Notes under the pieces: model-generated | What the model was told of the DNA's origin: nothing | The model's input: the letters and a program-made list of their open reading frames with translations, nothing else | Databases searched by the model: none | Made by a program: the position numbers and the translations under genes | Source: a virus | Virus record (IMG/VR): IMGVR_UViG_3300044641_007991 | Span: 1-64,000 of that record | Length of the DNA stretch: 64,000 bases | Reading direction: 5' to 3' (one strand) | Part shown: piece by piece, positions 1 through 64,000 of the stretch | Position numbering within the stretch: the first letter of the stretch is position 1 | How the letters are laid out: every line of letters begins with the position of its first letter

Positions 1-1910
1 ATACATCAAGAACCAATGCAGCTAATACTTTCCTACAAGCGAATGATGGAATCACATTAACCGCTGCTAGAAATTATACTGATCTAGCGAACAGTTTTAA
101 TACATCAAGAACCAATGCAGCTAATACTTTCCTACAAGCGAATGATGGAATCACATTAACCGCTGCTAGAAATTATACTGATCTAGCGAACAGTTTTAAT
201 ACATCAAGAACCAATGCAGCTAATACCTTCTTGCAGGCTAACGATGGGATTACATTAACTGCAGCTAGAGCATACACTGATCTAGCGAACAGTTTTAATA
301 CATCAAGATTAGCTGATGCTAATACCTTCTTGCAGGCTAACGATGGGATTACATTAACTGCAGCTAGAGCATACACTGATCTAGCGAACAGTTTTAATAC
401 ATCAAGAACCAATGCAGCTAATACTTTCCTACAAGCGAATGATGGGATTACATTAACTGCAGCTAGAGCATACACTGATCTAGCGAACAGTTTTAATACA
501 TCAAGAACCAATGCAGCTAATACTTTCTTACAAGCGAATGATGGAATCACATTAACTGCAGCTAGAAATTATACTGATTTAGCTAATACATTTGCTAGAA
601 ATTATACTGATGCAGCTAATACTGCAATGAAAAATTATGTTGATGGTAAAACTAATTTTAATAATTCAATTTCATTCGGTAACGATGTAAATGTATCAGG
701 AAATCTTTATGTTCACGGTATTACAACTACATTTGATTCTACTAAATTAGTAATAAATGATAAAATTATTGAATTGGGTAATACTGCAGCCCCGACAGAC
801 TTAACAGCTGATGGTGGTGGATTACTCGTCAAAGGAACTACCGATAAAACATTTAATTGGTCAAATACAGCTGGTATTTCTAGTTGGGTAAGTTCTGAAA
901 ATTTAAATTTGGTTTCTGGTAAAACATATAAAATCGGTGGATCCGATGTTCTTTCTGCGACAACATTGAATTCCAGTGTAGTAAATTCTTCGCTTACTTC
1001 TGTTGGTAGGGTAACAAGTGGTATTTGGGTTTCTGCTATTGGTAATGTTACCGCAGCTAATTTGACGAATATTCCTTCTGCTAATTTAGCAGGAACTATT
1101 CCTTCTGTTGTTTTGGGGAATTCTTCTCATTATATTGGAACAACTGTAATAGCATTAAATCGTAGTTCTGGTAATTTGGGATTAACTGGAATTACTTCGG
1201 TTGCTCTTCCTGGTGCATCAAGCGGAACCATTACTTTACAACCTACAGCTGTTGCTGGTACAACAACATTAACATTACCTGCTAATACTGGTACATTAAT
1301 TTCTACTGGGGATACTGGTACTGTTACTTCAGCTATGTTATTGGACGGAACTATCGTTAATGCTGATATTAGTGCTACAGCTGCAATTTCTACCTCTAAA
1401 TTAGCTGCAAATACTATTTCTGGTATTGTATTAGGTTCTACATTAAATGCATTAGCTAATGGTTCAGGTTTGATCTGGAGTACCGGAACAAATTATACTG
1501 GTGCCGCAGCTGCAACATTAGGAATAGATAGTTCCGTAGTTACATTAACTGGATCTCAAACATTAACCAATAAAATTTTAACCGCTCCAACAATCACCGG
1601 CACAAAAGAAATTAAAGCAGCAATTGCTGCCTCTGACATCGATTGTGCAACTGGTAATTATTTTAGTAAAACCATTTCTGGTGTAACTACATTCACTGTG
1701 TCTAACGTTCCTTCTATCAACACTGCAATATCATTTGTATTGGATTTGACTAATGGTGGTTCATCTACTATTACTTGGTGGTCAGGTGTGAAATGGGCAT
1801 CCGGTATAGCACCAACGTTAACTGTTTCTGGTCGTGATGTATTGGGTTTCTTTACGCATGACGGTGGTACTACTTGGAGTGGGTTGGTTCTTGGTAAAGA
1901 CTTAAAATAA
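1..1910 (+). CDS. Tail-fibre-like virion protein, 5' end outside window
   Basis: The reading frame is open at the left edge, so the true start lies upstream. The N-terminal part in view is six near-identical 33-residue repeats. A central segment with the phrase KLVINDKIIELGN and a later one reading DISATAAISTSKLA follow; both phrases are typical of long tail-fibre and structural proteins of T4-like environmental phages. I see no enzymatic motif. It probably forms a trimeric fibre shaft with a C-terminal beta-rich end. The next gene starts 46 bases downstream on the same strand. The fibre assignment is by composition and phrase similarity, not by a recognised catalytic or receptor-binding domain. 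Confidence 0.8.
   Translation, partial: TSRTNAANTFLQANDGITLTAARNYTDLANSFNTSRTNAANTFLQANDGITLTAARNYTDLANSFNTSRTNAANTFLQANDGITLTAARAYTDLANSFNTSRLADANTFLQANDGITLTAARAYTDLANSFNTSRTNAANTFLQANDGITLTAARAYTDLANSFNTSRTNAANTFLQANDGITLTAARNYTDLANTFARNYTDAANTAMKNYVDGKTNFNNSISFGNDVNVSGNLYVHGITTTFDSTKLVINDKIIELGNTAAPTDLTADGGGLLVKGTTDKTFNWSNTAGISSWVSSENLNLVSGKTYKIGGSDVLSATTLNSSVVNSSLTSVGRVTSGIWVSAIGNVTAANLTNIPSANLAGTIPSVVLGNSSHYIGTTVIALNRSSGNLGLTGITSVALPGASSGTITLQPTAVAGTTTLTLPANTGTLISTGDTGTVTSAMLLDGTIVNADISATAAISTSKLAANTISGIVLGSTLNALANGSGLIWSTGTNYTGAAAATLGIDSSVVTLTGSQTLTNKILTAPTITGTKEIKAAIAASDIDCATGNYFSKTISGVTTFTVSNVPSINTAISFVLDLTNGGSSTITWWSGVKWASGIAPTLTVSGRDVLGFFTHDGGTTWSGLVLGKDLK
3..596 (+). repeat. Six tandem 99-bp in-frame repeats
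   Basis: Units start at about 3, 102, 201, 300, 399 and 498 and each encodes 33 residues of the fibre shaft. Two sequence types are mixed: one with AATTATACTGATCTAGC and one with GCATACACTGATCTAGC. The array therefore looks like a recombination mosaic. It continues past the window edge. Confidence 0.95.
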
Positions 1911-1956
1911 TCTCTCTTGGGGGTTGGATGAATATTTTTTATAAAAAAGGATTATT

Positions 1957-3909
1957 ATGAGTGTTAGAGATATAGTACAAGCAGCAGCTGGCGCTAGTCC
2001 AGCAACTTATATTGAAGACGTGTTCAGCACCTATCTATATAGAGGTAACGGCTCTACACAGACGATCACAAACGGGATTGACCTGACAGGTAAGGGCGGG
2101 CTTACATGGGTTAAAAATAGAACAAATGCAACGGATAATGCTTTGTTCAATCTACCCAGCGGCGGCTACGCCACAATTGCGTATCAAGCATCAAACGCAA
2201 CGAACGCGAGCATAACCACATCACCAACAACCAGCATAACTACGACAGGTTCTGGGTTCACCCTAAACGGGTCAAGCACAGTCATAAATGCGTCCAGCAC
2301 CAACTACGCCTCATGGACATTCCGCAAGCAGCCGAAGTTCTTTGATGTGGTGACGTATACGGGGAACGGATCAGCTCAAAACATTCCGCATAACCTTGGC
2401 AGTGTTCCTGGCTGCATTATTGTCAAACGCACTGATAGCGCTGGTGATTGGTCTGTTTGGCATAAAGATGCCAGCACACTTTATTTAAACAGTACCGCAG
2501 CCCAAGGCTTTAACATTTTTGGTTCTGTTACATCTACAGCGTTTGGTGTGACATCAATCAGTTATTTAAACGCCTCTGGCGGCACATTTGTCGCCTACAT
2601 CTTCGCCCACAACGCTGGAGGTTTTGGTCTAACGGGTACGGACAATGTGATTTCGTGTGGGTCGTTTACGACTGATGGAAGTGGCAACGCGACTGTAACC
2701 CTTGGCTACGAACCGCAATGGGTTATGGTGAAGTCAAGTTCGGCAATAGATGGTTGGGTTATGCTTGACGTAGCTCGCGGTTGGTCAATGGCAACGAACG
2801 ATCAATATTTGTCGGCTAACATTGCATCTGCCGAATCGGTTCTAACTGGCGGCAATCCAACGGCGACAGGATTTGTTACACCAACTCTACAGGGTGGTAC
2901 CACATACATCTACATCGCCATCCGTCGCCCCAACAAGCCACCGACAACTGGGACGCAGGTTTACAGCATGATTGACCAAACCGGTGTTGACGCTCCATCT
3001 TTTCCGGTTTCAACGATTGGCTTTCAGCCAGATTTGGTCATGCAGTTGAATAAAGGGGTCATATCACCACATTATGGCCGCAGCTTCAAAACCAGACTGA
3101 CTGGATACGGGTTCGCAGACACACCAACAAGTTCGTTTGCTACAAGCCCGCACTTGGCTACGCATGTAACTTCCGCGGAGGGTAGCTACGCATGGAATAC
3201 GAACGGAACTGTGTTTGGGATGGGCAACACTTGGAATGCAAATGGGCCGTCTTTCTATGCAATAACAGCGCACTTCTTCAAACGCGCCCCTGGTGTGTTT
3301 GATGTGGTTTGCTATACGGCAACAGGTAGCACCGTAATGACAATCACTCACAACTTAACGGTTACGCCTGAGTTGATGATTATGAAAGCCCGTAGTTCTA
3401 GTGGCTGGAATTGGGCAGTTTATGCAGCGTCTCAAGGGGCAACAAAGAAGGGGTTGTTAAATTCAACCAATGCGTTCGGTCTTTCTACGCCTATGTGGAA
3501 TAATACCGCACCGACAAGCACAAGCTTTACCGTTGGTACAGGGGATGACACCAATCCGTCTGCGGGTGTTACGATGGTCGCCTACCTTTTTGCATCATGC
3601 CCAGGCGTTTCAAAAGTAGGCAGCTACACAGGCAACGGAAGCACTCAGACAATCAATTGCGGGTTTACTAGTGGGACGAGATTTGTTCTTATCAAGCGGG
3701 CTGATTCAACGGGCGATTGGTTTGTGTGGGACACCGTCAGGGGCATTGTTGCTGCTACCGACCCTCATCTAAGTTTAAATAACACCACTGCTGAAGTTAC
3801 AACCGATGATAGCATTGACCCAGATGCATTGGGATTTATCGTTAATCAAGTGGCGGCTACAAACATCAATGTTAATGCAGCAACTTACATATTTTTAGCC
3901 ATTGCTTAA
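1957..3909 (+). CDS. Phage tail/fibre protein with repeated beta-rich domains
   Basis: 650 residues, with a good start after AAGGATTATT. At least three copies of a repeated module can be seen, marked by phrases like YTGNGS.Q.I.H(N)L, GCIIVKRTDSAGDW and FVLIKRADSTGDW, separated by about 150-200 residues. This module is common in predicted tail fibres of marine and freshwater phages (DUF7483-like, from memory). Base composition is visibly richer in G and C than the flanking genes, with codons such as GGC, CGC and ACG that neighbours avoid. This suggests the fibre was acquired by exchange. The function is inferred to be host recognition. Confidence 0.75.
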   Translation: MSVRDIVQAAAGASPATYIEDVFSTYLYRGNGSTQTITNGIDLTGKGGLTWVKNRTNATDNALFNLPSGGYATIAYQASNATNASITTSPTTSITTTGSGFTLNGSSTVINASSTNYASWTFRKQPKFFDVVTYTGNGSAQNIPHNLGSVPGCIIVKRTDSAGDWSVWHKDASTLYLNSTAAQGFNIFGSVTSTAFGVTSISYLNASGGTFVAYIFAHNAGGFGLTGTDNVISCGSFTTDGSGNATVTLGYEPQWVMVKSSSAIDGWVMLDVARGWSMATNDQYLSANIASAESVLTGGNPTATGFVTPTLQGGTTYIYIAIRRPNKPPTTGTQVYSMIDQTGVDAPSFPVSTIGFQPDLVMQLNKGVISPHYGRSFKTRLTGYGFADTPTSSFATSPHLATHVTSAEGSYAWNTNGTVFGMGNTWNANGPSFYAITAHFFKRAPGVFDVVCYTATGSTVMTITHNLTVTPELMIMKARSSSGWNWAVYAASQGATKKGLLNSTNAFGLSTPMWNNTAPTSTSFTVGTGDDTNPSAGVTMVAYLFASCPGVSKVGSYTGNGSTQTINCGFTSGTRFVLIKRADSTGDWFVWDTVRGIVAATDPHLSLNNTTAEVTTDDSIDPDALGFIVNQVAATNINVNAATYIFLAIA

Positions 3910-3942
3910 TAAATAATCATGGGGGAGGATTTCAACTCCCCC
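3908..3942 (+). promoter_or_regulatory. Late-promoter-like box plus hairpin
   Basis: AATAAATA at 3908-3915, a one-base variant of the T4 late box, overlaps the end of the upstream fibre gene. It is followed by a perfect 7-bp hairpin, GGGGGAG/CTCCCCC (3921-3927/3936-3942). It precedes the gene at 3969; the hairpin may attenuate read-through or protect the new 5' end. Confidence 0.5.
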
Positions 3943-3968
3943 ATACTTCAATCCAATAGGAGATTCAC

Positions 3969-4514
3969 ATGGAATATATCATCATTGATACCCAAGAAGT
4001 GGTGTCACAAGGTGAGCTGAGACGTCGTAATCCAGATATTAGCTTTCCAGCAGTTTGGGGGCAAGAAGTATTAGAATTTTTGGGCGTGGCTGTTGTATTT
4101 ACAACACCTCAGCCGGAATTTGATACTGTATCGCAAATAGTGGTCCAGGGTCCCCCAATATTGACTGCTAAAGGGCATTACGAACAATCGTGGGTTGTTG
4201 TTGATTTGGATCCAGTAATCGCCCAACAAAATCAAATAGCAAAAATGGAACAGGTAAAAGCGTCAATCGTTTCGGTTGTCCAATCAAACCTTGACGCATT
4301 TGCTAAAGAAAGAGGGTATGATGGTATCTTATCAGCATGTACTTATGTCAATTCTTCTAACGACCTTTTTAAAGCTGATGGATTAAAAGCGGTTGAGTTA
4401 CGGGATGCATCTTGGGCAATTTTGTATTCAATTTTAGCTGCCGTTGAAGCAGGTACACGAGTTGTTACATCATTTTCTGATATCGAAGCTGATTTGCCTG
4501 TTTTAGAATGGTAA
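3969..4514 (+). CDS. DUF4376-like tail-fibre accessory protein
   Basis: 181 residues. The C-terminal half (about 95-181) reads VQSNLDAFAKERGYDGILSA, then RDASWAILYSILAAVEAGTR and ADLPVLEW, the layout of the DUF4376 domain found in phage proteins next to tail-fibre genes. The start follows an AATAGGAGATTC ribosome site. It is the last gene before a bidirectional terminator, so it closes the fibre transcription unit. Likely role: fibre assembly or a minor fibre part; not shown by sequence alone. Confidence 0.75.
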   Translation: MEYIIIDTQEVVSQGELRRRNPDISFPAVWGQEVLEFLGVAVVFTTPQPEFDTVSQIVVQGPPILTAKGHYEQSWVVVDLDPVIAQQNQIAKMEQVKASIVSVVQSNLDAFAKERGYDGILSACTYVNSSNDLFKADGLKAVELRDASWAILYSILAAVEAGTRVVTSFSDIEADLPVLEW

Positions 4515-4534
4515 TTTGATAAATTAATTTATCA

Positions 4535-4562
4535 TAAAAAAGGGGCTTTTCAGCCCCTTTTT
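4535..4562. terminator. Bidirectional intrinsic terminator
   Basis: GGGGC-TTTTCA-GCCCC (4542-4557) flanked by A and T runs, placed between convergent genes ending at 4514 (+) and 4582 (-). Confidence 0.85.
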
Positions 4563-4581
4563 GATTTCCAGAGAGATAATA

Positions 4582-5025
4582 TTAATTATCGATTTGGATA
4601 CACAATGTATTAGCTGCAAAACTAGGAGCAGCGTCCCCATTATTGATAGTTTTAGGAACAGTTAATGCTCCATAGAATAACAAGTTTCCGCCAGTGAATG
4701 CATCATACATACCAAAACCTTGAACAACGCCCCAGTTACCTGATGGAGCATTAAATGAAATTATTGACGCATTGTTAGCAAAACCACTTGTACCAGAACT
4801 TACTGCACCAGAACCACCGTGTGTACCTGTCCAACCGCTTAAACTTGCAGCAACATTAGCACGAGTATAGTTGTTAGAACTAGGAATTTCTGTGCCACCA
4901 CCTGTATCACTAGGTGTTGTTGTAAACAAAGCAATACAAACGTTTGTTGATGGTGCTGTATACGGTGTTCCTCTTAAAATATGATCAATGATTTTGTTTT
5001 CAAGATAATCGGACATTGCGCTCAT
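4582..5025 (-). CDS. Phage virion protein, tail-fibre-associated family
   Basis: 147 residues. It starts MSAMSDYLENKIIDHILRGT followed by VCIALFTTTPSDTGGGTEI, the pattern of a common small phage structural protein seen with tail-fibre genes. Gly/Ser/Asn-rich beta composition, no signal peptide. The start follows AGGAATTATAC. A homing-endonuclease cassette now separates it from the next virion gene upstream (5923-6432). Confidence 0.7.
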   Translation of the reverse strand: MSAMSDYLENKIIDHILRGTPYTAPSTNVCIALFTTTPSDTGGGTEIPSSNNYTRANVAASLSGWTGTHGGSGAVSSGTSGFANNASIISFNAPSGNWGVVQGFGMYDAFTGGNLLFYGALTVPKTINNGDAAPSFAANTLCIQIDN

Positions 5026-5035
5026 GTATAATTCC

Positions 5036-5078
5036 TTATTTAAGTTATTTAGTATTTAAGTTATTTAGTATTTAAGTT
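5036..5078 (-). repeat. 16-bp direct repeats with late-promoter-like boxes
   Basis: The minus strand has two and a half copies of ACTTAAATACTAAATA between the endonuclease gene and the gene at 5025. Each contains TAAATA, so this may be a duplicated weak late promoter. The first copy overlaps the last codons of the endonuclease. Confidence 0.6.
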
Positions 5079-5853
5079 TAAGTGATTCTAAATATTCATC
5101 TGATTTCATATATGTGCCTTTTGGTAATTTTAACCCATTAGCTTTGTATAATTCTTTTATTTCTTGATAAATTGGTCTGGCTGCTTTCGCTTTTTGAAAT
5201 GTGCCATGTAATCCTGGATTATTATTTACAAAAATGTTTTTTTCATTTTTAATTTGCGTATAAACTGGATTTGTATCTCCTAGGAAAAAATGCGTTCCAT
5301 CTTTTATTTTTACTTTAGATGGATGATTATCATTTAAAAAATTATGCGTACCATCTTTAATCCTTTTTTGCGCTAATTCCCGTTGAAATTCTCCGCCAAT
5401 CCAATTATGTGTACCGTCTTCAAGTCTTTTTTGTTGAATTTTTCTTTGAAATTCTCCATCTCCCAAACAATGATGCGTTCCATCATCAACTCGTTTTCTT
5501 TGTATTTTTTTCTGTTGTTCGGAAGTTGTTCCGCCATCTAATCCATTCTCTAATTTTAAATTAGCCCATTCTTCAGATTCAATTATATTATATTTTTTTG
5601 ATAGGTTAATTGCTGTAGCAACTAATACATTAATATCATTAAATAATTTGCACCATAGTGTATCAACATTCGTACCGTGTTTTTTTAAATGAGCTAACCA
5701 ATAATCTCCAGATCCATTATATTTAAATGGGTTTTTAGAATTAGTTTTACATAAATATTTTAAACCTGTTGATTTATGTTGTTTTATCATTAAATATGTT
5801 GGTTTAAAATTTTTCATTTGTTTTTCTGTTATATAAATATTTTCGCTAGACAT
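5065..5853 (-). CDS. GIY-YIG-type homing endonuclease (cassette 1)
   Basis: 262 residues. The N-terminus MSSENIYITEKQ is shared with the other cassettes. A divergent GIY-YIG-like core follows, FKPTYLMIKQH..TGLKYLCKT, with N/KGSGDYW at about 50. The second half is a run of short repeats, DGTHxxLG / DGTHNF (about 125-210), probably DNA-contacting minor-groove repeats, then a C-terminus MKSDEYLESLKLKY also seen in cassette 3. It lies between two virion genes on the same strand and I see no duplicated gene end. The ribosome site AAGGAGG is strong. Confidence 0.75.
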   Translation of the reverse strand: MSSENIYITEKQMKNFKPTYLMIKQHKSTGLKYLCKTNSKNPFKYNGSGDYWLAHLKKHGTNVDTLWCKLFNDINVLVATAINLSKKYNIIESEEWANLKLENGLDGGTTSEQQKKIQRKRVDDGTHHCLGDGEFQRKIQQKRLEDGTHNWIGGEFQRELAQKRIKDGTHNFLNDNHPSKVKIKDGTHFFLGDTNPVYTQIKNEKNIFVNNNPGLHGTFQKAKAARPIYQEIKELYKANGLKLPKGTYMKSDEYLESLKLKY

Positions 5854-5873
5854 TATTCCTCCTTATAATTATA

Positions 5874-5927
5874 ATGTTTAGTGCTGGTGGGATGTGGGAG
5901 TCCGCGACCAGCTATGTATTTATTATA
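5874..5927 (-). promoter_or_regulatory. HEG 5' module 1: late promoter and covarying hairpin
   Basis: Reading the minus strand: AATAAATA (5924-5917) overlapping the stop of the upstream gene, outer stem GCTGGT/ACCAGC (5912-5907/5888-5883), CGC, a short inner stem GGA/TCC, one C, then ACTAAACAT (5882-5874). Start codon about 20 bases on. Confidence 0.8.
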
Positions 5928-6432
5928 TTACTTTGTTTACTGCAATTGAATTTCCAGCGCCAATATTAGTAATATTAAGTCTTCCATATGGCCAAGGAGT
6001 TGTTACTGTTGTATATGCAGTATTTGAATTAGCAACGGTAATTGGTAATGTGGCTAATGAGATCCAATGTTGTTGATCTGTTGATACTTCAATAGCAACA
6101 TTAGAACTGCCTCCAGTTGAGAATGCTTGAAGAACTGCATTAGGTGGATTAGTAAATTTAAAAGAAAATACTTCTTGTGGACCAGTTAAACCTGCTCCAT
6201 AATTTGGAGTTTTAGCAACCACACCCCACCCATCATACTGAGCATTTGAAAAATCAATAACGGCATTATTTCCAGAAACACTAGAAACTTTAGCTGCATA
6301 TCTAGCATCATTGTCTGTAAAATATAGAATTAAATCATTAGTTGCTTGAAGATATGGATTTGATTCAAAATTAATTTGTGTGTTGGCATAATCATATACA
6401 CCATATAAAGTTCTTGAAATTTCTGTTATCAT
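5923..6432 (-). CDS. Predicted virion protein
   Basis: 169 residues, no recognised family. Beta-rich, with phrases NAVIDFSNAQYDGWGVV and STDQQHWISLATLPITV that resemble jelly-roll or carbohydrate-binding folds of fibre-associated proteins. It lies between two fibre-type genes on the same strand. Its stop codon forms part of the late promoter of cassette 1. Confidence 0.65.
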   Translation of the reverse strand: MITEISRTLYGVYDYANTQINFESNPYLQATNDLILYFTDNDARYAAKVSSVSGNNAVIDFSNAQYDGWGVVAKTPNYGAGLTGPQEVFSFKFTNPPNAVLQAFSTGGSSNVAIEVSTDQQHWISLATLPITVANSNTAYTTVTTPWPYGRLNITNIGAGNSIAVNKVI

Positions 6433-6452
6433 TTAAAGATTTCCTATATTAT

Positions 6453-7718
6453 TTAAGCTGTAGCTGTTTTAATTGTTGCAAATGCGATTGTAATTGCTTC
6501 TGTTAATGATGCATCCGTTACATTTCTAATATTGATTGATGCTGATCCAGCTGCACATCGAGCATTTAAAAGATAAGATCCTGCAGTACCACCAGATAAA
6601 TGGTTAAGAACTAATACATCACCAGCTTTTAATGTTGAATTAGTCATTGTAAATGATACTGTTGTATTTCCTGCTAAAACAGCATTATTTGTTGTTATTT
6701 GTCCAGATGTTTTATTTAAAACAACTGTTGTTGCTTTGTTTGTAAGCTGAGTAATTGTTCCACCAGAACCAGGACCATACCCTATACCACCAGATCCACC
6801 AACTAAAACACTACTAATACCAGTTGTGTAAATATTTGTGTTGCTGTATATTATATTTGAACTAGAAAATGTTAAATTAGCGCCTAATAACCATGTTTGA
6901 GCACTATTTAAATAAATCCCGCCATTATTTAAATACAAAGAATAATTATTACCTGAACCACTGGCGCCAGATGCTTCACCAAATAACCCGACATTATGGC
7001 CACCTGTGTGTATGTCATTAGAATATCCACGAACACCAATTGCAGATCCTTGATCAGCAACTCCTAAAACATGTGCTTCACCAATAACTCCAGCGCATCT
7101 AGTTGCTGGGCTTGTATAACCTTTTCCATATACCCCAACCCCGTACACGTTTGCATCAGTTGCGTGCGCCACACCTTCTGCCAATAATCCTATATTATGT
7201 ATTTCAGATCGTTGATTAGCAGTAGCAGTTGATGATATGGTGACAGATGAATTAGGGAATTGTGTAGTATTTGCACTTGTTCCAACAAATATAGTGTTAG
7301 CGTTAATTTGCGTAATTGCTTCTACAACATTTACCCCATCACAATAAATTATTTTTGTAGAATTATTTAAAATAGTAACACCAGTTCCAGCCGCAGTTTT
7401 GACAACAATATTTTGTCCACCTGTTGTTTTATTTGATATAATATAAATTTTAGTAGAAGTTGGGATAATTATATTTCGGGTTGCTGTTAATGAGACAGAA
7501 GATGTAATCGTTAGAATAGCTTTTCTGGCTTCATCATCGCTTGCGTTAGCTGTAGTTAATGTATAATCTGCGTTTAACATTGAAACAGTTGCCATGCCAG
7601 CAATTGCAGCTTCGATAACAATATCCAAATTATTATTGGTTTTTGTTCCCCAAGTTCCCTTATTTTCTTTATTTGCCATTAACTCCAAGCGGAGTAAATC
7701 AGAATATGTAGATGCCAT
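6453..7718 (-). CDS. Tail-fibre-like protein
   Basis: 421 residues. The N-terminus ASTYSDLLRLELMANKEN then GTWGTKTNNNLDIV is the usual opening of a phage tail-fibre family whose shaft is tested by TWG and NLN phrases. The middle is a series of beta repeats (NIGLLAEGV, GVGVYGKG, NVGLFGEA) resembling left-handed coil modules with a period near 25-30 residues. A perfect late promoter lies 32 bases upstream. Receptor binding is inferred. Confidence 0.75.
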   Translation of the reverse strand: MASTYSDLLRLELMANKENKGTWGTKTNNNLDIVIEAAIAGMATVSMLNADYTLTTANASDDEARKAILTITSSVSLTATRNIIIPTSTKIYIISNKTTGGQNIVVKTAAGTGVTILNNSTKIIYCDGVNVVEAITQINANTIFVGTSANTTQFPNSSVTISSTATANQRSEIHNIGLLAEGVAHATDANVYGVGVYGKGYTSPATRCAGVIGEAHVLGVADQGSAIGVRGYSNDIHTGGHNVGLFGEASGASGSGNNYSLYLNNGGIYLNSAQTWLLGANLTFSSSNIIYSNTNIYTTGISSVLVGGSGGIGYGPGSGGTITQLTNKATTVVLNKTSGQITTNNAVLAGNTTVSFTMTNSTLKAGDVLVLNHLSGGTAGSYLLNARCAAGSASINIRNVTDASLTEAITIAFATIKTATA

Positions 7719-7749
7719 TTTAAACTCTATAAATTGGTTAATTTTATAG

Positions 7750-7778
7750 TATTTATAAAAATAAATAAGATATAAATG
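7750..7778. promoter_or_regulatory. Divergent late promoters
   Basis: TATAAATA on the minus strand (7757-7750) for the fibre gene at 7718. AATAAATA (7760-7767) and the weaker TATAAATG (7771-7778) on the plus strand for the small gene at 7789. Confidence 0.75.
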
Positions 7779-7788
7779 GAGAAAATCT

Positions 7789-7971
7789 ATGAGCGATCAA
7801 ATAACAAGTTTTGAAGAACGTTGTGATTTTTTAGAGAGTATGTTTGATGTAAAAGACTATTCGCAATACGTCAAATTTGATGATTTTTGTACTGCGAATA
7901 ATCTATTTACTAGAGATAAGATGCTTGAAGCGTTACCTAGAAATGCTATATGGATGATGGAAGAATTTTAG
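7789..7971 (+). CDS. Small acidic protein of unknown function
   Basis: 60 residues, no recognised family, acidic, no membrane segment. The start follows GGAGAAAATCT. It is the only plus-strand gene here and its last four bases overlap the convergent gene ending at 7968. The late boxes just upstream suggest late expression. Confidence 0.6.
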   Translation: MSDQITSFEERCDFLESMFDVKDYSQYVKFDDFCTANNLFTRDKMLEALPRNAIWMMEEF

Positions 7972-8381
7972 ATTAAAGTTGTATAAACATTAACCAACAC
8001 ATTTCTTTGGACTTCAATACCGCTATCAGTTTTTTCTGCAATTGTAACTGAGGTGTTTAATGTGTTCCATTTCTTTTCAGGAACCATTACCAACATAATG
8101 TTATATTTTTTGTTATAAAGAATTGATTCACCAAAATCCAACACCTCATCGTTTAATTCCCAATTAACGTGTTTCTGTACACTTTCTTTGAAATCTGAGA
8201 AATTTCGTTTAGCCAATGCTTCTTGGTTTTCTTTAGAATCTTTTAGGAAAACATAATTCGCAAATCTGCGATATTCTAATTGTGAACCGTGTAAAAACGG
8301 TTTAATAACATGATAGTTATTTGCTTCTTTAATTTCTTTAAAAATTTTACGGCTTTCGAAATAGTGTTTGATTTTTTGCAT
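7968..8381 (-). CDS. Unknown cytoplasmic protein
   Basis: 137 residues from the ATG at 8381 (an in-frame TTG lies 12 bases upstream). Lysine-rich N-terminus MQKIKHYFESRKIFKEIKE, then a mixed alpha/beta segment. No family recognised. It sits alone behind a sigma70-type promoter, so it is probably an early gene between late blocks. Confidence 0.65.
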   Translation of the reverse strand: MQKIKHYFESRKIFKEIKEANNYHVIKPFLHGSQLEYRRFANYVFLKDSKENQEALAKRNFSDFKESVQKHVNWELNDEVLDFGESILYNKKYNIMLVMVPEKKWNTLNTSVTIAEKTDSGIEVQRNVLVNVYTTLI

Positions 8382-8414
8382 AAAGTTTTCCAAGTTAAGT
8401 TAAGGTACAACTAC

Positions 8415-8453
8415 ATTATACCGTTTTTGCGGTAAAAAAGCAAGCACTTTTTT
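8415..8453 (-). promoter_or_regulatory. Sigma70-type early promoter
   Basis: -35 TTGCTT (8443-8438), 17 bp, -10 TATAAT (8420-8415), with the family's AAAAAGTGC upstream. Drives the gene at 8381. Confidence 0.85.
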
Positions 8454-8519
8454 ACGATTCGGTTAAAAAACCTGTTAAACCTAAATATAGAAAAAGCAAT
8501 TTGTTAAAAGAGGTGCGTT

Positions 8520-9401
8520 ATGCTAGATATGTTAAAAGGGTTATTGGACGAAAAACTTGAAGAAGTTTCTAAATCATTATCTGATGTTGTAGTTCCATCA
8601 GTTACTGAACCAAAAATGTCACCAAAAGGCGATCCGAAAATTTTTGAGTTACAAAAAAAATTAATTGCTCGCGGTGCAAAAATCACTGCTGATGGTCTTG
8701 ATGGTCCAGCTACTAGAAAAGCTGTGAAAGATTTTCCAGACGGTACTGCAACGCCTCCTGTAGAAGAAAAACCTAAACAAATTTCTGCTGGTGTTGTGTC
8801 ATTAGGTACAGTTAAATCATTATTCCCTAAACATAAAGATCCTAGTGGATTAACTGATGCATTAAATGTTGTTCTCCCAAAATATGATATTACAGGAACT
8901 GAAAGAGTTGCGTGTTTCTTGGCACAATGCGGACACGAAAGTGCTGGGTTTACAGTTTTTATTGAAAACTTAAATTATTCAGCTGAAGGTTTATGTAAAG
9001 TTTGGCCAAAACGGTTTACTGCGGCAACCGCAGGTGCTTATAATCGCAATCCAGAAAAAATCGCTAATAAAGTCTATTGTGATCGTATGGGAAATGGTTC
9101 TGAAGCCAGCGGAGAGGGTTGGAAATATCGTGGTCGCGGTGCGATTCAGTTAACTGGAAAAGATAATTATACAAAATTCTCTAAATCTTGTGGGAAATCC
9201 CTAGACGAAACTGTTGCTTATTGTGAAACTTTAGAAGGTGCTATTGCTAGTGGCGCATTTTTCTGGAAAGAAAATAGATTAAATGAGAGATTTGTTGATA
9301 AAAAAGATTTTGTTGGATTAACTAAGGCGATTAATGGTGGAACAACAGGATTGACCGACCGTCAACATCATTATGATGCAGCTAAGAAATTGTTAGGATA
9401 A
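8520..9401 (+). CDS. Endolysin: peptidoglycan-binding domain plus GH19 lysozyme/chitinase fold
   Basis: 293 residues. An N-terminal linker (1-38) precedes a PG_binding_1-like segment (about 39-75, DPKIFELQKKL...ADGLDGPATRKAVKDF). A GH19 domain fills about 110-293: CGHESAGF carries the catalytic glutamate, and YRGRGAIQLTGKDNY and KAINGG are hallmark GH19 phrases. It cleaves the peptidoglycan glycan strand at the end of infection. No signal peptide, so it needs a holin; the next genes encode small membrane proteins that could supply one. The ribosome site is AAAAGAGGTGC. A TAAATATA near 8482 may be a weak late promoter. Confidence 0.93.
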   Translation: MLDMLKGLLDEKLEEVSKSLSDVVVPSVTEPKMSPKGDPKIFELQKKLIARGAKITADGLDGPATRKAVKDFPDGTATPPVEEKPKQISAGVVSLGTVKSLFPKHKDPSGLTDALNVVLPKYDITGTERVACFLAQCGHESAGFTVFIENLNYSAEGLCKVWPKRFTAATAGAYNRNPEKIANKVYCDRMGNGSEASGEGWKYRGRGAIQLTGKDNYTKFSKSCGKSLDETVAYCETLEGAIASGAFFWKENRLNERFVDKKDFVGLTKAINGGTTGLTDRQHHYDAAKKLLG

Positions 9402-9404
9402 TCC

Positions 9405-9695
9405 ATGGATATCGGTATCCCTAATTTTTTTGATCTTGTAGAACAGTGTGGTGCACCAATAGCCATTGCTGTTGTTTGTGGTTGGTTTTTAATGCAGGCA
9501 ATTGAATTGGTTTTAGGTAGTGTTGTTAAAACAATTAAAAAATTAACAGGATTACTACGCTCAATGGATGGTCGCGTGCGTCAAATGAATGTTGATGTAC
9601 TAGATTTAGATAAATTAGTGTCAAAATCTTTAATGGTTGATCCGTTACCTAAAAAGGTACACCATGAAGTTGCTGCAGAAATGAACAAGGATTAA
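9405..9695 (+). CDS. Small membrane protein, holin-like (paralogue 1 of 3)
   Basis: 96 residues. One strong membrane helix at about 18-38 (IAIAVVCGWFLMQAIELVLG), then an amphipathic coiled-coil-like tail with DGRVRQMNVDVLDLDKLV. It starts 3 bases after the endolysin stop. The layout, though not the sequence, is shared with the genes at 9697 and 10932. Holin or spanin-like partner of the endolysin is the natural guess; a role with the curli genes downstream is the alternative. Confidence 0.65.
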   Translation: MDIGIPNFFDLVEQCGAPIAIAVVCGWFLMQAIELVLGSVVKTIKKLTGLLRSMDGRVRQMNVDVLDLDKLVSKSLMVDPLPKKVHHEVAAEMNKD

Positions 9696-9696
9696 T

Positions 9697-9981
9697 ATGA
9701 ATCAAGCATATATTGGGTTTTTTTCTGATGTTATTATTCCTATTATTGCTAGTAGTGCACTAGGAAGTTTTATTTTCACAGCGTTAAAATTTGTTTTAGG
9801 TGATGTTATTACATCAGTTAGAACATTGGCGTCAATCGTTATGGCGCTGGAAAATAGAGTTAAAAATACTTCTAACGAATTAATTAAAATTGACGTTACT
9901 ATATCTGCTGTTTTAGGATTACGTCCAGATCTAGAACGTATTTCAAGATCAGATGGGCAACGAGACGCTCGCAGAGATTAG
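9697..9981 (+). CDS. Small membrane protein, holin-like (paralogue 2 of 3)
   Basis: 94 residues with a membrane helix at about 9-32 (VIIPIIASSALGSFIFTALKF) and a coiled-coil tail, ENRVKNTSNELIKIDVTISAVL, that parallels the first paralogue. It starts one base after the previous stop. Its stop lies 5 bases before the late promoter of endonuclease cassette 2. Confidence 0.65.
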   Translation: MNQAYIGFFSDVIIPIIASSALGSFIFTALKFVLGDVITSVRTLASIVMALENRVKNTSNELIKIDVTISAVLGLRPDLERISRSDGQRDARRD

Positions 9982-9986
9982 GGTTT

Positions 9987-10037
9987 TATAAATAAAGTAT
10001 AGGTCGCGAGTTCCGAGGCTCCACCTATTCTAAACAT
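9987..10037 (+). promoter_or_regulatory. HEG 5' module 2: late promoter and covarying hairpin
   Basis: TATAAATA (9987-9994), outer stem ATAGGT/ACCTAT (9999-10004/10023-10028), CGC, inner stem GAG/CTC (10008-10010/10119 would be out of range; the pair is 10008-10010 with 10019-10021), one C, then TCTAAACAT (10029-10037). Confidence 0.85.
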
Positions 10038-10064
10038 TCTTACAATCGTTCAAGGAGAACAATA

Positions 10065-10919
10065 ATGCTCAGCAAAAATATTTATATGCCATATTTTTAT
10101 ATTATCCGACATAAAGAAACGGGTAAACAATATGCTGGATCTAGATGGGCAAAAGGTTGTCACCCATCAGAATTTATGCAAAAAGGCGGATATACTACAT
10201 CATCTATAATAATTAATTCTATAATAGAACGGGAAGGCGTTGATGTATTTGAAATAATAGAAATTATAACTTTAGATGAACTTATAATTCCGTTTAGCGT
10301 ACAATCTGTATATCAATATGAAACATGGTTTTTAAACGAATATAATTGTGCAACTTCGCCTGATTGGTATAATAAACATAATAATGAGGGAATGGTATTT
10401 GGAACCTCAGAATTTTATGACAAATCTAAAACAACATGTTTAGAAAAATATGGTTACGAATATTGTTTACAAGCTCCAGAAATACAGGAAAAGTCTAAAC
10501 AAACTTTATTAGATAATTATGGAGTAGATTCTCCTGCAAAAAATGAAGAAATTTTAAATAGAATGAAAGACACCAATATAAAAAAATATGGTGTAGAATT
10601 TCCCTTACAATCTGACGTAATAAAAGAAAATACTAAATTAACTAATTTAGAAAGATATGGTTATGAATATGGGTTGCAATCGCCGATAATAAAAGAAAAA
10701 TCGAAACAGACTTGTTTGGAAGTATATGGAGTAGACCATCCATCAAAAGATCCAGAAATAAAAGAACGAATATTTAATACATTTAAAAAAACTAATTTAG
10801 AAAAATATGGCGTGGAATTTCATGTTAATATACAAGTTACTTGTCCATATTGTAATAAAATTGGCAATAAACCAATTATGATGCGATGGCATTTTAATAA
10901 TTGTAAATTAAAAACATAA
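10065..10919 (+). CDS. GIY-YIG homing endonuclease with KYG repeats and zinc finger (cassette 2)
   Basis: 284 residues. After MLSKNIY comes a GIY-YIG core (YFYIIRHKETGKQYAGSRW, about 9-28). The middle (about 120-250) has five repeats of the type LEKYGYEYxLQxPEIxEKSKQT, a DNA-binding repeat frequent in phage GIY-YIG nucleases. The C-terminus is a single CPYC...HFNNC zinc-finger-like motif (about 258-280), like those repeated in cassette 6. It lies between the second and third small membrane genes. Ribosome site AAGGAGAAC. Confidence 0.85.
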   Translation: MLSKNIYMPYFYIIRHKETGKQYAGSRWAKGCHPSEFMQKGGYTTSSIIINSIIEREGVDVFEIIEIITLDELIIPFSVQSVYQYETWFLNEYNCATSPDWYNKHNNEGMVFGTSEFYDKSKTTCLEKYGYEYCLQAPEIQEKSKQTLLDNYGVDSPAKNEEILNRMKDTNIKKYGVEFPLQSDVIKENTKLTNLERYGYEYGLQSPIIKEKSKQTCLEVYGVDHPSKDPEIKERIFNTFKKTNLEKYGVEFHVNIQVTCPYCNKIGNKPIMMRWHFNNCKLKT

Positions 10920-10931
10920 TATGGACATAAT

Positions 10932-11228
10932 ATGGACATTACAGAAATAGGCGAGTTAATCTCAAAATACGGTTTTCCGACAGTTTCATCATTTTTTATG
11001 CTCAGAATGGTTCGTTACGTTTGGGATTTTACAATCAATGAGATTAACCCAGTTTTAGGTGAAGCTAATAAAGAGTTAATTGCTCTTATTGATAGAATAC
11101 GTCTTTGTGATAACGATCTTTTGAGATTAACTGCTAAATTAAATACAGTTCTTCAAATTCGTGAAAAGGCTTTATTACAACAAGATCAAGAAGAACCGCC
11201 AAAACCAAAACGTCCAAGATCAGGATAA
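10932..11228 (+). CDS. Small membrane protein, holin-like (paralogue 3 of 3)
   Basis: 98 residues. A hydrophobic segment at about 14-32 (GFPTVSSFFMLRMVRYVW), a coiled-coil tail and a basic proline-rich end (PPKPKRPRSG). It shares the architecture of the genes at 9405 and 9697, from which cassette 2 separates it. It starts 12 bases after the endonuclease stop, within a small duplication of ATATGGACATA. Confidence 0.6.
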   Translation: MDITEIGELISKYGFPTVSSFFMLRMVRYVWDFTINEINPVLGEANKELIALIDRIRLCDNDLLRLTAKLNTVLQIREKALLQQDQEEPPKPKRPRSG

Positions 11229-11232
11229 TTAT

Positions 11233-11679
11233 ATGAGAAAACACCTATTAAAGTTGTTTTTTATTATGTGTTTTTCAATTGATGTTAACGCCTCTAATCT
11301 AGTTTATGAATTCAATAATCCATCATTTTCGGGAAATGGTTGGTCAACTCAAGTAATAACTCTAGAACAAATAGAATCCGCTCGAAAGCAAAAAATAAAA
11401 GATGATGCAGCAGCTGGCATAGCCAAAGCTGCAGCTGATGCTAAAAATAGCAATTTATCTAAATTTTTAGTTAATGTTGAGTCCAGGATTTACGCTCAAT
11501 TATCCAAACAATTAGCTGATCAAATGTTTACTGATAGTGGAGCAACATCAGGTACAATGGATTTTCAGGGAACATCTATTAATTGGGTTAAAGGTGCAAC
11601 TGATGTATCGTTAACAATTACAGAATCTAATGGTAATACCACTGATATTATAGTTCCTATTGGTCAGTTTGGATTTTAA
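11233..11679 (+). CDS. csgF: CsgF-like curli assembly protein
   Basis: 148 residues. Signal peptide at 1-20 ending in VNA, then SNLVYEFNNPSFSGNGW, which matches the conserved mature N-terminus of CsgF. The rest has QLSKQLADQMF, then a beta-rich end with DVSLTITESNGNTTDIIVP, as in CsgF. In bacteria CsgF caps the outside of the CsgG pore and helps nucleate curlin. The ATG at 11233 is chosen because it begins the signal peptide; the frame stays open upstream. It is followed by csgG after one base. Late expression is expected. Confidence 0.85.
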   Translation: MRKHLLKLFFIMCFSIDVNASNLVYEFNNPSFSGNGWSTQVITLEQIESARKQKIKDDAAAGIAKAAADAKNSNLSKFLVNVESRIYAQLSKQLADQMFTDSGATSGTMDFQGTSINWVKGATDVSLTITESNGNTTDIIVPIGQFGF

Positions 11680-11680
11680 T

Positions 11681-12457
11681 ATGAAATATATGATTTTATC
11701 CATATTATTGCTTACAGGGTGTTCTCAAATTGCTTTGGATATTATGAGAGAAGATCCCGTTCCTATAACATCAAGAATCACATTAAGTAATAAATTACCG
11801 GAATTGGAAGGACCAGCAATACCAATTTCTATTTACGATTTTACTGATAAAACTGGGCAACGTAAACCATCAGACAAATTAGCTCAATTATCAACAGCTG
11901 TTCCACAGGGAGCAGAATCGTTTGTTATCAAAGCATTACAAGATTCAAAAAATTGGTTTAAGGTTGTTGAACGAGTTGGTTTAGATAATTTAGTTAAAGA
12001 GCGACAATTAATTCGCAATCAACGAGATGTTTACGAAGGAAAAGAATCTAAACCATTACCTCCATTATTAGTTAGTGGATTAATGGTAACAGGTAGCATT
12101 AGTGGATACGATTCTGATATTCGTACGGGTGGAATAGGGTTAAGGTTATTTAAACTTGGATTCACCCAAGAATATAGAGTTGATCAAATTACTATCTCGA
12201 TGAGATTAATTTCTGTTTCATCTGGGGAAGTATTAGTATCAGTGGCAACAACTAAAACGATTTATAGTTTTGCTAGTGATGCTGGTGTTATGATGTTTAT
12301 TGGAACTGGTAATGTAACTGCTCTAGAAGCAGAAGTTGGAAATAGCGTCAACGAACCTATTACTGAAGGTGTTAGAGTTGCTATTGAAGACAGTGTTTAT
12401 TCTATGATAATTGAAGGGGAAAAACGAGGTCTTTGGAAATTTAAAAAGGAAAAATAG
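11681..12457 (+). CDS. csgG: CsgG-like curli secretion channel lipoprotein
   Basis: 258 residues. Lipoprotein signal with lipobox LLTGC (Cys 14). Conserved CsgG phrases are in order: YDFTDKTGQRKP (52-63), STAVPQ (71-76), DNLVKERQLIRNQ (102-114), VTGSISGYDSDIRTGG (136-151), SSGEVLVSV, and NEPITEGVRVAIEDSV with RGLW near the end. CsgG forms the nonameric outer-membrane pore that exports curlin. The E. coli protein has 277 residues and ours lacks only part of the tail. It lies between csgF and a curlin-like gene, so the three essential secretion parts are together. Confidence 0.92.
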   Translation: MKYMILSILLLTGCSQIALDIMREDPVPITSRITLSNKLPELEGPAIPISIYDFTDKTGQRKPSDKLAQLSTAVPQGAESFVIKALQDSKNWFKVVERVGLDNLVKERQLIRNQRDVYEGKESKPLPPLLVSGLMVTGSISGYDSDIRTGGIGLRLFKLGFTQEYRVDQITISMRLISVSSGEVLVSVATTKTIYSFASDAGVMMFIGTGNVTALEAEVGNSVNEPITEGVRVAIEDSVYSMIIEGEKRGLWKFKKEK

Positions 12458-13048
12458 ATGAAAATCTTACAAACATATTTGATTATGTTTGTTATGCTCT
12501 TTGCTACTACTACATTTGCTAATGATATTTTTATTGAACAGGTTGGGAGTTTATCTGATATTACATTAACACAACAGGGTGTTGATAATCGTATTGGGAC
12601 AGCTCTTAATCCTTCATTTTTTGGTGGAAGTAGTGATGTGTCGACTATTGAACAAATTGGTTCTAGAAATGAATTAGATTTGATCGTAAATGGTGATAAT
12701 ACAACTGTTACATTAAGTACAACAGGTAATGATAATAAAGAAACAATTAATTGTGGAGTCAAAACTGCTGTGACATGTAACAATACTACAATCAATCATA
12801 CTATATCGGGTGATAATAATACTATTGACACTACAATTGGTGCTACAACTAATAGTAAAATGACTGTAACTGGTGATAGTAATGCTATTACTCATACAAG
12901 TACAAGTTCTGGTATTGTATCTGCTGATTTAACTTTAACTGGTAACAGTAATACAATTGATTTAACTCAAAGCGGAACTTTGGATAAGAGTATAAAAATT
13001 GAAAGTACTGGTTCTAACAATAATATTACTGTTAATCAATCCAATTAA
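12458..13048 (+). CDS. Curlin-like repeat protein (CsgA/CsgB type)
   Basis: 196 residues. Signal peptide 1-21 ends in FA. The mature protein is Asn/Thr/Gln-rich with curlin-style repeats: IEQVGSLSDITLTQQG, TIEQIGSRNELDL, then degenerate N-x-x-x-x-Q/T-x-G-x-x-N units to the end (IDLTQSGTLDKS). It has Cys residues in INCGVKTAVTCNN, unusual for curlin. It begins directly after csgG. It is the likely cargo of the CsgG channel. The amyloid nature is inferred. Cassette 3 starts at its stop codon. Confidence 0.8.
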   Translation: MKILQTYLIMFVMLFATTTFANDIFIEQVGSLSDITLTQQGVDNRIGTALNPSFFGGSSDVSTIEQIGSRNELDLIVNGDNTTVTLSTTGNDNKETINCGVKTAVTCNNTTINHTISGDNNTIDTTIGATTNSKMTVTGDSNAITHTSTSSGIVSADLTLTGNSNTIDLTQSGTLDKSIKIESTGSNNNITVNQSN

Positions 13049-13098
13049 TATAAATAGACGGTAGTCGCGGATCCCCCGATCCCACTACCTCTAAACAT
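13049..13098 (+). promoter_or_regulatory. HEG 5' module 3: late promoter and covarying hairpin
   Basis: TATAAATA (13049-13056), outer stem GGTAGT/ACTACC (13060-13065/13084-13089), CGC, inner stem GGATC/GATCC (13069-13073/13078-13082), one C, then TCTAAACAT (13090-13098). The best-paired copy. Confidence 0.88.
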
Positions 13099-13125
13099 TT
13101 TTACACTTAATCAAGAGGATTAACA

Positions 13126-13974
13126 ATGTCCAGCGCAAATATTTATATTATCACAGAACAACAGCGTTTAAATTTTAAACCAACATATCTTTATATCAAA
13201 CAACATTCAGTTACTGGATTAAAATATTTCGGAAAAACGATTAAATCTGATCCAATAAAATATAAAGGATCTGGTATTAGGTGGTCAAAACATATAAAAA
13301 AACACGGAACTAAATTTGTTACCACTTTATGGTATAAATTATATACAGATATAGATGAATTATTATCCGTTGCTATAACTCTATCTGAAATTTATGATAT
13401 CGTGGATTCTGATTTTTGGGCGAATATTGTGCCAGAAAATGGGTTAACTGGCGGAGATTCTGAAACTGTTAGAAGGCAACAAAAAGAGAAAGTTGCAGAA
13501 GGAACCCATAATTTTTTAGGTGGGGAGATTGGGGGGAGTTTTTCAAGAGAACGAGTTTTAAATGGAACCCATAATTTTTTAGGTCCAGAATCAAATAGAA
13601 AGCGAATAGCTGATGGAACACATCCATTTTTAAATTCCGATTTTCAAAGAAATGTTCAATTAAAATTATTATCTGAAGGGACTCATATATTCCTTAATCC
13701 AGAATTTCGAGAAAATCAATCTAATAGAGTTAAAGAAATGAATGCAACAAACGTCTCTAATGGTACGCACCCTTTTTTAGGACCGGAGTTGAATAAAAAA
13801 CGAATAGCTGATGGGACACATCCTTTACTCACTTTATCCAAACAAAGATCTAATAGAAAAATATATCTTGACATAAAAGAATTAGCTAAAACATTAAAGA
13901 TTAAATTACCACCTGGGCTAAATATGAAATCTGATGAATTTTTATTGAAATTTAAAGACAAATATTTGACTTAA
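13126..13974 (+). CDS. GIY-YIG-type homing endonuclease with GTH repeats (cassette 3)
   Basis: 282 residues. MSSANIYIITEQQ, then a GIY-YIG core FKPTYLYIKQHSVTGLKYFGKT (about 16-37) and YKGSG. From about 125 to 235 there are six repeats of GTHxFLxPE / RKRIADGTHPFL. The C-terminus NMKSDEFLLKFKDKY matches cassette 1, its closest relative here. It lies between the curlin-like gene and the FecR gene, whose ATG follows the endonuclease stop by one base with no ribosome site of its own. Confidence 0.82.
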   Translation: MSSANIYIITEQQRLNFKPTYLYIKQHSVTGLKYFGKTIKSDPIKYKGSGIRWSKHIKKHGTKFVTTLWYKLYTDIDELLSVAITLSEIYDIVDSDFWANIVPENGLTGGDSETVRRQQKEKVAEGTHNFLGGEIGGSFSRERVLNGTHNFLGPESNRKRIADGTHPFLNSDFQRNVQLKLLSEGTHIFLNPEFRENQSNRVKEMNATNVSNGTHPFLGPELNKKRIADGTHPLLTLSKQRSNRKIYLDIKELAKTLKIKLPPGLNMKSDEFLLKFKDKYLT

Positions 13975-13975
13975 T

Positions 13976-15034
13976 ATGCAATTTTGTGTATTTGTATTTT
14001 TAACATTTATATCAGTGAATGTTTTATCTGATATAGGGAAAATCGAATACCAAACAGGATTAGCTGAAATTAATAGGAATAATAGATCCTATGCAACTAA
14101 AGAGCAATTTCCAGTAGAATCTAAAGATTCTATTATTACAGCTAATTCTAAACTTAATATTAAATTTGAAGATAATACACGAGTTGCTGTGTCTGAACAA
14201 AGTAAACTTATTATTGATGATTTTATATACGACCCTAAAAAAACAGCAGGGAAATTAGCTTTAAAGTTTGCTTTAGGAACTGTTAGATATACTTCAGGAC
14301 AAATTGCTAAACATAATCCTCAAACAGTATCTATTAATACGCCGACTTCCGTAATTTCAATTCGGGGCACTGATTTTAGCGCCACTGTTGATGAATTAGG
14401 TAAAAGTACAATTATTTTATTACCCAGTTGTGATATTACTGGTTGTGTTACAGGTGCTATTGAAGTTTCTACTGATGCAGGGTTTGTTTTAATGAACCAA
14501 GCATTCCAGACAACAGTTGTATCAGATAAAAATTCTGCTCCAACAAAACCTGTTATCATATCAATCGATGCAGCTAATATAGATAATACATTAATTGTAT
14601 CTCCTCCTGTAAAATCTACAGATAATTCAACAAAAGTAGAACAAATAAAAACTGATTTAGATATTAATTTTCTTGATCAAGATTTTTTATCATACAAACA
14701 ATTAGATTTAAATGTTTTAGATTTAAGCAGCGAATTAGATAAAAATTATCTTGAGGTTGCTTTAATGGAAGATATGTTGAACGCTACTAATCAAGTCGGC
14801 AGCGATTTATTAGCTGTTGGGGTAATGTTGCCTGGATATAATGAGGCTAGTAATTTAAAATATTATATTAATTCTATTGAACAATTAGTATTAAACAAAT
14901 CATCAAAACACCAATTTGAATTAAAAATTGATAAAAATTCAGATGCAACATTAAATTTAAATCAAGAAGGTGTTCCATTATCTCAAAGAATTAATATGGG
15001 TGTTGCAACAAAAATTACTATTATTCAAAAATAA
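13976..15034 (+). CDS. Exported FecR-domain protein
   Basis: 352 residues. Signal peptide at about 1-18 (FCVFVFLTFISVNVLS). A FecR domain spans about 25-150 with the hallmark LGTVRYTSGQIAKHNPQ, SINTPTSVISIRGTDFSA. The C-terminal 150 residues are unassigned, ending in DATLNLNQEGVPLSQRIN. In bacteria FecR-domain proteins of this kind often sit beside CHASE2-cyclase genes, as here (15776). Location: periplasm. Its start directly follows the cassette 3 stop, so translation may depend on coupling, or the original start may have been lost when the cassette inserted. Confidence 0.85.
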   Translation: MQFCVFVFLTFISVNVLSDIGKIEYQTGLAEINRNNRSYATKEQFPVESKDSIITANSKLNIKFEDNTRVAVSEQSKLIIDDFIYDPKKTAGKLALKFALGTVRYTSGQIAKHNPQTVSINTPTSVISIRGTDFSATVDELGKSTIILLPSCDITGCVTGAIEVSTDAGFVLMNQAFQTTVVSDKNSAPTKPVIISIDAANIDNTLIVSPPVKSTDNSTKVEQIKTDLDINFLDQDFLSYKQLDLNVLDLSSELDKNYLEVALMEDMLNATNQVGSDLLAVGVMLPGYNEASNLKYYINSIEQLVLNKSSKHQFELKIDKNSDATLNLNQEGVPLSQRINMGVATKITIIQK

Positions 15035-15037
15035 ATA
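15030..15037 (+). promoter_or_regulatory. Late-promoter-like box
   Basis: AATAAATA across the FecR stop codon, 29 bases before the nuclease gene. A good ribosome site (CGTGAGGT) follows. Confidence 0.55.
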
Positions 15038-15065
15038 GTTTTTTTAAATATAACGTGAGGTAATC

Positions 15066-15779
15066 ATGAAAAAACTTGTTTTAGCACTATGTTTAGCGTT
15101 TTCTACTGCTGTATTTGCAGGAACTATTAACGAACAATGTCCGCAATTAACTGTAAACGGAACTCCACAATATGAATCTCAGCAAGGCGATCAAGAAATT
15201 TGTCATGCAAATTATGCAGTAATTCATAGATGCGGAGTAAAGGCTCCAGTTGCAGTATTTGAACATTTAACCAAAGAAGATATTACTGGTCCAGCTAAAC
15301 GAAAAGATAATTTTCACCCTGATTCTGATGTTTCCCCGCAATGTTCAGCTACTTTAGCCGATTATGCTACTGTTGGTAAAACTCATGATAGAGGACATTT
15401 ATCTCCAGCTGGAAACAATACTCAAAGTGCTGATATTATGAGCGAAAGTTTTGATTTGAGTAACATGGTAGCTCAGGTAGCAAACAATAATCGTGGGATC
15501 TGGAAACAATTAGAAACTAAAGAACGCGAAATGATTTCAACTGCAGGAACAGATTATTATATTATTTCTGGTGGCATTTTTGATCCTGGATACTCTGTAA
15601 CTGGTAATGGTTTGGGTATTCCAACTAGATTGTATAAAATAATTGTCGAGAAAAATAATAAATCCGTGCAAGCATATTTAATGCCAAATGCTGCGTTACC
15701 TGTGACAGATTTACCGAAATATCAAGTGTCGCTAGAAGAAGTTGAGCAAGCAACGCAAATGAAATTTAATTTAAAATGA
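15066..15779 (+). CDS. Secreted DNA/RNA non-specific endonuclease (NucA/Serratia type)
   Basis: 237 residues. Signal peptide 1-18 ending in VFA. The active-site phrase THDRGHLSPAGNN (about 109-121) holds the catalytic His and is followed by MSNMVAQ-type residues (LSNMVAQVANNNRGIWKQLE), the metal-binding part. Such nucleases degrade DNA and RNA in the periplasm or outside the cell. It overlaps the cyclase gene by 4 bases. Possible roles are removing free DNA during lysis or loosening an extracellular matrix; neither is shown. Confidence 0.92.
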   Translation: MKKLVLALCLAFSTAVFAGTINEQCPQLTVNGTPQYESQQGDQEICHANYAVIHRCGVKAPVAVFEHLTKEDITGPAKRKDNFHPDSDVSPQCSATLADYATVGKTHDRGHLSPAGNNTQSADIMSESFDLSNMVAQVANNNRGIWKQLETKEREMISTAGTDYYIISGGIFDPGYSVTGNGLGIPTRLYKIIVEKNNKSVQAYLMPNAALPVTDLPKYQVSLEEVEQATQMKFNLK

Positions 15780-17524
15780 GAAAAGTTTTATTATCTCCAT
15801 GGTTTTCGTTGGTAACTCTAGCATTAGTAATAGTGCTACGGGTTGCTGACCCTAGTTTCATAGAATCGATTCGACTTCGATATTTCGACACAATTATAAC
15901 AAGTCAGCAAGTTAAACCTTCTGAACAAATTCGTGTTGTTAATATTGATGATGAAACGATCAAACGCTATGGTCAATTCCCATTTCCGCGTGACAAATAT
16001 GCTGAGATAATCCAGACATTATTTGACCATCAAGCTGGATTAGTTGTTTTTAACGTATTCATGCCAGAATCTGATAGGTTTGGAAAGGACAATGAACTCA
16101 AAAAAATTATTGACACCTATCCAGTTATCTTACCTGAAGTTGGGGTTAATGATTCTACTGCTAGTGTTGCCCCTAAAATTGGCGTATCCGAAATCGGTGA
16201 ATCTGCCAGACCTTGGGCGCCACAGTACAAGGGAATACAATCTAACATCCCAGAATATCAGGGTGCAGCAGGCATTGGAGTCGTTAATACCCTCCCAGAA
16301 ATTGATGGAGTCACCAGAAGAATACCCATGGTTGTATCAGCCACAGATACTCTCTACCCGTCCATCTCGATGGAAACGCTTAGAGTTGCAGCTGGAGACC
16401 CTAGCTTTCAAATTAAGTCTAATGAATCGGGGATCGAAGCAGTTAGAATCCCTCAGTTTGGAAAAATTGATACTGATGAATTTGGAAGAATCTGGATCGA
16501 TTGGTCGAACATACCGATGGAATATTCCTTCAATAGATTACCCGATAGTTTTGATGGTGGAATTGTTATTGTCGGGCTTACTGGACGAGGACTCAATAAT
16601 CCTGTCGCAACAGCTAGAGGGAACGTCTATCCGCATCAACTTCAATCTACGGTATTAGATACAATTTTAAAAGGTACTAATATTTCTAGACCAGATTGGG
16701 CAACAGTTGTTGAATTATTATCAACATTATTATTGAGTATTGTTTCTATATTATTAGTGCGGTGGAAATATGGATTTATTCCTGTTATTACAGCTATTAC
16801 CTCTATACATTTTGGTGTTAGTTATATTTTTAACAATTATCATTACCTTTTGGACGCTACGATTCCTGTTCTGGGCATTTTTCTGGTGTATGCTCATAGT
16901 TTCACTGTTAAATTTATTACTGAACTAAACGCTAAATTGCAAATTAAACGACAATTTGGAACTTATTTAAGTCCTGCATTGGTAGAAAAGTTGCAAAAAA
17001 ATCCTGAGTTGTTAACTCTTGGTGGAGAATCTAGAGAATTGACAATTTATTTTTCTGATATTAGGTCATTTACAACGCTGTCTGAGCATTATAAAACTGA
17101 TCCCATGGGGTTAACCAATTTAATAACCCGATATATGGATAAAATGTTACCTATTATAATGAAAAATGAAGGTACTGTTGGAAAACTTATTGGTGATGCT
17201 ATTATGGCATGGTGGGGTGCTCCATTAGATGTAGAAAATCACGCATCAATGGCTATTAAAACTGCAAAAGAAATGGAAATAGCATTAGCAGAATTAAATG
17301 AAGAATTAATATCTGAAGGTAAACCTCCATTACATGTTGGTGCTGGTATTAGTACTGGAACTGTATTTGTTGGTAATATGGGATCTTCTGAAAGATTTAG
17401 TTATGATATATTAGGGGATGAGGTTAATCTTGCAGCAAGATTAGAAGGACAAACTAAAGGATACGGAGTATCTTTAATATTGAGTGAAAACGCATTAAAT
17501 AGATTAAAGTTTGAAAATGTATAA
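15776..17524 (+). CDS. CHASE2-domain adenylate/guanylate cyclase, N-terminal piece of a split gene
   Basis: 582 residues. A membrane helix (about 8-22), an extracytoplasmic CHASE2 sensor (about 25-300), three membrane helices (about 305-375) and a class III cyclase domain (about 395-582). Metal-binding Asp residues lie in FSDIRSFT and IGDAIMAWWG; the transition-state Asn and Arg are in DEVNLAARLEGQ. The piece ends at LNRLKFENV because cassette 4 interrupts it. The missing last strands are encoded at 18504-18770. All catalytic residues are in this piece, so activity may survive, alone or with the C-piece. It probably makes cAMP or cGMP in response to an envelope signal. Confidence 0.9.
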   Translation: MRKVLLSPWFSLVTLALVIVLRVADPSFIESIRLRYFDTIITSQQVKPSEQIRVVNIDDETIKRYGQFPFPRDKYAEIIQTLFDHQAGLVVFNVFMPESDRFGKDNELKKIIDTYPVILPEVGVNDSTASVAPKIGVSEIGESARPWAPQYKGIQSNIPEYQGAAGIGVVNTLPEIDGVTRRIPMVVSATDTLYPSISMETLRVAAGDPSFQIKSNESGIEAVRIPQFGKIDTDEFGRIWIDWSNIPMEYSFNRLPDSFDGGIVIVGLTGRGLNNPVATARGNVYPHQLQSTVLDTILKGTNISRPDWATVVELLSTLLLSIVSILLVRWKYGFIPVITAITSIHFGVSYIFNNYHYLLDATIPVLGIFLVYAHSFTVKFITELNAKLQIKRQFGTYLSPALVEKLQKNPELLTLGGESRELTIYFSDIRSFTTLSEHYKTDPMGLTNLITRYMDKMLPIIMKNEGTVGKLIGDAIMAWWGAPLDVENHASMAIKTAKEMEIALAELNEELISEGKPPLHVGAGISTGTVFVGNMGSSERFSYDILGDEVNLAARLEGQTKGYGVSLILSENALNRLKFENV

Positions 17525-17571
17525 ATAATGTGTAGATCGCGATACTACTAATATCCATCTACTCTAAACAT
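17520..17571 (+). promoter_or_regulatory. HEG 5' module 4: late promoter and covarying hairpin
   Basis: TATAAATA (17520-17527), which supplies the stop codon of the cyclase N-piece. Outer stem GTAGAT/ATCTAC (17532-17537/17557-17562), CGC, inner stem GATA/TATC (17541-17544/17552-17555), one C, then TCTAAACAT (17563-17571). Confidence 0.87.
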
Positions 17572-17599
17572 ATTCTTAACACTATTACGAGGAACAGTT

Positions 17600-18511
17600 A
17601 TGTCCAGCGAAAATATTTATACACATACAATATCAGAATCACAACGATTAGAATTTAAACCTACTTGGTTATACATTAAATATCACCCAGTAACAGGCTT
17701 ATCTTATTTTGGTAAGACGATTAAAAATCCATACAAATATAAAGGATCTGGTCCATATTGGAAAAACCATATAAAAAAGTATAATAGTAAATTTGTAGAA
17801 ACTTTATGGTGTCATTTATTTGTGAATATTGATGAATTGGTTGAATATGCTTTATGGTTTTCTAGTGTGAACGATATTGTAGAATCCACATTATGGGCTA
17901 ATATGGTATTTGAAGATGGATTAGGTGGAAGAGGAGTAAGTGGTGCCGGTAATGGTATGTACAATAAACAGCACACAGAAGAAACGAAAAAATTAATTTC
18001 TGAAATAAAAACAGCTAATCCGGTAAAACTGTTTGCAGAAGATAATCCACGATTTGGGAAACCTGGAACATTTAAAAATAAAACCCACACTAAAGAATCT
18101 AAATTGAAAATTTCAAATTCTAAAAAGAATAAAACTTATGAAGAAATTTATGGCTCGGTTGAAAAAGCTCAAATAATGAGAGAAAAACGATCAACCGAAT
18201 CTAAAAATAGATCTGTATCTGAAATTACTAGAAAAAAATTAAGTTTAGCCAATATAGGAAAGACTAGAACTGAACAACAAAGATTAAATAATTCAAAAGC
18301 TCAAAAAGGATTACAAGCAGGATCCAATAACCCAAGAGCTTTAAAAATTAAAGCGATATCTCCAGAAGGCGAAATATTCCATATTCATGGAGAATTTAGA
18401 ATATTTTGCGAATCTAAATCATTATCTCAATCAATAGCAGGAAAAATATTGAAACATAACCATAAACCAAAATCCGGTAATTGTATTGGGTGGAGTTTTT
18501 CTTATGAATGA
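17600..18511 (+). CDS. GIY-YIG homing endonuclease with NUMOD3 repeats (cassette 4)
   Basis: 303 residues. MSSENIYTHTISES, GIY-YIG core FKPTWLYIKYHPVTGLSYFGKT (about 19-40), then NUMOD3-type DNA-binding motifs: GMYNKQHTEETKKLISE, NPRFGKPGTFKNKTHTKES and a third near 225. The C-terminal part (about 250-303) looks like a NUMOD1/HTH segment, ISPEGEIFHIHGEFRIFCESK. It interrupts the cyclase gene. Its stop overlaps the start of the cyclase C-piece (ATGAATGA), so the C-piece is likely translated by coupling. Confidence 0.88.
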   Translation: MSSENIYTHTISESQRLEFKPTWLYIKYHPVTGLSYFGKTIKNPYKYKGSGPYWKNHIKKYNSKFVETLWCHLFVNIDELVEYALWFSSVNDIVESTLWANMVFEDGLGGRGVSGAGNGMYNKQHTEETKKLISEIKTANPVKLFAEDNPRFGKPGTFKNKTHTKESKLKISNSKKNKTYEEIYGSVEKAQIMREKRSTESKNRSVSEITRKKLSLANIGKTRTEQQRLNNSKAQKGLQAGSNNPRALKIKAISPEGEIFHIHGEFRIFCESKSLSQSIAGKILKHNHKPKSGNCIGWSFSYE

Positions 18512-18770
18512 TTTTGTTGAACTCGATACAGTAGCAGTCAAGGGAAAAAAAGAAGGGATTAAGATTTTCACGGTAGCAAATCCACCACCAGAACATCAAT
18601 TATATCTAGAAGCATATTATGCTGGGGATTGGAAATCTGCTGCGATTATTTGTAAACATTTATCCGAACAACCAGGAGATCTTCAACATTATTATGAATT
18701 AATGTTAGAACGTATTTCTGGAGAATGTCCAGATAACTGGACTGGTACATATCACGCAACTTCCAAATGA
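18504..18770 (+). CDS. CHASE2 cyclase, C-terminal piece of the split gene
   Basis: 88 residues. NDFVELDTVAVKGKKEGIKI is exactly the closing beta strands of a class III cyclase domain, and the tail (LYLEAYYAGDWKSAA ... CPDNWTGTYHATSK) matches the usual end of CHASE2 cyclases. Joined to the N-piece, the protein reads KFEN|DFVELD; both sides share AATG at the junction. It has its own ATG within the endonuclease stop. Whether the two pieces associate is unknown. Confidence 0.85.
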   Translation: MNDFVELDTVAVKGKKEGIKIFTVANPPPEHQLYLEAYYAGDWKSAAIICKHLSEQPGDLQHYYELMLERISGECPDNWTGTYHATSK

Positions 18771-18773
18771 AAA

Positions 18774-18794
18774 AAGGGAGCCGAAGCTCCCTTT
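18774..18794. terminator. Bidirectional intrinsic terminator
   Basis: GGGAGC-CGAA-GCTCCC (18776-18791) with flanking A and T runs, between the convergent cyclase C-piece and groEL. Confidence 0.9.
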
Positions 18795-18799
18795 ATCTT

Positions 18800-20431
<1,632 letters not shown>

Positions 20432-20463
20432 TTATTGTGTAAATATAATTATTTAAATCTATA

Positions 20464-20799
20464 TTAACATCCATTGTTGTTATCTGAATCCATATCTCGT
20501 TCGACGATAGGACTGATTACTTGTTGATAAGTTTCCTCAAAGATGTCTGGCTTACATGCATAGAATTCTCCTTGGACACCACGAATAATATAATCACCTT
20601 CAGATGCAATATGATACGAATCACTTCTGTCTTCTAGAGTTTTGATTTCTAACCAAGCTTCATTCTCATCAGTATCGTACATTCCAGCATCACGATAAGC
20701 ATCACCAAGCCAGTTTTTCAAAAATAATAAACATTCTGATGTATATTCAAATACAACAGCTTCAATTACAACTGGTCGTTTTTTGTATTTTTTAATCAT
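20464..20799 (-). CDS. Conserved phage protein, MIKKYKKRPVVIEAV family
   Basis: 111 residues from the ATG at 20799, which overlaps the stop of the GroES-like gene. The N-terminus MIKKYKKRPVVIEAVVF and the phrase GDYIIRGVQGEFYACKPDIF are typical of a small phage and prophage protein family of unknown function. Cytoplasmic. It lies between groES-like and groEL. Confidence 0.8.
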   Translation of the reverse strand: MIKKYKKRPVVIEAVVFEYTSECLLFLKNWLGDAYRDAGMYDTDENEAWLEIKTLEDRSDSYHIASEGDYIIRGVQGEFYACKPDIFEETYQQVISPIVERDMDSDNNNGC

Positions 20800-21034
20800 C
20801 TTCGCCGTAGATTGCAATAATATGCTCTGATTTAATTACATACAAATCATTTTTAATTTTCTTAGCTTCATTCCAATCAATCATGATTGTATCTTCCAAT
20901 TTTAAATCTTCAACCCACCCGCCAAATCCTAAGACTTTGGCTTTAATTGCATCATCACTCTCAACTCCTTGAATAAGACCTTGATACTCATCTTTTTGTT
21001 TCTTAACGATAACATAATCATTTAATACTTGCAT
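20792..21034 (-). CDS. GroES-like co-chaperonin
   Basis: 80 residues, against 97 for GroES and about 111 for T4 gp31. MQVLNDYVIVKKQKDE begins the beta-barrel as in Cpn10. Then follow IKAKVLGFGG, LKLEDTIMIDW and VIKSEHIIAIYGED, matching the barrel strands and the final ILAI. The segment corresponding to the mobile loop (EYQGLIQGVES) is short and has an IQG phrase where GroES has IVL. With GroEL next to it, a phage-encoded pair is likely. Confidence 0.75.
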   Translation of the reverse strand: MQVLNDYVIVKKQKDEYQGLIQGVESDDAIKAKVLGFGGWVEDLKLEDTIMIDWNEAKKIKNDLYVIKSEHIIAIYGEDD

Positions 21035-21062
21035 AAGTTTCCTCTTTTAGTTAAAACAATAC

Positions 21063-21263
21063 TTATATTGCTGTTGATGGGATTAATTTTGGAATAGTTA
21101 ATTCCGGTTTTTGTTCTGGTTGAACAAATTCTGGTTGTGGTTTTGGATGCGCTGCTTTAAATGCCGCAACTAATTGCTCATTAATCTGAGCGGCAAATAT
21201 GAATAATAGAACAAATACGATAGGAAAAAATACGATTTTTAATAATGTTTCTATATGTTTCAT
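21063..21263 (-). CDS. Small single-span membrane protein
   Basis: 66 residues from the ATG at 21263 with AGGTGAT upstream. One membrane helix at about 8-28 (IVFFPIVFVLLFIFAAQ), then a proline-rich tail (KPQPEFVQPEQKPELTIP). Function unknown. It lies just downstream of the tmRNA coding piece. Confidence 0.6.
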   Translation of the reverse strand: MKHIETLLKIVFFPIVFVLLFIFAAQINEQLVAAFKAAHPKPQPEFVQPEQKPELTIPKLIPSTAI

Positions 21264-21284
21264 GATCACCTAATGAATTATAAA

Positions 21285-21730
21285 TGTAAGAAAACGGTTT
21301 ATTCTGTTTCGAGGAAAACCGCAAAAACCCAACTATAATTTTAAGCTGCTAGAGCAGTAGAATTATAGAAAGCGTCGTTTTTAGCTTCGCCATTTACTTA
21401 TTTTATGCTGATTACGTCAGTCATCTCTCGATTCTCCAGTGTTCTTTGATCTCAACGTCGAATCTGTTCACCCCCATCAGAAACACACTTAAACTGGTCC
21501 GGCAGAATTTTTTCATTCCAGTTCGTTTATGTGACCGTCGTCACTACTTAGCTGCGGCAAAAGTATGTTTCTGGTGGAGGTGGGGGAATAATGCTATCCC
21601 CGTCCGCCAAAACTATTATAACACCTTCAACGAATACTTTAAAATCACACTGCATAAGGACATAACGGACTCAAACCGAGTTCTTTGATACTATCTTACC
21701 TTATCGAACCTGAACACCTAGTGTGATTTT
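21285..21730 (-). ncRNA. ssrA: Circularly permuted (two-piece) tmRNA
   Basis: On the minus strand the acceptor piece comes first and ends CACCTCCACCA (21582-21572); about 96 bases later the coding piece begins GGGGGTGAACAGATTCGACG (21475 onward), with the near-invariant ATTCGACG. GGGGGTG pairs with CACCTCC to make the acceptor stem (one G-U), and the intervening bases extend this helix (GAAACA with TGTTTC). A tag frame ends in ALAA and stop. A perfect 11-bp stem (21730-21720/21651-21641) closes the outer acceptor domain. The two-piece order is known from alphaproteobacteria, cyanobacteria and some betaproteobacteria. The 5' limit of the acceptor piece and the 3' limit of the coding piece are approximate. 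Confidence 0.88.
21341..21391 (-). other. tmRNA tag-peptide frame
   Basis: Reading from GGC at 21391 gives GEAKNDAFYNSTALAA then TAA; resuming at GCT would give AKNDAFYNSTALAA. The -4 base before GGC is A, as needed in E. coli tmRNA, which favours the longer tag. The ALAA end is the classic ClpXP/ClpAP degradation signal. The tag is nested inside a stem (CTATAATT/AATTATAG). Confidence 0.85.
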
Positions 21731-21900
21731 AAAAAGAGCAATACATTTAACAGAAAGAGTGAGTCGTACCAATCTGCCACCCAACAGAAACGTCAATATA
21801 ACGGCATTGTCACTTTATCTAATAGACAGGGATATTTCCGGTTATATCATACGTCCCGTTCTCGCGATGCCCGAGGGTAAATGTATTAAATTTATTTATT
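21731..21900 (-). other. Upstream flank of the tmRNA, no protein gene
   Basis: No convincing reading frame. The minus strand has a late-promoter-like AATAAATA (21900-21893) overlapping the stop of the exonuclease gene, then G+C-richer sequence that can fold locally (for example CCCTCGGG near 21870). It may be leader or part of the tmRNA precursor; I cannot fix a transcription start. Confidence 0.4.
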
Positions 21901-22477
21901 CTGGATATAAAAGTTGCAGTGCATCTAGTACAATGTCATCCAGAGGATTGTGTTTTATCACAACATTTCTATCCCATGTTCCTGGATATTTACTTGCATC
22001 AATATCACAATATCCGCGTTTTGGATTTGTAGCAACTAAATCTACATAAGTTCGCATATCACGATAATTGCTGTATCGCACTAATAAATCAACACCAACA
22101 GCTTTACACAAACTATCAATAGATATTTGATCAAGACCACCTCTAGTCCAGATTAATGTATTCTCTGGATCACAATGTTGATTGATATAATTTCGCAGGA
22201 TTTCAATTCCGTGTTTAGCTGGAAGATCGTCTTTCTTAGGAAAGAAACTCTGTTGTTTTACAAGATCACATTGTTTATTCCACCAAGCAATTGTATCTTT
22301 ATCAACAGTTCTACCATAATTTTCAATTTGATCTTTTACTGAAAATTTTACAAACAGCGCATCAGAATATAATGATTCCCAGGTATTTGGTTTTGTGATA
22401 TCGATATAAACAATAGCTGCAGATAAAATAACAGTTGTAGATTCAACACCCATGGTTTCTACGTCAAAAATTAACAC
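21896..22477 (-). CDS. DexA-like 3'-5' exonuclease (DEDD family)
   Basis: 193 residues. MLIFDVETMGVESTTVILSAA carries the D-x-E motif (Asp 5, Glu 7); a later Asp lies in LDQISIDSLC and the C-terminal HNPLDD supplies the last His/Asp. The layout matches phage exonuclease A and the RNase T-like Rv2179c group. It degrades nucleic acid from the 3' end; the T4 relative acts on DNA. It has its own sigma70-type promoter. Confidence 0.8.
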   Translation of the reverse strand: MLIFDVETMGVESTTVILSAAIVYIDITKPNTWESLYSDALFVKFSVKDQIENYGRTVDKDTIAWWNKQCDLVKQQSFFPKKDDLPAKHGIEILRNYINQHCDPENTLIWTRGGLDQISIDSLCKAVGVDLLVRYSNYRDMRTYVDLVATNPKRGYCDIDASKYPGTWDRNVVIKHNPLDDIVLDALQLLYPE

Positions 22478-22502
22478 ATATCACCTCACTAATTAAAATA
22501 CT

Positions 22503-22541
22503 ATTGTACTATAAATTTTCCTGGGAGTCAAGCACTTTTTT
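22503..22541 (-). promoter_or_regulatory. Sigma70-type early promoter
   Basis: -35 TTGACT (22531-22526), 17 bp, -10 TACAAT (22508-22503). It lies inside the 3' end of the small gene at 22637 and drives the exonuclease. Confidence 0.9.
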
Positions 22542-22637
22542 CTGTTTTAACAGTGCAACGTACTCTTTTCGTTGCGCATCCGTTAATTTATCTTGATCAG
22601 CCAATTTTTTTAAGTATTCAAAACGATATTCATTCAT
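22509..22637 (-). CDS. Small charged protein overlapping a promoter
   Basis: 42 residues, MNEYRFEYLKKLADQDKLTD... ending QKKVLDSQENL. The tail KKVLD is the translation of the AAAAAGTGC-TTGAC promoter motif. Its ATG overlaps the stop of the gene at 22630 (AATGAATGA). Helical and charged; function unknown. Confidence 0.6.
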   Translation of the reverse strand: MNEYRFEYLKKLADQDKLTDAQRKEYVALLKQKKVLDSQENL

Positions 22638-22848
22638 TGGATCTGTTTAAATTAGCAGCAGTATCCATTAGATTTTGTTTTTTCATTTTAACATTATCTT
22701 GAATTAAATTGTCTATTAAAGCTTTACTGAGCATAATCAATTCTTCTTGTTGGTCAGCAGTAATCTTACCTGTTTGTTTTAATGTTTGTAGAGTTTTATA
22801 TCTAGCATAAACTCGTTTTAATTTTGGATTAATATAATTTGATTTCAT
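22630..22848 (-). CDS. Small basic protein of unknown function
   Basis: 72 residues from the ATG at 22848, which follows the upstream stop by one base. Lys-rich helical N-terminus (NPKLKRVYARYKTLQTLKQ), then ITADQQEELIMLSKAL, the same ITADQQ/LTDAQR style as the 42-residue gene downstream, to which it may be related. Confidence 0.65.
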   Translation of the reverse strand: MKSNYINPKLKRVYARYKTLQTLKQTGKITADQQEELIMLSKALIDNLIQDNVKMKKQNLMDTAANLNRSNE

Positions 22849-22849
22849 G

Positions 22850-23095
22850 TTATTGCCTGACAACTAATCTAATATAATATTTAGACGGATATTTTTGGAT
22901 ATCAATCGGCAATCCGTATCTATCCCAGTGTACGGGCATTAATGTAAATTTATCTTTTAAGTTAATTCTAATTAACCCAGTAATAGTTTCTCCTCGTAAA
23001 CCCATGAAAATAAATTTATGGTTGCCGCCACATGCGATTGCAAGATCGTTAGAAAATTTAACATCAGATTGTAGCTCTTTTATTAAGTCTAGCAT
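22850..23095 (-). CDS. Unknown protein
   Basis: 81 residues, MLDLIKELQSDVKFSND...YIRLVVRQ, from the ATG at 23095 with GGAGAG upstream. Its start overlaps the nucleotidyltransferase-like gene by 32 bases in another frame. Mixed alpha/beta, cytoplasmic; no family recognised. Confidence 0.65.
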   Translation of the reverse strand: MLDLIKELQSDVKFSNDLAIACGGNHKFIFMGLRGETITGLIRINLKDKFTLMPVHWDRYGLPIDIQKYPSKYYIRLVVRQ

Positions 23096-23486
23096 TTTTA
23101 ATGCTCTCCGGTTGTTTGATGTCAACAATAATAGAATCATCATCAACTAATTGCTGGAACAAATATTTTCTATCTTCTTTATAGATTAAATTTAATTTGG
23201 TAGCAATTTCTGTGGCTAATTTCCATTTACGGAAATATCCAGGTTCATCTGTTAATAAGATATTATAGACACCATATCTAAATGATACCATATCATCATC
23301 TGGATAACTATCGCCGCATTTATTATCTAATTGGTGCTGTTGTTCAAATTGCTCAATGTCATCTACTAATAACATAATATCAATATCATTGTGTTCTTGA
23401 GATGGACAAATATATTTTGAACCTGTTAATAATACAGCATTAGATGCTGCCATTAATTTACATACATATTCAGGAAAATCGCTCAT
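23064..23486 (-). CDS. Nucleotidyltransferase-like protein
   Basis: 140 residues. LLTGSKYICPSQEHNDIDIMLLVDD (about 20-44) has the GS...D-x-D pattern of the polymerase-beta nucleotidyltransferase fold. The rest includes a segment YKEDRKYLFQQLV. The start overlaps the macrodomain stop (ATGA). Substrate unknown; the RNA-repair genes around it make an RNA or tRNA target plausible. Similar proteins are frequent, usually unnamed, in large phages. Confidence 0.7.
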   Translation of the reverse strand: MSDFPEYVCKLMAASNAVLLTGSKYICPSQEHNDIDIMLLVDDIEQFEQQHQLDNKCGDSYPDDDMVSFRYGVYNILLTDEPGYFRKWKLATEIATKLNLIYKEDRKYLFQQLVDDDSIIVDIKQPESIKNARLNKRATI

Positions 23487-23935
23487 CGTTGCCACTCCAC
23501 AATTGTATAATCAACCATACCTTCTAAATTATTTTTAATAATATCTCGAATAATGTTCCAGTCACCACCTGCTAAACCAGCACCAATTAATGGTAACCCA
23601 ATTTTTTTACCTTTAAAATCCGTAGCAATTAATCGCATAGAATCATTGATTGCTTGATAATTTTGCTTTAGGTCATTATATCCAGGCATGTATTGAGTGT
23701 ACGCATTTACAATTGTTAAACCCTTATCCATATAGGTATGTGCGCTATATGAACCCAATTTTGTTATATCACCCTGTTCTGTTGATTTGTCTGACAAATA
23801 CGCTTCTGGATATCTATTCCTAATTTGTAGAGCAATCCCTGCGCCCATAGCGCAAAAACAATTACAACCATGAACGATAACATCGAACTCGCCAGCATCA
23901 AATAAATCTAATAAATCACCTTTAATAATTTTCAT
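23483..23935 (-). CDS. Macrodomain protein (ADP-ribose phosphate phosphatase-like)
   Basis: 150 residues, a whole macrodomain. MKIIKGDLLDLFDAGEFDVIVHGCNC has the ADP-ribose pocket; CAMGAGIALQI and GLPLIGAGLAGGDW are the two glycine-rich loops. The closest known type is the Poa1p/ADP-ribose-1''-phosphate phosphatase group. Its substrate arises during 2'-phosphate removal in tRNA repair, which fits the RNA ligases nearby; ADP-ribose produced from NAD is the alternative. It overlaps genes on both sides by 4 bases. Confidence 0.88.
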   Translation of the reverse strand: MKIIKGDLLDLFDAGEFDVIVHGCNCFCAMGAGIALQIRNRYPEAYLSDKSTEQGDITKLGSYSAHTYMDKGLTIVNAYTQYMPGYNDLKQNYQAINDSMRLIATDFKGKKIGLPLIGAGLAGGDWNIIRDIIKNNLEGMVDYTIVEWQR

Positions 23936-24882
23936 TCTATATCCTCTAAAGTATTAGCAACAGTTTTATCATCCCTAACGCGAGAAAAAATTGGTAGGAA
24001 TAAAGATTTAATATCTGAATCTCGGTTTGAAATAATACAATTATATTTTACCTCGATAATTTTACCAACATAAGATTCTGGGTTATCTCGCTCACCTCGT
24101 TTATGTTTAAATCCAGAACCAACATTTACTCGCAATCGACCACAAGCAGTTTCACAAATTAATGATCCCAACATACCTTCAAATTGAGTTCCTGGAGTAC
24201 CATATTCAAAACCAACAACCAATAGATCCATAGGGTCTTCTGCTTTTAATTTTAATTGGTATTTAGATCGTTTGGCTTCCCATACACCATCCATTGCTTT
24301 AAGAATTCCGCCTTCTTCGCCTCGTTCTAGATTACGCTGATATTTTTGCATAACTTCTTCGCGAGAATTTACAATCTCGGATTCAACAATTTGTAATTTA
24401 GTTTGATTTTCTGGAACTGCTAGCCCAACAAATTTAAATCTTGTAGCATAACCAACTGAACAATATTCGTTTAAAAAATCATCATAAGGAATATAATCCC
24501 AGAGAACAACATACAACCCCTTAGCTTCTTCTGAGGTAATTGTTCCACGAACAGCTTTTGTTACATAACCATTAGATACTTTGCGTTCTGCTACTCGACC
24601 ATCAGGATAGCGCCACATTAATTCGCCATCTAGAATACATCTTTCATGTGTTGCAATTTCAATATCATCAAAACATGAGATATCTAGAATATTACCATTT
24701 CTGGTTGTAGCCGATACGAATTTTCCACCATCAAACTCTAGATTAATTCTAGAACTATCCATTTTACAATTATGGACCAGAATATTGTCAGCAAAAAAAT
24801 TATTAGTATTTTCGACCGTTATATCGTATAACAAATTATCACACTCTATCTCAACTACATTTTCTATTTTCATAGTTCTCAT
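23932..24882 (-). CDS. ATP-dependent DNA ligase C-part with C-terminal split intein (IntC)
   Basis: 316 residues. Residues 1-38 are an intein C-fragment: LYDITVENTNNFFADNILVHN is blocks F and G with the penultimate His and terminal Asn. Cys 39 is the +1 residue and Lys 40 in CKMDSSR is the nucleotidyl-transfer lysine of ligase motif I (usual KxDG; here KMDS). Then follow DGELMW (motif III), EGGILKAMDG (motif IV), and KLKAEDPMDLLVVGF (motif V), and an OB-fold end, as in T4 gp30. Trans-splicing with the 26049-26819 product would give a 431-residue ligase. Confidence 0.92.
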   Translation of the reverse strand: MRTMKIENVVEIECDNLLYDITVENTNNFFADNILVHNCKMDSSRINLEFDGGKFVSATTRNGNILDISCFDDIEIATHERCILDGELMWRYPDGRVAERKVSNGYVTKAVRGTITSEEAKGLYVVLWDYIPYDDFLNEYCSVGYATRFKFVGLAVPENQTKLQIVESEIVNSREEVMQKYQRNLERGEEGGILKAMDGVWEAKRSKYQLKLKAEDPMDLLVVGFEYGTPGTQFEGMLGSLICETACGRLRVNVGSGFKHKRGERDNPESYVGKIIEVKYNCIISNRDSDIKSLFLPIFSRVRDDKTVANTLEDIE

Positions 24883-24914
24883 AATAAATTTCCAATTTAA
24901 AGCTGTATATTGAT

Positions 24915-24990
24915 AATAAATAGTTGACCGTTTAAATGAATATTAAACGATGCTTATCGCGGAATAGCAGTTCCCATAAGCACTAATCAT
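24915..24990 (+). promoter_or_regulatory. HEG 5' module 5: late promoter and covarying hairpin
   Basis: AATAAATA (24915-24922), an extra hairpin CGTTTA/TAAACG (about 24929-24949), outer stem TGCTTAT/ATAAGCA (24951-24957/24976-24982), CGC, inner stem GGAA/TTCC (24961-24964/24971-24974), one C, then CTAATCAT in place of CTAAACAT. Confidence 0.83.
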
Positions 24991-25014
24991 CAACTATCAA
25001 ATATAGGAATCGAT

Positions 25015-26103
25015 ATGACCAGCAATAATATTTATACTATTACCGAACAACAACGATTAAATTTTAAACCGACTTATTTAATGATTAAACAACATTCAAT
25101 AACAGGTAAAAAATATTTTTGTAAAACTGTAACATCCAACCCTTTAAAATATTCTGGGTCAGGGGATTATTGGTTAAAACATATAAAAAAGCACGGAGTT
25201 CAATTTGTCGAGACAATATGGTATAAATTGTATACTGATATAGACGAATTAGTAAACTATGCTTTACAATTTTCTATCGAAAATGATATTATTAAATCTA
25301 AACTCTGGGCGAATAAAATGTTAGAAAACGGGTTATCTGGCGGGTTATCTAAAGATTTGTTATCAGAACAGACCATATTAAATATGGTTAATGCTCAATT
25401 AAATAGATCCCCAGAAGCTAAATTTATCTCTAAAACAAAATATAAAAATACTATACAGAATAGATCAGAGTTTAAAAAATTAGAACTATCTAATAAAATT
25501 AGAAAAACAAAATTAGCTATGACTTCTGAACAAAAAGCAGAACAAAAACGTAAAGAATACGAAACAAAAGCAAATAGATCCCCTGAACAAAAAGCAGAAC
25601 AAAAACGTAAACAAAGCGAGTCTTATTTAAAGACATTTAATTCTAAATCTGATGACAGTAAACGCGAACAATATACAAAAAGAGCAAAAACAATGTCACT
25701 AAAATCTGAAGAAGAATTAGCTTCTATCTACGCAAAAATAAGTCGCCCAGGTAAATTAAATCCTATGTACGGTAAACCTCGCCCAGATTTAATTGAAAAT
25801 AATAAAAATCCTATAAAACGACAAAAACAAATACAAACGCGCAAAAAATTAGATCTTGAGAGAAAATTACGTAGATTTAAAATTGAAACTGAGATTAAAT
25901 TTTACGAGAAAATATTAGAATTATCTTCAATCCACTCAACGTACACTAAATCCGGAAAAATAAATTTTAATACATTAGCTAAATATTTTCCTGAGTATAA
26001 TGGTTCAACTCAAGCAACAACAGCAGCTCTGCGTAGATTTTATGAATATTACACATCAACTAAAATAATATCGGATGACGATAATTCATCTACTCTAATA
26101 TAG
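25015..26103 (+). CDS. GIY-YIG-type homing endonuclease inside the ligase intein (cassette 5)
   Basis: 362 residues. MTSNNIYTITEQQ, GIY-YIG-like core FKPTYLMIKQHSITGKKYFCKT, then a very basic middle with duplicated EQKAEQKRK (about 170-205) and NPMYGKPRP (NUMOD3-like, about 255). It lies between the two ligase halves but on the opposite strand. Its last 55 bases overlap the 3' end of the IntN coding region tail to tail. It probably cuts intein-free ligase alleles; this is inferred from position. Confidence 0.82.
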   Translation: MTSNNIYTITEQQRLNFKPTYLMIKQHSITGKKYFCKTVTSNPLKYSGSGDYWLKHIKKHGVQFVETIWYKLYTDIDELVNYALQFSIENDIIKSKLWANKMLENGLSGGLSKDLLSEQTILNMVNAQLNRSPEAKFISKTKYKNTIQNRSEFKKLELSNKIRKTKLAMTSEQKAEQKRKEYETKANRSPEQKAEQKRKQSESYLKTFNSKSDDSKREQYTKRAKTMSLKSEEELASIYAKISRPGKLNPMYGKPRPDLIENNKNPIKRQKQIQTRKKLDLERKLRRFKIETEIKFYEKILELSSIHSTYTKSGKINFNTLAKYFPEYNGSTQATTAALRRFYEYYTSTKIISDDDNSSTLI

Positions 26104-26819
26104 GCGTCTTTATTGATACACCAAATTAAATGATTTCCAGTTAAAGGTTTGGTGTATTCTCCGTTTTCCATTTTAAGTTTATACCATTTATGGTGTATAG
26201 TTTGTTTATTAACAAATTTATCTAATACCGTATTATATTCAACTTTATTTGTATGGTGATTAAATGATTTAACTTTAATATCTTTAATATCAGATTCAAT
26301 TAATTGTTTTATCGTCATATTACCCTCTGTTGTATTAAGAACCCAATCTTCCGATAAACACTGAAAAATAGCTGGATATTTAATATTCTTTTCGGTTTTC
26401 TCATTGAATTTGCCGCACAATAAAACTGGATATTCTGGAATTAAATCTTTCCAAATTTTATTTACAGTTTTTGCGCTAACGCCACATTTTAAATCGCGTT
26501 CGATAATACGATATAAAACTTCTTGATCATCTACTGGCAATTTACCTAGTATCATAGATACATATTCGATAGCTTCATTACCAGTAAGCTCTCTATTACA
26601 AATATTAACTTTAATGCTGGATAAAGCGCCAATCAAATCTACGGTAATACCGTTATTTGGAGAAACTGGAGGACGTTTTTTAATCCAATATTTAATTCTT
26701 GGGTTATAAGCAAATAAAAATACAGCTCGCACAACCGGATTATCAACATATGATTTTAATAGAGCGATTTTGTCGTTAGTGCCTGATGTTGCTGCTAGTT
26801 GATTCAATAAATTTAACAT
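26049..26819 (-). CDS. ATP-dependent DNA ligase N-part with N-terminal split intein (IntN)
   Basis: 256 residues. Residues 1-153 are the N-terminal domain of a T4 gp30-type ligase (LNQLAATSG, RDLKCGVSAKTVNKIW, LIPEYPVLLCGKFNEK). The intein begins at Cys 154: CLSEDWVLNTTEGNMTIKQL is block A, and TGNHLIWCINKDAYIRVDEL is block B. It ends IILVDV at a stop. The split point is thus about 100 residues into the intein, where endonuclease domains normally sit. It has a strong sigma70-type promoter. Confidence 0.92.
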   Translation of the reverse strand: MLNLLNQLAATSGTNDKIALLKSYVDNPVVRAVFLFAYNPRIKYWIKKRPPVSPNNGITVDLIGALSSIKVNICNRELTGNEAIEYVSMILGKLPVDDQEVLYRIIERDLKCGVSAKTVNKIWKDLIPEYPVLLCGKFNEKTEKNIKYPAIFQCLSEDWVLNTTEGNMTIKQLIESDIKDIKVKSFNHHTNKVEYNTVLDKFVNKQTIHHKWYKLKMENGEYTKPLTGNHLIWCINKDAYIRVDELSSSDIILVDV

Positions 26820-26842
26820 AATTTTTTCCGTAGTATACAGTT

Positions 26843-26879
26843 ATTGTACTCTATTGTGCGCTAGAAGTCAAGCACTTTT
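26843..26879 (-). promoter_or_regulatory. Sigma70-type early promoter
   Basis: -35 TTGACT (26871-26866), 17 bp, -10 TACAAT (26848-26843). It overlaps the last codons of the UV endonuclease gene (tail KKCLTSSAQ) and drives the ligase N-part. Confidence 0.92.
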
Positions 26880-27876
26880 TTGATAATTGCTGTACAGCTA
26901 AATTCTTGGCTTTACTTTCGCACATCATGTCTGCCCAGCTAAGGTGCGATAATGCCCAATCGTTGACGGCAGTGTTCCAGTAGAAATCTGAATGCGCACG
27001 CAATTTACTTTTAGTATGACCTGCGGCTATAAGAGCTGCGAGATCTGGTAGAGTATGGGGACAATGATTGGCGAGAGTATCTTCTCGGCTAATAGAATAA
27101 TGAATAACAGGGCGAACGCCTCGCCAACTTTGAATAACCTGAGCAATCCTCGGGTCATCTGGCGAGATGTATTCTCCAGTTTTAATAAAATGATGGTGAA
27201 TATCCAGAACGACAGGAATCCTGTCAGAAATACTAAGACAAGCATCAAGTCCATGAGCGAACTCCTCATTTTCAATAGTTATACAATTTTTAGCGACATC
27301 GCTGAGTCGGTCGTAGGCAAGTAAAAAACCTGCTGGACCAAGTTTACCCGAGATATGTACATTGATTTTCATATCTTGAAACACACGACCATAACCCATC
27401 CAACGAGCCATATCTGCATGGTATTCGAACTCGGCTATGCTATTTTCTACTACATCTGGACGATCACTGGCTAACACGCAAAATTGACCAGGATGAAAAG
27501 ACAAGCGCACACCACGAGCACGAGCAACGGATCCGATAGAGTCAAAGCCTGTTTGTAATAATTCTTTAACATGTGGTTGCTGATAAAAATAACTATAATC
27601 AGCATGAGTGTATACTGGAAGAATATCGCTGGATAAACGTACCATCCTTAATTTGTCATCAAGTGTTCCTACTTTTTCGACTAATCTGCGAGCGGCTGTA
27701 ATATTTTGTTTGACCAAAGATAATAATTTAGCTTCAGCAGTTGATTTGATTTGACGGTTAAGCCAAGCAACGGTGGTGGTTCCGGTATTATATTTCTTGC
27801 AATCGTCAGTTGATTTAATACCATCAACTTGATCAGGGCGATCGATCCATTTACAAGCAAAACCTAGACGAGACAT
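26851..27876 (-). CDS. uvdE: UV damage endonuclease (UvdE/UvsE family)
   Basis: 341 residues from the ATG at 27876, preferred because GGAG precedes it. Family phrases: RLGFACKW at the N-terminus, VRLSSDILPVYTHADY, VRLSFHPGQFCVLAS, MKINVHISGK, IENEEFAHG and VVLDIHHHFIKTGEY, which supply the metal-binding His, Glu and Asp residues of the TIM-barrel. It nicks DNA 5' to UV photoproducts, starting repair that the neighbouring ligase could finish. The C-terminal residues are encoded by the downstream promoter. Confidence 0.94.
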   Translation of the reverse strand: MSRLGFACKWIDRPDQVDGIKSTDDCKKYNTGTTTVAWLNRQIKSTAEAKLLSLVKQNITAARRLVEKVGTLDDKLRMVRLSSDILPVYTHADYSYFYQQPHVKELLQTGFDSIGSVARARGVRLSFHPGQFCVLASDRPDVVENSIAEFEYHADMARWMGYGRVFQDMKINVHISGKLGPAGFLLAYDRLSDVAKNCITIENEEFAHGLDACLSISDRIPVVLDIHHHFIKTGEYISPDDPRIAQVIQSWRGVRPVIHYSISREDTLANHCPHTLPDLAALIAAGHTKSKLRAHSDFYWNTAVNDWALSHLSWADMMCESKAKNLAVQQLSKKCLTSSAQ

Positions 27877-27906
27877 AACAAACTCCATAAAAAAGGGTAT
27901 AGAGTT

Positions 27907-27942
27907 ATTTTACTCTATACCCCTGTAGAAGTCAAGCACTTG
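27907..27942 (-). promoter_or_regulatory. Sigma70-type early promoter
   Basis: -35 TTGACT (27935-27930), 17 bp, -10 TAAAAT (27912-27907); drives the UV endonuclease. Confidence 0.88.
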
Positions 27943-27947
27943 TTAAA

Positions 27948-28214
27948 CTATTTTACAAATTCTTCTAACTTTTCTTTATTTAACATACCAACGGTGCGTT
28001 TTTCTTCTTTACCGTTGTTGAAAATAATCAACGTAGGCACTCCACGGACGTTATAGGAATGTGCCAACTCTGCATGCTCATCAATATCTACCTCAACAAC
28101 ATTAATTGCTGGTGGGTGTTCCTCGATGATTTTCGATAACATAGCACAAGGTGCACACCACGAAGCTCCAAGTTTAACCAACACTCTACCCTTAGACGGG
28201 ATAATATCACTCAT
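27948..28214 (-). CDS. Thioredoxin
   Basis: 88 residues with the active site WCAPC (about 19-23), a cis-proline phrase VRGVPTLIIF, and a final helix LNKEKLEEFVK. It is shorter than E. coli TrxA (109) because the first beta strand is missing, as in several phage thioredoxins. Likely electron donor for a phage ribonucleotide reductase, which is not in the window. Confidence 0.93.
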   Translation of the reverse strand: MSDIIPSKGRVLVKLGASWCAPCAMLSKIIEEHPPAINVVEVDIDEHAELAHSYNVRGVPTLIIFNNGKEEKRTVGMLNKEKLEEFVK

Positions 28215-28551
28215 TTTCTTTTTCCTTTAATAATTTCTTTAAATGTTTAATTTCACGTTTTAAATTACCCATTTCATACACACTCCAACCAAGTTCTTCT
28301 GCTTGTTTACGAATATTAGCAAGGTAATCGTGATCGGATCTGCTTAGATCTTCTGTGGGATACAACATCAATTTGTTATTATCCCAATCAAAACCTAGAT
28401 GCACAGATTCAACGTCAATACACGGAGTTCCGCCAATTGCTGATGGAGTTTTAATTGGAATACAAACTCGAATATCTTCAGGGTTTCTGTTTCTTGATTG
28501 TTGCGATTCTACAATATAATTTATGCGTTGTTGAAATTCAAATAGATTCAT
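28207..28551 (-). CDS. Conserved phage protein of unknown function
   Basis: 114 residues. NLFEFQQRINYIVESQQ then RVCIPIKTPSAIGGTPCIDVESVHLGFDWDNNKLMLYP is a recurrent phage pattern. The C-terminal third is a charged helix (NLKREIKHLKKLLKEKE). It overlaps thioredoxin by 8 bases. Cytoplasmic. Confidence 0.75.
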   Translation of the reverse strand: MNLFEFQQRINYIVESQQSRNRNPEDIRVCIPIKTPSAIGGTPCIDVESVHLGFDWDNNKLMLYPTEDLSRSDHDYLANIRKQAEELGWSVYEMGNLKREIKHLKKLLKEKENE

Positions 28552-28798
28552 GTTCTAGGTGTGTGATAAATGCATCAATTTCTGAACGTAATAATTTTAA
28601 TTTATCTATGAAAGCTGGCATATCTAAATTAGCATCATAGTGAATTCGAGATTTTCCATGACAATCTGCTAACTCTAAAAATGTATATCGTTCAGCTGGT
28701 TTACCTCTATTAGAGACAACTCCATCATGGCAACATACACTTCCTGTATAATGAGAATCCTCAGAATTTAACCACGTTCTTTTGTTATAAGTTTCCAT
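28538..28798 (-). CDS. Unknown protein with Cys/His cluster
   Basis: 86 residues from METYNKRTWLN. The phrase GSVCCHDG...LELADCHGKSRIHYD could bind a metal but is not a known finger. It overlaps the next start by 14 bases (CATGAATCTATTTGA). No strong ribosome site. Confidence 0.7.
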   Translation of the reverse strand: METYNKRTWLNSEDSHYTGSVCCHDGVVSNRGKPAERYTFLELADCHGKSRIHYDANLDMPAFIDKLKLLRSEIDAFITHLEHESI

Positions 28799-28832
28799 AA
28801 ACAATAATTTAATGTTAAAACTACTATTTATT

Positions 28833-28937
28833 TTATTGTAATACAAAATGATATGCGATTGAAACAATAACAATTAATGCTGCGGCTAAAATAGAGCCAA
28901 TAAACAGTCCATCGATAAATCGTTTTATTTTATCCAT
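28833..28937 (-). CDS. Very small membrane protein
   Basis: 34 residues, MDKIKRFIDGLFIGSILAAA then LIVIVSIAYHFVLQ. One membrane helix fills residues 9-31. Its start overlaps the stop of the gene at 28930. Confidence 0.6.
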   Translation of the reverse strand: MDKIKRFIDGLFIGSILAAALIVIVSIAYHFVLQ

Positions 28938-29106
28938 TTACAGGTTTTGAACCAAAAAGTTGATGTAACTTATATTTAGCATCAAGCCCTTCTTGTTGAG
29001 ATTTAACGGGGATATAAATCTCACAACCATTACCGATTTGCACATATTGTACACGTTCTGCTTGTGAAAATAAACAAGGATTAATACCAATATCTTCTAA
29101 TTTCAT
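28930..29106 (-). CDS. Small unknown protein
   Basis: 58 residues, MKLEDIGINPCLFSQAERVQ ... KYKLHQLFGSKPVNG. The ribosome site CTGGAGACTCT is excellent. Cytoplasmic, no family recognised. Confidence 0.7.
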   Translation of the reverse strand: MKLEDIGINPCLFSQAERVQYVQIGNGCEIYIPVKSQQEGLDAKYKLHQLFGSKPVNG

Positions 29107-29129
29107 AGAGTCTCCAGGATTTGTTGTAA

Positions 29130-29198
29130 TTAGTTACCAAAAGTGTTTACATATTCACCCGTTTTAGTTACAACTTTCCAACCTCCAAATGTAGATAT
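29130..29198 (-). pseudogene. Fragment matching the RNA ligase N-terminus
   Basis: An open frame without a start reads ISTFGGWKVVTKTGEYV and stops soon after. The intact RNA ligase (34214-35278) has ICTIGGWKVVTKLGEF. The DNA shares an exact 18-base run (TGGAAAGTTGTAACTAAA). The fragment overlaps the 3' end of the gene at 29168 in another frame. A shared protein motif of another family is the alternative. Confidence 0.4.
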
Positions 29199-29350
29199 TC
29201 AATAAGTGATTCTCGACTTTCTTTGTATTGTTTATACAATTCTTGAAATTTTGGATCAGGAATCTTTGAATAATCAGCATAATAATTCAAAGCATTATCA
29301 AATCCTTCGCACTCAATATCTTCAATTAATTCATCAATCGTTGTTCTCAT
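29168..29350 (-). CDS. Small acidic protein
   Basis: 60 residues, MRTTIDELIEDIECEGFDNA..., acidic and helical, starting after GAGGATTAAAT. The tail EYLHLEVGKL is encoded over the RNA-ligase-like fragment, so its end may be secondary. Confidence 0.7.
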   Translation of the reverse strand: MRTTIDELIEDIECEGFDNALNYYADYSKIPDPKFQELYKQYKESRESLIEYLHLEVGKL

Positions 29351-29352
29351 AT

Positions 29353-29811
29353 TTAATCCTCAAATTCAATTCTAAAACAAGTTTTATCTTTAAACGTACG
29401 CCAAGCAGTAATAACGAAACTTGGTTTTTTCTCGACTTTTTTGTAGTTATTTTTTACAAATTCATCGTAAAATTTTTGACGTTTAAGTTCTCTGCGGTCA
29501 GCAAGCCAATCAGAAACTAAAAACCAAACATAAATCAAAAGTAACCCAACATCAAGAACTAAACCAACTGCAACTTCTTTTGGTGGCTCAAAAAATTGAT
29601 ATTGTAGCCCTACAGCTAAATATAGCAACGGTGCTACTACAAGAATAAATAGACACATAGTGATCATTGCTAACATTAGCAGCAAAATACTACCGCTAAT
29701 AATAACATCCCAGAAATAACCACAGAAATTATCCGATATATGCCATTCATCTTTTACGGCTCGAACTAATTGATAATGCCAACTATTTTTGTTAAATTTT
29801 AGAGTATTCAT
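29353..29811 (-). CDS. Membrane protein of unknown function
   Basis: 152 residues with two or three membrane helices at about 35-58 (ILLLMLAMITMCLFILVVAP), 60-70 and 82-100 (VGLVLDVGLLLIYVWFLVS), then a basic cytoplasmic tail ending FKDKTCFRIEFED. Starts one base after the stop of the upstream gene. Function unknown. Confidence 0.75.
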   Translation of the reverse strand: MNTLKFNKNSWHYQLVRAVKDEWHISDNFCGYFWDVIISGSILLLMLAMITMCLFILVVAPLLYLAVGLQYQFFEPPKEVAVGLVLDVGLLLIYVWFLVSDWLADRRELKRQKFYDEFVKNNYKKVEKKPSFVITAWRTFKDKTCFRIEFED

Positions 29812-29812
29812 G

Positions 29813-30049
29813 TTAATTAATGCAAATTGCGTTAGCGATTAACTCTTCACCGTAGTCTTCTTGATGCTCTTCAAAATACGAATCAGCAGTAAACTCTCCA
29901 CGATCAAAAAATCCTAGAGTTGGAGTATAATGAACTTTTCGATATCCATTACCCTCATCATCTGCAGCATACACAACATCTAAGTTACCAAGACCTGGAC
30001 GTTCGTATAACATTGTATTTAATGTGTCAACGTATTCTTTAAATGTCAT
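29813..30049 (-). CDS. Conserved small phage protein
   Basis: 78 residues. TFKEYVDTLNTMLYERPGLGNLDVVYAADDEGNGYRKV resembles a widespread family in T4-like phages with unknown role. Acidic C-terminal half. Part of the operon with NadV. Confidence 0.75.
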   Translation of the reverse strand: MTFKEYVDTLNTMLYERPGLGNLDVVYAADDEGNGYRKVHYTPTLGFFDRGEFTADSYFEEHQEDYGEELIANAICIN

Positions 30050-30051
30050 AA

Positions 30052-30291
30052 TTAACCTCGTGCTCTAGGAGCTGATTTTTCTGTGATAGTAATATAAGAT
30101 TTTTGTTTAATCTCATCAATTGCTAAGGGTAAAGATTCGCGCATTTCTGCCACCTGAGCAGCAGAAATTTCGTCTAACAGATTTAATTCAACATGAAATC
30201 CATGATTAAATAAAAAATCATGCAATAAAATAGCAACTCGAGATTTTCCAGTTCCAGAAGTTCCTTCAATTGTAATATTTAAATTATTCAT
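30052..30291 (-). CDS. Small P-loop NTPase-like protein
   Basis: 79 residues with a Walker A motif GTSGTGKS (about 10-17) in MNNLNITIEG...RVAILLHDFL, the first strand-helix unit of a P-loop fold. No Walker B partner is obvious and the protein is far too short for a full NTPase. Related short P-loop proteins occur in many phages. Starts two bases after NadV. Confidence 0.7.
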   Translation of the reverse strand: MNNLNITIEGTSGTGKSRVAILLHDFLFNHGFHVELNLLDEISAAQVAEMRESLPLAIDEIKQKSYITITEKSAPRARG

Positions 30292-30293
30292 AA

Positions 30294-31997
30294 TTAAACC
30301 TTGTCAGTAATAGCTCTAATTTCCGCCAATGTTGTTGTTTTAACTAATTGACTATCTTTAAATACAGTTTCTAAACAACCGTGGCGTTCTTGATCAACAG
30401 ATACTTGATCAACTAATTTATAAACACCATCTGTTTGGGTAACCATTAATAACCCTTTAGCCGATTTCTTAATACCATTATCAGTTTTTGGATCTTTAAA
30501 GATTTCTACACCTGCACCATTAATCTCAGCATAGGTAGATTTCATGGCCATACCGTGAGTATCTCTGGTAACATATTGGAAACTGAATGAACCAATACCC
30601 AGCACAACATTACTTGATGCAAAACCTTTTTGTTCTAATCTACGGAAAATTTCCTCAGCACGTTTGTATGTGATAGAATCACCGTAAATAGCACCAATAT
30701 GAGTATCTAATACTTTGTAACCGTTTTCAGTTAAAGTGCCACCGAAAATATCCCATAAACATTCAATTAAACCTTTTTGTTCAGGCGAAATCTCAACTTC
30801 TTCAAATTCAAGCACCCTACTGTTATCAACATAATAGTATTGTTTATCATAACGATTCCACTCAATTTCTACTTTAGCTTTATAATATTTGTCGCCAGCT
30901 TTATAAATTCTGGTTACAATATCTTCACCGCATTCGCCATGAGGAGTATCATTACGAATTTCGGATTCTATATCGTTTAACATATAGTTTTTAATCGAAT
31001 CCAAACAGTCAATAGCAACATATTTTGCCGGCACAACTGGAATATCAATACCACACAGAATTTCAACTGGATCACCAGAATCTGGACGAATAATAACACG
31101 ACCATCTCTAGCCATAATATCAGATTTTAATCGCACCAAATAATCGGTAATAACTTGCCAGAAATCCCATGTATCACTAACAATAGATACCATACCGCTT
31201 GGATAAATTTCGGTAATTAATCGTTTATAAGTATCAAATTCATCTTCTTTAGTACCGCTGCACATAACACTGTGTTCTGTAGCAGGAACCGAAACGCCAA
31301 CAATTTCTGTATCGCTATCAGCAAAATAATAATCCTCAGCCAAATCAATTGCTGGGATATTATCTGTACCATAAGCGCCAGCTGCTAATACAGCAAAACC
31401 AGACGATGCAGCTGCGTGGCGACCTGCCATACCGCGAAAACCAAAATCATGGAACTGATACCGAACAAACTCTTTATCGGCTCCAGTAAGCTCTGCATAA
31501 CGCAAACCCAATTTCTTGTAAGCCATATAAGTTGTGGCTGATGTAATTGGTTGCCATAATTCAGCTGATAATACCGATTCTAACATATTAGTTACCCAGA
31601 AAAATTCTGGTTTAGTATTAACCACAGTTAACATTGGAACGCCATATGGAACCATAGAACCTTCTGGTAAGGCTTTAATCTCAATTGGTAAATAACCCAA
31701 TTTATGCAGCGCACGAATATGATCTACATTAACCTTATAACCAACGATATTTGAAACGCGACGTTGATATGAATTAACCACGCGATCAATTGATCGAGTA
31801 AAGAATGAATAATCCCAATCTTCAATCAAGTAATCTAAGATAAAATGTTGTAGACCAACAAAACAAATACCATCGGTTGGTACGTTTTGATTTTTACCTG
31901 AACGAGCGGTAAAGTTAGAATAAATTTTAGTTGTACCAGGAGCATACTGATCTTTATGGTTTACTTTATAGCTGTCTTTTTGGTGTAATGCGCTCAT
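30294..31997 (-). CDS. nadV: Nicotinamide phosphoribosyltransferase
   Basis: 567 residues. Family phrases: SALHQKDSYKVNHKDQY at the N-terminus, YSNFTARSGK, RYQFHDFGFRGMAGRHAAA (active site), VSVPATEHSVMCSG, SIVSDTWDFW and IIRPDSGDP. It joins nicotinamide and PRPP to give NMN, the first step of NAD salvage. PRPP synthetase is encoded just upstream, giving both substrate supply and use. Longer than human NAMPT (491) because of an insertion at about 340-420. Own sigma70-type promoter. Confidence 0.96.
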   Translation of the reverse strand: MSALHQKDSYKVNHKDQYAPGTTKIYSNFTARSGKNQNVPTDGICFVGLQHFILDYLIEDWDYSFFTRSIDRVVNSYQRRVSNIVGYKVNVDHIRALHKLGYLPIEIKALPEGSMVPYGVPMLTVVNTKPEFFWVTNMLESVLSAELWQPITSATTYMAYKKLGLRYAELTGADKEFVRYQFHDFGFRGMAGRHAAASSGFAVLAAGAYGTDNIPAIDLAEDYYFADSDTEIVGVSVPATEHSVMCSGTKEDEFDTYKRLITEIYPSGMVSIVSDTWDFWQVITDYLVRLKSDIMARDGRVIIRPDSGDPVEILCGIDIPVVPAKYVAIDCLDSIKNYMLNDIESEIRNDTPHGECGEDIVTRIYKAGDKYYKAKVEIEWNRYDKQYYYVDNSRVLEFEEVEISPEQKGLIECLWDIFGGTLTENGYKVLDTHIGAIYGDSITYKRAEEIFRRLEQKGFASSNVVLGIGSFSFQYVTRDTHGMAMKSTYAEINGAGVEIFKDPKTDNGIKKSAKGLLMVTQTDGVYKLVDQVSVDQERHGCLETVFKDSQLVKTTTLAEIRAITDKV

Positions 31998-32030
31998 TTC
32001 AAAATTCCTATCAAGTTAAGGTATAGAGTT

Positions 32031-32066
32031 ATTGTACTCTAATTCAAGTCAAATGTCAAGCACTTT
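32031..32066 (-). promoter_or_regulatory. Sigma70-type early promoter
   Basis: -35 TTGACA (32059-32054), 17 bp, -10 TACAAT (32036-32031); drives nadV. Confidence 0.92.
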
Positions 32067-32305
32067 TTACAGATGCTTTAAAAATTGCATTTCTTGTTCT
32101 GTTGGGAAAAATTTATGGATAATTTCTACTCTAGGATCTGTTTGTTCAAAGGAATCTGTGGTGTAGATAGCATCAACACCACCTTCAAATAATGGATCTA
32201 ATCCACGCGAGAAAATACCATGAGTAACAAATAATCCAATTTTTCCTGCACCACGGTCTATTAACACTTTTGCCAATTCAGTGAAAGTAGCTCCGCCATC
32301 AGAAA
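32067..32305 (-). pseudogene. Old 3' end of the PRPP synthetase gene
   Basis: From SDGGATFTELAKVL the frame reads about 78 residues to a stop and aligns with the last quarter of PRPP synthetase: 43 of 66 residues are identical to the end of the intact gene (33369-34211), including RGAGKIGLF and IYTTDSFEQTDPRV. It is cut off from the rest by cassette 6. It could be translated from the ATG at 32276, but lacks the catalytic core. It is best read as the displaced original gene end. Confidence 0.85.
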
Positions 32306-32314
32306 AGTAAATTT

Positions 32315-32368
32315 TATAAATATATTATGCTAGTCGCGGTGCTACCAACACCCACTAGCTCTAAACAT
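32315..32368 (+). promoter_or_regulatory. HEG 5' module 6: late promoter and covarying hairpin
   Basis: TATAAATA (32315-32322), outer stem GCTAGT/ACTAGC (32329-32334/32354-32359), CGC, inner stem GGTG/CACC (32338-32341/32349-32352), one C, then TCTAAACAT (32360-32368). Confidence 0.88.
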
Positions 32369-32391
32369 TTTCATTCAGATAAGGATTACCT

Positions 32392-33372
32392 ATGTTCAGC
32401 ACAGATATTTATACCATACTATCATCAAAACCTCATAATCAACATTATTTAAAACGATACGTTAAATTCATAGAATATTGTAACAATATTAATGCGCATT
32501 ATACTGGTTATGTAGAATATCATCACATATTACCAAAAGCTAAGACGCTATTCCCTGAATATAAAAATTTTAAACAAAACCCCTGGAATAAAATAAAACT
32601 AACTCCAAGGCAACACTTTATAGCTCATTGGATGTTGTGGAAAATATTCGGCGGTTTTATGGCTTACGCATTTTCTATAATGCGTAGAAAATCTAAAGTT
32701 CAATCAGAAAGATATTTTCGATTAAATAGCAAATCGTATGGAGAATTGAAAATAGCAGTTAGCAAATCTCAATCAACCAGAATCATATCAAAAAAAACGA
32801 TAGAGAAAATGAAAAAATCTCAAAAAAATAAACCTAAAATTCGATGCCCTCATTGCGATAAAATCGGGGATGAATCTAACATGAGAAGGTGGCATTTCGA
32901 TAATTGTAAAGTTTTTACTGATAAATCTGTACACGAAGTAAAACAAAAATCTGATATTGTAACTTGCCCTCATTGTGGAAAAACCGGAAAAGAACAAGGT
33001 ATGTTGGCTAACCATTTCTCAAATTGTAGTGTTATTAGAGGAGATTACCGAAAAGTAAAAGATAAGATAACATGTCCACATTGTAAAAAAGAAGGCGCGA
33101 ACACATATGGGTTTAAGGTTTATCATTTCGATAATTGTAAAATTTTAACGGGAAAGATTATACGCGCAGTAGAATATGATTTATCTATAGTTAAGTGTCC
33201 GCATTGCGATAAAGAAGGGACAATGCACGGAATGAAATCAAGTCATTTCGAACACTGTCCTACACTCAAACCAGAATTACCGAAAATACAATGCCCGCAC
33301 TGCAAAAAAGAAGGTAATAACAACGGCTATTTTAAATCTCATCATTTTGATAAGTGTAAACAAAAAATTTAA
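32392..33372 (+). CDS. HNH homing endonuclease with five zinc fingers (cassette 6)
   Basis: 326 residues. After MFSTDIYT comes an HNH nuclease: EYHHILPKAK (about 43-52), then NKIKLTPRQHFIAHWMLWK (about 66-84). The C-terminal 180 residues hold five tandem CPHC...H-F-x-x-C motifs (about 145, 185, 220, 260 and 300), a zinc-finger array likely to read the target DNA. This is the only HNH member, yet it has the same 5' module and start region as the GIY-YIG cassettes. Its stop overlaps the stop of the intact PRPP synthetase gene by 4 bases. Confidence 0.88.
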   Translation: MFSTDIYTILSSKPHNQHYLKRYVKFIEYCNNINAHYTGYVEYHHILPKAKTLFPEYKNFKQNPWNKIKLTPRQHFIAHWMLWKIFGGFMAYAFSIMRRKSKVQSERYFRLNSKSYGELKIAVSKSQSTRIISKKTIEKMKKSQKNKPKIRCPHCDKIGDESNMRRWHFDNCKVFTDKSVHEVKQKSDIVTCPHCGKTGKEQGMLANHFSNCSVIRGDYRKVKDKITCPHCKKEGANTYGFKVYHFDNCKILTGKIIRAVEYDLSIVKCPHCDKEGTMHGMKSSHFEHCPTLKPELPKIQCPHCKKEGNNNGYFKSHHFDKCKQKI

Positions 33373-34211
33373 TTAAAAAAGTTATAAATTACCTGAACTC
33401 TTGGATCTGTTTGTTCAAACGAATCTGTGGTGTAGATGTGATCAATATTATCGTTAAATAATACATCTACACCATAATCAAAAATTCCATGGGTAATAAA
33501 CAACCCAATTTTACCTGCACCCCTAGCTTTTAATTCCCTAGCCAATAATCGGAATGTCATACCGCCTGAACAAATATCATCGACGATCAAACAATCTGCG
33601 CCATCCAAGTTATCCGATAACAATTCTGTTTTAGTAATGTTACCAGTTGCAGGATCTCGTACTTTAAGAGCCTGCAGAACATCAATTTTTGATGATAAAT
33701 TATACCCTCGAGCAAAATCAACTGCTTTTTTACTGGCACCTGCATCCGGAGCAACGATATAACTGTAATTAGCTAATCCAAGAATTCCTAATCTAGAAGC
33801 CAATGGGAATGCAAAAGTAGATTGAGCTCGTTCTACAACATTATCTAATAATGCAGTAGCAACTGTGCTATGAGCATCTGTTACATGTACTCGAGAATAA
33901 CCCTGGGAATTAATTAAATTTGCAAAAATTTTAAGTGAAAATGAATCGCCTAGATTACAAACTCTATCCTGACGAGCATATGGAATATAAGGTAACACCA
34001 ATTCAATTGTTTTAATTCCCAGTCGTTTTAATGCATCAGTTACTAACAACAACCGCATTAATTCGCTAGAACTATCAATTCTTGCTAGAATTTCTACTGA
34101 GGAACTAACAATAGCTGGCGAGGGTAATACAACATTAACATGTTCTTCTCCACCAGAGAACGTATGAAATTTAATTTCTACAAAATTTTCTTGCTGTTTT
34201 ACAATAATCAT
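33369..34211 (-). CDS. prs: Ribose-phosphate pyrophosphokinase (PRPP synthetase)
   Basis: 280 residues. Conserved phrases: LPYIPYARQDRVCN, VHVTDAHSTVATALL, VAPDAGASKKAVDFA and the PRPP loop DCLIVDDICSGGMTF (about 205-220). It makes PRPP from ribose 5-phosphate and ATP. It forms a supply line with NadV. Its last quarter appears to have arrived with cassette 6: it differs from the older end still present at 32067-32305 and reads CSGG where the older copy and most relatives read SDGG. Confidence 0.94.
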   Translation of the reverse strand: MIIVKQQENFVEIKFHTFSGGEEHVNVVLPSPAIVSSSVEILARIDSSSELMRLLLVTDALKRLGIKTIELVLPYIPYARQDRVCNLGDSFSLKIFANLINSQGYSRVHVTDAHSTVATALLDNVVERAQSTFAFPLASRLGILGLANYSYIVAPDAGASKKAVDFARGYNLSSKIDVLQALKVRDPATGNITKTELLSDNLDGADCLIVDDICSGGMTFRLLARELKARGAGKIGLFITHGIFDYGVDVLFNDNIDHIYTTDSFEQTDPRVQVIYNFFN

Positions 34212-34213
34212 TA

Positions 34214-35278
34214 TTAATCCTCGAATTTCATTAAAAATTTATTAGAAATTGCTTTAAAGTGGACGCGTGTATCGGTAATACATTTAAATACCAAACCTTC
34301 TCGTTCAGTTTTAACATTTAATTCACTTTTGCTTTCAGCTAATTGTAATAGACTATCAATAGTTTGATTTTCAAGAGTCATTGTACCTAGAACTGGAACG
34401 TGTTTCAAACCTAATTTCTCACACAATTCTAATCGTTCTGCTGATGATAGATATTCACCCTTATCAATATCATAAATGGTAAACACATAGAAATCAATAT
34501 CATTTAATTTATATTTGTTACCTTGAATTCCCACGCCACACAATTCACCTTGAATTGCAATATTTCTATCTAGAGCAGTTAATTTTTCTTCAAGAGTATA
34601 TTTTCTAGCAGCACCCCAAAAAGAATTACCTTCAGTTTCTTTTAATTGTAGGTTACGAGAACAAACGCCAAATTCAGCAATAAAATCATCTGCGTCAGTC
34701 ATAGCATTATTTCTAAAGAATACAGTCATAGATGAGCCATCTAATTTTTCAGAAATTTCCCATTGATCATCCGATTGTGACCATTTACCTAAATTTTTTG
34801 ATAAATTTTGAACACGTTCTTCGTCAGTTTTTGGAATAAAACTTGGGAAATTACCTTTAGCTTGACCAGCTAATTGTGCTGGCAATGGTCGTTCGTATTT
34901 CAAGATACCCAATAATTCAGTAACGTCGTCATCTTCATTCCAATCGGATGATGTTGCTTCGCCAACATAGTTTGACATCACAACACCAAATGGTAACAAC
35001 AAACCTTGGCTACAAGTTCCGCGCAATTTAATTGTACGCAATCGTTCACCTTTAACACCTTCAAACTCTCTTGGTTCTTTACCATTGGATAAGAATGGAG
35101 CTAACTCGTGCGGGATCCATGAATCAATAGAAAAATATACTGCTAATTGTCCAGTATTAAATTCACCCAATTTAGTTACAACTTTCCACCCACCAATAGT
35201 ACAAATATCCAATGCATCAGCATTAGGATGTTTCTCAACATTATCAATTCTAGCAATCCACGCCATTTTTCTACTCAT
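34214..35278 (-). CDS. RNA ligase, DRB0094/Rnl5 type
   Basis: 354 residues from the ATG at 35278, with GAGGTG upstream. An N-terminal tRNA-binding-like OB domain (1-110: MAWIARIDNVEKHPNADALD, LRGTCSQGLLLPFG) precedes the adenylation domain. Motif I is EKLDGSSMTVF (Lys about 182), motif III NIAIQGELCG, motif IV EGLVFKC and motif V HFKAISNKFLMK. It seals nicked RNA or RNA/DNA ends. Its 5' end seems to have arrived with cassette 7; an older 5' end remains at 36758-36901. Confidence 0.92.
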   Translation of the reverse strand: MSRKMAWIARIDNVEKHPNADALDICTIGGWKVVTKLGEFNTGQLAVYFSIDSWIPHELAPFLSNGKEPREFEGVKGERLRTIKLRGTCSQGLLLPFGVVMSNYVGEATSSDWNEDDDVTELLGILKYERPLPAQLAGQAKGNFPSFIPKTDEERVQNLSKNLGKWSQSDDQWEISEKLDGSSMTVFFRNNAMTDADDFIAEFGVCSRNLQLKETEGNSFWGAARKYTLEEKLTALDRNIAIQGELCGVGIQGNKYKLNDIDFYVFTIYDIDKGEYLSSAERLELCEKLGLKHVPVLGTMTLENQTIDSLLQLAESKSELNVKTEREGLVFKCITDTRVHFKAISNKFLMKFED

Positions 35279-35304
35279 AATACAACACCTCAAGTTTCAA
35301 TTTA

Positions 35305-35390
35305 TATAAATAAAGTATAGATTAAAAATGTCTATACAACACAAAAAAAGCCAATCGCGATACTGGTAATATCCATTGGCACTAATACTA
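35305..35390 (+). promoter_or_regulatory. HEG 5' module 7: late promoter and covarying hairpin
   Basis: TATAAATA (35305-35312), an extra hairpin GTATAG/CTATAC (about 35315-35339), outer stem GCCAAT/ATTGGC (35350-35355/35375-35380), CGC, inner stem GATA/TATC (35359-35362/35370-35373), one C, then ACTAATACT. Confidence 0.83.
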
Positions 35391-35405
35391 ATCAGGAGTA
35401 TCAGC

Positions 35406-36626
35406 ATGAATATTTATTACGTTTACGTTTATCGCCATCCAACAACAAATATACCATTTTATGTCGGCATGGGTAAAAAAGATAGATATCTTTCGCATTT
35501 AAAAGAAGCAATTAAGCATCCAACCCCAGTCCGCAGTCAAGGAAAATTAAATACTATCAGAAAAATTATTCGAGAAGGTTCACAACCAGTTATACAGTTA
35601 ATAGACACAAAATTATCAAAAGAGGATGCTATTGAACTAGAAATATTTTTGATAGAATTGATAGGAAGAAAAGATTTAAAAAACGGGTCACTTACCAATC
35701 TAACGTCTGGCGGAGACGGGTATTCTGGGTGGTCTGACTTCCACCGAGAAGAACAATCTAATAGAATGAAAACTACAATAGCAGTAAAAAATCCAGTTAC
35801 CGGAGAAAAATTTCGTGTTTCTGATAATGATCCTAGATGGTTGTCCGGAGAACTTGTTGGACAAAACCTTGGAGAATGTAATAGTAACATAAATGGTAAA
35901 TTAGACGGTTATATACAAGCAAAAGATAAAAACGGTAATATTTTTAGAATAAAACCGACCGATCCTAGATGGTTGTCCGGAGAACTTGTTGGGATTAATA
36001 AAAATAGACCTGCACATGAAAACACTAAAATAGCTGCAAGTAAAACACATAAAGGTGTACCAAAATCAAAAGAACATAATAAAAAAGTGTCTGAATCAAC
36101 TAAAGGTTCAATATGGATCCATAACTTTGATACAGGAAAAACATCCAGACTAACGAAAATTAATCCAAATATACCAAACGGGTTTGTAATTGTTTGTGGG
36201 CCACATAAATTATTAACTTTAGAACAACGAGAAGAAGAACGTATAACAGTTAAAAATAACAAAAAACAAATACGATCAGAAACAGCTTTGTTAAGAAAGC
36301 AAAATAATTCTCTCGCCCAAAAACAATTTAGAAAAGATAATCCATTTTTCGGGTTAACAGAAAAACAAATCCAATTTTCAATTGAAATAGTAGAATTATT
36401 TTCTACAAAACCTACAGTCCCATTAATAGGTAGAAGAGGAAACGGAATACGTCAACTCTCGTATATTAGAGCATTTTCCTTATTTGTATCAAAACAATAT
36501 AATGTTACACTACATACAATACATTCTATTGTAAATGGAAAAAAGCCTAATTTAATTCACGAAATTATTAAAATTCGCCCAGATTTATCAGATATTTGTC
36601 AAGAAATATTGCAAAATTGCCACTAG
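35406..36626 (+). CDS. GIY-YIG homing endonuclease with PRWLSGELVG repeats (cassette 7)
   Basis: 406 residues from the ATG at 35406 (CAGGAG upstream). A clear GIY-YIG core: IYYVYVYRHPTTNIPFYVGMG, then YLSHLKEA and ELEIFLIELIGR with the catalytic Glu, and NLTSGGDGYSG. The middle has two copies of DPRWLSGELVG (about 140 and 195) and a NUMOD3-like SKTHKGVPKSKEHNKK. The tail is a basic helical domain. It lies head to head with the intact RNA ligase gene, separating it from the ligase's original start. Confidence 0.9.
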   Translation: MNIYYVYVYRHPTTNIPFYVGMGKKDRYLSHLKEAIKHPTPVRSQGKLNTIRKIIREGSQPVIQLIDTKLSKEDAIELEIFLIELIGRKDLKNGSLTNLTSGGDGYSGWSDFHREEQSNRMKTTIAVKNPVTGEKFRVSDNDPRWLSGELVGQNLGECNSNINGKLDGYIQAKDKNGNIFRIKPTDPRWLSGELVGINKNRPAHENTKIAASKTHKGVPKSKEHNKKVSESTKGSIWIHNFDTGKTSRLTKINPNIPNGFVIVCGPHKLLTLEQREEERITVKNNKKQIRSETALLRKQNNSLAQKQFRKDNPFFGLTEKQIQFSIEIVELFSTKPTVPLIGRRGNGIRQLSYIRAFSLFVSKQYNVTLHTIHSIVNGKKPNLIHEIIKIRPDLSDICQEILQNCH

Positions 36627-36667
36627 AATAAACAATAATTTTAGTTACCAATTTTGTAAGAATATAC

Positions 36668-36720
36668 GTTCTGTGTTAATTAATATTAACTGTATTGAAA
36701 TTTTATTTTTAACACAGAAC
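36668..36720. repeat. Inverted repeat downstream of cassette 7
   Basis: GTTCTGTGTT (36668-36677) and AACACAGAAC (36711-36720), a perfect 10-bp pair with a T-rich interior. It is probably a terminator-like hairpin ending the endonuclease transcript. AATAAATA follows at 36723-36730. Confidence 0.6.
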
Positions 36721-36757
36721 ATAATAAATAATATCTATATTTCCATTATGAACTCAA

Positions 36758-36901
36758 TCAATAGACGACTAAATCACCAACGCTATATTTTTCTTTTTGG
36801 TCAACAATCCACCAACCATCTACTCTATACGCACAAATTAAATCTGCACCTTCGATCAATTTAATTTCTTGAATTCGTTTAATACTCGCTAATTTTCTCA
36901 C
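36758..36901 (-). pseudogene. Old 5' end of the RNA ligase gene
   Basis: 47 codons from GTG (AGAGGTAGATT upstream) read RKLASIKRIQEIKLIEGADL ... GDLVVY and stop. They align without gaps to residues 2-47 of the intact ligase, 15 of 46 identical, including RI, AD, GW and VY. It still has the sigma70-type promoter. Cassette 7 separates it from the rest of the gene, so it is a displaced original start. Confidence 0.82.
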
Positions 36902-36931
36902 AATCTACCTCTCATTGTTTAGTATAGAGTT

Positions 36932-36968
36932 ATTGTAACCTATGCTACTCTAAAAGTCAAGCACTTTA
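36932..36968 (-). promoter_or_regulatory. Sigma70-type early promoter
   Basis: -35 TTGACT (36960-36955), 17 bp, -10 TACAAT (36937-36932). It now drives only the ligase remnant and antisense of cassette 7, unless transcription continues through to the ligase. Confidence 0.9.
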
Positions 36969-36976
36969 TAAAAAAG

Positions 36977-38233
36977 TTAAACATAAGCATGCTCCGCCCA
37001 ATCTCTAATAATAGTCAACCGTTCTTGTTCAGGAATTTCCAAAAATTGGTCCTTAGTATAATTTTTCTGTAAATATTCGCATAAACTATAGAACTCTTCC
37101 TCAAAATGCTGTTTGTAATTTCTATCAAAAATTAAATCTAATTTTTTGGTTCTAGCAATAAATTTTGATGTCAAATAGTATGGGGTTTTTAATTTCAATA
37201 CAGTATCAGATTCTTGATCATACACAACATAGCCTTCTCGTTTATAAGTTTTAGCTTGTTCAAGTAAGTCTGAGAAACGAATATATTCCCATTTTGGGCG
37301 AAACACACCAAAATCTAAGGCAATTGCATCTAAAAACACTTCAGATTGTTTTGCGGAACCTAATACTTTCTCACGAGCACCAATAAGATAAACACCCTCA
37401 TATTCCGGAATAATATGCGGATCATTTGGATGTACAATCTCAAAACAAAAAGATAAATTTTGATACGATTCTAATACAAGTTTCATACGGTCTAAAGGCA
37501 ATATTTCTTTTGCCATATCAACATGTTCGCTGGTTAGAGAACCAGTTGTTGAAACTAAAATATCACCGTTATACCATGTAACAGCCGCTAAAAATCCATT
37601 AATTTTATCTACTGCTATTACTTGATGGTCTAATGGAATATCTGTACCATTCTCGTGTCTGTTAAATATTTTGGTAAATGGATATTGTACGACATTACCA
37701 TCTGCGTCTCTAATTAAACCCCGAGCATCAACTAATTCTGGATGCATATTCCATAAATTTTGGTAAAATACAGATCTCTTGTATTTGTGTACAAACAATC
37801 CGTTTTGTTCTTTAATCTGAACAAAATCTGTATACTCAACATCTGGCGCTAATTTAATTTCAAATCGATCAGTCATTTTCTTAATAGTTTCCGCTGGAAC
37901 ATTATGTACTGATTTAGAACCATGACGATTTTCTACGATTAAAGTTGTCACACGATAACCATATGTTTTAGCTAAATCAAAATAAGGTTGCATTTCCCGC
38001 TCTGTAGTAAAAGTATTATGTACAGCAACATTTTCTTCATACTCCATCCATTTCTCGGTTTGGGCTTGACACCATTCATGCGCTTGTTTGACATTCTCTG
38101 GTTTCCACGCATAATTACCTTTTTCATCAGTATGATAATCATCTGCTGCAACGCAAATATAATTGTCTAATGATTGTAACAGAGTAGTTTTACCTGCACC
38201 TGGGATTCCCCTAATAAGAATAAGGTTTTTCAT
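36977..38233 (-). CDS. Polynucleotide kinase - RNA ligase fusion
   Basis: 418 residues from the ATG at 38233. The N-terminal domain (1-140) is a P-loop kinase: MKNLILIRGIPGAGKTTLLQ (Walker A GIPGAGKT), VAADDYH and EENVAVHNTFTTEREM as in T4 Pnk-type kinases. The C-terminal domain (about 150-418) is an RNA ligase of the T4 Rnl1 type: VIAVDKINGFLAAVTWYNG (nucleotidyl lysine in KINGF), CFEIVHPNDPH, EGYVVYDQESDTVLKLKTP (motifs IV-V). It would phosphorylate 5' ends and seal RNA, repairing tRNAs cut by host nucleases. No phosphatase domain is visible between the two. Confidence 0.88.
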   Translation of the reverse strand: MKNLILIRGIPGAGKTTLLQSLDNYICVAADDYHTDEKGNYAWKPENVKQAHEWCQAQTEKWMEYEENVAVHNTFTTEREMQPYFDLAKTYGYRVTTLIVENRHGSKSVHNVPAETIKKMTDRFEIKLAPDVEYTDFVQIKEQNGLFVHKYKRSVFYQNLWNMHPELVDARGLIRDADGNVVQYPFTKIFNRHENGTDIPLDHQVIAVDKINGFLAAVTWYNGDILVSTTGSLTSEHVDMAKEILPLDRMKLVLESYQNLSFCFEIVHPNDPHIIPEYEGVYLIGAREKVLGSAKQSEVFLDAIALDFGVFRPKWEYIRFSDLLEQAKTYKREGYVVYDQESDTVLKLKTPYYLTSKFIARTKKLDLIFDRNYKQHFEEEFYSLCEYLQKNYTKDQFLEIPEQERLTIIRDWAEHAYV

Positions 38234-38234
38234 T

Positions 38235-38438
38235 TTACTCACCTGACCAACTAGAAATAAAAGAATCTCGATTTAAATATCTTGGAGAAAGGACAGAATT
38301 TGATACATTAAATTCTGTACCATTATCCATCCAGATAGAATATTTTTCTGCATCACCCCAAGGTCTGGTTACATGCGAGACTTTATCTAAGTCAATAGTT
38401 GCTGGAGTATAGTCCGGCATTTCGTATAATCTAGGCAT
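38235..38438 (-). CDS. Small unknown protein
   Basis: 67 residues, MPRLYEMPDYTPATIDLDKVSHVTRPWGD..., with a WMDNGTEF strand. One base before the kinase-ligase start; same operon. No family recognised. Confidence 0.7.
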   Translation of the reverse strand: MPRLYEMPDYTPATIDLDKVSHVTRPWGDAEKYSIWMDNGTEFNVSNSVLSPRYLNRDSFISSWSGE

Positions 38439-38457
38439 AATATAATTCTCAAGTTGT

Positions 38458-38661
38458 TTAGCGTTTCATTCCAAGGTAATTCTCATACGAGAGTTCCCGA
38501 TCATTTTCATCATAAGTTTTGCGAATCCAAAATCCAGTGGAATCTTCGTGATACACAACATTACCACGATTATCGTATTCTTTGCGCCACCAAAAACCTA
38601 ATTCATTTCCATAAAATATTAGATGACCATTTGAATCGTATTCTATTTTGTATGTGTCCAT
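38458..38661 (-). CDS. Small protein with YD-type repeats
   Basis: 67 residues with three copies of a unit like GFWWRKEYDNRGNVVYHEDS, the pattern of YD/Rhs-type repeats in miniature. The charged tryptophan-rich repeats suggest a small beta sheet. Function unknown. Confidence 0.7.
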   Translation of the reverse strand: MDTYKIEYDSNGHLIFYGNELGFWWRKEYDNRGNVVYHEDSTGFWIRKTYDENDRELSYENYLGMKR

Positions 38662-38663
38662 GT

Positions 38664-38846
38664 TTATACTTTTAAAGTTTTGAAAGTTCTGCCACGAGTA
38701 TCAAATTGTAATGGAGTTTTAAATATATGAGCACGCTCTTCACCATATTTGATATAACCTAGTGTTTTAAATTTATCGTCTGTGACCAGATATGTGTGAC
38801 GTTGAGTTTCAGGAAAAGATTTGGTTGTTTCTTGTAATACTATCAT
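38664..38846 (-). CDS. Small unknown protein
   Basis: 60 residues, MIVLQETTKSFPETQRHTYL..., beta-rich. Overlaps the end of the kinase-like gene by 38 bases; the GGATC upstream is a weak ribosome site. Confidence 0.6.
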   Translation of the reverse strand: MIVLQETTKSFPETQRHTYLVTDDKFKTLGYIKYGEERAHIFKTPLQFDTRGRTFKTLKV

Positions 38847-39519
38847 GTTGATCCATTAATTCGCTATATTTTTGCCAATATTGTCTATTAATACCAAAAT
38901 CGCAAATAACAGGATAACCTTTATTTGTATTTGGATTATAGAAAATTCCCATATTTTTTAAAATTAAATCATTAGCTTCAAAATCAACTAATTTCATCCA
39001 AGAAATAAAATTGGCTACCCAAGGATGGGTAATAACAACCTCATATTCGCTGTCAGAGATTTGATTTGGATACACCGTATCTTCTGGGTGAATAATACCA
39101 TGTATTTCTCTATACTTTTTTTGAGCCGAAAATACAAAATCATTAAACGATATTCCATCTGGATAAGTATCGGTTATTGTTAAACAAGTAAATAAAAAAT
39201 CAGTTAATTTAGAAACAAAACCCATTTCTAACCATTCAAACTCAGCATCAAAATCAAATATTGGAGCTAAGCAGCCGATCTCATTGAGAGAATAAAAACC
39301 ATGGTTATCTTTTATTAAGATAGAATAATCATTATTTCTTGGGTCGCATTCAATTTTATTTTGCATTAAACCAAATGAACCTGTGGTTAAATAATGATCA
39401 AATTTATTTGTAATTCTAGATTTAATAATTGTATTAACTTGAGTTAATACTCCATCTAAACTAATATAGTGTTGATTTAAACCTTTAATTTCTCGGGAAG
39501 AACCTTTTGCTATAATCAT
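38809..39519 (-). CDS. Kinase-like-fold protein
   Basis: 236 residues. The C-terminal third reads DFEANDLILKNMGI...GYPVICDFGI, resembling the catalytic loop (D-x-x-x-x-N) and DFG of protein-kinase-like phosphotransferases, with the catalytic Asp in EANDL. The N-lobe Gly loop is not clear, though GSFGLMQNKIE occurs near 50. Similar proteins are frequent and unnamed in large phages. Activity is uncertain. Confidence 0.6.
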   Translation of the reverse strand: MIIAKGSSREIKGLNQHYISLDGVLTQVNTIIKSRITNKFDHYLTTGSFGLMQNKIECDPRNNDYSILIKDNHGFYSLNEIGCLAPIFDFDAEFEWLEMGFVSKLTDFLFTCLTITDTYPDGISFNDFVFSAQKKYREIHGIIHPEDTVYPNQISDSEYEVVITHPWVANFISWMKLVDFEANDLILKNMGIFYNPNTNKGYPVICDFGINRQYWQKYSELMDQHDSITRNNQIFS

Positions 39520-39701
39520 CGTTTAAAATCAGCTGAAACAATAATTGATTTAGAATTATCATACTTTACAACAGCAATAGTTTTATTATCTTGACTTAAA
39601 TAAGTCACTTCATCGGAAACTGAAAAATAACGACCACGCCAACCAAGGTCAGTTAATTTTCGAGTTAAATCAAAATCAGAAAATTTACGAGATTTAATCA
39701 T
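39516..39701 (-). CDS. Small unknown protein
   Basis: 61 residues from the ATG at 39701, which has GGAGG upstream. Basic N-terminus (IKSRKFSDFDLTRKL), beta-rich C-terminus. Overlaps the kinase-like gene by 4 bases, suggesting coupled translation. Confidence 0.7.
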   Translation of the reverse strand: MIKSRKFSDFDLTRKLTDLGWRGRYFSVSDEVTYLSQDNKTIAVVKYDNSKSIIVSADFKR

Positions 39702-39729
39702 GTTTCCTCCACAAAGTAGATACAATTAT

Positions 39730-39766
39730 ATTATACTAGGTTTTTGGTGCAGTGTCAAGCACTTTT
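39730..39766 (-). promoter_or_regulatory. Sigma70-type early promoter
   Basis: -35 TTGACA (39758-39753), 17 bp, -10 TATAAT (39735-39730); starts the operon from 39701 to the kinase-ligase. Confidence 0.92.
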
Positions 39767-40125
39767 TAAGTGATAACAAAAATTATCCCAAGATAGGTCA
39801 GATAGTGCAGATATTGATCCCCGCCAAGTTGAATCCAGTACCGTTTTTCTTGCATGTCTTTTTCACCAAAACGCATCTTACACCAGTCAATCACATAATG
39901 AATGTGTGTTTCGAGAACGCCAATAGCGACAGCAAGGCGAAAATCTACCCAGAATACCAGTATAGCAGCTGTCCAAATCCCTTGCTCTAGACTGTGAGAG
40001 AAGCCTACAGGATGACCCCAGATACCTTTTGTTCGTACTTGAGGCATTGTTTGTAGAATAAAATCTACGATATAATGTTTGGTAAATAGCAGTAAAAATA
40101 AAATTAAAACATCATTAATTGTCAT
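39766..40125 (-). CDS. DUF3307-like membrane protein
   Basis: 119 residues from the ATG overlapping the upstream stop (ATGA). TINDVLILFLLLFTKHYIVDF then LQTMPQVRTKG, SHSLEQGIWT, LETHIHYVIDWCKMRF and DQYLHYLTY match the DUF3307 pattern of repeated H/D residues in membrane helices. About three helices. Role unknown. Confidence 0.75.
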   Translation of the reverse strand: MTINDVLILFLLLFTKHYIVDFILQTMPQVRTKGIWGHPVGFSHSLEQGIWTAAILVFWVDFRLAVAIGVLETHIHYVIDWCKMRFGEKDMQEKRYWIQLGGDQYLHYLTYLGIIFVIT

Positions 40126-40346
40126 AATGTTTCCCAATTAATCCATTTTGTTAATCTAAACGAAGTTTCCTCGCGAATTAACTCACCATCAATATCATAT
40201 GAATTCGGAATATCTATTCTTATTCCTTCAACCATCGCTCCCCACTCAGACATTTGAACATCAACATCTATTTCGGCATCATATTTTTTTAGTAATGTTT
40301 TTAAATCTTGTTTAAAATTTTTCCTTACAATATCGGCTGTTTGCAT
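40122..40346 (-). CDS. Small unknown protein
   Basis: 74 residues, MQTADIVRKNFKQDLKTLLK..., helical N-terminus and beta C-terminus ending FRLTKWINWETL. Coupled to the DUF3307-like gene by a 4-base overlap. Confidence 0.7.
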   Translation of the reverse strand: MQTADIVRKNFKQDLKTLLKKYDAEIDVDVQMSEWGAMVEGIRIDIPNSYDIDGELIREETSFRLTKWINWETL

Positions 40347-40361
40347 AATAACCTTAAAAGA

Positions 40362-40388
40362 AGAACCCCAGATTTCCTGGGGGTTTTA
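40362..40388. terminator. Hairpin terminator candidate
   Basis: AACCCCAG/CTGGGGGTT around ATTTC with A-rich and T-rich flanks, between genes at 40346 and 40456. A second hairpin GCGGGA/TCCCGC lies near 40804-40823, after the promoter-proximal side of the next gene. Confidence 0.65.
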
Positions 40389-40455
40389 ATAAAAGCGACA
40401 TCAACGAAAATCGCCTATAATACTCCATTAATTATTTTCATTATTGGAGTTGAAC

Positions 40456-40779
40456 CTAAATCAGGACAGTAGCTTCGTCCATATAAAAATTTCGTTCTTT
40501 ACCTTCAGGTAGATCATCAGTAAAGAAGCCAAGGTATTTAGTACCAAATACAATTTCTTTGTAATTATCTTGTAAAAATTTACTTGCAAATTCAGGATAA
40601 TTTAATTCCGCATTTTTATCAATTTTGTAATAATATTCAACACATCTTTCAATTCTAGCAGCTTCAGCGTCAATGTTTTCGTTATCTAATGGTTCATTGT
40701 TTTCTTTTAAAGAAGCAAATGCAATAATAGTAAATGCTTTTTGTAAGCCTTCAACAGATGGTGATTTAATTTTAGTCAT
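40456..40779 (-). CDS. Unknown acidic protein
   Basis: 107 residues, helical and acidic, MTKIKSPSVEGLQKAFTIIA ... DEATVLI. It stands alone between two hairpins. No family recognised. Confidence 0.7.
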   Translation of the reverse strand: MTKIKSPSVEGLQKAFTIIAFASLKENNEPLDNENIDAEAARIERCVEYYYKIDKNAELNYPEFASKFLQDNYKEIVFGTKYLGFFTDDLPEGKERNFYMDEATVLI

Positions 40780-40892
40780 AATATAATTTATTTAGAATTT
40801 ATTAGCGGGAACCGAAACTCCCGCGCAATTAACAAAAGCTCTAGAATTACCTAGACAATTCTAGATTACCGTTTTCAACAACAGACAATACA

Positions 40893-40929
40893 ATTATAAC
40901 GTATTTTGTCTGGAAGGTCAAGCACTTCT
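40893..40929 (-). promoter_or_regulatory. Sigma70-type early promoter
   Basis: -35 TTGACC (40921-40916), 17 bp, -10 TATAAT (40898-40893); drives the gene at 40779. A GCGGGA/TCCCGC hairpin lies in the leader. Confidence 0.9.
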
Positions 40930-41098
40930 ATGGTTTTTCAGTAATAAATTCAGCAAGTTCTGGGTGATTGTCTACGAAATTTTGATCAAGCGTTATCCCC
41001 AATGAAGATAAGATAAAACTCAATTCCTCAAGAGTTGTTACTCTATCAAATGCAAATTCGTATAATTTCATTTCTAACGGTTTAGTTTCTTCTAACAT
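40928..41098 (-). CDS. Small acidic protein
   Basis: 56 residues, MLEETKPLEMKLYEFAFDRV ... ELAEFITEKP, ending just before the promoter's -35 region. Helical, acidic; function unknown. Confidence 0.6.
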   Translation of the reverse strand: MLEETKPLEMKLYEFAFDRVTTLEELSFILSSLGITLDQNFVDNHPELAEFITEKP

Positions 41099-41135
41099 TT
41101 TTACCTCATTTTAGTTTAAATTAATCGTGTTAATA

Positions 41136-41651
41136 TTAGTCATGACTATACTCTTCTACATCAAAACCATCACGGGTTGCGATAACTTTACTGTGGTTAT
41201 CGAACATTGCTAACATAACATCCTCAAATTCCGAACTCTGAATCATGCTAGAGAATAAATCACATGATTCTACATCAACTGCAGGACCAGCTAAGATTTT
41301 TCGTCTATCTGATTCATAATAATCTCGATCGCTGTTTAATGCATATTTTAAATTATCTACAGCCCAAATATCATCGTTATCTCCGTCATATTCACCATAA
41401 CCAGTAACATCACGTAAATCGTCGCCTGTAGCATTGGTAAATGTTGGATCATTAACGTTAAACACACACTCTTCGCCATCGTTCCAATAAGGTGTATACT
41501 GAGTCCAAACAACAGCATTAATACCTGGATTCAAATTAAAAAATTCTGTAGTGGTTTCTTTAAACAAAGCCTGAGCTTGTTCTTGGAATTGACGTTGTAA
41601 TTCACGTTGATCCGCAATTAATTTATTATATTTTTGTTGTAATTCGCTCAT
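41136..41651 (-). CDS. Conserved phage protein with N-terminal coiled coil
   Basis: 171 residues. Residues 1-33 form a coiled coil (MSELQQKYNKLIADQRELQR...). The rest, with PGINAVVWTQYTPYWNDGEECVFNV, is a recurrent family in T4-like phages without a known role. Acidic, cytoplasmic. Confidence 0.78.
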   Translation of the reverse strand: MSELQQKYNKLIADQRELQRQFQEQAQALFKETTTEFFNLNPGINAVVWTQYTPYWNDGEECVFNVNDPTFTNATGDDLRDVTGYGEYDGDNDDIWAVDNLKYALNSDRDYYESDRRKILAGPAVDVESCDLFSSMIQSSEFEDVMLAMFDNHSKVIATRDGFDVEEYSHD

Positions 41652-41652
41652 A

Positions 41653-41736
41653 TTATTTTACCCTTTTAAATTTAAAAATTGTTAACCAAACAGCAGTTGA
41701 TATAAGAATACCTGCTAACATAGCAATAAAGATCAT
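41653..41736 (-). CDS. Very small membrane protein
   Basis: 27 residues, MIFIAMLAGILISTAVWLTI then FKFKRVK: one membrane helix with a basic end. GGAG lies upstream of the start. Confidence 0.5.
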   Translation of the reverse strand: MIFIAMLAGILISTAVWLTIFKFKRVK

Positions 41737-41739
41737 GTG

Positions 41740-42048
41740 TTACTCCAATTGAGATTCATCAAATTCCGGAAATGAAAGTTCAGCTCTATCATATTTCACG
41801 AGACCGTTTTTAAAATACTTCCGCCAAATATCACCCGATTCCTCACCTTCACCAGTTAAAATAAACAGAATATCCGGATATTCCTGAGAAATAACTTCCA
41901 TATGGTGGTCATGCTCATACCATTTAACATCAGGTAAGGTTAAATCATCGTCCCAACCATACCCCGAAACTTCTGATAATCTTGCAACTAAAGTTTCTTG
42001 ATCTAAATCGCCTTTATATCCTAATTTGTAGTGCGTGTAATATCCCAT
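41740..42048 (-). CDS. Conserved phage protein
   Basis: 102 residues. MGYYTHYKLGYKGDLDQETL with later LFILTGEGEESGDIWRKYFKNG is a common small phage family (MGYYTxY). Acidic; no known activity. Confidence 0.78.
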   Translation of the reverse strand: MGYYTHYKLGYKGDLDQETLVARLSEVSGYGWDDDLTLPDVKWYEHDHHMEVISQEYPDILFILTGEGEESGDIWRKYFKNGLVKYDRAELSFPEFDESQLE

Positions 42049-42051
42049 GTT

Positions 42052-42405
42052 TTAATCCACCAATTTAATATGTTTTCTGTTATGTTTAACCGAGCCACTC
42101 ATCCATGGCTGAATTTCCATGTTATTCAAATAATGTTCCATTGTGGGAAGGAAGCCAAGGTCGGCAATAATATGCAGTTCTGCAACATCTCTAGGGCTAT
42201 ATTCTTTTCCATCACTATTAATTCTAGTCCTACCAAATACTTGTTCAACAATAAAACAACCAAAAGCAGAGTGTAGGATAGCTCTGTGACGAACATCCGC
42301 TACTGCAGCTTTAGATGAATCAATAAAATCATCAATATCAGCGTAATCCGCAGGAACACCTCCGAATTTTTTCGCCGCGATTTTGCTGTGTAAGTACGGT
42401 TTCAT
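42052..42405 (-). CDS. DUF6915-like protein
   Basis: 117 residues. MKPYLHSKIAAKKFGG, FIDSSKAAVADVRHRAILHSAFG, EQVFG and PRDVAEQH-like (PRDVAELHIIADLGFLPT) fit the DUF6915 pattern with its conserved His residues. Role unknown. Starts 4 bases into the lipoprotein's end. Confidence 0.8.
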   Translation of the reverse strand: MKPYLHSKIAAKKFGGVPADYADIDDFIDSSKAAVADVRHRAILHSAFGCFIVEQVFGRTRINSDGKEYSPRDVAELHIIADLGFLPTMEHYLNNMEIQPWMSGSVKHNRKHIKLVD

Positions 42406-43079
42406 TTTCTGCGACTCGAACTAGAAAAACTGCTAGAACTACGAGATAATGCACTCATATTCATTGAAGAACTACGACTAGAACTCAAACTGGTGCTAGG
42501 TTTATACGAACTAGACTGACTGAGTTTATTCATGTCCATATAATTAGGTTTCGGAGCCGTTGCAATCGGTGCTGCAGGTGTTACTGGAGCCGCTTGATTA
42601 ATGGTTACATTTTTGGTTACATTAGTTGTGCTACGAGTAGAATTGTATCTGCTATCGTACCCAGATGGTCTGCTATCATAATAATGATTGTTGTTACCAC
42701 CAGAGTTATTACTCATAGCACTACCAAGTGCATGTCCCACCAAACCACCAACCAACATATCAGTTACAGCTGAATGTCCGCTAGGTTGTTGAACTACCAC
42801 AGGCTGTTGCGCAACTGCAGGCTGTTGAACGATAACTGGAGCTTGACCCTGAATTACAGGTTGTTGCGAATATTGCTGTTGTGCATATTGTTGCTGCTGA
42901 CCCTGTTGTTGAATATAAGCATTTTGCTGCTCAATTTCTTGCTGTTGTTGAGCTTGCTGAGCCAAGATTTGTTGCTGCTGTTGTAGAATTTGCTGCTCAC
43001 GTTTTTTCTGAGCTTCTTCAGGACTATCACCACAACCAACCAATGAAATTAAAGTCAATACCAAAATAATTTTTTTCAT
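42402..43079 (-). CDS. Gln-rich lipoprotein
   Basis: 225 residues. Lipoprotein signal with lipobox LVGC (Cys 16), then a Gln-rich stretch (25-110), a Gly-rich hydrophobic segment SAVTDMLVGGLVGHALGSAMS (about 104-124), and a Ser-rich basic tail. A membrane-anchored envelope protein. Possible superinfection or lysis role, not supported by any motif. Confidence 0.8.
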   Translation of the reverse strand: MKKIILVLTLISLVGCGDSPEEAQKKREQQILQQQQQILAQQAQQQQEIEQQNAYIQQQGQQQQYAQQQYSQQPVIQGQAPVIVQQPAVAQQPVVVQQPSGHSAVTDMLVGGLVGHALGSAMSNNSGGNNNHYYDSRPSGYDSRYNSTRSTTNVTKNVTINQAAPVTPAAPIATAPKPNYMDMNKLSQSSSYKPSTSLSSSRSSSMNMSALSRSSSSFSSSSRRK

Positions 43080-43081
43080 GT

Positions 43082-43243
43082 TTATCCCTCAATTAAAATA
43101 TGTACACATTCTGCACGGTGCATATGTTTGTATGCACCATTATCAATTTGTTCTAACAACTCAGCTCGACAGGTTGCTAGATCAGGCATTTGTTTGTATG
43201 ATACCTGTCCACTAAAAAATACAATCGCTAATACATAACCCAT
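43082..43243 (-). CDS. Small protein with N-terminal hydrophobic segment
   Basis: 53 residues, MGYVLAIVFFSGQVSYKQMP ... RAECVHILIEG. The first 11 residues may be a short signal or anchor. GGAGAAA precedes the ATG. Two Cys residues. Unknown role. Confidence 0.6.
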   Translation of the reverse strand: MGYVLAIVFFSGQVSYKQMPDLATCRAELLEQIDNGAYKHMHRAECVHILIEG

Positions 43244-43255
43244 AATTTTCTCCAA

Positions 43256-44110
43256 TTAGAAAACTATCCCATCACATACACCAATGACAAATAATCTCTT
43301 ACATCTAATCTTGCCTTCTTGTACTGCTATAATATCATCAACTGATACCTTACAAAATAATATCTTTTCACCAGACTTATTATTCCAATATTGAGCATTT
43401 GATACATGTAATCCATTGGCGCATGATTTAGTTTCATCTAAATCAACATCACCCACGGATACATAATCACCAATGACATATTTAAAATTGGCATCATGTA
43501 ATGAACTTAAATCTGCTCTGACATGTTTATAACAATAAATTTCGTTATTAAATGATTTTAATCCTGTTTGAGCCTCGATATTCTCTAATATATTATCTTT
43601 ATTAGTTAAATTATTGATTACCCTATTAAATGCTATATGCTGTTTTTGCGCTATTTTAGCATTGCCAGAGACACTTGCATTGCCAGAGACACTTGCATTG
43701 TCAGATACCCAAGCATTACCAGATACATGTGCATTGCCAGAGACACTTGCATTGTCAGAGACACTTGCATTGCCAGAGACACTTGCATTGTCAGATACCC
43801 AAGCATTACCAGATACATGTGCATTGCCAGAGACACTTGCATTGTCAGAGACACTTGCATTGCCAGAGACACTTGCATTGCCATAGACACTTGCATTGTC
43901 AGATACCCAAGCATTGCCATAGACCCTTGCATTGCCATAGACCCTTGCATTGCCATAGACCCAAGCATTGTCATCATGGTTTAAATTAGATTCGGTTTCA
44001 ACCCAGCCGCCAACATCACCAGCTTTTATATCGCCAAAATCTTTAAGTGCTTGAATTTGATATAAAGTTACGTTATTGACTTCGATAGTAGTTGTTAATT
44101 TGTATTTCAT
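43256..44110 (-). CDS. Hexapeptide-repeat beta-helix protein with DUF7666-like end
   Basis: 284 residues from the ATG at 44110. The head (1-45) reads YKLTTTIEVNNVTLYQIQAL...GDVGGWVETE. Residues 50-165 are some 18 hexapeptides V(Y/S)(G/D)NA(S/R/W/H), a left-handed beta-helix like that of bacterial acyltransferases and polymer-forming proteins. The C-terminal part (about 200-284: YKHVRADLSSLHDANFKYVIGDYV, ANGLHVSNAQYW, IRCKRLFVIGV) resembles DUF7666. Structural or scaffolding role is inferred. The repeat region is nearly identical at the DNA level. Confidence 0.82.
   Translation of the reverse strand: MKYKLTTTIEVNNVTLYQIQALKDFGDIKAGDVGGWVETESNLNHDDNAWVYGNARVYGNARVYGNAWVSDNASVYGNASVSGNASVSDNASVSGNAHVSGNAWVSDNASVSGNASVSDNASVSGNAHVSGNAWVSDNASVSGNASVSGNAKIAQKQHIAFNRVINNLTNKDNILENIEAQTGLKSFNNEIYCYKHVRADLSSLHDANFKYVIGDYVSVGDVDLDETKSCANGLHVSNAQYWNNKSGEKILFCKVSVDDIIAVQEGKIRCKRLFVIGVCDGIVF
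43663..43974 (-). repeat. 18-bp tandem repeats with a nested 90-bp duplication
   Basis: Each 18-bp unit encodes one hexapeptide. Five units form a 90-bp block (beginning GTCAGATACCCAAGC on the plus strand) that occurs twice in perfect copy, so the array has expanded recently. Confidence 0.92.
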
Positions 44111-44142
44111 AATAAAATTCCTCATCAATTAAGTACAGTTAT

Positions 44143-44180
44143 ATTTTAACTGTTTTCTGATTGTAAGTCAAGCACTTTTT
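44143..44180 (-). promoter_or_regulatory. Sigma70-type early promoter
   Basis: -35 TTGACT (44171-44166), 17 bp, -10 TAAAAT (44148-44143); inside the 3' end of the gene at 44670, drives 44110 onward. Confidence 0.9.
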
Positions 44181-44670
44181 GCTGCTCTATAGCATCTCGT
44201 AAAATAGAATCTGTTAACTCATCAAGGGTAATCGCCTGTGCAGCAGCAATTTCTTCCAGAAGATCTAGAGATTTATCGGGCAAATTAACTGGAACCATGA
44301 TTCTAGTATCGTATTCTCTACCAGCATAGATATGTGTAATCTTCTCAACGATATCTTCTAAGATAACATCTGTATAGGTTTGATCATCAAATGCTACTGT
44401 AAAATCAAAACCGCGATTTGCGTTTTCCGCTATAACTGCATCTAATTTATTTTCAGCAATCCAGCGATAAAAATGCCCACGTTCGTAATCATATAATTCC
44501 AGAGAATATAATTCTTCAGTTTCTGTATCGAAAACACAAACAACATTCATGTTACTAGCGGGCGTATCTAGATCTAGGAATCTAACATTTGAACCAAAAC
44601 ATTCCCACTCATAAGGAGTAGATTCAATAATTTGGTATTTTGCTACTTTTAACAATTCATCAATTTTCAT
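44146..44670 (-). CDS. Unknown acidic protein
   Basis: 174 residues from MKIDELLKVAKYQI. Beta strands with acidic loops, then a helical end DLLEEIAAAQAITLDELTDSILRDAIEQQK resembling a ribbon-helix-helix or dimer helix pair. The tail QKVLDLQSENS is encoded by the promoter motif. The start overlaps the upstream gene. Confidence 0.7.
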   Translation of the reverse strand: MKIDELLKVAKYQIIESTPYEWECFGSNVRFLDLDTPASNMNVVCVFDTETEELYSLELYDYERGHFYRWIAENKLDAVIAENANRGFDFTVAFDDQTYTDVILEDIVEKITHIYAGREYDTRIMVPVNLPDKSLDLLEEIAAAQAITLDELTDSILRDAIEQQKVLDLQSENS

Positions 44671-44821
44671 AAAATTCTGCAACCCCAATAATAATATTAA
44701 TACAACCACCAATCCAGTTTGAATAATATAAAAGTTTAAACACTACTGGATCATATCCATCTTTATTTTCGCGCATGTACTCACACGTCCATGCGTTTAA
44801 ACCTGCAATCAAAAAATTCAT
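44660..44821 (-). CDS. Small hydrophobic protein
   Basis: 53 residues, MNFLIAGLNAWTCEYMRENK ... IGGCINIIIGVAEFYEN, with one possible membrane helix at 34-50. GAGGTG precedes the ATG; its stop overlaps the next start. Confidence 0.6.
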   Translation of the reverse strand: MNFLIAGLNAWTCEYMRENKDGYDPVVFKLLYYSNWIGGCINIIIGVAEFYEN

Positions 44822-44838
44822 AATTTCACCTCAAGGTT

Positions 44839-44875
44839 ATTATACCTTATTCCATGTTAGATGTCAAGCACTTTA
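44839..44875 (-). promoter_or_regulatory. Sigma70-type early promoter
   Basis: -35 TTGACA (44867-44862), 17 bp, -10 TATAAT (44844-44839); drives 44821 and 44670. Confidence 0.92.
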
Positions 44876-44884
44876 TCCCACATA

Positions 44885-44910
44885 AAAAAAACCCGCCGAA
44901 GCGGGTTTCA
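44885..44910 (-). terminator. Intrinsic terminator
   Basis: On the minus strand AACCCGC-TTCG-GCGGGTT followed by T8: a textbook terminator with a UUCG tetraloop, ending the transcript from 45776. Confidence 0.93.
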
Positions 44911-45051
44911 TATGTCCACTGGGGGAGGGGTTGCCCGCAAGTCCGGTGGCACGCAACAATAACAAATCAAAGAAAAGTCAGCAATTGACATGACAAAATA
45001 CAACAAACAGCCATATAATTGGATCAAAAGACAAACAACAAAAGCCCACAT
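44908..45051 (-). CDS. Possible small membrane peptide
   Basis: 47 codons from ATG at 45051 (MWAFVVCLLIQLYGCLLYFV..., then a Pro-rich end). A hydrophobic first half supports it; a weak ribosome site (CAGGGTAT), atypical GC-rich codons at the end and a stop inside the terminator flank argue against. Confidence 0.25.
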   Translation of the reverse strand: MWAFVVCLLIQLYGCLLYFVMSIADFSLICYCCVPPDLRATPPPVDI

Positions 45052-45209
45052 ATACCCTGAGAACAAATGACAGGTTTAGCAATTAAGCGATACTCAGGAG
45101 CACGTCAGGCAAATAACTGTATCTGGTAGCAAGTTTCCACTCGCTTCCAAAAAAATTCGTCAATTCTGGTTCTTTTCTTTAATCTGGGAAGAGTTTTCTA
45201 ACCCTTGCC
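44911..45209 (-). other. 300-base gene-poor stretch, possible 3' UTR RNA
   Basis: Apart from the doubtful 47-codon frame there is no gene. The end nearest the terminator can fold (CCACCGG with CCAGTGG around a C-rich loop with GGGCAACCCC). This could be a long 3' UTR or a small RNA processed from the transcript of 45210-45776. Confidence 0.4.
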
Positions 45210-45776
45210 TTAAATAATTCCTTCCGATGTTAAGGTGGTTACATCACTATCGCTTAACTCAATCTCAGTTTTAAAGTTTAACTCTAAGATTTTATCCTGA
45301 AGTTTTTGTTTATCTTTTTTCAAATCTTTAATTGATTTGGTATAAAAGTCAATATCTACTTGAGATAAAATACCTGTTGTAACTTCAGTTTTTGAGTAAT
45401 ATGAATCTTTTACTGCGCTATTTTTAATTTTATTTAACTGACCATTAATAACAGTTAAATCCGCTTGTAGATGAGTTGGAGCAATAAATGCTGATAATAA
45501 ATTGATTTCTTTATCAAGCCAAGCTAATGTCGCTAAACAAGCATTAATATCAGAGGTTTCGTTAGCTGCTCCAACTTTAGTTCTAATTTCAACCAACGCT
45601 TCTAATAATGATAATTTACGAGAAACTCCAGTCATAAATGCGTCTTTGGCAGAGCGCAATACAGTTTCTGGATCTTGAAATTCATTAATATTAATCTGAG
45701 CTTTCGTCTCGATTGATTTTAATACTTCATTAATAGAAGTTTGAATAGCATTTGCTTTTCTTAGTGTAATTTTCAT
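45210..45776 (-). CDS. Coiled-coil protein of unknown function
   Basis: 188 residues, MKITLRKANAIQTSINEVLK..., almost all helical, with a coiled coil at about 140-170 (YTKSIKDLKKDKQKLQDKILEL). A similar opening is found in unnamed T4-like phage proteins. The mRNA leader contains the tRNA-like element. Confidence 0.75.
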   Translation of the reverse strand: MKITLRKANAIQTSINEVLKSIETKAQININEFQDPETVLRSAKDAFMTGVSRKLSLLEALVEIRTKVGAANETSDINACLATLAWLDKEINLLSAFIAPTHLQADLTVINGQLNKIKNSAVKDSYYSKTEVTTGILSQVDIDFYTKSIKDLKKDKQKLQDKILELNFKTEIELSDSDVTTLTSEGII

Positions 45777-45805
45777 TTTAACCTCAACAATTTATAATAA
45801 AATTA

Positions 45806-45879
45806 GAATAATGCTGCCTGGGATTCGAACCCATATTTTCGTTAGTTTTCCGCACGATTTTCGCGTGGCAACATTATTC
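45806..45879 (-). tRNA. tRNA-like element lacking a normal D/anticodon region
   Basis: The minus strand has a canonical T-arm, GGGTTCGAATCCC, and a long outer stem, GAATAATGTTGCC (45879-45867) with GGCAGCATTATTC (45818-45806), 13 bp with one G-U. Only about 48 bases lie between the strands, too few for a usual D-arm plus anticodon arm, and I find no 5-bp anticodon stem with a 7-base loop. It is transcribed from the promoter at 45893. A decayed tRNA or a tRNA mimic; no anticodon is assigned. Confidence 0.5.
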
Positions 45880-45892
45880 CAAATACACAGTT

Positions 45893-45929
45893 ATTGTACT
45901 ATACTTAGGTAAAAAAGTCAAGCACTTTT
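45893..45929 (-). promoter_or_regulatory. Sigma70-type early promoter
   Basis: -35 TTGACT (45921-45916), 17 bp, -10 TACAAT (45898-45893); drives the tRNA-like element and the coiled-coil gene. Confidence 0.92.
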
Positions 45930-46238
45930 TAAAAATTCTTCAGCAGCGACAATTCTAATCTCACCTTTACCTGCAGCAGAATCCTCGAATTGTTGATAAA
46001 TTTCGCTCATGTACATAGTCATGCCTTCATTTTCAGTAAAACCAACGTATTTGCTGCCGCTTTCATTAACAAAAGCATATCCACTTTCCCATGTATCGCT
46101 ATCAACAATTGCTGAACTTAATCTCCAGGAATCTCCTGAGGTAAATCCACCACGCCAACCAGCCAATATTTTATAGACACATTCTGCGGATGTTTTAATT
46201 TCTAGGATAACCCAGCGATCAGGAGTATAAGTGTTCAC
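45918..46238 (-). CDS. Conserved phage protein
   Basis: 106 residues. TPDRWVILEIKTSAECVYKILAGWRGGFTSGDSWRLSSAI is a pattern found in several T4-like phages. Beta-rich. The tail EEFLKSA ends at the TGA of the promoter's TTGACT. Confidence 0.78.
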   Translation of the reverse strand: MNTYTPDRWVILEIKTSAECVYKILAGWRGGFTSGDSWRLSSAIVDSDTWESGYAFVNESGSKYVGFTENEGMTMYMSEIYQQFEDSAAGKGEIRIVAAEEFLKSA

Positions 46239-46602
46239 GATATTTAATTTCCTCTAAAATGGTATCAACAATTGCTGGTCTAACATAACCTAAATCTAAT
46301 AGGGCATTCATATGAGCATCGGTCATTTCCGCAACTGAAATTACATGATAAGAGTCATCACCGTTTTTACCATAAGTTCCCCAAACAGGAATTTCTCTTT
46401 TAATTTCATGAGGATCATCAGTATAAACAGTGATATTTGTTGCTGGAACTCGATTAACAGAACTTCTAAAATAATCATAACCGCCATCAATCATATAAGT
46501 TTCGCCATTTGCGTCTGTATATGTTTTATAATCGTGACGATGCTGACTACGCAAAATTGTACCATCTGGAGTTTTAATTTGACTCGCGTAAATAGTTCTC
46601 AT
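46219..46602 (-). CDS. Conserved phage protein
   Basis: 127 residues. MRTIYASQIKTPDGTILRSQHRHDY, then MIDGGYDYFRSS and a final helix; a recurrent phage family without known role. Overlaps both neighbours. Confidence 0.78.
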   Translation of the reverse strand: MRTIYASQIKTPDGTILRSQHRHDYKTYTDANGETYMIDGGYDYFRSSVNRVPATNITVYTDDPHEIKREIPVWGTYGKNGDDSYHVISVAEMTDAHMNALLDLGYVRPAIVDTILEEIKYREHLYS

Positions 46603-46925
46603 TATTCTACCTCAAATTCGTAATAAGATTTAACCAATTCCAAAAAATCATCCAGCGTTTTAATTGTAATTTCTGTATCATTTTGAACAGCTATTGACCC
46701 AGTTTCCCGATTAACTTCATACAAGAACCAATCAATATCATACAACAATGTTGCGGGAATTAATTGTTCTTTTAAAAATCCAATTTCTCGACACAAAGAA
46801 TTTACATAAGTATTCTCGAAAAATGCTGCATTAATTTCGCTAGGAACCGTATCAATCCAGGTATCACGGATTTGATTTTGTTTATCTAAAACCGTCAAAA
46901 TTTTAACAAAATCGCTGTATTTCAT
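46602..46925 (-). CDS. Unknown protein
   Basis: 107 residues from MKYSDFVKILTVLDKQNQIR, chosen because GGAG lies 8 bases upstream. Acidic end YYEFEVE. The stop shares bases with the next ATG (TAATG). Confidence 0.7.
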   Translation of the reverse strand: MKYSDFVKILTVLDKQNQIRDTWIDTVPSEINAAFFENTYVNSLCREIGFLKEQLIPATLLYDIDWFLYEVNRETGSIAVQNDTEITIKTLDDFLELVKSYYEFEVE

Positions 46926-46956
46926 ATTCATCTCCAAAAATTCAAATTATACAACT

Positions 46957-46993
46957 ATTGTACTATACAACAGGTAAAAAGTCAAGCACTTTG
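46957..46993 (-). promoter_or_regulatory. Sigma70-type early promoter
   Basis: -35 TTGACT (46985-46980), 17 bp, -10 TACAAT (46962-46957); drives 46925 to 45918. Confidence 0.92.
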
Positions 46994-46996
46994 CAA

Positions 46997-47024
46997 AAAA
47001 AAGCCCATCTATAGATGGGCTTTT
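46997..47024. terminator. Bidirectional intrinsic terminator
   Basis: AAAAGCCCATCT/AGATGGGCTTTT (about 46999-47024), ending the late transcript of the virion gene at 48059 before the early promoter. Confidence 0.92.
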
Positions 47025-47045
47025 CAGAGTTATAATAAAATTTTA

Positions 47046-48059
47046 TTATGCATCTGGGAATGTTAAATCATCAACTGCGTCAGTTGTAATAGAACCAGTT
47101 GCAACCAATGTTTCGTATTGAATACGACCAGCACGACCACCAGTTCCTACAGTTTTCTTAACCCAACCAGCATGAGCTAATTTGCTCTTAGCAGTTGATG
47201 CATTACCAACACCTAATGAAGCAACAGCAGTAGCAGCACCACTGGTTAAAGTTACTTTATGAGCAGCACCAACACCAGCACCTGTAATATCAGTTTGAAC
47301 ATTAGCAGTAGCATTTGCTAATGATTCTGCTAGAGCGAAAGCATTGTTCGTAAATTTAATAATATAATATGTATTACCAGTTGTTAAACCTGTTACAGAA
47401 GTTCCACCACCATTAGTATAAACAGCAGCATCACCTGTAGCAAATAAATGACCAGTATAATTGATTGTGTTTGAAATAGCATTTGCAGCAGTTGCACCAT
47501 TAAACGTAATATAAGGTGCACCGATTGTAACAGTTGGTGCGCTTGAATACGAATTACCAGTTGCAGTTAATGTTACATTAGCAACAGCACCACCGCTTAC
47601 ATAAGCAGTTGCTGCAGCTGCACCTGTTGAGAAAGTTACAGCAGGAGCTTCTACATATTTTGAACCAGCTGACTGAATCAATACAGCAGTTACATTTGCG
47701 CTACCAGCATCAATTTCGCTAGTATCGACCCCATAAACAGTTTGAATTGAATCAAAACCGCTTACATTATCACCGTCTTGATAAACATATTTTGGTTGTT
47801 GATTATGTTTTACAAACGAAATCGGTAAAGTTGTATTTGAAGTTCCTGTAAAAAGATCTGCCAAAGTTAAAATTGTGTTATTAGAAATAGCAGCAATTCT
47901 ATTTTTAGTAAATAAATCTGAGTGAATACCTAAAACATCACCAATAACTAAATTAGCTGTAAACTGTGTACCCACACCAATAACTGTGTTCGAACCATTT
48001 GTAACGGAAACACTTGTTCCGTAAATAGTTTTTGCGTCGTAAATACCCCATTCTGACAT
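47046..48059 (-). CDS. Predicted virion protein (head/fibre-type beta-rich)
   Basis: 337 residues. MSEWGIYDAKTIYGTSVSVTNGSNTVIGVGTQFTANLVIGDVL resembles T4-like structural proteins with small beta domains; the middle has repeated AGSKYVEAPAVTFS / TGNSYSSAPTVTIG units and ALGVGNAST. Strongly Thr/Ala/Gly-rich. It has its own late promoter and terminator inside an otherwise early region, which supports virion use. Confidence 0.75.
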   Translation of the reverse strand: MSEWGIYDAKTIYGTSVSVTNGSNTVIGVGTQFTANLVIGDVLGIHSDLFTKNRIAAISNNTILTLADLFTGTSNTTLPISFVKHNQQPKYVYQDGDNVSGFDSIQTVYGVDTSEIDAGSANVTAVLIQSAGSKYVEAPAVTFSTGAAAATAYVSGGAVANVTLTATGNSYSSAPTVTIGAPYITFNGATAANAISNTINYTGHLFATGDAAVYTNGGGTSVTGLTTGNTYYIIKFTNNAFALAESLANATANVQTDITGAGVGAAHKVTLTSGAATAVASLGVGNASTAKSKLAHAGWVKKTVGTGGRAGRIQYETLVATGSITTDAVDDLTFPDA

Positions 48060-48097
48060 TATTATTTCTCCTTATGAAAAAGACTGATTTTATAAAC

Positions 48098-48105
48098 TAT
48101 TTATA
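48098..48105 (-). promoter_or_regulatory. Late promoter
   Basis: Perfect TATAAATA on the minus strand, about 38 bases before the virion gene at 48059. Confidence 0.85.
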
Positions 48106-48140
48106 GTTATAAGTGATTGTCTTTCATAGGAGACATAATA

Positions 48141-48578
48141 TCAAAAATTGCCTAAATCATACGACTCAGTTTTTGTTGGTGCAGGATAGAACACTAATTT
48201 ATTTCTACCAATTTTTTCTGCATAATCGTGTGTATACCAAGTCCCACCACGAGTTTGGTGTTGCATCTGATATGGAACCACAAACAACAAATCTACGGCT
48301 TGTACGATCGCTCTGTTACGTGCAAAATTGGTATTTGATTCAAGTATCACATCACTTGTATGCCATGCTCTAAGATCCTCTCCCACTGAAGGATACGCGA
48401 TTGTTTTATAACCTAATTCCTGAGCAATTTCTGCTGCTTGAACATCAACGCCAACACAATCCCCATGATGAAATTCTGAATCTGGATATTGTTCTATAAA
48501 ATAACGTAAATTATTTTGTACTGTATTAAATTGGAAAACAGTCATTCCCGATCGAGTTCCGGTGATACCAATTTTCAT
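48141..48578 (-). CDS. SLOG-domain (nucleotide-binding Rossmann) protein
   Basis: 145 residues. MKIGITGTRSGMTVFQ, EFHHGDCVGVDVQAAEIAQELGYKTIAYP and NFARNRAIVQAVDLLFVVP have the SLOG/DprA-like layout: a glycine-rich first loop, a GD.GAD-like loop and a final Arg-N-R phrase. Such proteins bind or cut nucleotide-derived ligands. In a phage it may sense or scavenge a host signalling nucleotide; not proven. Confidence 0.82.
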   Translation of the reverse strand: MKIGITGTRSGMTVFQFNTVQNNLRYFIEQYPDSEFHHGDCVGVDVQAAEIAQELGYKTIAYPSVGEDLRAWHTSDVILESNTNFARNRAIVQAVDLLFVVPYQMQHQTRGGTWYTHDYAEKIGRNKLVFYPAPTKTESYDLGNF

Positions 48579-48760
48579 GTTGTTTCCTCTAATAAATCTC
48601 GTTCATCAATTACATAAAGATTTCTGGTATAACCCTCAACAAGGACTAATTGACGCCAGAGGTCTATGGGATACACAGCGTTGGTTACTCGCGCCTTGCC
48701 AGCGGGTTCGTGTCCGTACCATTTTTCCCAATAAGATTCATAAATTAATAAAGTTTTCAT
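48575..48760 (-). CDS. Small unknown protein
   Basis: 61 residues, MKTLLIYESYWEKWYGHEPA..., with tail RDLLEETT. Overlaps the SLOG gene by 4 bases. Confidence 0.7.
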   Translation of the reverse strand: MKTLLIYESYWEKWYGHEPAGKARVTNAVYPIDLWRQLVLVEGYTRNLYVIDERDLLEETT

Positions 48761-48938
48761 GAGATTTAACTGTTAAAATTGTTCTAGACAGTTCAGGTAA
48801 TGCTGCCAAATCATTTTCGCTAAATGTTTGTACAATATTATTAGCAAATTCGTTACGTTCGGTTTCAGTCATGTATCTCCAAATTAATTGGATTAATTGA
48901 TAATCAAATTCAGTTGGTTCGGTTAAATTTTGAAACAT
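48738..48938 (-). CDS. Small unknown protein
   Basis: 66 residues from MFQNLTEPTEFDYQLIQLIW. Helical, acidic. Overlaps the next gene by 23 bases. Confidence 0.65.
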   Translation of the reverse strand: MFQNLTEPTEFDYQLIQLIWRYMTETERNEFANNIVQTFSENDLAALPELSRTILTVKSHENFINL

Positions 48939-49195
48939 TATGTTTTCCAGCAATGATTAGTATAATCCCAATCTTGTTCGGTGTAAAAATCTAAACCAAT
49001 AGAATATCCAAATAAACCTAGATTAATACTTATTTCGTTGGCTAATTGAAACGACAATGCAACACTAATAATATCCGAAGATTTGTAAATTCCGATATAA
49101 CAATTTGTCGTTTTTGTTATAGGATATTTAAATTCTTTAAGCGTTTTCCATGCAGTTTTATATGGATTAATTAAGGTAAAATTAAAAGTAAACAT
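48938..49195 (-). CDS. Small unknown protein
   Basis: 85 residues from MFTFNFTLINPYKTAWKTLK. Mixed alpha/beta, ending DYTNHCWKT. A GGGGG run lies upstream. Confidence 0.68.
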   Translation of the reverse strand: MFTFNFTLINPYKTAWKTLKEFKYPITKTTNCYIGIYKSSDIISVALSFQLANEISINLGLFGYSIGLDFYTEQDWDYTNHCWKT

Positions 49196-49260
49196 TATAA
49201 CCCCCAAAAGGCATAACATAAAGCTGCAGCAACTGCTGTGATTATAATAATCTCAATCAA
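49195..49260 (-). CDS. Possible tiny membrane peptide (TTG start)
   Basis: 21 codons: a hydrophobic helix IEIIIITAVAAALCYAFWGL after GGAGG and a TTG. Its ends overlap both neighbours, which fits this compact operon. Confidence 0.35.
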   Translation of the reverse strand: MIEIIIITAVAAALCYAFWGL

Positions 49261-49426
49261 TGGAGCCTCCTTCTATATGTTCTACGACACAAATTGTTTC
49301 GTCATATCCCATAAAAATTAATTCATCTCGTACCATTTCTGACGTAAAAGTATTATGGAAATATACAGTATCAATTAATTCTAAATCACCACTATTAACA
49401 TGAGCATAGACATCAAATACTCGCAT
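49253..49426 (-). CDS. Small acidic protein
   Basis: 57 residues from MRVFDVYAHVNSGDLELIDT, chosen because GGAG and the previous stop lie just upstream. Confidence 0.68.
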   Translation of the reverse strand: MRVFDVYAHVNSGDLELIDTVYFHNTFTSEMVRDELIFMGYDETICVVEHIEGGSID

Positions 49427-49427
49427 A

Positions 49428-49835
49428 TTAACTCCAGCTACGATGACGTTCATGAATCGATTCCATACCATCATAGTCGTCGATTTCAAATTCGATAGAT
49501 TCAGGAATTTCTACGATTTTTAATTCAGCAAAAGGTCCATTAGCAGTTTCGCCCAATTCTTCGATTACACGAATTAATATTGGATCATCTCGCGGAATAT
49601 CATCTACACTAAAATATAGTGCATTAGAAGCTGTAAATCTACCTGGACCATTTGGTGTTTTACAGTCTTCAGCATAGACCGCTTCATATTCTTCAGGAGG
49701 ACACAAATAATATGAATCACAAATTTTATCAGGTACGTGATATAAGGTAATTCCTTTTAATTCGCCATATCTAAGTACAGCTTCGTTAGATAAACCAAAA
49801 CCACCATAACGACGATTAATCGCTACTTTTCTCAT
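49428..49835 (-). CDS. Conserved phage protein, INRRYGGFGLS family
   Basis: 135 residues. AINRRYGGFGLSNEAVLRY and DDPILIRVIEELGETANGPFAELKIVEIPE are typical of a widespread phage family. Acidic C-terminus. Function unknown. Confidence 0.8.
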   Translation of the reverse strand: MRKVAINRRYGGFGLSNEAVLRYGELKGITLYHVPDKICDSYYLCPPEEYEAVYAEDCKTPNGPGRFTASNALYFSVDDIPRDDPILIRVIEELGETANGPFAELKIVEIPESIEFEIDDYDGMESIHERHRSWS

Positions 49836-50053
49836 AATACACCCTCAAATTGCTCATCATCAAATATAAAACCGCACAAATTTAAATCCAAACTAACAGG
49901 AAAATATAATGTTTCTGCTGGACTTCCTTCATTAGCATAAAAATCATCATCTTCTAATAAGCGTTCAACAATATTTAGATTTCTAAACCAACACATAGAA
50001 CCGCTACCATCGCCATTATCTCTAATCAAACCATAAATTACTTGTTGTGTCAT
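49832..50053 (-). CDS. Conserved small phage protein
   Basis: 73 residues, VIYGLIRDNGDGSGSMCWFR..., a recurrent unnamed family; acidic. Overlaps the next gene by 4 bases. Confidence 0.74.
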   Translation of the reverse strand: MTQQVIYGLIRDNGDGSGSMCWFRNLNIVERLLEDDDFYANEGSPAETLYFPVSLDLNLCGFIFDDEQFEGVL

Positions 50054-50054
50054 A

Positions 50055-50345
50055 TTATTTCTCCAGAGTAGTTGTTTCGTAACTGGTAATCAATTTGTAA
50101 AGTTCTACAGTATGATAATCTAATTTTTGCCGTAATTCTCGATCACCAACCCATGCAATTTTTCTATTCAATTTATCTAATTTCTTTAGTAATTTTTCTT
50201 GCAAAATATCATCAATAAGTTTCATGTTTTTATCCGGTTCTAAATTTTGTTTGTAGCTTGGATCCCATAACTGTAGAGAACGTTCATATGTTAAACCACG
50301 AAATCCGCGTTTTGATAAATGTAAAGACTGTTCAAATGTTAGCAT
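50055..50345 (-). CDS. Unknown basic helical protein
   Basis: 96 residues from MLTFEQSLHLSKRGFRGLTY (GGAG upstream). The two phrases FEQSLHLSKRGF and YERSLQLWDPSY look like a duplicated helix. C-terminal coiled coil. Confidence 0.7.
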   Translation of the reverse strand: MLTFEQSLHLSKRGFRGLTYERSLQLWDPSYKQNLEPDKNMKLIDDILQEKLLKKLDKLNRKIAWVGDRELRQKLDYHTVELYKLITSYETTTLEK

Positions 50346-50538
50346 CTGACCACGCTCCGCAGCAACATTCAGTTTCGCTATGCGCAGCACAAATACAAAC
50401 TCTGCTCAAATTACCAGTGGAAAGATCCAAATCGTATCCAATCGAACCGAATTCATCGCTACGCAAAACCAGAGTAGGGTATCTAGGATCTTCATAGGAT
50501 ACCCATGCTTCTATACCTAACTGCTTATCAATAATCAT
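50332..50538 (-). CDS. Small Cys-rich protein
   Basis: 68 residues from MIIDKQLGIEAWVSYEDPRY. The C-terminal CICAAHSETECCCGAW could bind metal. GAGG precedes the start. Confidence 0.7.
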   Translation of the reverse strand: MIIDKQLGIEAWVSYEDPRYPTLVLRSDEFGSIGYDLDLSTGNLSRVCICAAHSETECCCGAWSDANI

Positions 50539-50557
50539 AATCAACCTCCATACAGCA

Positions 50558-50594
50558 ATTATACTTTAGTTTGACTATAAAGTCAAGCACTTTT
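50558..50594 (-). promoter_or_regulatory. Sigma70-type early promoter
   Basis: -35 TTGACT (50586-50581), 17 bp, -10 TATAAT (50563-50558); drives 50538 onward. Confidence 0.92.
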
Positions 50595-50819
50595 AACCGT
50601 TGCCGAAATTTCTGGTATACAAGGAACAGGAATATTTGCTGACAAAATTGAAATTTGCCAACTATGATACGCATCATCTTTGAGATTTTGTTTCCATTTT
50701 AAATATGTTTGATGACACTGAACATTATATGGTTCATAAGGAATACACTCAACCATTCCAATATCGCTGACGGCAACTGCTATTTTAACTTCTGTGGTGG
50801 GTAACGTCATATCAATCAT
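50583..50819 (-). CDS. Small unknown protein
   Basis: 78 residues from MIDMTLPTTEVKIAVAVSDI; three Cys residues. The end VKSA stops at the TGA of the promoter's TTGACT. MTLP at 50810 is an alternative start. Confidence 0.65.
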   Translation of the reverse strand: MIDMTLPTTEVKIAVAVSDIGMVECIPYEPYNVQCHQTYLKWKQNLKDDAYHSWQISILSANIPVPCIPEISATVKSA

Positions 50820-50994
50820 CCCAACCATTTTTACCCATACTATATTTCGGTTCAGGTTGTTTATTTACAGGTTTACCCATCCAATCTCTACTAAAACTAT
50901 CAGAAGTAGAAAATGAAGTTTCACCTTGAAACAATCCAGTTTTAGAATTATATTCTTTACGACCCCAACCATATCTTCGTTTATAAATTGCCAT
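50812..50994 (-). CDS. Small basic protein
   Basis: 60 residues from MAIYKRRYGWGRKEYNSKTG; basic and aromatic, no family recognised. Confidence 0.65.
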   Translation of the reverse strand: MAIYKRRYGWGRKEYNSKTGLFQGETSFSTSDSFSRDWMGKPVNKQPEPKYSMGKNGWDD

Positions 50995-51142
50995 TAGTTT
51001 CCACCCGATTAATTTCAATTAATTCTTGTTCAACACGTTGAGGTTCAGGTACTGCTGGAGCATATTTAGTTGCCACAGTATAAACTGCCCATGTTAAACA
51101 AATCATTACCACAACGCTATAAATTATTTCACTTATTTTCAT
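50981..51142 (-). CDS. Small single-span membrane protein
   Basis: 53 residues, MKISEIIYSVVVMICLTWAV then YTVATKYAPAVPEPQRVEQE. One helix at 6-25. The ATG overlaps the upstream stop region. Confidence 0.62.
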   Translation of the reverse strand: MKISEIIYSVVVMICLTWAVYTVATKYAPAVPEPQRVEQELIEINRVETNGNL

Positions 51143-51350
51143 TACCAGATTCCCACGCCCAATTTACAACAACCCAATCATCAATACAATCATGTTCAGT
51201 ATAATTTTGATTGACATATTCTGTGCCAAATTTATTACACATTTGAGTGTACCAATAAGACCAATATTGTGTAATAATTTCGCCTTCAGATAATGTTACT
51301 ACAACTGGATTACCTAATTCATTAAACGGACTGTAACACCAATATTTCAT
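51129..51350 (-). CDS. Small aromatic-rich protein
   Basis: 73 residues with eight Trp (YWSYWYTQMC, DDWVVVNWAWESG). A Cys pair is too distant for a finger. Overlaps both neighbours. Confidence 0.68.
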   Translation of the reverse strand: MKYWCYSPFNELGNPVVVTLSEGEIITQYWSYWYTQMCNKFGTEYVNQNYTEHDCIDDWVVVNWAWESGNENK

Positions 51351-51571
51351 GCATTTTCTCGTAAATAATCATACGCAAAATCTCTGAACACGGTATCAGA
51401 TAAACCCCAGCAAAACGCAATTCCCTGAATTTCTGGCGGCAATTGTTCAAATATTTCTTGTAGGGATTCTGGGGTATGACTAATATCTGTTGCTAATACT
51501 ACGCAATCATGGAAATTATCCACTGCATTATGCTCGTTGTCTAAATCAAATAATTGTTCAAGAGTAAACAT
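51347..51571 (-). CDS. Small acidic protein
   Basis: 74 residues, MFTLEQLFDLDNEHNAVDNF..., acidic, with a helix EIFEQLPPEIQGIAFCWGL. Overlaps the next gene by 4 bases. Confidence 0.7.
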   Translation of the reverse strand: MFTLEQLFDLDNEHNAVDNFHDCVVLATDISHTPESLQEIFEQLPPEIQGIAFCWGLSDTVFRDFAYDYLRENA

Positions 51572-51573
51572 AA

Positions 51574-51855
51574 TTATAACCTATATCCGTACATTTTGTT
51601 TATAATCGTTGGGTTAACAGGAGCTACGCCCATTTTAATTCTAAGTAAATTCATAGATCTAATTGGTCGTTTAGCGTAAAATGGTAGAATTTCTTCGCTA
51701 TATCTAGCACGTTTTTCTGCTAACCACAATTTAATTGGTTTAGAAACAAATGTTACAACTTCAAATGGTTCCCAACCCCAAGGTCTAATTCTGCGTTCGA
51801 TTCTTTTTTTAACGCTATTATACATTTTCCAACGAATTCTAGCTTTAATTTTCAT
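51574..51855 (-). CDS. Small very basic protein
   Basis: 93 residues, Arg/Lys/Trp-rich (MKIKARIRWKMYNSVKKRIE...). A nucleic-acid-binding protein is plausible from charge alone. Confidence 0.7.
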   Translation of the reverse strand: MKIKARIRWKMYNSVKKRIERRIRPWGWEPFEVVTFVSKPIKLWLAEKRARYSEEILPFYAKRPIRSMNLLRIKMGVAPVNPTIINKMYGYRL

Positions 51856-52210
51856 TTAACTGCCTCATTTGAAGTAATTGTTGTATTACTGCTGCATCTA
51901 TTTCTGCTCGCATTTCATCTGCCATAACAGTAATCATCTCTCGTTCTTTAGCCATTCTAGATCTATGAGCTAGAATATCTCTATTATACGAACCTAGAAA
52001 ATGATTACATAATAATTTGTTGCGTTGTTTAACAGTTCTAGCTGCAATTTTAAACTTAGGTTTTAATCGCTGTTTATCTCGTTTTGGGTAATACCCAAAT
52101 AAACGTCTGGCATAATCTATAGAGTCAACTTCCCAAGTAGCTTTAAGCATCCTAGGAGGTGCAGATACCACCGACGAATCTATCATAATTTCTTTAAGCG
52201 TTTCTGTCAT
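51845..52210 (-). CDS. Basic helical protein
   Basis: 121 residues. A basic middle (YYPKRDKQRLKPKFKIAART) and a C-terminal helix; overlaps 51855 by 11 bases. No family recognised. Confidence 0.7.
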   Translation of the reverse strand: MTETLKEIMIDSSVVSAPPRMLKATWEVDSIDYARRLFGYYPKRDKQRLKPKFKIAARTVKQRNKLLCNHFLGSYNRDILAHRSRMAKEREMITVMADEMRAEIDAAVIQQLLQMRQLNEN

Positions 52211-52385
52211 AAAATTCTCGTGCTGCTAAAAATTCCTCAAAAAATTCCTGTGCTGTAATTTCTATTCCATGTTTACCCAACATATCCATTAATTGTTCAG
52301 GATCAAAAACTAATGTAAGTTCTACTGTTGGAGTGAAATATTCAGTTAATCCAGTTTTTACGTTTTTAATTTTTTGAATAATCAT
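52194..52385 (-). CDS. Small unknown protein
   Basis: 63 residues, MIIQKIKNVKTGLTEYFTPT..., possibly one small alpha/beta domain. Overlaps both neighbours. Confidence 0.7.
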   Translation of the reverse strand: MIIQKIKNVKTGLTEYFTPTVELTLVFDPEQLMDMLGKHGIEITAQEFFEEFLAAREFYDRNA

Positions 52386-52621
52386 TATTTAACCCCAAAA
52401 TAACGGTTAATATCAGAGTTAATCCAAGCAGAATTTTCTAATACAGTTCGACCAAGATCTGCGGATTCATTAGAAGTTGCCTCTACTATATTCAAACATT
52501 CTTGAATAATCAACTGTGCGAATTTTTCCGTGTAGCATTGCAACAGAGTAGGCGAATAAATGCTATATTGTTCAGCGAAAATATATGCTTCATCAGATAA
52601 AGTTTTAAGGTTTTCGTTCAT
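52385..52621 (-). CDS. FAELII-type small protein (paralogue family)
   Basis: 78 residues. MNENLKTLSDEAYIFAEQYS...EKFAQLIIQECLNIV...INRYFGVK belongs to a family repeated in this window (52625, 57531, 57999, 58603, 58830), defined by a start MNEKI, a core KFAELIIxEC and an end KHFGVE. Function unknown. Confidence 0.8.
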   Translation of the reverse strand: MNENLKTLSDEAYIFAEQYSIYSPTLLQCYTEKFAQLIIQECLNIVEATSNESADLGRTVLENSAWINSDINRYFGVK

Positions 52622-52624
52622 AAT

Positions 52625-52855
52625 TTAATCCCAAAATTTATGATAAATTTCTTCTGCTAATGCATCAGCTTTGTTATAGTTTGAACCGTATACCACACTA
52701 ATACATTTTGTAACAATTAACTCAGCAAATTGATTAATTTCTTCTTCTGTCATACCATACAGTTTAGATGTTTCATATATGGTAGTGGGTATAACTAATG
52801 GACTATAAGTTTCGCCTTTTATTTGCTGTAATAATCTTTTAATTTTCTCGTTCAT
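52625..52855 (-). CDS. FAELII-type small protein (paralogue)
   Basis: 76 residues from MNEKIKRLLQQIKGETYSPL, with core NQFAELIVTKCISVV and end EEIYHKFWD. GGGGAG precedes the ATG. Confidence 0.8.
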   Translation of the reverse strand: MNEKIKRLLQQIKGETYSPLVIPTTIYETSKLYGMTEEEINQFAELIVTKCISVVYGSNYNKADALAEEIYHKFWD

Positions 52856-53070
52856 GATCTCCCCAAAAATAACCAAGGAACGCCATTACCGTCATCTCCA
52901 CCATAATCTACATTTTGTGTCGACCACCAATATTTACCGTCTTTCTTTTTCGCAGGAAGCTCTAATTCTTCAAATAAATTATAGTCGCCTTGTCGGCCAC
53001 CAACAACTCCGATATCCGTTTCTGGAGGTAGGGATTGCAAGTATTCAATCAATTCGGCTGCAGTGGTCAT
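52852..53070 (-). CDS. Conserved small phage protein
   Basis: 72 residues from MTTAAELIEYLQSLPPETDI, a widespread opening in phage proteins of the AELIxxLQxLPPETxI type. Beta-rich end with WLFLGR. Confidence 0.78.
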   Translation of the reverse strand: MTTAAELIEYLQSLPPETDIGVVGGRQGDYNLFEELELPAKKKDGKYWWSTQNVDYGGDDGNGVPWLFLGRS

Positions 53071-53201
53071 AATTTTCTCCAATTAATCAAGATAAAGTTA
53101 AGTATAGATTCATTATACTTGAGTCGCATGTTAAAGTCAAGCACTTTTTTCAAAATATCTTGCATATGATTGTTCTGAATATTAATATTTTTTTCTGTCA
53201 T
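53067..53201 (-). CDS. Small protein spanning a promoter
   Basis: 44 residues, MTEKNINIQNNHMQDILKKV then LDFNMRLKYNESIL..., from an ATG with GGAGA upstream. It reads through the promoter at 53112 and stops inside the next start codon. Confidence 0.5.
   Translation of the reverse strand: MTEKNINIQNNHMQDILKKVLDFNMRLKYNESILNFILINWRKL
53112..53149 (-). promoter_or_regulatory. Sigma70-type early promoter
   Basis: -35 TTGACT (53140-53135), 17 bp, -10 TATAAT (53117-53112); drives the long operon from 53070 to 50583. Confidence 0.92.
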
Positions 53202-53216
53202 CGCTGTTCTCCTAAT

Positions 53217-53855
53217 CTACTCCGCAATATAAGGTGTTGTAACATAACATACTGATTTACCATCAAAAGCGGATTTAAATGTGATCTTACCATCGCGCTT
53301 AACAACTAATTCAAATTCTACTCCTGGGGCATCCATATGACTAAAATCCTCGAACATTTCTTGCCACTGATAACCAAATTTATAAACATAAGATTTAATT
53401 AATTTTTTGGTATTAAAAATCCATGTTTTAGATACAGTATGTTCATTGGCTAAGACAATTTGACGATCAACTGTAGGTAAAATTTTTTCCAGAGCAGTTT
53501 TTTCTGCTCGAGTTACCTGCGCATAATAATACCCAATCTCTGTATTATCCACTATCCAAGTTTTGCCTAGAGATCCGCGCACAATTTCCTGTAATTGCGA
53601 CTCAACTGTTTTCGCTATTTTAATTTTAAGAGAATAAGATTTTGCTGTATTTTCTTCATCTTCAGGTAAATATTGTCCACCTAGATAACGATTACCATCA
53701 ATCCAGATGTAATTATCGCAAGGAGCGTGCTGACGACCGCTACGATCAAGAGTTGGTTTACGGTCATAGTTGTCAACAATCGCGCCTTGCACACGAGCTT
53801 CGTAAGCTGCATTAACAGCGTCAACACAGGTTTTGATATCAGCGATAGTAGTCAT
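53217..53855 (-). CDS. Unknown protein
   Basis: 212 residues. MTTIADIKTCVDAVNAAYEA then RSGRQHAPCDNYIWIDGNRYLGGQYLP; two alpha/beta parts. No family recognised despite its size. GGAGAGA precedes the start. Confidence 0.75.
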   Translation of the reverse strand: MTTIADIKTCVDAVNAAYEARVQGAIVDNYDRKPTLDRSGRQHAPCDNYIWIDGNRYLGGQYLPEDEENTAKSYSLKIKIAKTVESQLQEIVRGSLGKTWIVDNTEIGYYYAQVTRAEKTALEKILPTVDRQIVLANEHTVSKTWIFNTKKLIKSYVYKFGYQWQEMFEDFSHMDAPGVEFELVVKRDGKITFKSAFDGKSVCYVTTPYIAE

Positions 53856-53904
53856 AATATTCTCTCCAGAGTAGAAGGTCAGGACAAACCCAACCTATGC
53901 ACCT

Positions 53905-53942
53905 ATTGTACCGCAACTGAATCTAGAAGTCAAACACTTTCA
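53905..53942 (-). promoter_or_regulatory. Sigma70-type early promoter with GGTTG leader
   Basis: -35 TTGACT (53933-53928), 17 bp, -10 TACAAT (53910-53905), followed by GCATAGGTTGGG. The upstream element here is GTGTTTGAC, one base off the family. Drives 53855. Confidence 0.9.
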
Positions 53943-54137
53943 TCCGCTGGCGCTAAGTTTTATTTCAGAAATACAATTTCTAAGAACTTCCATAGAATGA
54001 ACCGAACCATGTGTAAACCAAATCCTCACACTAGATTCCCCTGTATCAACTGCAATACAATGTTGACCGTGTAAATGAAATAGTGGTTGTGCGGTACTTG
54101 GTTGATTTATCCAAGCTCTATACATTCTTTGAGTCAT
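53940..54137 (-). CDS. Small unknown protein
   Basis: 65 residues, MTQRMYRAWINQPSTAQPLF..., His-rich middle (HLHGQHC). Ends at the promoter. Confidence 0.68.
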   Translation of the reverse strand: MTQRMYRAWINQPSTAQPLFHLHGQHCIAVDTGESSVRIWFTHGSVHSMEVLRNCISEIKLSASG

Positions 54138-54140
54138 AAC

Positions 54141-54299
54141 TTATTCATCCAAATTAACAGATAACACTTCCCATTGAATATCTTCATCGTCATCCATTAA
54201 TTTAATAGCATTCAAACGAGCTAGAGCATAATTACTATATGCTCTATACACATCAATATAACCGTCTGCATCTGTTCTAGCAACAATATAAATTTTCAT
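54141..54299 (-). CDS. Small acidic protein
   Basis: 52 residues, MKIYIVARTDADGYIDVYRA ... WEVLSVNLDE. A single alpha/beta unit; a recurrent phage style. Confidence 0.65.
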   Translation of the reverse strand: MKIYIVARTDADGYIDVYRAYSNYALARLNAIKLMDDDEDIQWEVLSVNLDE

Positions 54300-54301
54300 A
54301 A

Positions 54302-54751
54302 TTAATCCAACCTTGATTCAGCATAAGCATCAAAACCATAACCTTGTAACACAGCAGCATAAGCTGCAGCACCAGCATATAAACAGTCTACGTTCTGTAC
54401 AGGCATTGAAGCAGGATTCCATAAGTAGATACCTCGACTCCAAGATTTTTGAAAACCTACAGCAGCCATGGCTCGGCCAATTTTGGTGTTTAATCGAACA
54501 CCCTGTACAGTTACCCACGAAAATCCACAAGCATATTGATCTCGACCACCCAACTTTTCGGTAAAATATTTTTCAGCGGCTGCACGAGCAGCAGCAGTTG
54601 CTTCAGCATGGATCGTTTCAATACTATATTCACCAGATTTAATATCTAACATCTTCATCTCCAATTTACATTTAATATTCTTTTTTGATTTTGGTTTAAT
54701 ATCGTCAATATTTTGCCACATATTATTTTGAAATCGCTCTGTAGAGATCAT
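54302..54751 (-). CDS. Ala-rich phage protein
   Basis: 149 residues from ATG at 54751 (AGGATATT upstream). A second good start, MLDIKSGEYSIETIHAEATA at 54652, has GGAGATGAAG upstream, so a 116-residue product is possible. The core AAAEKYFTEKLGGRDQYACGFSWVTVQGV and RGIYLWNPA are recurrent in phages. Confidence 0.75.
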   Translation of the reverse strand: MISTERFQNNMWQNIDDIKPKSKKNIKCKLEMKMLDIKSGEYSIETIHAEATAAARAAAEKYFTEKLGGRDQYACGFSWVTVQGVRLNTKIGRAMAAVGFQKSWSRGIYLWNPASMPVQNVDCLYAGAAAYAAVLQGYGFDAYAESRLD

Positions 54752-54760
54752 AATAATATC

Positions 54761-54931
54761 CTAAAGTAAATTTAATTTTCGTAATAAATGTTCAAAAGAT
54801 TCGTGTAATGTTCGTTCTTGCGTACCCACATATTTTCCGTTATAACTCCGCCAATAATTTTCTCGCATTGATCTACGATAACCATTCGTTTCAAGAGCTT
54901 TAACCATCATTTCTTCAGTAAAATTATACAT
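54761..54931 (-). CDS. Small basic protein
   Basis: 56 residues from MYNFTEEMMVKALETNGYRR, chosen for its GGAGATGAAG leader, the same 10 bases as the alternative start at 54652. Helical, basic. Confidence 0.68.
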   Translation of the reverse strand: MYNFTEEMMVKALETNGYRRSMRENYWRSYNGKYVGTQERTLHESFEHLLRKLNLL

Positions 54932-54975
54932 CTTCATCTCCAAGTAAGTAGAAACGACTGTTTCAGTATAGAACA

Positions 54976-55013
54976 ATTATACATGTATCAGCACCGCAGG
55001 TCAAGCACTTTTT
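54976..55013 (-). promoter_or_regulatory. Sigma70-type early promoter
   Basis: -35 TTGACC (55004-54999), 17 bp, -10 TATAAT (54981-54976); drives 54931 onward. Confidence 0.92.
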
Positions 55014-55183
55014 TCTTGCGCTAAAAATTCTTGATACTGTTTAGGTGTACTGTAAAATCGGATAACCTGTTTTAATGCAGGACCAAAATCTGGATCATCA
55101 TGATCAAATTTATAAGATTCAATCAAATCTTTACGAATAATTTCCGATACTTGTTCATTGTCTAGCTCTAATTCAATTTTCAT
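55001..55183 (-). CDS. Small acidic protein
   Basis: 60 residues, MKIELELDNEQVSEIIRKDL..., ending AQEKSA at the TGA of the promoter's TTGAC. The opening is common in small phage proteins. Confidence 0.75.
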   Translation of the reverse strand: MKIELELDNEQVSEIIRKDLIESYKFDHDDPDFGPALKQVIRFYSTPKQYQEFLAQEKSA

Positions 55184-55185
55184 GT

Positions 55186-55389
55186 TTATTCCACCCTGCT
55201 GTTTGACATTTTCTCTAACAAATTTTCAATATATTTAATTCGATTTCTGTAATAGAGAATATCTGCTTCTCTATTTCCTTCTGACATACAATCCATAATT
55301 TCCATGTTACAGACACTAATTTCATCATGAATTAAGTGCATAACAGTTTCGGCTTCACGATCGTCTACTATAAAATCAAAATGAATCAT
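55186..55389 (-). CDS. Small helical protein
   Basis: 67 residues, MIHFDFIVDDREAETVMHLI..., two helices separated by EGNREAD; a family of helical hairpins common in T4-like phages. Confidence 0.74.
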   Translation of the reverse strand: MIHFDFIVDDREAETVMHLIHDEISVCNMEIMDCMSEGNREADILYYRNRIKYIENLLEKMSNSRVE

Positions 55390-55399
55390 GTTGCATACC

Positions 55400-55677
55400 T
55401 TATTCCTCTGTGATAATTAATTTCGGAACATATCTAAATCTATATACACCCGCTCCTATAATATCAGACAATTCTGATACCGTAATATTACCAATATCGT
55501 TTACAGCTGTTGAGTCATCCCATATAGCACCTGAGTGTAAATTTATCAAACTGACGCCACCTACGCTACCGCGATCAAAACTGCTAACATATAATATATA
55601 TTTTCATATACAAAAACGTCACCAACAGTATATGAGTCTTTACCTAAAGGTTTATTTTGAAATAATTTTTGAGTCAT
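55400..55677 (-). pseudogene. Small gene with a single-base frameshift
   Basis: Starts MTQKLFQNKPLGKDSYTVGD and, in the same frame, stops early (ENIYYMLAVLIAVA). Adding one A to the run in GAAAATAT gives ENKYILYVSSFDRGSVGG... and continues to IGAGVYRFRYVPKLIITEE, about 92 residues ending just before the next gene. Either a genuine frameshift or an assembly error in an A run. Confidence 0.7.
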
Positions 55678-55678
55678 A

Positions 55679-56470
55679 TTACCAATCCCATTGTTGATCA
55701 CACAAAATCCAACCACCAGCTGCATAAATTTCATGAATAGTATCAATTTCGTATGTTTTGCTACGAATACCAATATAAACAAATTCACTATCGCTTAATG
55801 GCTCAGAACAACTTTTAAATCCATAACAAATACTCTGCATCTGTGAAGTTAATTCAACAGGTGCTTTTAATACCGGAAATAATCTACTACCAAATAAATC
55901 GTCTTCAACGGTACATTCTGCAATTGCTCTATCAGCATCTGACCAGACTGCGCATTTACCTAATCCAACGATTGTATCTGCATGAAATTCATTTAACCAC
56001 TCTTGAGGAACAATACTATCCCAGCTAGAAGTAGAAACATCAAATTCTAGTGGAAATTCAGCCCATCTACAAGTATTGATATAATCAATTTTATCTGGAT
56101 CACCACCAAAATCGCCACCAAGTGTATAAGCCAACCCACCAGTAATAACTTGACGACATTTTTCTTTTACTGCAGGATCTGCTAGATATTCTGTTAAACT
56201 GGAATATTCTCGTGGATTAGATCTACCACCATTCATATGTTCCATAACAACGGTTTTAACTAATTTACCAGAAAAGGCTCGTCGTTGGAATTCCTCACCT
56301 GCAGCACCAAAATAATTTAGCGGAAATGGATTAGGAATATAACCTGCACCAATGCATTCGCTATCATCGTCATCGGTGTAAACACCTACCCAGATTCTAG
56401 ATTGATCTGGAGTTTTAAAATCCGCGTTAGTTGGAGCATAATGTGCAACGTTAATTTCAATTTTATTCAT
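55679..56470 (-). CDS. Unknown large acidic protein
   Basis: 263 residues, beginning MNKIEINVAHYAPTNADFKT, with many Asp/Glu and scattered Cys. No family or motif recognised. Its size within an operon of very small genes suggests an enzyme or host-directed inhibitor, but nothing in the sequence says which. Confidence 0.75.
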   Translation of the reverse strand: MNKIEINVAHYAPTNADFKTPDQSRIWVGVYTDDDDSECIGAGYIPNPFPLNYFGAAGEEFQRRAFSGKLVKTVVMEHMNGGRSNPREYSSLTEYLADPAVKEKCRQVITGGLAYTLGGDFGGDPDKIDYINTCRWAEFPLEFDVSTSSWDSIVPQEWLNEFHADTIVGLGKCAVWSDADRAIAECTVEDDLFGSRLFPVLKAPVELTSQMQSICYGFKSCSEPLSDSEFVYIGIRSKTYEIDTIHEIYAAGGWILCDQQWDW

Positions 56471-56658
56471 ATTTTAATTTCCTCTAGGATTTCGTATTGC
56501 TCGTCAAATGTTTGCTGAGATAGCGGCTCTTCCCAACCAAATCTGTACCATTCACTTCGCCAATTTTTCCCATAATAGATCAATTGTTTCATTATTTGAA
56601 TTTGATTAAATTTTAATAATTTAACCTTGTAATATTTAATTGCCCAGTTTTGCGCCAT
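56467..56658 (-). CDS. Small unknown protein
   Basis: 63 residues with an aromatic middle (NWRSEWYRFGWEEPLS). Overlaps 56470 by 4 bases. Confidence 0.66.
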   Translation of the reverse strand: MAQNWAIKYYKVKLLKFNQIQIMKQLIYYGKNWRSEWYRFGWEEPLSQQTFDEQYEILEEIKI

Positions 56659-56670
56659 ATATTTTTCCTA

Positions 56671-57159
56671 TTAAATTAAACCGGATTCAGCAAAACTATA
56701 TGTTGTATCACCAATAATAATATGATCCAACACGCGAATATCAAATAACTCTAGAGCGGATTTTAATTTATGAGTGATATTTCTATCTGCGCTACTTGGA
56801 ACCGAAATACCGGATGGGTGGTTATGAGCTAGAATAACCGCTGCAGCATTCAATTCCAGAGCCAGTTTCGCTACTTCTCGTGGATAAACCGCAGCCGAAT
56901 CAATTGTTCCGCGAAACATTTCTGTATAGTCAATTAAATAATTTTGATTATCTAGGAATAATACAGAGAAAACCTCATGTTCTAATTGTTGTAATTTACA
57001 TCTTACAAATTGTTTTGATTGATTAGGACTGGTAAAAGCAGTTGTTTTGGTGCGTAGACGCGATTCCAGGATACTCATTGCCTGGGCGATAACAGCGTCT
57101 TCAGCAACAGTTGAGGTTACAGCATAGGTTGCAGCAGATTCAGTTTTCACGGTATTCAT
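56671..57159 (-). CDS. radC: RadC-family (JAB/MPN) protein
   Basis: 162 residues. EHEVFSVLFLDNQNYLI (Glu of the active site), then VILAHNHPSGISVPSSADRN, the H-x-H...S-x-x-D metal motif. The short N-terminal helix-hairpin-helix of bacterial RadC is missing, as in plasmid and phage relatives. The activity of RadC-like proteins is unsettled; repair or recombination is assumed. Confidence 0.92.
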   Translation of the reverse strand: MNTVKTESAATYAVTSTVAEDAVIAQAMSILESRLRTKTTAFTSPNQSKQFVRCKLQQLEHEVFSVLFLDNQNYLIDYTEMFRGTIDSAAVYPREVAKLALELNAAAVILAHNHPSGISVPSSADRNITHKLKSALELFDIRVLDHIIIGDTTYSFAESGLI

Positions 57160-57189
57160 AGATCTCTCCTCAGTTCAAAGTATAGATTC

Positions 57190-57227
57190 ATTATACGCTT
57201 TTTTGGTTGGAGAGTCAAGCACTTTTT
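57190..57227 (-). promoter_or_regulatory. Sigma70-type early promoter
   Basis: -35 TTGACT (57218-57213), 17 bp, -10 TATAAT (57195-57190); drives radC. Confidence 0.92.
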
Positions 57228-57234
57228 AAAAAAT

Positions 57235-57531
57235 TTACACTACATCGCCATTTTTATATCTATCATGCCAAATTGACATAAGATCCTGTTGACGTTTCTC
57301 CTCTTGTAAGCGCAGCATTCTAGCTTCATATTCAGCATCTGTTTCATATCGCCATGTTACGAGATCTAGATCTCCATCACCGAAACATAAACAATGATCG
57401 TATCCTTCTGGTATCATATTTTGCAATTCTTCTAGATATTCAACTACCTCAGGAATAGTGTGCTCTTCAAATTTAACATATAGATCAATAGAATGGAATT
57501 TTACGTCTCTTTGTCTTCTATTTTGCGTCAT
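57235..57531 (-). CDS. Small protein with WRYETDAEYEARM motif
   Basis: 98 residues. The C-terminal LVTWRYETDAEYEARMLRLQEEK parallels LYRLETDEEYSARLERERE in the gene at 60628, so the two share a domain; both end in a charged helix. Function unknown. Confidence 0.76.
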   Translation of the reverse strand: MTQNRRQRDVKFHSIDLYVKFEEHTIPEVVEYLEELQNMIPEGYDHCLCFGDGDLDLVTWRYETDAEYEARMLRLQEEKRQQDLMSIWHDRYKNGDVV

Positions 57532-57764
57532 TATTTTACCTCAAAATGTTTTTTAACCCAACCAGTTATTTCTTTCGCATAACCGCTTGAGAAGTTGTAT
57601 TGAAGGTGATCATAGAATTCTTCTATAACATCTTGGATAATTAACTCGGCAAATTTTTCTTCATTTAATCGTGTTCCGCGATTATTATCGCCATCACAAT
57701 CACTGTAGGTATAAGTTTCCATTGCCTGTTTTCTAAGTTCTGCAATTCTATCGTTCATTTTCAA
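57531..57764 (-). CDS. FAELII-type small protein (paralogue)
   Basis: 77 residues: MNDRIAELRKQAMETYTYSD, core EEKFAELIIQDVIEEFY, end WVKKHFEVK. Confidence 0.82.
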   Translation of the reverse strand: MKMNDRIAELRKQAMETYTYSDCDGDNNRGTRLNEEKFAELIIQDVIEEFYDHLQYNFSSGYAKEITGWVKKHFEVK

Positions 57765-57999
57765 AATACTCTTTAAGTGCGGTTAATGAAGCAGCATGTA
57801 CACAATAAGATCCTACAGGAGTATCTGGATACCATCTAATTTCCCATAATTCATCGGTTTGGACTGATAAGTTTTGTTGTTCAGTTGAGATAAATTCGCT
57901 ACTATAATCTTTAAAATATTGCTCTACTGTTTCATAATAATCTTTATGTGGGTTGTGGGAAATATACAACCCACATTTATGTTCTGGTAACCAATTCAT
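57748..57999 (-). CDS. Small unknown protein
   Basis: 83 residues, MNWLPEHKCGLYISHNPHKD..., a mixed fold; overlaps 57764 by 17 bases. Confidence 0.7.
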   Translation of the reverse strand: MNWLPEHKCGLYISHNPHKDYYETVEQYFKDYSSEFISTEQQNLSVQTDELWEIRWYPDTPVGSYCVHAASLTALKEYFENER

Positions 58000-58229
58000 T
58001 ATTCAAGTCCAAAATGTTGTTTAATTGAATCATGAACTGCTCTAACACCGTTATAGTATTGATTTCTTTGGAGTTGAGAATGTATATCACAAAGATGTAA
58101 ACATTCCTGAATAATTAACTCAGCGAAATATTGATCTTCTGGATATATGTCCAACTCACAATTTTTATATTCTTCCCCAAAATATTCATACAATGCTCTA
58201 TTGTACAATTGTTTAATTTTCTCGTTCAT
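57999..58229 (-). CDS. FAELII-type small protein (paralogue)
   Basis: 76 residues: MNEKIKQLYNRALYEYFGEE, core DQYFAELIIQECLHLCD, end DSIKQHFGLE. Almost identical end to 58603. Confidence 0.82.
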   Translation of the reverse strand: MNEKIKQLYNRALYEYFGEEYKNCELDIYPEDQYFAELIIQECLHLCDIHSQLQRNQYYNGVRAVHDSIKQHFGLE

Positions 58230-58603
58230 TCTTTATCCTCAAAATGTTCTGATGCCCAACGAATTTTTGGATTAATCTTTTCATATTCTTCGACTAATTG
58301 ATTCAAAGTCCACATTGTTTCTGTTTTAAATTTTCTTAACCATACCGAAAACCGTGCATAATCTTCGCCGTGCATAATTGGTAAACCAAGTTCATCACCA
58401 TACGGTTCACCTGTACCATAAACGTCTATTCTACCACCTGACCAACGTTCAGTGATGTCTGTATAAGAAAATACATCACCTTTTTTCTTAGCAGTAAATG
58501 CACTATCTTCAGTTAAGGTTTTGGTGACAGTTTCGGTTAAACCACGTTCGTGATACCAGTTTATGTTGACTGGTCCCATCCAATTTGTACTATAACTGAT
58601 CAT
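58226..58603 (-). CDS. Conserved phage protein
   Basis: 125 residues. MISYSTNWMGPVNINWYHERGL, then SGGRIDVYGTGEPYGDELGLPIMHGEDYARFSVWL, a family found repeatedly in T4-like phages. Beta-rich, cytoplasmic. Confidence 0.8.
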   Translation of the reverse strand: MISYSTNWMGPVNINWYHERGLTETVTKTLTEDSAFTAKKKGDVFSYTDITERWSGGRIDVYGTGEPYGDELGLPIMHGEDYARFSVWLRKFKTETMWTLNQLVEEYEKINPKIRWASEHFEDKE

Positions 58604-58830
58604 TATTCAAGTCCAAAATGTTGTTTGATATCATAAACGCAATGTAATCTTCCGGTATTGTAATCGCTATTACTAACACCACCAGTTTTACAAACAATAA
58701 CACATTCTTTAATAATTAACTCGGCAAATTTTTCCAATTCCTCTGAGAAATTATCATTTCCATACCCATCGGTTTTAACATAAACATGGGATGTGCATTC
58801 TTCATACAATTCTTTAATTTTCTCATTCAT
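58603..58830 (-). CDS. FAELII-type small protein (paralogue)
   Basis: 75 residues: MNEKIKELYEECTSHVYVKT, core LEKFAELIIKECVIVCK, end YDIKQHFGLE. Confidence 0.82.
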   Translation of the reverse strand: MNEKIKELYEECTSHVYVKTDGYGNDNFSEELEKFAELIIKECVIVCKTGGVSNSDYNTGRLHCVYDIKQHFGLE

Positions 58831-59039
58831 TATTCAACTCCAAAATGTTTTAAAATTCTATTGGCGGATTGTAATTCTATACTATCCCTAGGATCAGGAT
58901 TTTCTTGAACGCATACTCTAGCGCATTCTTTAATAATCAACTCGGCAAATTTTTCTAATTCCTCTGAGAAATTATCATCAGAATCCGCACCCCATTCTAT
59001 AAGTTTCGGTGATAACAATTCTTTAATTTTACTGTTCAT
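58830..59039 (-). CDS. FAELII-type small protein (paralogue)
   Basis: 69 residues: MNSKIKELLSPKLIEWGADS, core LEKFAELIIKECARVCV, end NRILKHFGVE. Shares NFSEELEKFAELIIKEC exactly with 58603, a recent duplication. Confidence 0.82.
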   Translation of the reverse strand: MNSKIKELLSPKLIEWGADSDDNFSEELEKFAELIIKECARVCVQENPDPRDSIELQSANRILKHFGVE

Positions 59040-59042
59040 TAT

Positions 59043-59105
59043 TTAATCCTGTAATTTCGCTATAGGTTCTGCTCGTTTAATTAATTCTGCAATTTTATCG
59101 TTCAT
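59043..59105 (-). pseudogene. Truncated paralogue remnant
   Basis: 20 codons, MNDKIAELIKRAEPIAKLQD. The start matches the FAELII family and the end AKLQD matches the end of the gene at 62155, so this looks like a fusion scar left by deletion between repeats. Confidence 0.5.
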
Positions 59106-59320
59106 TAATTTTCCAGCGTAATAGTACCGTTAAATTCTTGAAAATCACCCATATTCCACTTAGTAGAATAATATCCAACACTTGGAAGGAAATCCGTACC
59201 AGGACTTCTTAATACAGTTCCCATATTATCTGCATAAAATAACACTACAAAATTATGGGCATTAATTCCTAACCAAGGATAAATGTGTTGTTTGGGTTTT
59301 GCGTTTGTTGTAATAATCAT
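59105..59320 (-). CDS. Small protein, paralogue of 61331
   Basis: 71 residues: YPWLGINAHNFVVLFYADNMGTV ... KWNMGDFQEFNGTITLEN. The gene at 61331 has the same order of phrases. Confidence 0.78.
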   Translation of the reverse strand: MIITTNAKPKQHIYPWLGINAHNFVVLFYADNMGTVLRSPGTDFLPSVGYYSTKWNMGDFQEFNGTITLEN

Positions 59321-59323
59321 AAT

Positions 59324-59644
59324 TTATAAGTTAATTGGTTTAAAATCATTGATAGATCGATGCCTGCCCCAACCTGAACGTTGGTTAACATAATAACGGT
59401 ACTGTACATGACTGACTCTAACTGTAGAACCGATTCCTCGTTTGATAATGGCGAGTTTTAATGATTTTAGAGCAGGGAGAATATCATTATATGCGGGAAC
59501 TTTTGCATGGGAACTCTCGCCGCGATAATCCCATAAATGTGAACTATCATCATCAATATGTCCCCATTTAATTCTATTAATTTTAGAAGACACTACCCAA
59601 TATCCACTAGCAGTAATCCAATATTGTTCTTTAGTCGGTTTCAT
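59324..59644 (-). CDS. Small basic protein
   Basis: 106 residues from MKPTKEQYWITASGYWVVSS, whose ATG overlaps the end of the upstream membrane gene. Basic C-terminal half with RVSHVQYRYYVNQRSGWGRH. Confidence 0.7.
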   Translation of the reverse strand: MKPTKEQYWITASGYWVVSSKINRIKWGHIDDDSSHLWDYRGESSHAKVPAYNDILPALKSLKLAIIKRGIGSTVRVSHVQYRYYVNQRSGWGRHRSINDFKPINL

Positions 59645-59804
59645 CATAAAGTACCACCAATAAAATAATATGACTAAGTGCACCAAATATAAAACCATAA
59701 AGTGCCCAATAAGCTGGGTGAGTAATAATCTGATGTTCCTGTAAATGCATCCCACCAAAACTAAATGCTACGGCAAATGCTATTATCATAATCGCTTTTT
59801 TCAT
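59631..59804 (-). CDS. Small membrane protein
   Basis: 57 residues from MKKAIMIIAFAVAFSFGGMH (GAGGA upstream). Two hydrophobic segments (4-20 and 33-52). Confidence 0.68.
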   Translation of the reverse strand: MKKAIMIIAFAVAFSFGGMHLQEHQIITHPAYWALYGFIFGALSHIILLVVLYDETD

Positions 59805-59806
59805 AA

Positions 59807-60013
59807 TTATTCCTCGACAATCCAACCCCAACATTCCCAACTTTCTGGATATGATAAAATAGAATATGCTTTAGCAGCCACCAATTCTGGGCTAAGATCA
59901 TTACAACGAACATACCATAAATTCTTATCGCTATCACGAAATGTCATTTCAGCGACCCAATGATTACTGTTGTGATATCGTTCGGTAATTATAATTTGTT
60001 CAACTCGGTTCAT
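59807..60013 (-). CDS. Small unknown protein
   Basis: 68 residues, MNRVEQIIITERYHNSNHWV..., ending YPESWECWGWIVEE. One base before 60014; a recurrent style in T4-like phages. Confidence 0.7.
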   Translation of the reverse strand: MNRVEQIIITERYHNSNHWVAEMTFRDSDKNLWYVRCNDLSPELVAAKAYSILSYPESWECWGWIVEE

Positions 60014-60532
60014 TTAATACCCCAAATCAATATAAATTCGCTCAGCATTATTTGCTGCAACCTTTTCCACCAAACTATCTGGAACAGTATCCATAATTAC
60101 ATCACTAGCATCCCAGCTCCATAAATATGGAAAATGTTTTCTGCTATAATACAATTCGTATATGTTAGATTTAAACTCTTCTTTACCGCCAATATACCCT
60201 AAAGATTTAGCAGCAATACTATTAACCCTAGCAACAGCGGTTTTTACTGGATGAGGAACTCTGATTAAGAATTCTTCATCTCGATTAAGAGCATTGTATT
60301 CTTCTTCAGGCAAATAAGCTATACCATCTACGCTATCCCAACTATACAAAATTAATGTAGGATCGTTGAATAATTCACGATAATATTGGTCGTCGATAAC
60401 CTCAACATCTATTTGTTGAATAAATTGATGTAAATGTTCGGGTAAAAATTCATATAATGTAATGTCGCTATTCAAATCATCAATAGTTCGATCGCCGTTA
60501 CCAAACTCAATTAAATCTGCACTAATTCCCAT
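60014..60532 (-). CDS. Unknown acidic protein
   Basis: 172 residues from MGISADLIEFGNGDRTIDDL (GGAGAT upstream). Phrases LYSWDSVDGIAYLPEEEYNAL and YLWSWDASDVIMDTVPDSLV look like a duplicated unit. No family recognised. Confidence 0.74.
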   Translation of the reverse strand: MGISADLIEFGNGDRTIDDLNSDITLYEFLPEHLHQFIQQIDVEVIDDQYYRELFNDPTLILYSWDSVDGIAYLPEEEYNALNRDEEFLIRVPHPVKTAVARVNSIAAKSLGYIGGKEEFKSNIYELYYSRKHFPYLWSWDASDVIMDTVPDSLVEKVAANNAERIYIDLGY

Positions 60533-60580
60533 TATTATCTCCAGTAACAGAGTCAACCCCAGCGGTCAACCTATAGATCA

Positions 60581-60618
60581 ATTTTACACGTTTCTGTCTA
60601 GCATGTCAAGCACTTTTT
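60581..60618 (-). promoter_or_regulatory. Sigma70-type early promoter with GGTTG leader
   Basis: -35 TTGACA (60609-60604), 17 bp, -10 TAAAAT (60586-60581), then GATCTATAGGTTGACC, with a second GGTTGAC 11 bases on. Drives 60532 onward. Confidence 0.9.
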
Positions 60619-60627
60619 ACAATTTTT

Positions 60628-61014
60628 TTAGGATCCGTATTTTTCCCGTAACCTAGCATATTCAGCTCGTTCTGCAGCCTCCTCTACAGCTTGCTTAGCG
60701 AGTTTTTTCTCTAACTTAGCCAAACGTAACCGTTCTGATTTTTCGAGCTGCTCTCGCTCGCGTTCTAGTCTAGCAGAGTATTCCTCATCCGTTTCTAGTC
60801 TATACAAAATCAAAGATAAATTATATCCGCCATCATAACCATAATTATTTCTATAAATTTCATGACGAGTATGATACTCTCGGATATATTTTTCTTTAAT
60901 ATCAGCAATATTTTTAGCAATACGGCACAAAAATTCATCTAGTGTTTCATCAGATTCTGGGGATAAATCATCAGTAATGTCAATGTATTCATCATATAGT
61001 ACTTCTTGTTTCAT
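60628..61014 (-). CDS. Acidic protein with charged helix
   Basis: 128 residues. The middle LILYRLETDEEYSARLERERE parallels 57235; the end is a long Glu/Lys/Arg/Ala helix (EKKLAKQAVEEAAERAEYAR). Cytoplasmic. Confidence 0.76.
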   Translation of the reverse strand: MKQEVLYDEYIDITDDLSPESDETLDEFLCRIAKNIADIKEKYIREYHTRHEIYRNNYGYDGGYNLSLILYRLETDEEYSARLEREREQLEKSERLRLAKLEKKLAKQAVEEAAERAEYARLREKYGS

Positions 61015-61017
61015 AAA

Positions 61018-61259
61018 TTAATCCAGTAAATATGGTGCAATTTCTAAGACAACCGGTTCTGATTCAAATTCGTGAATTTCGCAAGATTTATAAATTTTCC
61101 ATTGCGCTTGACATCTATATTTTGATTGACGTTTTACACAATTAATATGAGCTTTTAATCCAGCTTCGGTCCAAGTTTTCCATTTTTAGTCCAAACATTA
61201 TGTAATCCACCTGTGGAATATAATTTACTCACAGGATCATAAATTCTATAAACTTTCAT
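61018..61259 (-). pseudogene. Small gene with a single-base frameshift
   Basis: MKVYRIYDPVSKLYSTGGLH NVWTKNGK then a premature stop (LGPKLD). One extra A in GGAAAACTT restores TWTEAGLKAHINCVKRQ and continues to VVLEIAPYLLD, 80 residues in total. The restored protein fits a T4-like family (GG..W...GK.W...G.LKAH). Same type of fault as at 55400. Confidence 0.72.
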
Positions 61260-61329
61260 AACCACCCTCATAACACCTACACAATAAAATAAAAGTGTCA
61301 CATAATTCACATTTTTGTACGATAATCAT
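61246..61329 (-). CDS. Tiny Cys-rich protein
   Basis: 27 residues, MIIVQKCELCDTFILLCRCY then EGGYESL. CELC...CRC could form a zinc knuckle. GGAGAATT precedes the ATG. Confidence 0.55.
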   Translation of the reverse strand: MIIVQKCELCDTFILLCRCYEGGYESL

Positions 61330-61330
61330 A

Positions 61331-61549
61331 TTAATTCTCCAACACTATTCTACCAGCAAATCTACTAAAATCGCCCATTACCCAATCTTTTCGGAATTGA
61401 CCTAGATGATAAAGTTGGTCATTAGGTGTTGGGCTTATTGATACAACCATTCCTTGATTACGTTCAGTAAATAATACCACAGGATAACCTGAATTAGCAA
61501 CCCCAAGATATGGATAAATTGATGCATCGTATAATTTTGTACTTTTCAT
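61331..61549 (-). CDS. Small protein, paralogue of 59105
   Basis: 72 residues: IYPYLGVANSGYPVVLFTERNQG ... KDWVMGDFSRFAGRIVLEN. Confidence 0.78.
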   Translation of the reverse strand: MKSTKLYDASIYPYLGVANSGYPVVLFTERNQGMVVSISPTPNDQLYHLGQFRKDWVMGDFSRFAGRIVLEN

Positions 61550-61716
61550 TATTTTCTCCGATTTAAACCTGGATTATAAACCTGTGATTCTACCCAACAA
61601 GGGATTCCTAATGTACCAGCATAATTACATGCCTCATTATTTGTTGAGAATACTATAACAGCACCAGATGCATCGCGAATAATTTCGTGAGTTTTTGTAT
61701 TAACAAGATATAACAT
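61549..61716 (-). CDS. Small unknown protein
   Basis: 55 residues from MLYLVNTKTHEIIRDASGAV. The pattern of a one-domain protein with NEACNYAGTLGIPCWVESQ, common in phages. Confidence 0.72.
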   Translation of the reverse strand: MLYLVNTKTHEIIRDASGAVIVFSTNNEACNYAGTLGIPCWVESQVYNPGLNRRK

Positions 61717-61717
61717 T

Positions 61718-61948
61718 TTAATTATCCATTCTGTGGTAAACAATACAAATCATTTGATTAGCGGATTTGCTAATTAAATCGAATCCGTCGGTAAAGGTTA
61801 ATCCATAATCATAACAAAATTGGTTCTCAGCATATTCCTGAGCTGCACCATAATCCAGAAAACCATCATCTACGCCAGTTAAAAGGATATATGAATCTCT
61901 ACCGTTAGATTGAATAATATCACCAATATGTGTATGGTTAATTTCCAT
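61718..61948 (-). CDS. Small acidic protein
   Basis: 76 residues from MEINHTHIGDIIQSNGRDSY, GGAGAGA upstream. Acidic; no family recognised. Confidence 0.7.
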   Translation of the reverse strand: MEINHTHIGDIIQSNGRDSYILLTGVDDGFLDYGAAQEYAENQFCYDYGLTFTDGFDLISKSANQMICIVYHRMDN

Positions 61949-61965
61949 TTTTCTCTCCAAGAAGG

Positions 61966-62034
61966 GAGGTTGACCGCTGAGGGGTCAACCTATGATTCAA
62001 TTTTACTAAAATCCCACCCAGAAGTCAAGCACTT
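61966..62034 (-). promoter_or_regulatory. Sigma70-type early promoter with leader hairpin
   Basis: -35 TTGACT (62028-62023), 17 bp, -10 TAAAAT (62005-62000), then CATAGGTTGACC, which pairs perfectly with GGTCAACC (loop CCTCAGC) to make an 8-bp leader hairpin ahead of GGAGAGA. Drives 61948 onward. Confidence 0.9.
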
Positions 62035-62151
62035 CTTTCTCGCAGCAGGTTTTTCTAATTCAGTTTCTGTAAATAACACACCATCGTGTCTACCCAACGC
62101 AATTACATCAAATACAGCACCAGCGGCTAATTGTTTAATCTTCTCGTTCAT
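61990..62151 (-). CDS. Small protein running through a promoter
   Basis: 53 residues, MNEKIKQLAAGAVFDVIALG ... KKCLTSGWDFSKIES. The start matches the FAELII family; the end is the translation of the -35/-10 region at 62000-62034. Confidence 0.62.
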   Translation of the reverse strand: MNEKIKQLAAGAVFDVIALGRHDGVLFTETELEKPAARKKCLTSGWDFSKIES

Positions 62152-62154
62152 AAT

Positions 62155-62493
62155 CTAATCCTGTAATTTCGCTAAAGTTTCACGAGCTTGTTTAATTGCG
62201 CTATCAATTAAATCCTGAATTAAACCTGGATCATCTGTTAAAATATCTGAATAATCCGGATATAAATGTCCACCTGAATATTCCGCACCTAATTCAATTC
62301 CGCAGCGTAACGCACGAACTCGTAACAAAAACCATTTTAAATTACCCGATTCAATATCAGCTAGAATCTGACCCATATTCTCACATTCAGCATATGTATC
62401 ATTTGGCGGATAAATATCCCATGTATAATCAATAATGATATCGAAATTATCCTGAGTGCGGGTGGTTAAAACTGTGTACATATCGTATGACAT
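62155..62493 (-). CDS. Conserved phage protein
   Basis: 112 residues. MSYDMYTVLTTRTQDNFDI, later VRALRCGIELGAEYSGGHLYPDYSDILTDD, a style seen in T4-like phages. Acidic. Confidence 0.74.
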   Translation of the reverse strand: MSYDMYTVLTTRTQDNFDIIIDYTWDIYPPNDTYAECENMGQILADIESGNLKWFLLRVRALRCGIELGAEYSGGHLYPDYSDILTDDPGLIQDLIDSAIKQARETLAKLQD

Positions 62494-62516
62494 ATTATAT
62501 TTCTCCAGATTATATT

Positions 62517-62753
62517 TTAAGCACTTGTTGCTGTAGATTCTAAGATCTCATCAATTCTTCTCATAACAGCGTATTCGTACCATTCTGCTCTAAATAAATC
62601 TCCAAAGAATTTAATTGCCAATAAACGATTTTGTCTGTAAACATATAATAATGTTTCTAAGCTCAATTGACCTTGCGAATATTCATATTCAGCACAGACA
62701 ACATTTGAGATTAATGCATTAAACATTGATTGTCTTTTAGAATTTCTAGCCAT
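62517..62753 (-). CDS. Small unknown protein
   Basis: 78 residues from MARNSKRQSMFNALISNVVC, whose ATG follows GGAGAGAG. Helical; ends ILESTATSA. Confidence 0.72.
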   Translation of the reverse strand: MARNSKRQSMFNALISNVVCAEYEYSQGQLSLETLLYVYRQNRLLAIKFFGDLFRAEWYEYAVMRRIDEILESTATSA

Positions 62754-62815
62754 TGCTCTCTCCAGTAATCTTCGATAAGGGTTGGTCAGGGAACCGTTCC
62801 CCAACCTATAGATCA

Positions 62816-62853
62816 ATTTTACTCTAGACCGAGACTAATGTCAAGCACTTTTT
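62816..62853 (-). promoter_or_regulatory. Sigma70-type early promoter with leader hairpin
   Basis: -35 TTGACA (62844-62839), 17 bp, -10 TAAAAT (62821-62816), then CTATAGGTTGG pairing with CCAACC about 15 bases on. Drives 62753 onward. Confidence 0.9.
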
Positions 62854-62869
62854 TAAAATTTCAAAAAAT

Positions 62870-63440
62870 TTTTACTCGTGCTAGCAGCGCGTTTTGGTAG
62901 GAGCGGGGGAATGGTATTAAAAAACGATTATCGAGGCGCTCGCAAGAGCTAGAGCAGGAAAATAGACCTGCAGGGTACAAACAGCAGGTCAGATGCCTTA
63001 GGAGAGCATAAACTAGAAGGACTCAACCTAAATGAGGAGAGAGTTCATTTAGGGAGTCCCGTATCAACCCTAGAGCCGGAGAGAGGAGGCTCTAGAGTCA
63101 GAATAGGGAGCTCAACGCGATTCGGCTGGAGAGTAACCTAATCGCGGAGCTAAAACGGTGCTAGCAAGAGGGAGAGAGCTCTAAGCGCCAGCACCGGAAT
63201 AAGGTTTGGGCTTATTGTAAAGAATAAGCCCGATAATAACCATTTATCGTAAAGAAAATAAATGGTCTCAGTATGGCGGCCATATTGCAGTATGCATACT
63301 GGAGTAGAATTAGGTTGCTCAACTGAATATACCAATTAAAAACGCATGAAATTCGCAGTAACTTGTATTTTATAGGTTTGGTATATTCAGGAGCATACAG
63401 TCTATTAAGGTTGGGAGAGAGTCAACCTTAACGAGTGTTC
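62870..63440. ncRNA. Hairpin array, probable structured RNA
   Basis: No protein gene. At least nine hairpins in a row. Five share a loop GGAGAGAG (plus strand) or CTCTCTCC (minus): stems CCTAAATG (63027-63053), CTAGAGCC (63070-63095), CGCGATT (63116-63146), CGGTGCT (63156-63196) and TTAAGGTTG (63405-63431). Two more, GGGCTTAT (63208-63231) and CCATTTAT (63240-63265), share the loop YGTAAAGA. GACCTGC/GCAGGTC lies at 62965-62990 and a 13-bp pair CTGAATATACCAA/TTGGTATATTCAG at 63323-63390. Flanking genes are minus-strand, which favours that strand, but no promoter is clear on either. Confidence 0.7.
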
Positions 63441-63442
63441 AA

Positions 63443-63859
63443 TTAAACCCAATCTATAGATCGCTTTACAGATAATCTATATTCACAATCCGGTCCTTCT
63501 TGGTATTGTTCAATATCAGAATAATCCTCACCCATACGGATATATTCAACATTTAAGTTTAATCTTAAAGCGCAGTGAATCATGTGATTAAAGAAATCAG
63601 CACCAGATGTAATTTTTAACCAATAATCACCCCATCTAATGCTTTCACCGATAAATAAGAATTCATAACCATATTCTTCAGAGGTAAAAAATACATCTTT
63701 ATTGAGAGTGATGTTATTTGATTTACATTCTAGAGCTAAGATTTCATTTTGAATATCCTGAGATAATGAATCAAAGGTATTGGAATATAATTCACCAAAC
63801 TCAAGCATTAAATCCTGATCACCATAAATTCTAATTGCAACATCTGAACGATAACTCAT
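63443..63859 (-). CDS. Conserved phage protein, MSYRSDV family
   Basis: 138 residues from MSYRSDVAIRIYGDQDLMLE (GAGAT upstream), a widespread T4-like family with a later phrase ESIRWGDYW. Acidic. Its last codons run into a degenerate CTATAGATTGGG leader-like motif. Confidence 0.82.
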   Translation of the reverse strand: MSYRSDVAIRIYGDQDLMLEFGELYSNTFDSLSQDIQNEILALECKSNNITLNKDVFFTSEEYGYEFLFIGESIRWGDYWLKITSGADFFNHMIHCALRLNLNVEYIRMGEDYSDIEQYQEGPDCEYRLSVKRSIDWV

Positions 63860-63860
63860 A

Positions 63861-63974
63861 TTAACGATCTCTAAGTAATTTAGCAAGCATGTGCATTGCT
63901 ACAATTGTTGCTGCAATAATCATAATACTAAAACAGAATCCATATACTGTTAAAATTAAATCATTAGTACACAT
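63861..63974 (-). CDS. Small membrane protein
   Basis: 37 residues, MCTNDLILTVYGFCFSIMII then AATIVAMHMLAKLLRDR. One membrane helix (about 7-30). The stop lies one base before the next ATG region. Confidence 0.62.
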   Translation of the reverse strand: MCTNDLILTVYGFCFSIMIIAATIVAMHMLAKLLRDR

Positions 63975-64000
63975 ATTAATTACCCCAGAACAACTAATTT

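Follow-up and report, generated by a model that had tools for sequence, protein, structure and literature searches.

How does a virus gene come to be followed by a second copy of its own 3' end, with an endonuclease gene lying between the two? The question is posed by prs, the PRPP synthetase gene, in a 64,000-nucleotide stretch of DNA (hereafter the window; positions 1 to 64,000 of IMG/VR record IMGVR_UViG_3300044641_007991), taken from a virus record of 74,280 bases. Scanning the prs protein against IMG/VR retrieved a second record of the locus (L001, 100% amino acid identity), two sisters (L002 and L003, about 90% overall) and two cousins (L004, 60%; L005, 51%). Close relatives in the searched collections numbered just two, each a metagenomic fragment. 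The features around prs are as follows.

33369-34211, minus strand: intact prs open reading frame, 280 aa (Pfam Pribosyltran_N and Pribosyltran)
33570-34211, minus strand: native prs sequence, through IVDDIC (by identity to L003 and L002)
33369-33569, minus strand: probable replacement 3' end of prs, 66 codons and stop (drop in nucleotide identity; dS about 1.6 against L003)
32392-33372, plus strand: predicted homing endonuclease, 326 aa (phrog_655, phrog_12434 and zinc-ribbon matches)
32328-32367, plus strand: conserved hairpin, putative leader RNA of the endonuclease (49.9 bits with covariance model R1)
32315-32322, plus strand: TATAAATA, the T4 late promoter core, 5' of the endonuclease (pattern search)
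32067-32300, minus strand: remnant, the displaced native 3' end of prs, from codon DGG (match to the L003 gene end)
32031-32059, minus strand: sigma70-like promoter of nampt, TTGACA-17-TACAAT, outside the insertion (11/12 consensus match)

The prs gene is a hybrid

The earlier note on this DNA had placed an intact prs next to the endonuclease, and open reading frame coordinates and Pfam domains agreed; the two stop codons overlap tail to tail by four bases (TTAA). It had also counted 43 identical residues out of 66 between prs and a second C-terminal segment. Our search of the record recovered that segment at 32106-32303, free of internal stops; it matched residues 214-279 at 65% identity (E 3e-24). 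As judged from the alignment, the resemblance of the two ends is far beyond chance. The recognisable remnant runs from 32300 (codon GAT of DGGATF) to a stop at 32067.

Comparison with the sister L003, which has no cassette and whose prs is intact at the insertion codons, provided the empty site. Upstream of the junction, 209 of 210 residues were identical between the two genes (8 differences in 630 bases; synonymous distance, dS, 0.05). L002 showed 14 differences over the same 630 bases, and dS against the sisters ranged from 0.05 to 0.08. At the junction, nucleotide identity to L003 fell from 98% to about 60%; in 20-codon bins it stayed at 97-100% until codon 200 and was 87, 67 and 58% in the next three. 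The replacement end matched the L003 end at only 42 of 69 residues (61%; 39% differ), with a dS of about 1.6, and the jump in dS at one codon of prs was roughly 20- to 30-fold. The remnant, by comparison, matched the L003 gene end at 68 of 80 residues (85%), and at 90% of nucleotides including the downstream spacer; the spacer between the remnant and nampt is common to L003 and L002. The L003 gene ends in ...HKFFPTEQEMHFLKHS, and the remnant likewise in ...HKFFPTEQEMQFLKHL.

The break point falls within the conserved PRPP-binding loop, between IVDDIC and DGG. The shared sequence runs through GTCGATGATATTTGT (IVDDIC); GATGGCGGAGC (DGGA) is where the remnant picks up. Because identity stops at the former and the remnant restarts at the latter, no native codon was lost and none was doubled. 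The sequence comparison thus indicates that prs is a hybrid, with a native front, a probably foreign last quarter and its old tail stranded past the insert. The dS step and the L003 match bear out the proposal of the earlier note that a cassette brought in a foreign 3' end, which kept the gene open while displacing the native one. The note had predicted that a cassette-free relative would end like the remnant, as L003 does; a cassette-free relative with the window's end, or with both ends, was sought in IMG/VR and none was found.

Two observations qualify this picture. The remnant differs from the L003 end with a dS of 0.36, against 0.05 for the remainder of prs, which suggests either that the 3' segment of prs is a recombination hot spot or has undergone further exchange, that the segment has been under relaxed selection, or that the remnant is decaying. 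No donor of the replacement end nearer than about 60-67% was found in IMG/VR, whether the end was searched alone or as a profile, and a single scan of a genome-contig collection yielded just distant prs genes. A tree of the last 70 residues of prs was poorly resolved, the segment being too short to place the replacement end.

L002 carries a second insertion at these codons

In L002, prs is 98% identical to the window upstream of the junction and then continues into a different end (VADGAASFLNLAA...HKFFPDVIT). The insertion lies at identical codons, again with a TTAA overlap, and carries a different endonuclease (a 379-codon frame). The two replacement ends are identical at 42 of 69 residues. 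Of the L002 remnant, DGGLTFT and the last codons FPTEQEMKFLKHL are kept and most of the middle is deleted; by its sequence, this remnant is already decaying by deletion.

The endonuclease of the window matched phrog_655 (homing endonuclease, E 3e-44) and phrog_12434 (HNH, E 6e-11). Its N-terminus is of HNH type, and its C-terminal half contains repeated zinc-finger-like units with zinc-ribbon matches. Like the free-standing homing endonucleases of phages, it combines nuclease and DNA-binding domains and has an empty site in a relative. The endonucleases of the window and L002 share 52 of 101 residues in the C-terminal zinc-finger region, while their N-terminal catalytic domains are unlike each other. 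The common C-terminal region would fit a shared target. Either homing struck this site twice, independently, or a related cassette later took the place of the first.

Among about 45 other relatives of both endonucleases, no more duplicated gene ends were recognised, in a screen that could miss weakly similar ends and did miss the RNA-ligase remnant described below; one relative of the L002 endonuclease, L139, stops short of the right flank. Since none was recognised around these other relatives, the hybrid-end pattern is established within this lineage only.

Other genes with swapped ends

Aligning the remaining sister contigs to the window revealed further cases, two of which replace 5' ends.

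34214-34924, minus strand: native RNA-ligase sequence, DDVTELLG onwards (about 120 codons at 95-100% nucleotide identity to L002, mixed thereafter)
34925-35278, minus strand: probable replacement 5' end of the RNA-ligase gene, the mirror case (43-67% nucleotide identity to L002, with one 85% block)
35376-36626, plus strand: second predicted homing endonuclease, LEM-3-like GIY-YIG (PF22945 E 9e-12; phrog_314 E 2e-14)
36759-36901, minus strand: displaced 47-codon start of the native RNA-ligase gene (98% amino acid identity to L002)
13126-13974, plus strand: third predicted homing endonuclease, carrying the new FecR 5' end (phrog_12324 E 1e-9; leader motif at 13059)
13976-14135, plus strand: probable replacement 5' end of the FecR-domain gene at 13976-15034 (45-58% nucleotide identity to a sister)

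The GIY-YIG endonuclease lies upstream of the RNA-ligase gene and head to head with it. Divergence of the replacement 5' end stops sharply just before DDVTELLG, and identity of the displaced start to L002 finishes at GTCGTCTATTG. In the FecR gene, nucleotide identity to the sister was 45-58% over the first 60 or so codons and 97-100% from codon 141; the old start persists within the end of the curlin gene, overlapping 12458-13048.

For uvdE (Pfam PF03851) the situation is reversed, the gene being intact in the window and its last third replaced in the sister L159. There an HNH_3 endonuclease (L159 1053-1769, minus strand) overlaps the gene tail to tail, and the old end lies past it, with 97% nucleotide identity to the window's intact gene from GAGGAGTTC, starting at the break. 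Identity to the window was 97-100% until codon 160 and then 93, 85 and 83% ahead of the break. From these bins, the raised divergence before the break looks like co-conversion on the homologous side. In the CHASE2-cyclase gene of the window (15776-17524), an endonuclease (17600-18511) is preceded by about 200 foreign codons, and the final 88 codons are isolated on its far side; by this comparison, both sides appear to have been converted.

We consider it probable, if not assured, that endonucleases are routine vehicles of sub-gene exchange in this lineage. At least four genes would have had a 3' or 5' end swapped and the old one stranded, by cassettes that mostly carry a leader RNA absent from Rfam. 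As far as we found, this class is undescribed in phages, and its 5' version anywhere.

Side observations concern two of these regions. In L002 (3427-5995) the RNA-ligase gene has split-intein-like halves with a zinc-finger open reading frame between them, so that the same gene is split-intein-like in one phage and 5'-end-replaced in the other. The window encodes CsgG, curlin-repeat, FecR and CHASE2 adenylate/guanylate cyclase proteins (11660-15034 and 15776-18770), that is, curli-like and signalling genes in a phage, with the cyclase gene in two pieces around its endonuclease. In L159 (reverse complement, 6752-8329), TnpB-like and TnpA-like open reading frames, of IS200/IS605 type by eye, are inserted between the FecR and cyclase genes; this insertion is absent from the window.

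Probable homing with homology on one side

We regard the prs structure as very probably the scar of a homing event in which homology was available on one side only. Relative to a recipient like L003, prs has been opened at IVDDIC/DGG, and a probably foreign end, an antiparallel endonuclease and a leader have been inserted. In the proposed sequence of events, a double-strand break would have been repaired during coinfection, with the donor's endonuclease and its flanks copied into the cut recipient. The endonuclease would have cut the recipient prs at the junction, as its position suggests. The prs-side end would then have invaded a donor with a homologous prs and the endonuclease just past its stop, and copying would have proceeded through the donor gene end and into the endonuclease. 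If the genes beyond the donor's endonuclease were different, only one broken end would find homology; the other, having no matching sequence in the donor, would have been joined at or near the cut. The split target should escape further cutting, and the cassette can persist in a useful gene because prs stays open as a hybrid.

Such a model predicts a hybrid gene, a stranded end unchanged from the break onwards and possible conversion on the homologous side. In prs we found the hybrid and the stranded end, and in uvdE all three; the RNA-ligase and FecR genes show the mirror image. No co-conversion tract was seen 5' of the prs junction in the dS comparison with the sisters. Under this model the cassette need not have been pre-built, as a donor gene end lying between the cut site and the endonuclease would come along.

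A less likely reading, which we nevertheless take seriously, is that a self-contained unit of gene end and endonuclease, as proposed for mitochondrial mobile open reading frames, repeatedly enters prs. The cassettes of the window and L002 do share insertion codons, stop overlap and DNA-binding region while differing in catalytic domains, and a unit of this kind would also fit the lack of co-conversion 5' of the prs junction. However, the replaced stretch varies in length in uvdE, FecR and RNA ligase, divergence in uvdE rises 5' of the break as ordinary homologous recombination would give, and a second carrier of the same unit was not found.

We hold it very improbable that the native 3' end was duplicated in tandem around the endonuclease and that the copy in use then diverged. 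The two ends are related and have one near-identical stretch of about 35 bases in common, but dS between them is about 1.1, whereas the sisters differ by 0.05-0.08 elsewhere in prs; at the identical codons of L002 there is a third end, just as diverged. These synonymous distances (0.05-0.08 upstream, above 1 downstream) exclude duplication followed by divergence, unless the duplication is ancient and the remainder of prs has been homogenised again and again, and they show that the replacement end was not copied recently from the native one.

Still less credible is a gene in pieces, with an intron or split intein joining the parts of prs at the RNA or protein level. Both a split-intein arrangement, in the DNA-ligase gene, and a cyclase gene in two parts do occur in this phage. 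The prs gene, however, is complete without the remnant and reads through to its own stop, and the endonuclease is antisense to it. A group I intron or split intein at prs was rejected, as Rfam intron families gave no match within the window and intein motifs were absent at the junction. Finally, an assembly chimera is the least plausible reading: every sequence is metagenomic, but L001 has the identical arrangement and is 100% identical over 5776 bp and through both junctions, which makes a one-off chimera unlikely even if the records possibly come from related samples, and L002 records a different event at the same codons.

The DNA-ligase gene just mentioned encodes an ATP-dependent enzyme (window 23932-26819). 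Its N part has a 103-aa intein N extension and its C part a short intein C extension ending in HNC, with an endonuclease between the halves; the insertion site is empty in L003, L159 and L004. By these sequence features, the arrangement is a split-intein fractured gene.

Relation to known systems

The earlier note had drawn a parallel with atp6 of Allomyces mitochondria, and the comparison is apt, the architecture being the same. Hybrids made by mobile endonuclease open reading frames are known for atp6 of Allomyces macrogynus and for atp6, atp9, cox2 and nad3 of Glomus (PMC3630166). As in prs, where the end is probably foreign, a foreign and diverged end is fused in frame, the endonuclease comes next and the native end, retained beyond it, resembles that of a close relative without the cassette (PMC3630166). 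The mitochondrial cases swap the C-terminal part only, and their endonucleases are mostly LAGLIDADG (PMC3630166). In contrast, the endonucleases here are of HNH and GIY-YIG types, the one at prs is antiparallel with its own leader, 5'-end versions also occur, and several genes of one phage lineage are affected. By analogy, the prs case would work like the mitochondrial hybrids, in phages and with 5'-end swaps included.

In T4-like phages, intronless homing of the free-standing endonucleases SegF, SegG and MobE is well described, and co-conversion of flanks during double-strand-break repair is established (PMC2988022). That system shares with ours a free-standing endonuclease near a conserved gene, repair that copies the endonuclease with its flanks, and the TATAAATA and 5' hairpin region (PMC2988022). 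There, resection reaches homologous sequence on the flanks of the endonuclease and a displaced gene end is not described, whereas prs keeps one; MobE of Aeh1, in nrdA, is also named (PMC2988022).

Like the prs endonuclease, Aeh1 MobE reportedly lies inside a phage nucleotide-metabolism gene. The nrdA gene is said to work as two pieces, whereas prs is a complete hybrid accompanied by a headless remnant.

Barth et al. reported endonucleases at the edges of exchange in ICP1 and other phages, as HEG islands (PMC10448857). The accessible part of that paper describes, as here, endonucleases at recombination edges near important genes and shuffling of endonuclease domains; it describes no hybrid gene with a displaced remnant, and exchange in our case is below gene size (PMC10448857). 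In the open-access literature, as far as our partial coverage of it reaches, we found no phage precedent for hybrid ends and no 5'-end version.

Our results would offer a concrete route to hybrid phage genes, in which a selfish endonuclease brings with it a piece taken from a foreign version of the gene that it cuts. By importing that piece, the endonuclease can sit in a useful gene without killing it. They also connect a puzzle known from fungal mitochondria with phages, in which simple genetics could test the mechanism; because empty and filled sites recur in sister phages, the one-sided repair model is directly testable.

Hybrid prs and its neighbour nampt

The replacement end retains the residues invariant among 28 aligned homologues, and dN of prs is well below dS against every relative. 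An AlphaFold model of the hybrid protein had a mean pLDDT of 89, with 90-96 in the replaced part. Conservation, dN/dS and the confident predicted fold are compatible with a functional hybrid, which they do not prove. The insertion need not silence nampt, since the promoter-like sequence stands between the remnant and the nampt start codon.

The genes prs and nampt lie side by side (30294-34211), an arrangement also seen in NARP1, an anti-defence pair that rebuilds NAD. In the nampt product, F392 and Y396 from the selectivity clamp of SPbetaL1 Namat are conserved, K stands in place of R40, and there is an insert of about 85 aa; prs is only 31% identical to the SPbetaL1 neighbour. If the two genes are such a pair, endonucleases would be reshaping counter-defence genes. 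In L005 (8418-10413), a short GIY-YIG-like open reading frame (9877-10125) interrupts nampt, so that NAD-salvage genes are hit again.

A probable leader RNA precedes seven endonuclease genes

One hairpin precedes seven endonuclease genes of the window, whose catalytic domains differ.

5875-5913, minus strand: leader
9998-10036, plus strand: leader
13059-13097, plus strand: leader
17531-17570, plus strand: leader
24951-24989, plus strand: leader
32328-32367, plus strand: leader (prs endonuclease)
35349-35388, plus strand: leader

It consists of a 6-pair stem with CGC on one side and C on the other, a second stem and then CTCTAA or ACTAA, and usually follows directly on a TAAATA box. The pattern did not occur in shuffled sequence (0 occurrences). 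Two-sided changes were seen in five of the six outer pairs among 11 copies, several of them collected by requiring pairing. The leader was also present in L002, L060, L063, L068, L069, L054 and L139. A covariance model detected copies not selected for pairing, before endonuclease-like open reading frames, in L069 (two), L054, L139 (25 bits) and the rest of the record; leaders in L073-L076 scored a weak 18 bits, and L005 had one before a short open reading frame. No copy was detected in 708 kb of other phage loci, and Rfam gave no match for the leader. Four strict-pattern matches in IMG/VR were judged to be chance, and the uvdE cassette carries no leader. From pattern and covariation, the leader is possibly a new family of cis-regulatory RNAs. 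The window contains 13 copies of the TATAAATA octamer against 14 expected; because it is no commoner than chance, its reading as a late promoter rests on its position before several leaders.

Two further features of the record were noted. A permuted tmRNA of alphaproteobacterial type is predicted at 21293-21683 on the minus strand (Rfam RF04321, 85.5 bits; RF01849, 65.2 bits), where ARAGORN made no tmRNA call. The phage also encodes a GroEL (18800-20419; phrog_5725, E 1e-178).

Follow-up and report, generated by a model that had tools for sequence, protein, structure and literature searches.

Apparent replacement of the 5' end of a phage RNA ligase gene alongside a free-standing GIY-YIG homing endonuclease gene

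The ligase locus and its comparison with a cassette-free relative

The stretch analysed here, referred to as the window, comprises bases 1-64000 (64,000 nucleotides) of a 74,280-bp IMG/VR virus record from an uncultured phage. Three further contigs were used for comparison. Contig IMGVR_UViG_3300042337_000733 (L003) is cassette-free at the ligase 5' end and served as the reference for the ligase comparisons, and L004, a cassette-free relative at the PRPP synthetase gene, was the reference for that gene. L002 is a second contig of the window's own virus; it is identical to the window over 28217-34776 and ends within the ligase at 34776. The features of the ligase locus are as follows.

34214..34943, minus strand: body of the resident ligase with catalytic domain PF09414, related to L003 except for a patch at 34259-34408
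34925..34945: right breakpoint, at about codon 112-118 in the OB/nucleotidyltransferase linker, marked by a step in identity to L003
34944..35278, minus strand: replacement 5' part, a probably foreign OB-fold domain with its own ribosome-binding site GAGGTG, 72% identity to L003
35299..35306, minus strand: TATAAATT, one mismatch from the late octamer TATAAATA, the only promoter-like element between hairpin and ligase
35305..35312, plus strand: TATAAATA, candidate T4-type late promoter octamer of the endonuclease gene, by sequence match
35350..35380, plus strand: leader hairpin (motif stem-UCGCG...CCA-stem), followed on the minus strand by seven T (35349-35343) and there terminator-like; score of 42.3 bits (E 3.6e-8) under model R1, a model whose building set includes this sequence
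35406..36626, plus strand: putative free-standing GIY-YIG homing endonuclease gene, 406 aa (PF22945, PHROG_314)
36627..36753: spacer of 127 bp from the endonuclease stop to the remnant, with a 12-bp inverted repeat (36668-36679 / 36709-36720)
36753..36754: left junction, where homology to L003 ends in codon 48, with none beyond
36754..36901, minus strand: ligase 5' remnant, with an ORF of 47 codons at 36758-36901; matches to PHROG_968 and PF21189; corresponds to L003 3550-3697
36932..36960, minus strand: predicted early sigma70-type promoter TTGACT-N17-TACAAT of the ancestral ligase, now ahead of the remnant only, with the same hexamers in L003

The gene at 34214-35278 (minus strand) encodes a full-length RNA ligase (PHROG_968, E 8e-98), which phmmer aligned over residues 3-354 with the Naegleria RNA ligase of PDB entry 5cot (E 8e-75), an enzyme type known as Rnl5. 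With homology over the full length, the Rnl5-type architecture of an N-terminal OB domain (PF21189, residues 6-96) and a nucleotidyltransferase domain (PF09414, catalytic, residues 172-343) is present, as is the catalytic KxDG motif (K178-L-D-G), whose K178 and G181 are invariant in 25 phage ligases. The gene upstream of the remnant (36977-38242, minus strand) resembles a fused polynucleotide kinase and T4 Rnl1-like RNA ligase; counting its Rnl1-like part and the ligase at 34214-35278 (minus strand), the phage would have two RNA ligases.

Between the remnant and the intact ligase, and head to head with the latter, lies a gene that we judge to be a free-standing GIY-YIG homing endonuclease gene: its product matched PF22945 (LEM-3_GIY-YIG, E 9e-12) and PHROG_314 (homing endonuclease, E 4.5e-14), and it is a gene of its own, with its own leader and start, outside any intron or intein. 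No Rfam match to a group I intron was found within the window. The start codon is the ATG at 35406 and not the TTG of the ORF list. Between the endonuclease stop and the remnant, a perfect 12-bp inverted repeat, GTTCTGTGTTAA / TTAACACAGAAC, is contained in 36668-36720.

An earlier note on this DNA had proposed that the intact ligase carries a replacement 5' end and that the old start survives on the far side of the endonuclease gene. The alignment on which it drew, of ligase residues 2-47 with the ORF at 36758-36901, is correct (ungapped, 15 of 46 residues identical), and the similarity of the two N-termini is not due to chance. Profile matches add support: taken alone, the remnant matched PHROG_968 'RNA ligase' (model positions 7-53, E 9.7e-10), Pfam PF21189 (OB-fold, positions 1-44, E 3.1e-10) and the solved structure of the Naegleria RNA ligase (chain positions 4-50, E 1e-3). 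The comparison with cassette-free relatives that had been recommended could be made with L003, which carries the old start and not the start at 35278. The remnant DNA equals L003 3550-3697 except for the start codon and the last few bases at the junction; within the ORF, the single DNA difference is the first base of the start codon, GTG in the window and ATG in L003, and apart from the initiation codon the encoded protein is the same as the 5' end of the L003 gene. In L003, these 47 codons continue uninterrupted into the OB domain. Because this uninterrupted 5' end opens with the same 47 codons, the remnant is recognized as the ancestral 5' end of the resident ligase, and since it shows almost no decay, a recent insertion is suggested. 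The early sigma70-type promoter that the remnant had been said to retain was likewise located, at 36960-36932 on the minus strand, with both hexamers as in L003 and a few differing bases in the spacer. Throughout the remnant, the promoter and the polynucleotide kinase/ligase gene, the window and L003 share 95-97% DNA identity, with 97% over 36759-38846.

The replacement itself was borne out by a sharp identity step within the intact ligase. Compared with L003, the segment 34944-35278 is 72% identical over the aligned bases, with 85 gap columns, whereas identity reaches 96.2% over 34812-34943 and 99.1% over 34580-34811; from about 34,925-34,945 on, the sequence is thus of the resident type and matches L003 at 96-99% over 360 bp. 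The window lacks about 220 bp of the old gene (L003 3699 to about 3921). In a tree of the ligase body, the window pairs with L003 (support 97), and in the N-terminal tree it groups with pf16 and BUCT-ZZ01 (support 96). As the latter tree, with 95 columns, has too few of them to reject a union of the window with L003 (AU p 0.58), the foreign origin of the N-terminus rests on the DNA identity step. By this step, the intact ligase is recognized as a chimera in which a foreign OB domain, codons 1 to about 113, is set on the resident body. No close donor was found among the 80 fetched IMG/VR loci that were compared for the N-terminus, the nearest of which is 71% identical.

Two further observations concern the same gene. 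A second patch diverged from L003 (34259-34408, 68.5% identity), close to the 3' end of the ligase and remote from the cassette, points to further recombination. In addition, a 16-residue match to the replacement-type ligase N-terminus (12/16 identical, E 0.018) occurs at 29151-29198 on the minus strand, where a small ORF ends, but in a different frame; L004 lacks the 240 bp around it, and L003 has them in slightly different form.

The leader hairpin and the transcription of the ligase

The hairpin in the leader of the endonuclease gene belongs to a motif, stem-UCGCG...CCA-stem followed by CUAAACAU, that stands upstream of homing endonuclease genes of several types and occurs in numerous uncultured phages. 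The following copies were located.

35350-35380, 32334-32368, 17537-17571, 13065-13098, 10004-10037 and 24957-24990, plus strand: leader hairpin copies in the window, by motif pattern
5874-5907, minus strand: leader hairpin copy in the window, by motif pattern
L097 6521-6563 and L003 8056-8097: leader hairpin copies outside the window

The pattern gave seven matches in the window and none in shuffled sequences, and across IMG/VR it was found in 99 stretches, 59 of them distinct; in 46 of these 59, an ORF starting M[SFPL]S follows the motif. Among 41 leader sequences, 98.9% of cells are paired, with a covariation score of 0.81 versus 0.21 in shuffles, and the changed pairs are all Watson-Crick on both sides except for four G-U cells in the innermost pair. 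Because the changed pairs are Watson-Crick on both sides, both strands of the hairpin may matter. Of 46 leaders, 26 have an A-rich run ahead of the stem (background 2%), which reads as a T-rich run on the antisense side. The motif had no Rfam match in the window. Variovorax phage V45v66, an isolated phage, was hit by the model with E 7e-7. We know of no description of this hairpin, and none was found in a paper search that covered part of the literature. It is conceivable, albeit speculative, that besides being selfish the cassette acts as a mobile regulatory unit. The conserved hairpin, common to endonuclease genes of several families and to numerous phages, would serve as a leader when read in sense and would terminate or process transcripts when read in antisense. 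By inserting head to head before replication genes, whether or not a new gene end came along, such cassettes would rewire the timing and amount of their expression; the ligase would then have been caught in the act, with domain and promoter both exchanged.

The idea that gene ends generally travel with cassettes of this leader class was rejected, as a flank-duplication test of about 45 cassettes, which misses the ligase pair as too diverged, gave few cases: the PRPP synthetase case described below (in the window and again in L002), a direct repeat of 54 bp in L104, and a few weak or short matches. In L104 (3300042328_001218), the repeat is perfect, consists of coding-like sequence and lies on both sides of the endonuclease cassette, possibly as another gene-end duplication.

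Early-type promoters (TTGAC-N16-18-TATAAT-like) in the window number 22 on the minus strand versus 1 on the plus strand, and the promoter before the remnant is among the 22. Genome-wide, the octamer TATAAATA shows no enrichment, with 15 copies against about 22 for permuted words. Eight copies stand close upstream of gene starts, six of endonuclease genes and two of other called genes, and this position suggests that these octamers are T4-type late promoters. Late promoters of this kind are found ahead of the capsid gene in the related phage pf16 (PMC5587285).

In L003, the early promoter lies directly upstream of the ligase. In the window, the path from the old promoter to the ligase on the minus strand crosses the antisense endonuclease gene and then the hairpin with seven T (35380-35343), a structure resembling an intrinsic terminator. 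According to the earlier note, ligase expression may have changed from early to late through the insertion, the old promoter being cut off and an outward late promoter of the cassette being used, a proposal that is compatible with the homing explanation given below. In its favour, the cassette is head to head with the ligase, the terminator-like hairpin stands just before the ligase, and no early-type promoter was found in the 60 nt between the hairpin with its T run and the start codon. TATAAATT lies 20 nt ahead of the ligase start codon, with a well-placed ribosome-binding site, and the octamer TATAAATA precedes several endonuclease genes and a few others, as in T4 and pf16 (PMC5587285). However, TATAAATT is one mismatch off and is in part a palindromic echo of the cassette's own TATAAATA. 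Moreover, among 24 related cassettes with a divergent neighbouring ORF, an outward TATAAAT occurs in one, namely the ligase cassette, and an outward late promoter as a general cassette feature was therefore rejected. Of 49 cassettes, 17 have an outward TATAAATA within the endonuclease start codons, which may simply follow from the codons for Ile-Tyr. The early timing of the ancestral promoter is itself deduced from its sequence, and about eleven neighbours of sister cassettes start 20-40 nt after the hairpin with no promoter visible by eye, which means that read-through must be possible. A switch to late expression is thus rather doubtful.

We rank above it the reading in which transcripts from the old early promoter still reach the ligase through the antisense endonuclease gene, such that the OB domain would have changed and the timing would not, although we would grant it slightly less than even odds. 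The old promoter is intact and on the same strand, and 19 of 46 related cassettes are flanked to the left and right by antisense ORFs, in an operon-like manner. In several of them, the hairpin and a T-rich run stand 20-40 nt directly before clamp loader, SbcD-like nuclease, topoisomerase or primase genes with no promoter visible in between. This arrangement makes read-through plausible; it would be the simplest reading for the promoterless sister neighbours and could serve the ligase too. Nevertheless, transcription would have to pass 1.6 kb of antisense sequence and a terminator-like hairpin with seven T. An apparent early promoter of their own after the hairpin was seen by eye in some other neighbours (L110, L116, L158, L164, L168, L177 and L180).

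The PRPP synthetase parallel and the origin of the chimera

The earlier note had called the ligase case a mirror image of that of the PRPP synthetase gene, and the comparison with L004 agrees with this view. The features concerned are listed below.

33369..34211, minus strand: PRPP synthetase gene with a replaced 3' end; homology to L004 ends near 33481
32392..33372, plus strand: second cassette, homing endonuclease gene with zinc-ribbon repeats (PHROG_655, E 3e-44)
32334-32368, plus strand: leader hairpin of the second cassette, TCGCG...CTAAACAT part, of the common leader motif
32067..32288, minus strand: remnant of the original PRPP synthetase 3' end, 89% identity to L004 708-996; PHROG_619 positions 222-271

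Here, the 3' end has been replaced, L004 is cassette-free, and the order is hybrid gene, endonuclease gene and, behind the latter, the native 3' remnant. At the PRPP synthetase gene, L003 differs from both, with a 3' end of a third type and a further endonuclease. The RNA ligase gene of L003 (3550-6118) is interrupted by an apparent split intein whose halves enclose an endonuclease gene (4408-5409); the interruption corresponds exactly to 34811/34812 in the window, which is uninterrupted there. The small ligase/PRPP synthetase locus has thus been struck repeatedly.

Elsewhere in the window, an ATP-dependent DNA ligase gene (23932-26819) is in two parts, apparently by a split intein (C-terminal part matching PF14890 Intein_splicing at E 4e-5, N-terminal part judged by eye), and a free-standing endonuclease gene (25015-26103, plus strand) lies between the halves. 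This phage also has a tmRNA-like sequence of the permuted/alphaproteobacterial type (21293-21683, minus strand), near which lies a GroEL gene (18800-20419, minus strand).

The locus presents a remnant, a chimeric gene with both breakpoints, a cassette-free relative and a parallel in the PRPP synthetase gene. As an explanation of the whole, we favour replacement of the ligase 5' end by homing with co-conversion, at a probability of roughly 0.8. The recipient, a phage very similar to L003 at this locus, would have carried an ordinary Rnl5-type RNA ligase (OB and nucleotidyltransferase domains) behind an early promoter, and the presumed donor would be a more distant phage with a GIY-YIG cassette head to head just before its ligase start. 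A break at some site in the recipient ligase gene, made by the endonuclease or by another cause, would have been repaired by copying the donor. In the ligase body, near codon 113-118, this repair would have used homologous recombination; at the opposite end, the donor cassette lacked a counterpart and would have been joined without homology inside codon 48, because donor and recipient shared the ligase body but not the upstream region. The product would be an intact, presumably functional chimeric ligase whose OB domain is foreign, followed by the cassette and by what is left of the old gene, a stump keeping the old promoter.

The placement of sister cassettes fits such a donor, since, among the 24 cassettes that share this leader and have a divergent neighbour, many stand 20-70 nt before the neighbour's start. 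Nine neighbours were scanned and are mostly replication or recombination genes, including those for clamp loader, exonuclease, SbcD-like nuclease, topoisomerase, helicase, primase and DNA ligase; cassettes 20-70 nt head to head before genes of these seven kinds were seen in L114, L117, L152, L160, L168, L173 and L180. Free-standing phage endonucleases are established to cleave hundreds of bases from their own gene and to yield long co-conversion tracts (PMC2988022).

Two other histories have to be weighed against homing with co-conversion. The exchange of the OB domain and the arrival of the endonuclease could have been separate events, given that phage ligases recombine anyway, as the divergence at 34259-34408 (68.5%), far from the cassette, illustrates. 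However, the foreign stretch extends from the breakpoint to the cassette, the old stump stands right behind the cassette, and the PRPP synthetase gene has the same arrangement with another endonuclease, which makes two unconnected events improbable. The chimera might also be an artefact of assembling two strains. When the window junctions were searched for in other contigs, only L003 was found and no second contig spanned either junction, nor did the bacterial and archaeal genomes searched yield anything; in addition, L002 ends inside the ligase. Against this, the left junction offers no homology able to mislead an assembler, L003-like flanks lie on both sides, and L002 agrees with the window throughout 28217-34776. 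We therefore consider an assembly artefact very improbable, and homing with co-conversion remains the preferred explanation.

Comparison with known systems

The T4-family free-standing endonucleases (segA-G, mobA-E, and Aeh1 mobE in nrdA; PMC2988022) resemble the present case in being GIY-YIG or HNH genes, and also in their late expression, leader hairpins, co-conversion of flanking markers and insertion near or in genes of nucleic-acid metabolism. In the known gene-interrupting cases of this family, however, two working parts result, whereas the phage ligase stays whole, with a new front end from the cassette side and a dead stump. Moreover, T4 endonuclease genes point in the same direction as their neighbours, with the exception of segD (PMC2988022). 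Homing endonuclease genes at exchange boundaries in ICP1 and other phages (PMC10448857) similarly mark recombination boundaries and cluster at essential genes, but that report describes large islands, whereas the boundary in the ligase lies within one gene at a domain border.

The ligase locus provides a clear phage example, with a cassette-free relative, in which a homing endonuclease has probably exchanged one domain of a neighbouring enzyme and detached the gene's own promoter while keeping the gene whole. It makes testable the question of what share free-standing endonucleases have in phage domain shuffling and promoter exchange, beyond gene splitting and marker exclusion, and the shared leader hairpin provides a sequence signature for finding such cassettes in many genomes.

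A close likeness is to the mobile ORFs of fungal mitochondria (Allomyces atp6; Glomus atp6/atp9/cox2/nad3; PMC3630166), in which an endonuclease ORF has inserted at one end of a gene and brought a foreign version of that end with it, the native end is left as a duplicate that is often unexpressed, and the native copy matches a close relative while the inserted copy does not. The same pattern is found in the window: the native end matches the insert-free relative and the inserted end does not, with L003 for the ligase and L004 for the PRPP synthetase, and the endonuclease gene lies between hybrid and native end in the order ligase, endonuclease, remnant. The PRPP synthetase, with its replaced 3' end, represents the Allomyces atp6-type arrangement in a phage. 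In contrast to the fungal cases, where 3' ends are replaced in organelles, the ligase has received a new 5' end, has been cut from its own promoter and faces an endonuclease gene in the opposite orientation. Replacements of gene N-termini in fungi are also alike in that a foreign N-terminal part displaces the native one through endonuclease-linked mobility, but the inserts are treated as introns, whereas the phage case involves a free-standing endonuclease gene on the opposite strand. Replacement of the ligase 5' end by a homing cassette is well supported, and the case represents a phage variant of the gene-end replacement described for fungal mitochondria (PMC3630166, PMC7315562).

Follow-up and report, generated by a model that had tools for sequence, protein, structure and literature searches.

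The window analysed here, a stretch of 64,000 nucleotides, is part of a 74,280-bp IMG/VR virus record (IMGVR_UViG_3300044641_007991). Towards its right end a non-coding array of hairpins lies between two minus-strand early genes (Table 1). Its 3' boundary (62873) directly precedes the early promoter of the next gene, and minus-strand read-through of the operon that encloses its upstream neighbor would cover the array. The first gene of this operon encodes an AAA ATPase. In addition the record encodes GroEL, NAD-salvage genes and RNA ligases. A curli cassette (CsgG, FecR and a CHASE2-adenylate cyclase; window 11660-17524, plus strand) is shared with the Methylophilales phage Melnitz, and a relative of the cyclase is also found in the Pelagibacter phage HTVC008M. 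The window contains a permuted tmRNA, and the relative G030 has a permuted tmRNA of betaproteobacterial type.

The early promoter of these phages is the AAAGTGCTTGAC promoter. The minus-strand genes use a strong version, AAAAGTGCTTGACT-N17-TATAAT, of which a motif scan found 34 copies, always in minus orientation. A single early-type promoter with plus orientation (L002 ~12965, record position 73964, score 17.6) lies close to the record's right end. TATAAATA precedes several late genes of the plus strand. At 9987, 13049, 17520 and 32315 (plus strand) this late promoter is followed by a leader hairpin and then by TCTAAAC. The leader hairpins keep a TCGCG element despite their varying stems, which may be a shared leader signal.

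Other candidate RNAs were noticed as well. Two early promoters, at ~45800-45926 and 40780-40926 (both minus), seem to drive non-coding RNAs. The former includes a tRNA-like part (GTTGCC...GGGTTCGAATCCCAGGCAGC) that was not called by ARAGORN, the latter contains GGGAGTTTCGGTTCCC. In two other phages, structured RNAs (L281 1794-2055, plus; L291 11418-11829, minus) share GGGAGTCATGACCC with a self-complementary TCATGA loop, and a further structured RNA near tRNAs (L289 2569-2931, minus) has a similar placement. None of these three matched an Rfam family. Non-coding RNAs close to tRNA arrays in G030 and G004 were also inspected and are unrelated to the hairpin array.

Table 1. Location of the array, its parts and related features. 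Positions refer to the window unless an L number is given; unpaired and pair probabilities are predicted.
Feature	Position	Strand	Sequence or remark
Non-coding RNA element (array)	62873-63438	-	~566 nt; begins 5 nt past the stop codon of the upstream early gene
Hairpin 1 (5'-most on minus strand)	63404-63432	-	GTTAAGGTTG-ACTCTCTCC-CAACCTTAAT; loop unpaired 1.0
Hairpin 2	63156-63196	-	Loop CTCTCTCC; unpaired 0.97; stem-closing G-U pair on minus strand only
Hairpin 3	63109-63151	-	Loop ACTCTCC; 2-nt UU bulge in lower stem; unpaired 1.0
Hairpin 4	63065-63100	-	Loop TCCTCTCTCC; 13-pair stem, 3 G-U on minus; unpaired 1.0
Hairpin 5	63019-63059	-	Loop ACTCTCTCC; 9+6 bp, UU bulge; unpaired 1.0
Sixth CTCTCC copy	63001-63006	-	Weak; partial exposure (0.68)
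Two hairpins with common loop TCTTTAC	63208-63268	-	Plus strand GTAAAGA at 63217, 63249
Long hairpin	63317-63395	-	13-bp perfect stem and 4-5 bp lower stem with UU bulge; ~42-nt loop
Terminal helix closing the element	62874-62879 / 63431-63436	-	ACTCGT/ACGAGT; pair probability 0.61-0.95 minus, 0.50-0.73 plus
Possible weak terminator	62957-62990	-	GACCTGC..GCAGGTC then TATTTTCC; assigned by eye
Upstream early gene (147 aa)	63443-63886	-	Operon starts at early promoter 65340, outside the window
Early promoter of next gene	62816-62849	-	AGTGCTTGACA-N17-TAAAAT; adjoins array downstream
Ribosome site of next gene	62756-62763	-	GGAGAGAG; exact 8-nt complement of loops
Ribosome site	61951-61958	-	GGAGAGAA; 7-nt complement
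Ribosome site	57162-57169	-	GGAGAGAT
Ribosome site	53860-53867	-	GGAGAGAA
Permuted tmRNA	21293-21683	-	
Equivalent array in G050	L283 3201-3590	+	Between early gene and promoter at 3590
Equivalent array in G051	L286 2546-3028	-	Between AAA ATPase gene and promoter L286 2507-2542

A hairpin array with one repeated loop

From the letters alone, hairpins with unrelated stems had been described that expose one and the same loop, GGAGAGAG/CTCTCTCC. This arrangement was confirmed, and it is far beyond chance. GGAGAG occurs six times in the element (63001, 63036, 63078, 63128, 63171 and 63414), five of these copies in such loops, while dinucleotide shuffles of the element contain a mean of 0.53 copies and never reached six (0/1000). 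The longer word GGAGAGAG is found four times inside the element, compared to a chance expectation of 0.38 for all 64 kb; no shuffle gave 5. Likewise, the element has six perfect hairpins with stems of 7 bp or more, whereas the shuffles have 0.2 on average and never more than 2. Across ~320 other phage loci scanned, three hairpins with a common 6-mer loop did not recur. The second pair of loops that had been pointed out, YGTAAAGA, is also present but less striking, as two copies appear in 9 of 1000 shuffles; GUAAAGA, the complement of these UCUUUAC loops, is found at no early ribosome site.

Both strands of the element fold with a z-score of about -9. TCAAC (plus strand) occurs five times between 62873 and 63438, a number reached by none of 1000 shuffles. 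In three helices it corresponds to the UU bulge of the minus strand (CTCAAC opposite GGAG).

Equivalent arrays in two relatives and the probable strand of the RNA

Two relatives, G050 (21,822 bp) and G051 (37,389 bp), were picked by an early-promoter scan alone and not by the loop; both contigs carry many early promoters of this type. Each contains an equivalent array, so that three members are known, all of them fragmentary metagenome contigs. In all three phages the array fills the gap from the stop codon of an early gene to the next early promoter, and in both relatives the GGAGAGAG clusters are antisense to the early genes. The AAA ATPase of the G051 array operon is 52% identical to that of the operon described here. 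We also considered the possibility that relatives keep the stems and lose the loop, and observed the opposite: the loops are conserved, whereas the stems differ and the overall architecture is not preserved.

Searches beyond these phages returned no further member. When the three arrays were compared one by one with 50,697 phage records by blastn, no homologue was obtained. Scans of the whole IMG/VR for three clustered GGAGAG loops, or for GGAGAG together with two GTAAAGA loops, recovered mostly repeats and low-complexity DNA and no such array. The type of early leader used by this phage was found neither in IMG/VR nor in GTDB, and when neighboring proteins were used as bait no array was among the loci returned. 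No arrays were found in other relatives, many of which are incomplete. Rfam contained no family at the gathering threshold, the best permissive matches being plant miRNA models with E-values of 0.28 and above.

For the question of which strand is the RNA, this phage on its own gives mixed signals. Its plus strand folds slightly better (-201.9 vs. -182.9 to -184.8) and leaves A-rich unpaired bases, as is typical of structured RNA, while the number of G-U pairs in its array gives no clear indication of the strand. The relatives are clearer. In G050 the sense strand of the early genes folds with -132 kcal/mol (z -9.6) in comparison to -96 (z -3.9) for the complement, in G051 with -145 kcal/mol (z -10.2) in comparison to -134 (z -6.0). 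The CUCUC loops on this strand are at least 0.92 unpaired in both relatives with a single exception of 0.84, and the five main loops on the minus strand of this phage are at least 0.97 unpaired. Loop stems contain 22 G-U pairs on the sense and 9 on the antisense strand. The G051 array is closed on the sense strand by an intrinsic terminator (GACCGGA-AUAAACA-UCCGGUC-UUUUUUU), the only strong one among the three arrays. A dedicated promoter of the array was found on neither strand, and neither an early nor a late promoter is located shortly upstream of it on the plus strand. Because of the sense-strand folding in the relatives and the terminator in G051, we assign the putative RNA to the minus strand, with 4-6 exposed CUCUCUCC loops. 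The composition of the unpaired bases would favor the plus strand, a view overturned by the same folding comparison, and as far as sequence can tell the comparison of three phages outweighs the mixed signals of this phage alone. Linkers on the minus strand are G-poor in all three phages, which perhaps keeps the CUCUCUCC loops free.

Early ribosome sites complementary to the loops

The sequence-only reading had also named several GGAGAGA ribosome sites and noted that the loops on the minus strand are complementary to them. The sites are real, and many further ones are located to the right of the window. GGAGAG is present at 14 of 21 early promoters of the right end but at none of 11 elsewhere (Fisher p = 4e-4), where the sites are not to be taken as fully independent, since the leader modules may have a common ancestry; the number of genes in this tally is one below the number of promoters because two tandem promoters share one site. 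All eight copies of GGAGAGAG in the 74-kb record belong either to the array (four loops, plus strand) or to early ribosome sites (minus strand: 68708, 67116, 65264 and 62763). The site at 65264 is that of the AAA ATPase gene, and the transcription units on either side of the array (65264, 62763) thus both possess the full 8-nt complement of the loops. At most of the phage's own sites the pairing comprises 7 nt because position 8 is A and not G. Considering GGAGAG in the whole record, 17 of 19 minus-strand copies precede an ATG, and 6 of 9 plus-strand copies are found in the array.

A similar distribution is observed in the relatives. GAGAGA-type sites make up 6 of 8 early ribosome sites in G050 and 17 of 20 in G051, and none in G030, G011 and G052. 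On the sense strand GAGAGAG is located upstream of an ATG in 4/4, 4/4 and 17/17 cases in the three records (25/25 over 133 kb), and CTCTCTC inside the arrays in 4/4, 4/4 and 5/6 cases (13/14 in total). In a survey of ribosome sites across 411 loci, those of these three phages top the matches listed. Among these matches, only their loci combine at least three GAGAGA sites with a usage above 40%, and no other locus with at least three such sites exceeds 20%. The complementarity that had been proposed is therefore strengthened by two more phages with an array and matching early sites.

We further compared predicted pairing energies. The loop 10-mer pairs with the phage's own right-end early sites with a median of -12.3 kcal/mol, the 3' end of the 16S rRNA with the same sites with -6.4. 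At other early-promoter sites the values are -4.2 kcal/mol for the loop and -7.4 for the 16S rRNA. A reversed-loop control pairs equally well with the G051 sites, so neither G050 nor G051 shows a specific register, which is loose because loops and sites are both GA/CT repeats. The loops thus have the features of anti-Shine-Dalgarno sequences, being single-stranded by prediction, complementary to ribosome sites and present in both relatives.

Proposed function of the array RNA and alternatives

We favor, with some reserve, the reading that the array is a 3'-UTR- or operon-derived antisense RNA repressing early translation. It would be a non-coding RNA co-transcribed from the minus strand with the genes of an early operon, whose 3' part it would form, and would fold into 4-6 hairpins. 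Their loops would present an identical stretch of 7-8 nt, CUCUCUCC, in unpaired form. In the cell the loops would pair with the GAGAGA-type ribosome sites that the majority of the early genes in this end region have in common, in competition with the 16S rRNA. As the RNA accumulates, it would lower early translation, rather than protect or activate it, including that of the first gene of its own operon. Late genes and the remaining genes with early promoters have different ribosome sites and would therefore not be affected.

In function, the c4 antisense RNA of phages P1 and P7 comes closest; its loop sequence base-pairs in the region of a ribosome site and thereby prevents translation (PMC12197685). 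Both RNAs would be phage-encoded with complementary loops directed against a ribosome site, but c4 has one target (ant) and serves immunity, whereas 4-6 identical loops would here face at least a dozen early genes. In bacterial sRNAs with C-rich loops, such as S. aureus RNAIII and RsaE, pyrimidine loops pair with the Shine-Dalgarno sequences of several mRNAs. These RNAs are host-encoded and have few loops directed against generic sites, in contrast to the array, which is viral and combines the loop with a special GAGAGA early site. sRNAs derived from 3'-UTRs can feed back on their own operon; the array similarly has a 3'-terminal position in an operon and is complementary to the ribosome site of the first gene there, but differs in its multi-hairpin form and in the many additional trans targets proposed. 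In the open-access literature, where absence is no proof, we did not come across any phage RNA described as carrying several copies of a loop directed against ribosome sites.

Pairing of the same minus-strand RNA could instead protect or store early mRNAs, e.g. against a RegB-like nuclease, or gather several of them, and the evidence from complementarity and strand is identical for this possibility and for repression. The RegB nuclease of T4 reads GGAG in early ribosome sites, cuts it when unpaired and shuts off early translation (PMC3014915), and pairing would hide this GGAG. RegB resembles the proposed system in reaching a class of early mRNAs via a shared ribosome-site sequence, except that the recogniser is a nuclease and would here be an RNA. 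Protection is nevertheless unlikely: pairing across a ribosome site normally blocks initiation, the sites of G050 and G051 are mostly without GGAG, and a search of the 74-kb record and five relatives gave no RegB homologue above the cut-off, a weak argument as the record is partial. It is similarly improbable, to a slightly greater degree, that the minus-strand loops bind a phage or host protein preferring pyrimidine-rich loops, with the likeness to ribosome sites arising incidentally from the GA/CT repeats. Protein-sponge RNAs, too, are marked by one loop repeated on differing stems, and both UCUUUAC loops are likewise pyrimidine-rich, but the restriction of GAGAGAG to positions before start codons and of CTCTCTC almost entirely to the array would be left unexplained, as would the outstanding usage of GAGAGA sites by these phages among the matches listed.

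Very unlikely is a decoy RNA from the plus strand, whose GGAGAGAG loops would mimic early ribosome sites and in this way sequester a factor that recognizes them. The tmRNA-like abundance of A among the unpaired bases of this phage's plus strand, a GCAA tetraloop and the stable fold would fit; however, the corresponding strand of the relatives folds much worse, no promoter is located shortly upstream on the plus strand while the minus strand lies in early-operon read-through, and the G051 terminator is on the opposite strand. We give even less credit to an architectural, self-assembling "ornate" RNA comparable to ROOL and GOLLD, which are large structured phage RNAs (PMC12286853). A length of ~570 nt, the terminal helix, many hairpins and the repeated UU-bulge motif would agree with it, and the repeated loops would then be tertiary contacts. 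These loops are not self-complementary, though, their complement is found in early ribosome sites, they alone are conserved among the three phages, and the array has no Rfam match. Finally, the trapping of host CsrA by GGA loops of the plus strand, which the sequence-only reading had offered as one option, hardly merits belief: the array shares with CsrB/RsmZ RNAs a series of hairpins with one loop motif, several containing GGA, but the relatives point to the other strand, the conserved loop spans GGAGAGAG and thus extends well past GGA, GGA is not enriched in total (17 vs. 13 in shuffles, with 17 reached by 75/1000), no conserved A stands two bases before GGA so that the ANGGA context is absent, and neither the phage record nor five relatives yielded a CsrA homologue (weak evidence, the record being partial).

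Repression by the minus-strand RNA is therefore the reading we carry forward. That the loops are the exact complement of a shared early ribosome-binding sequence suggests a virus-wide RNA switch of early protein synthesis. It is an evenly balanced matter whether the virus in this way tags one temporal class of genes with a ribosome-site word, GAGAGA, which a multi-loop RNA would read as an RNA-only switch of early translation. Early shut-off in T4 uses a nuclease and protein repressors. If true, the array would be a protein-free solution to the same task, with a ribosome-site word confined to early genes, and would account for the poor appearance of early ribosome sites in these phages, e.g. 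GAGAGAGA. The regulon would be readable from the sequence, and the predictions are clear.
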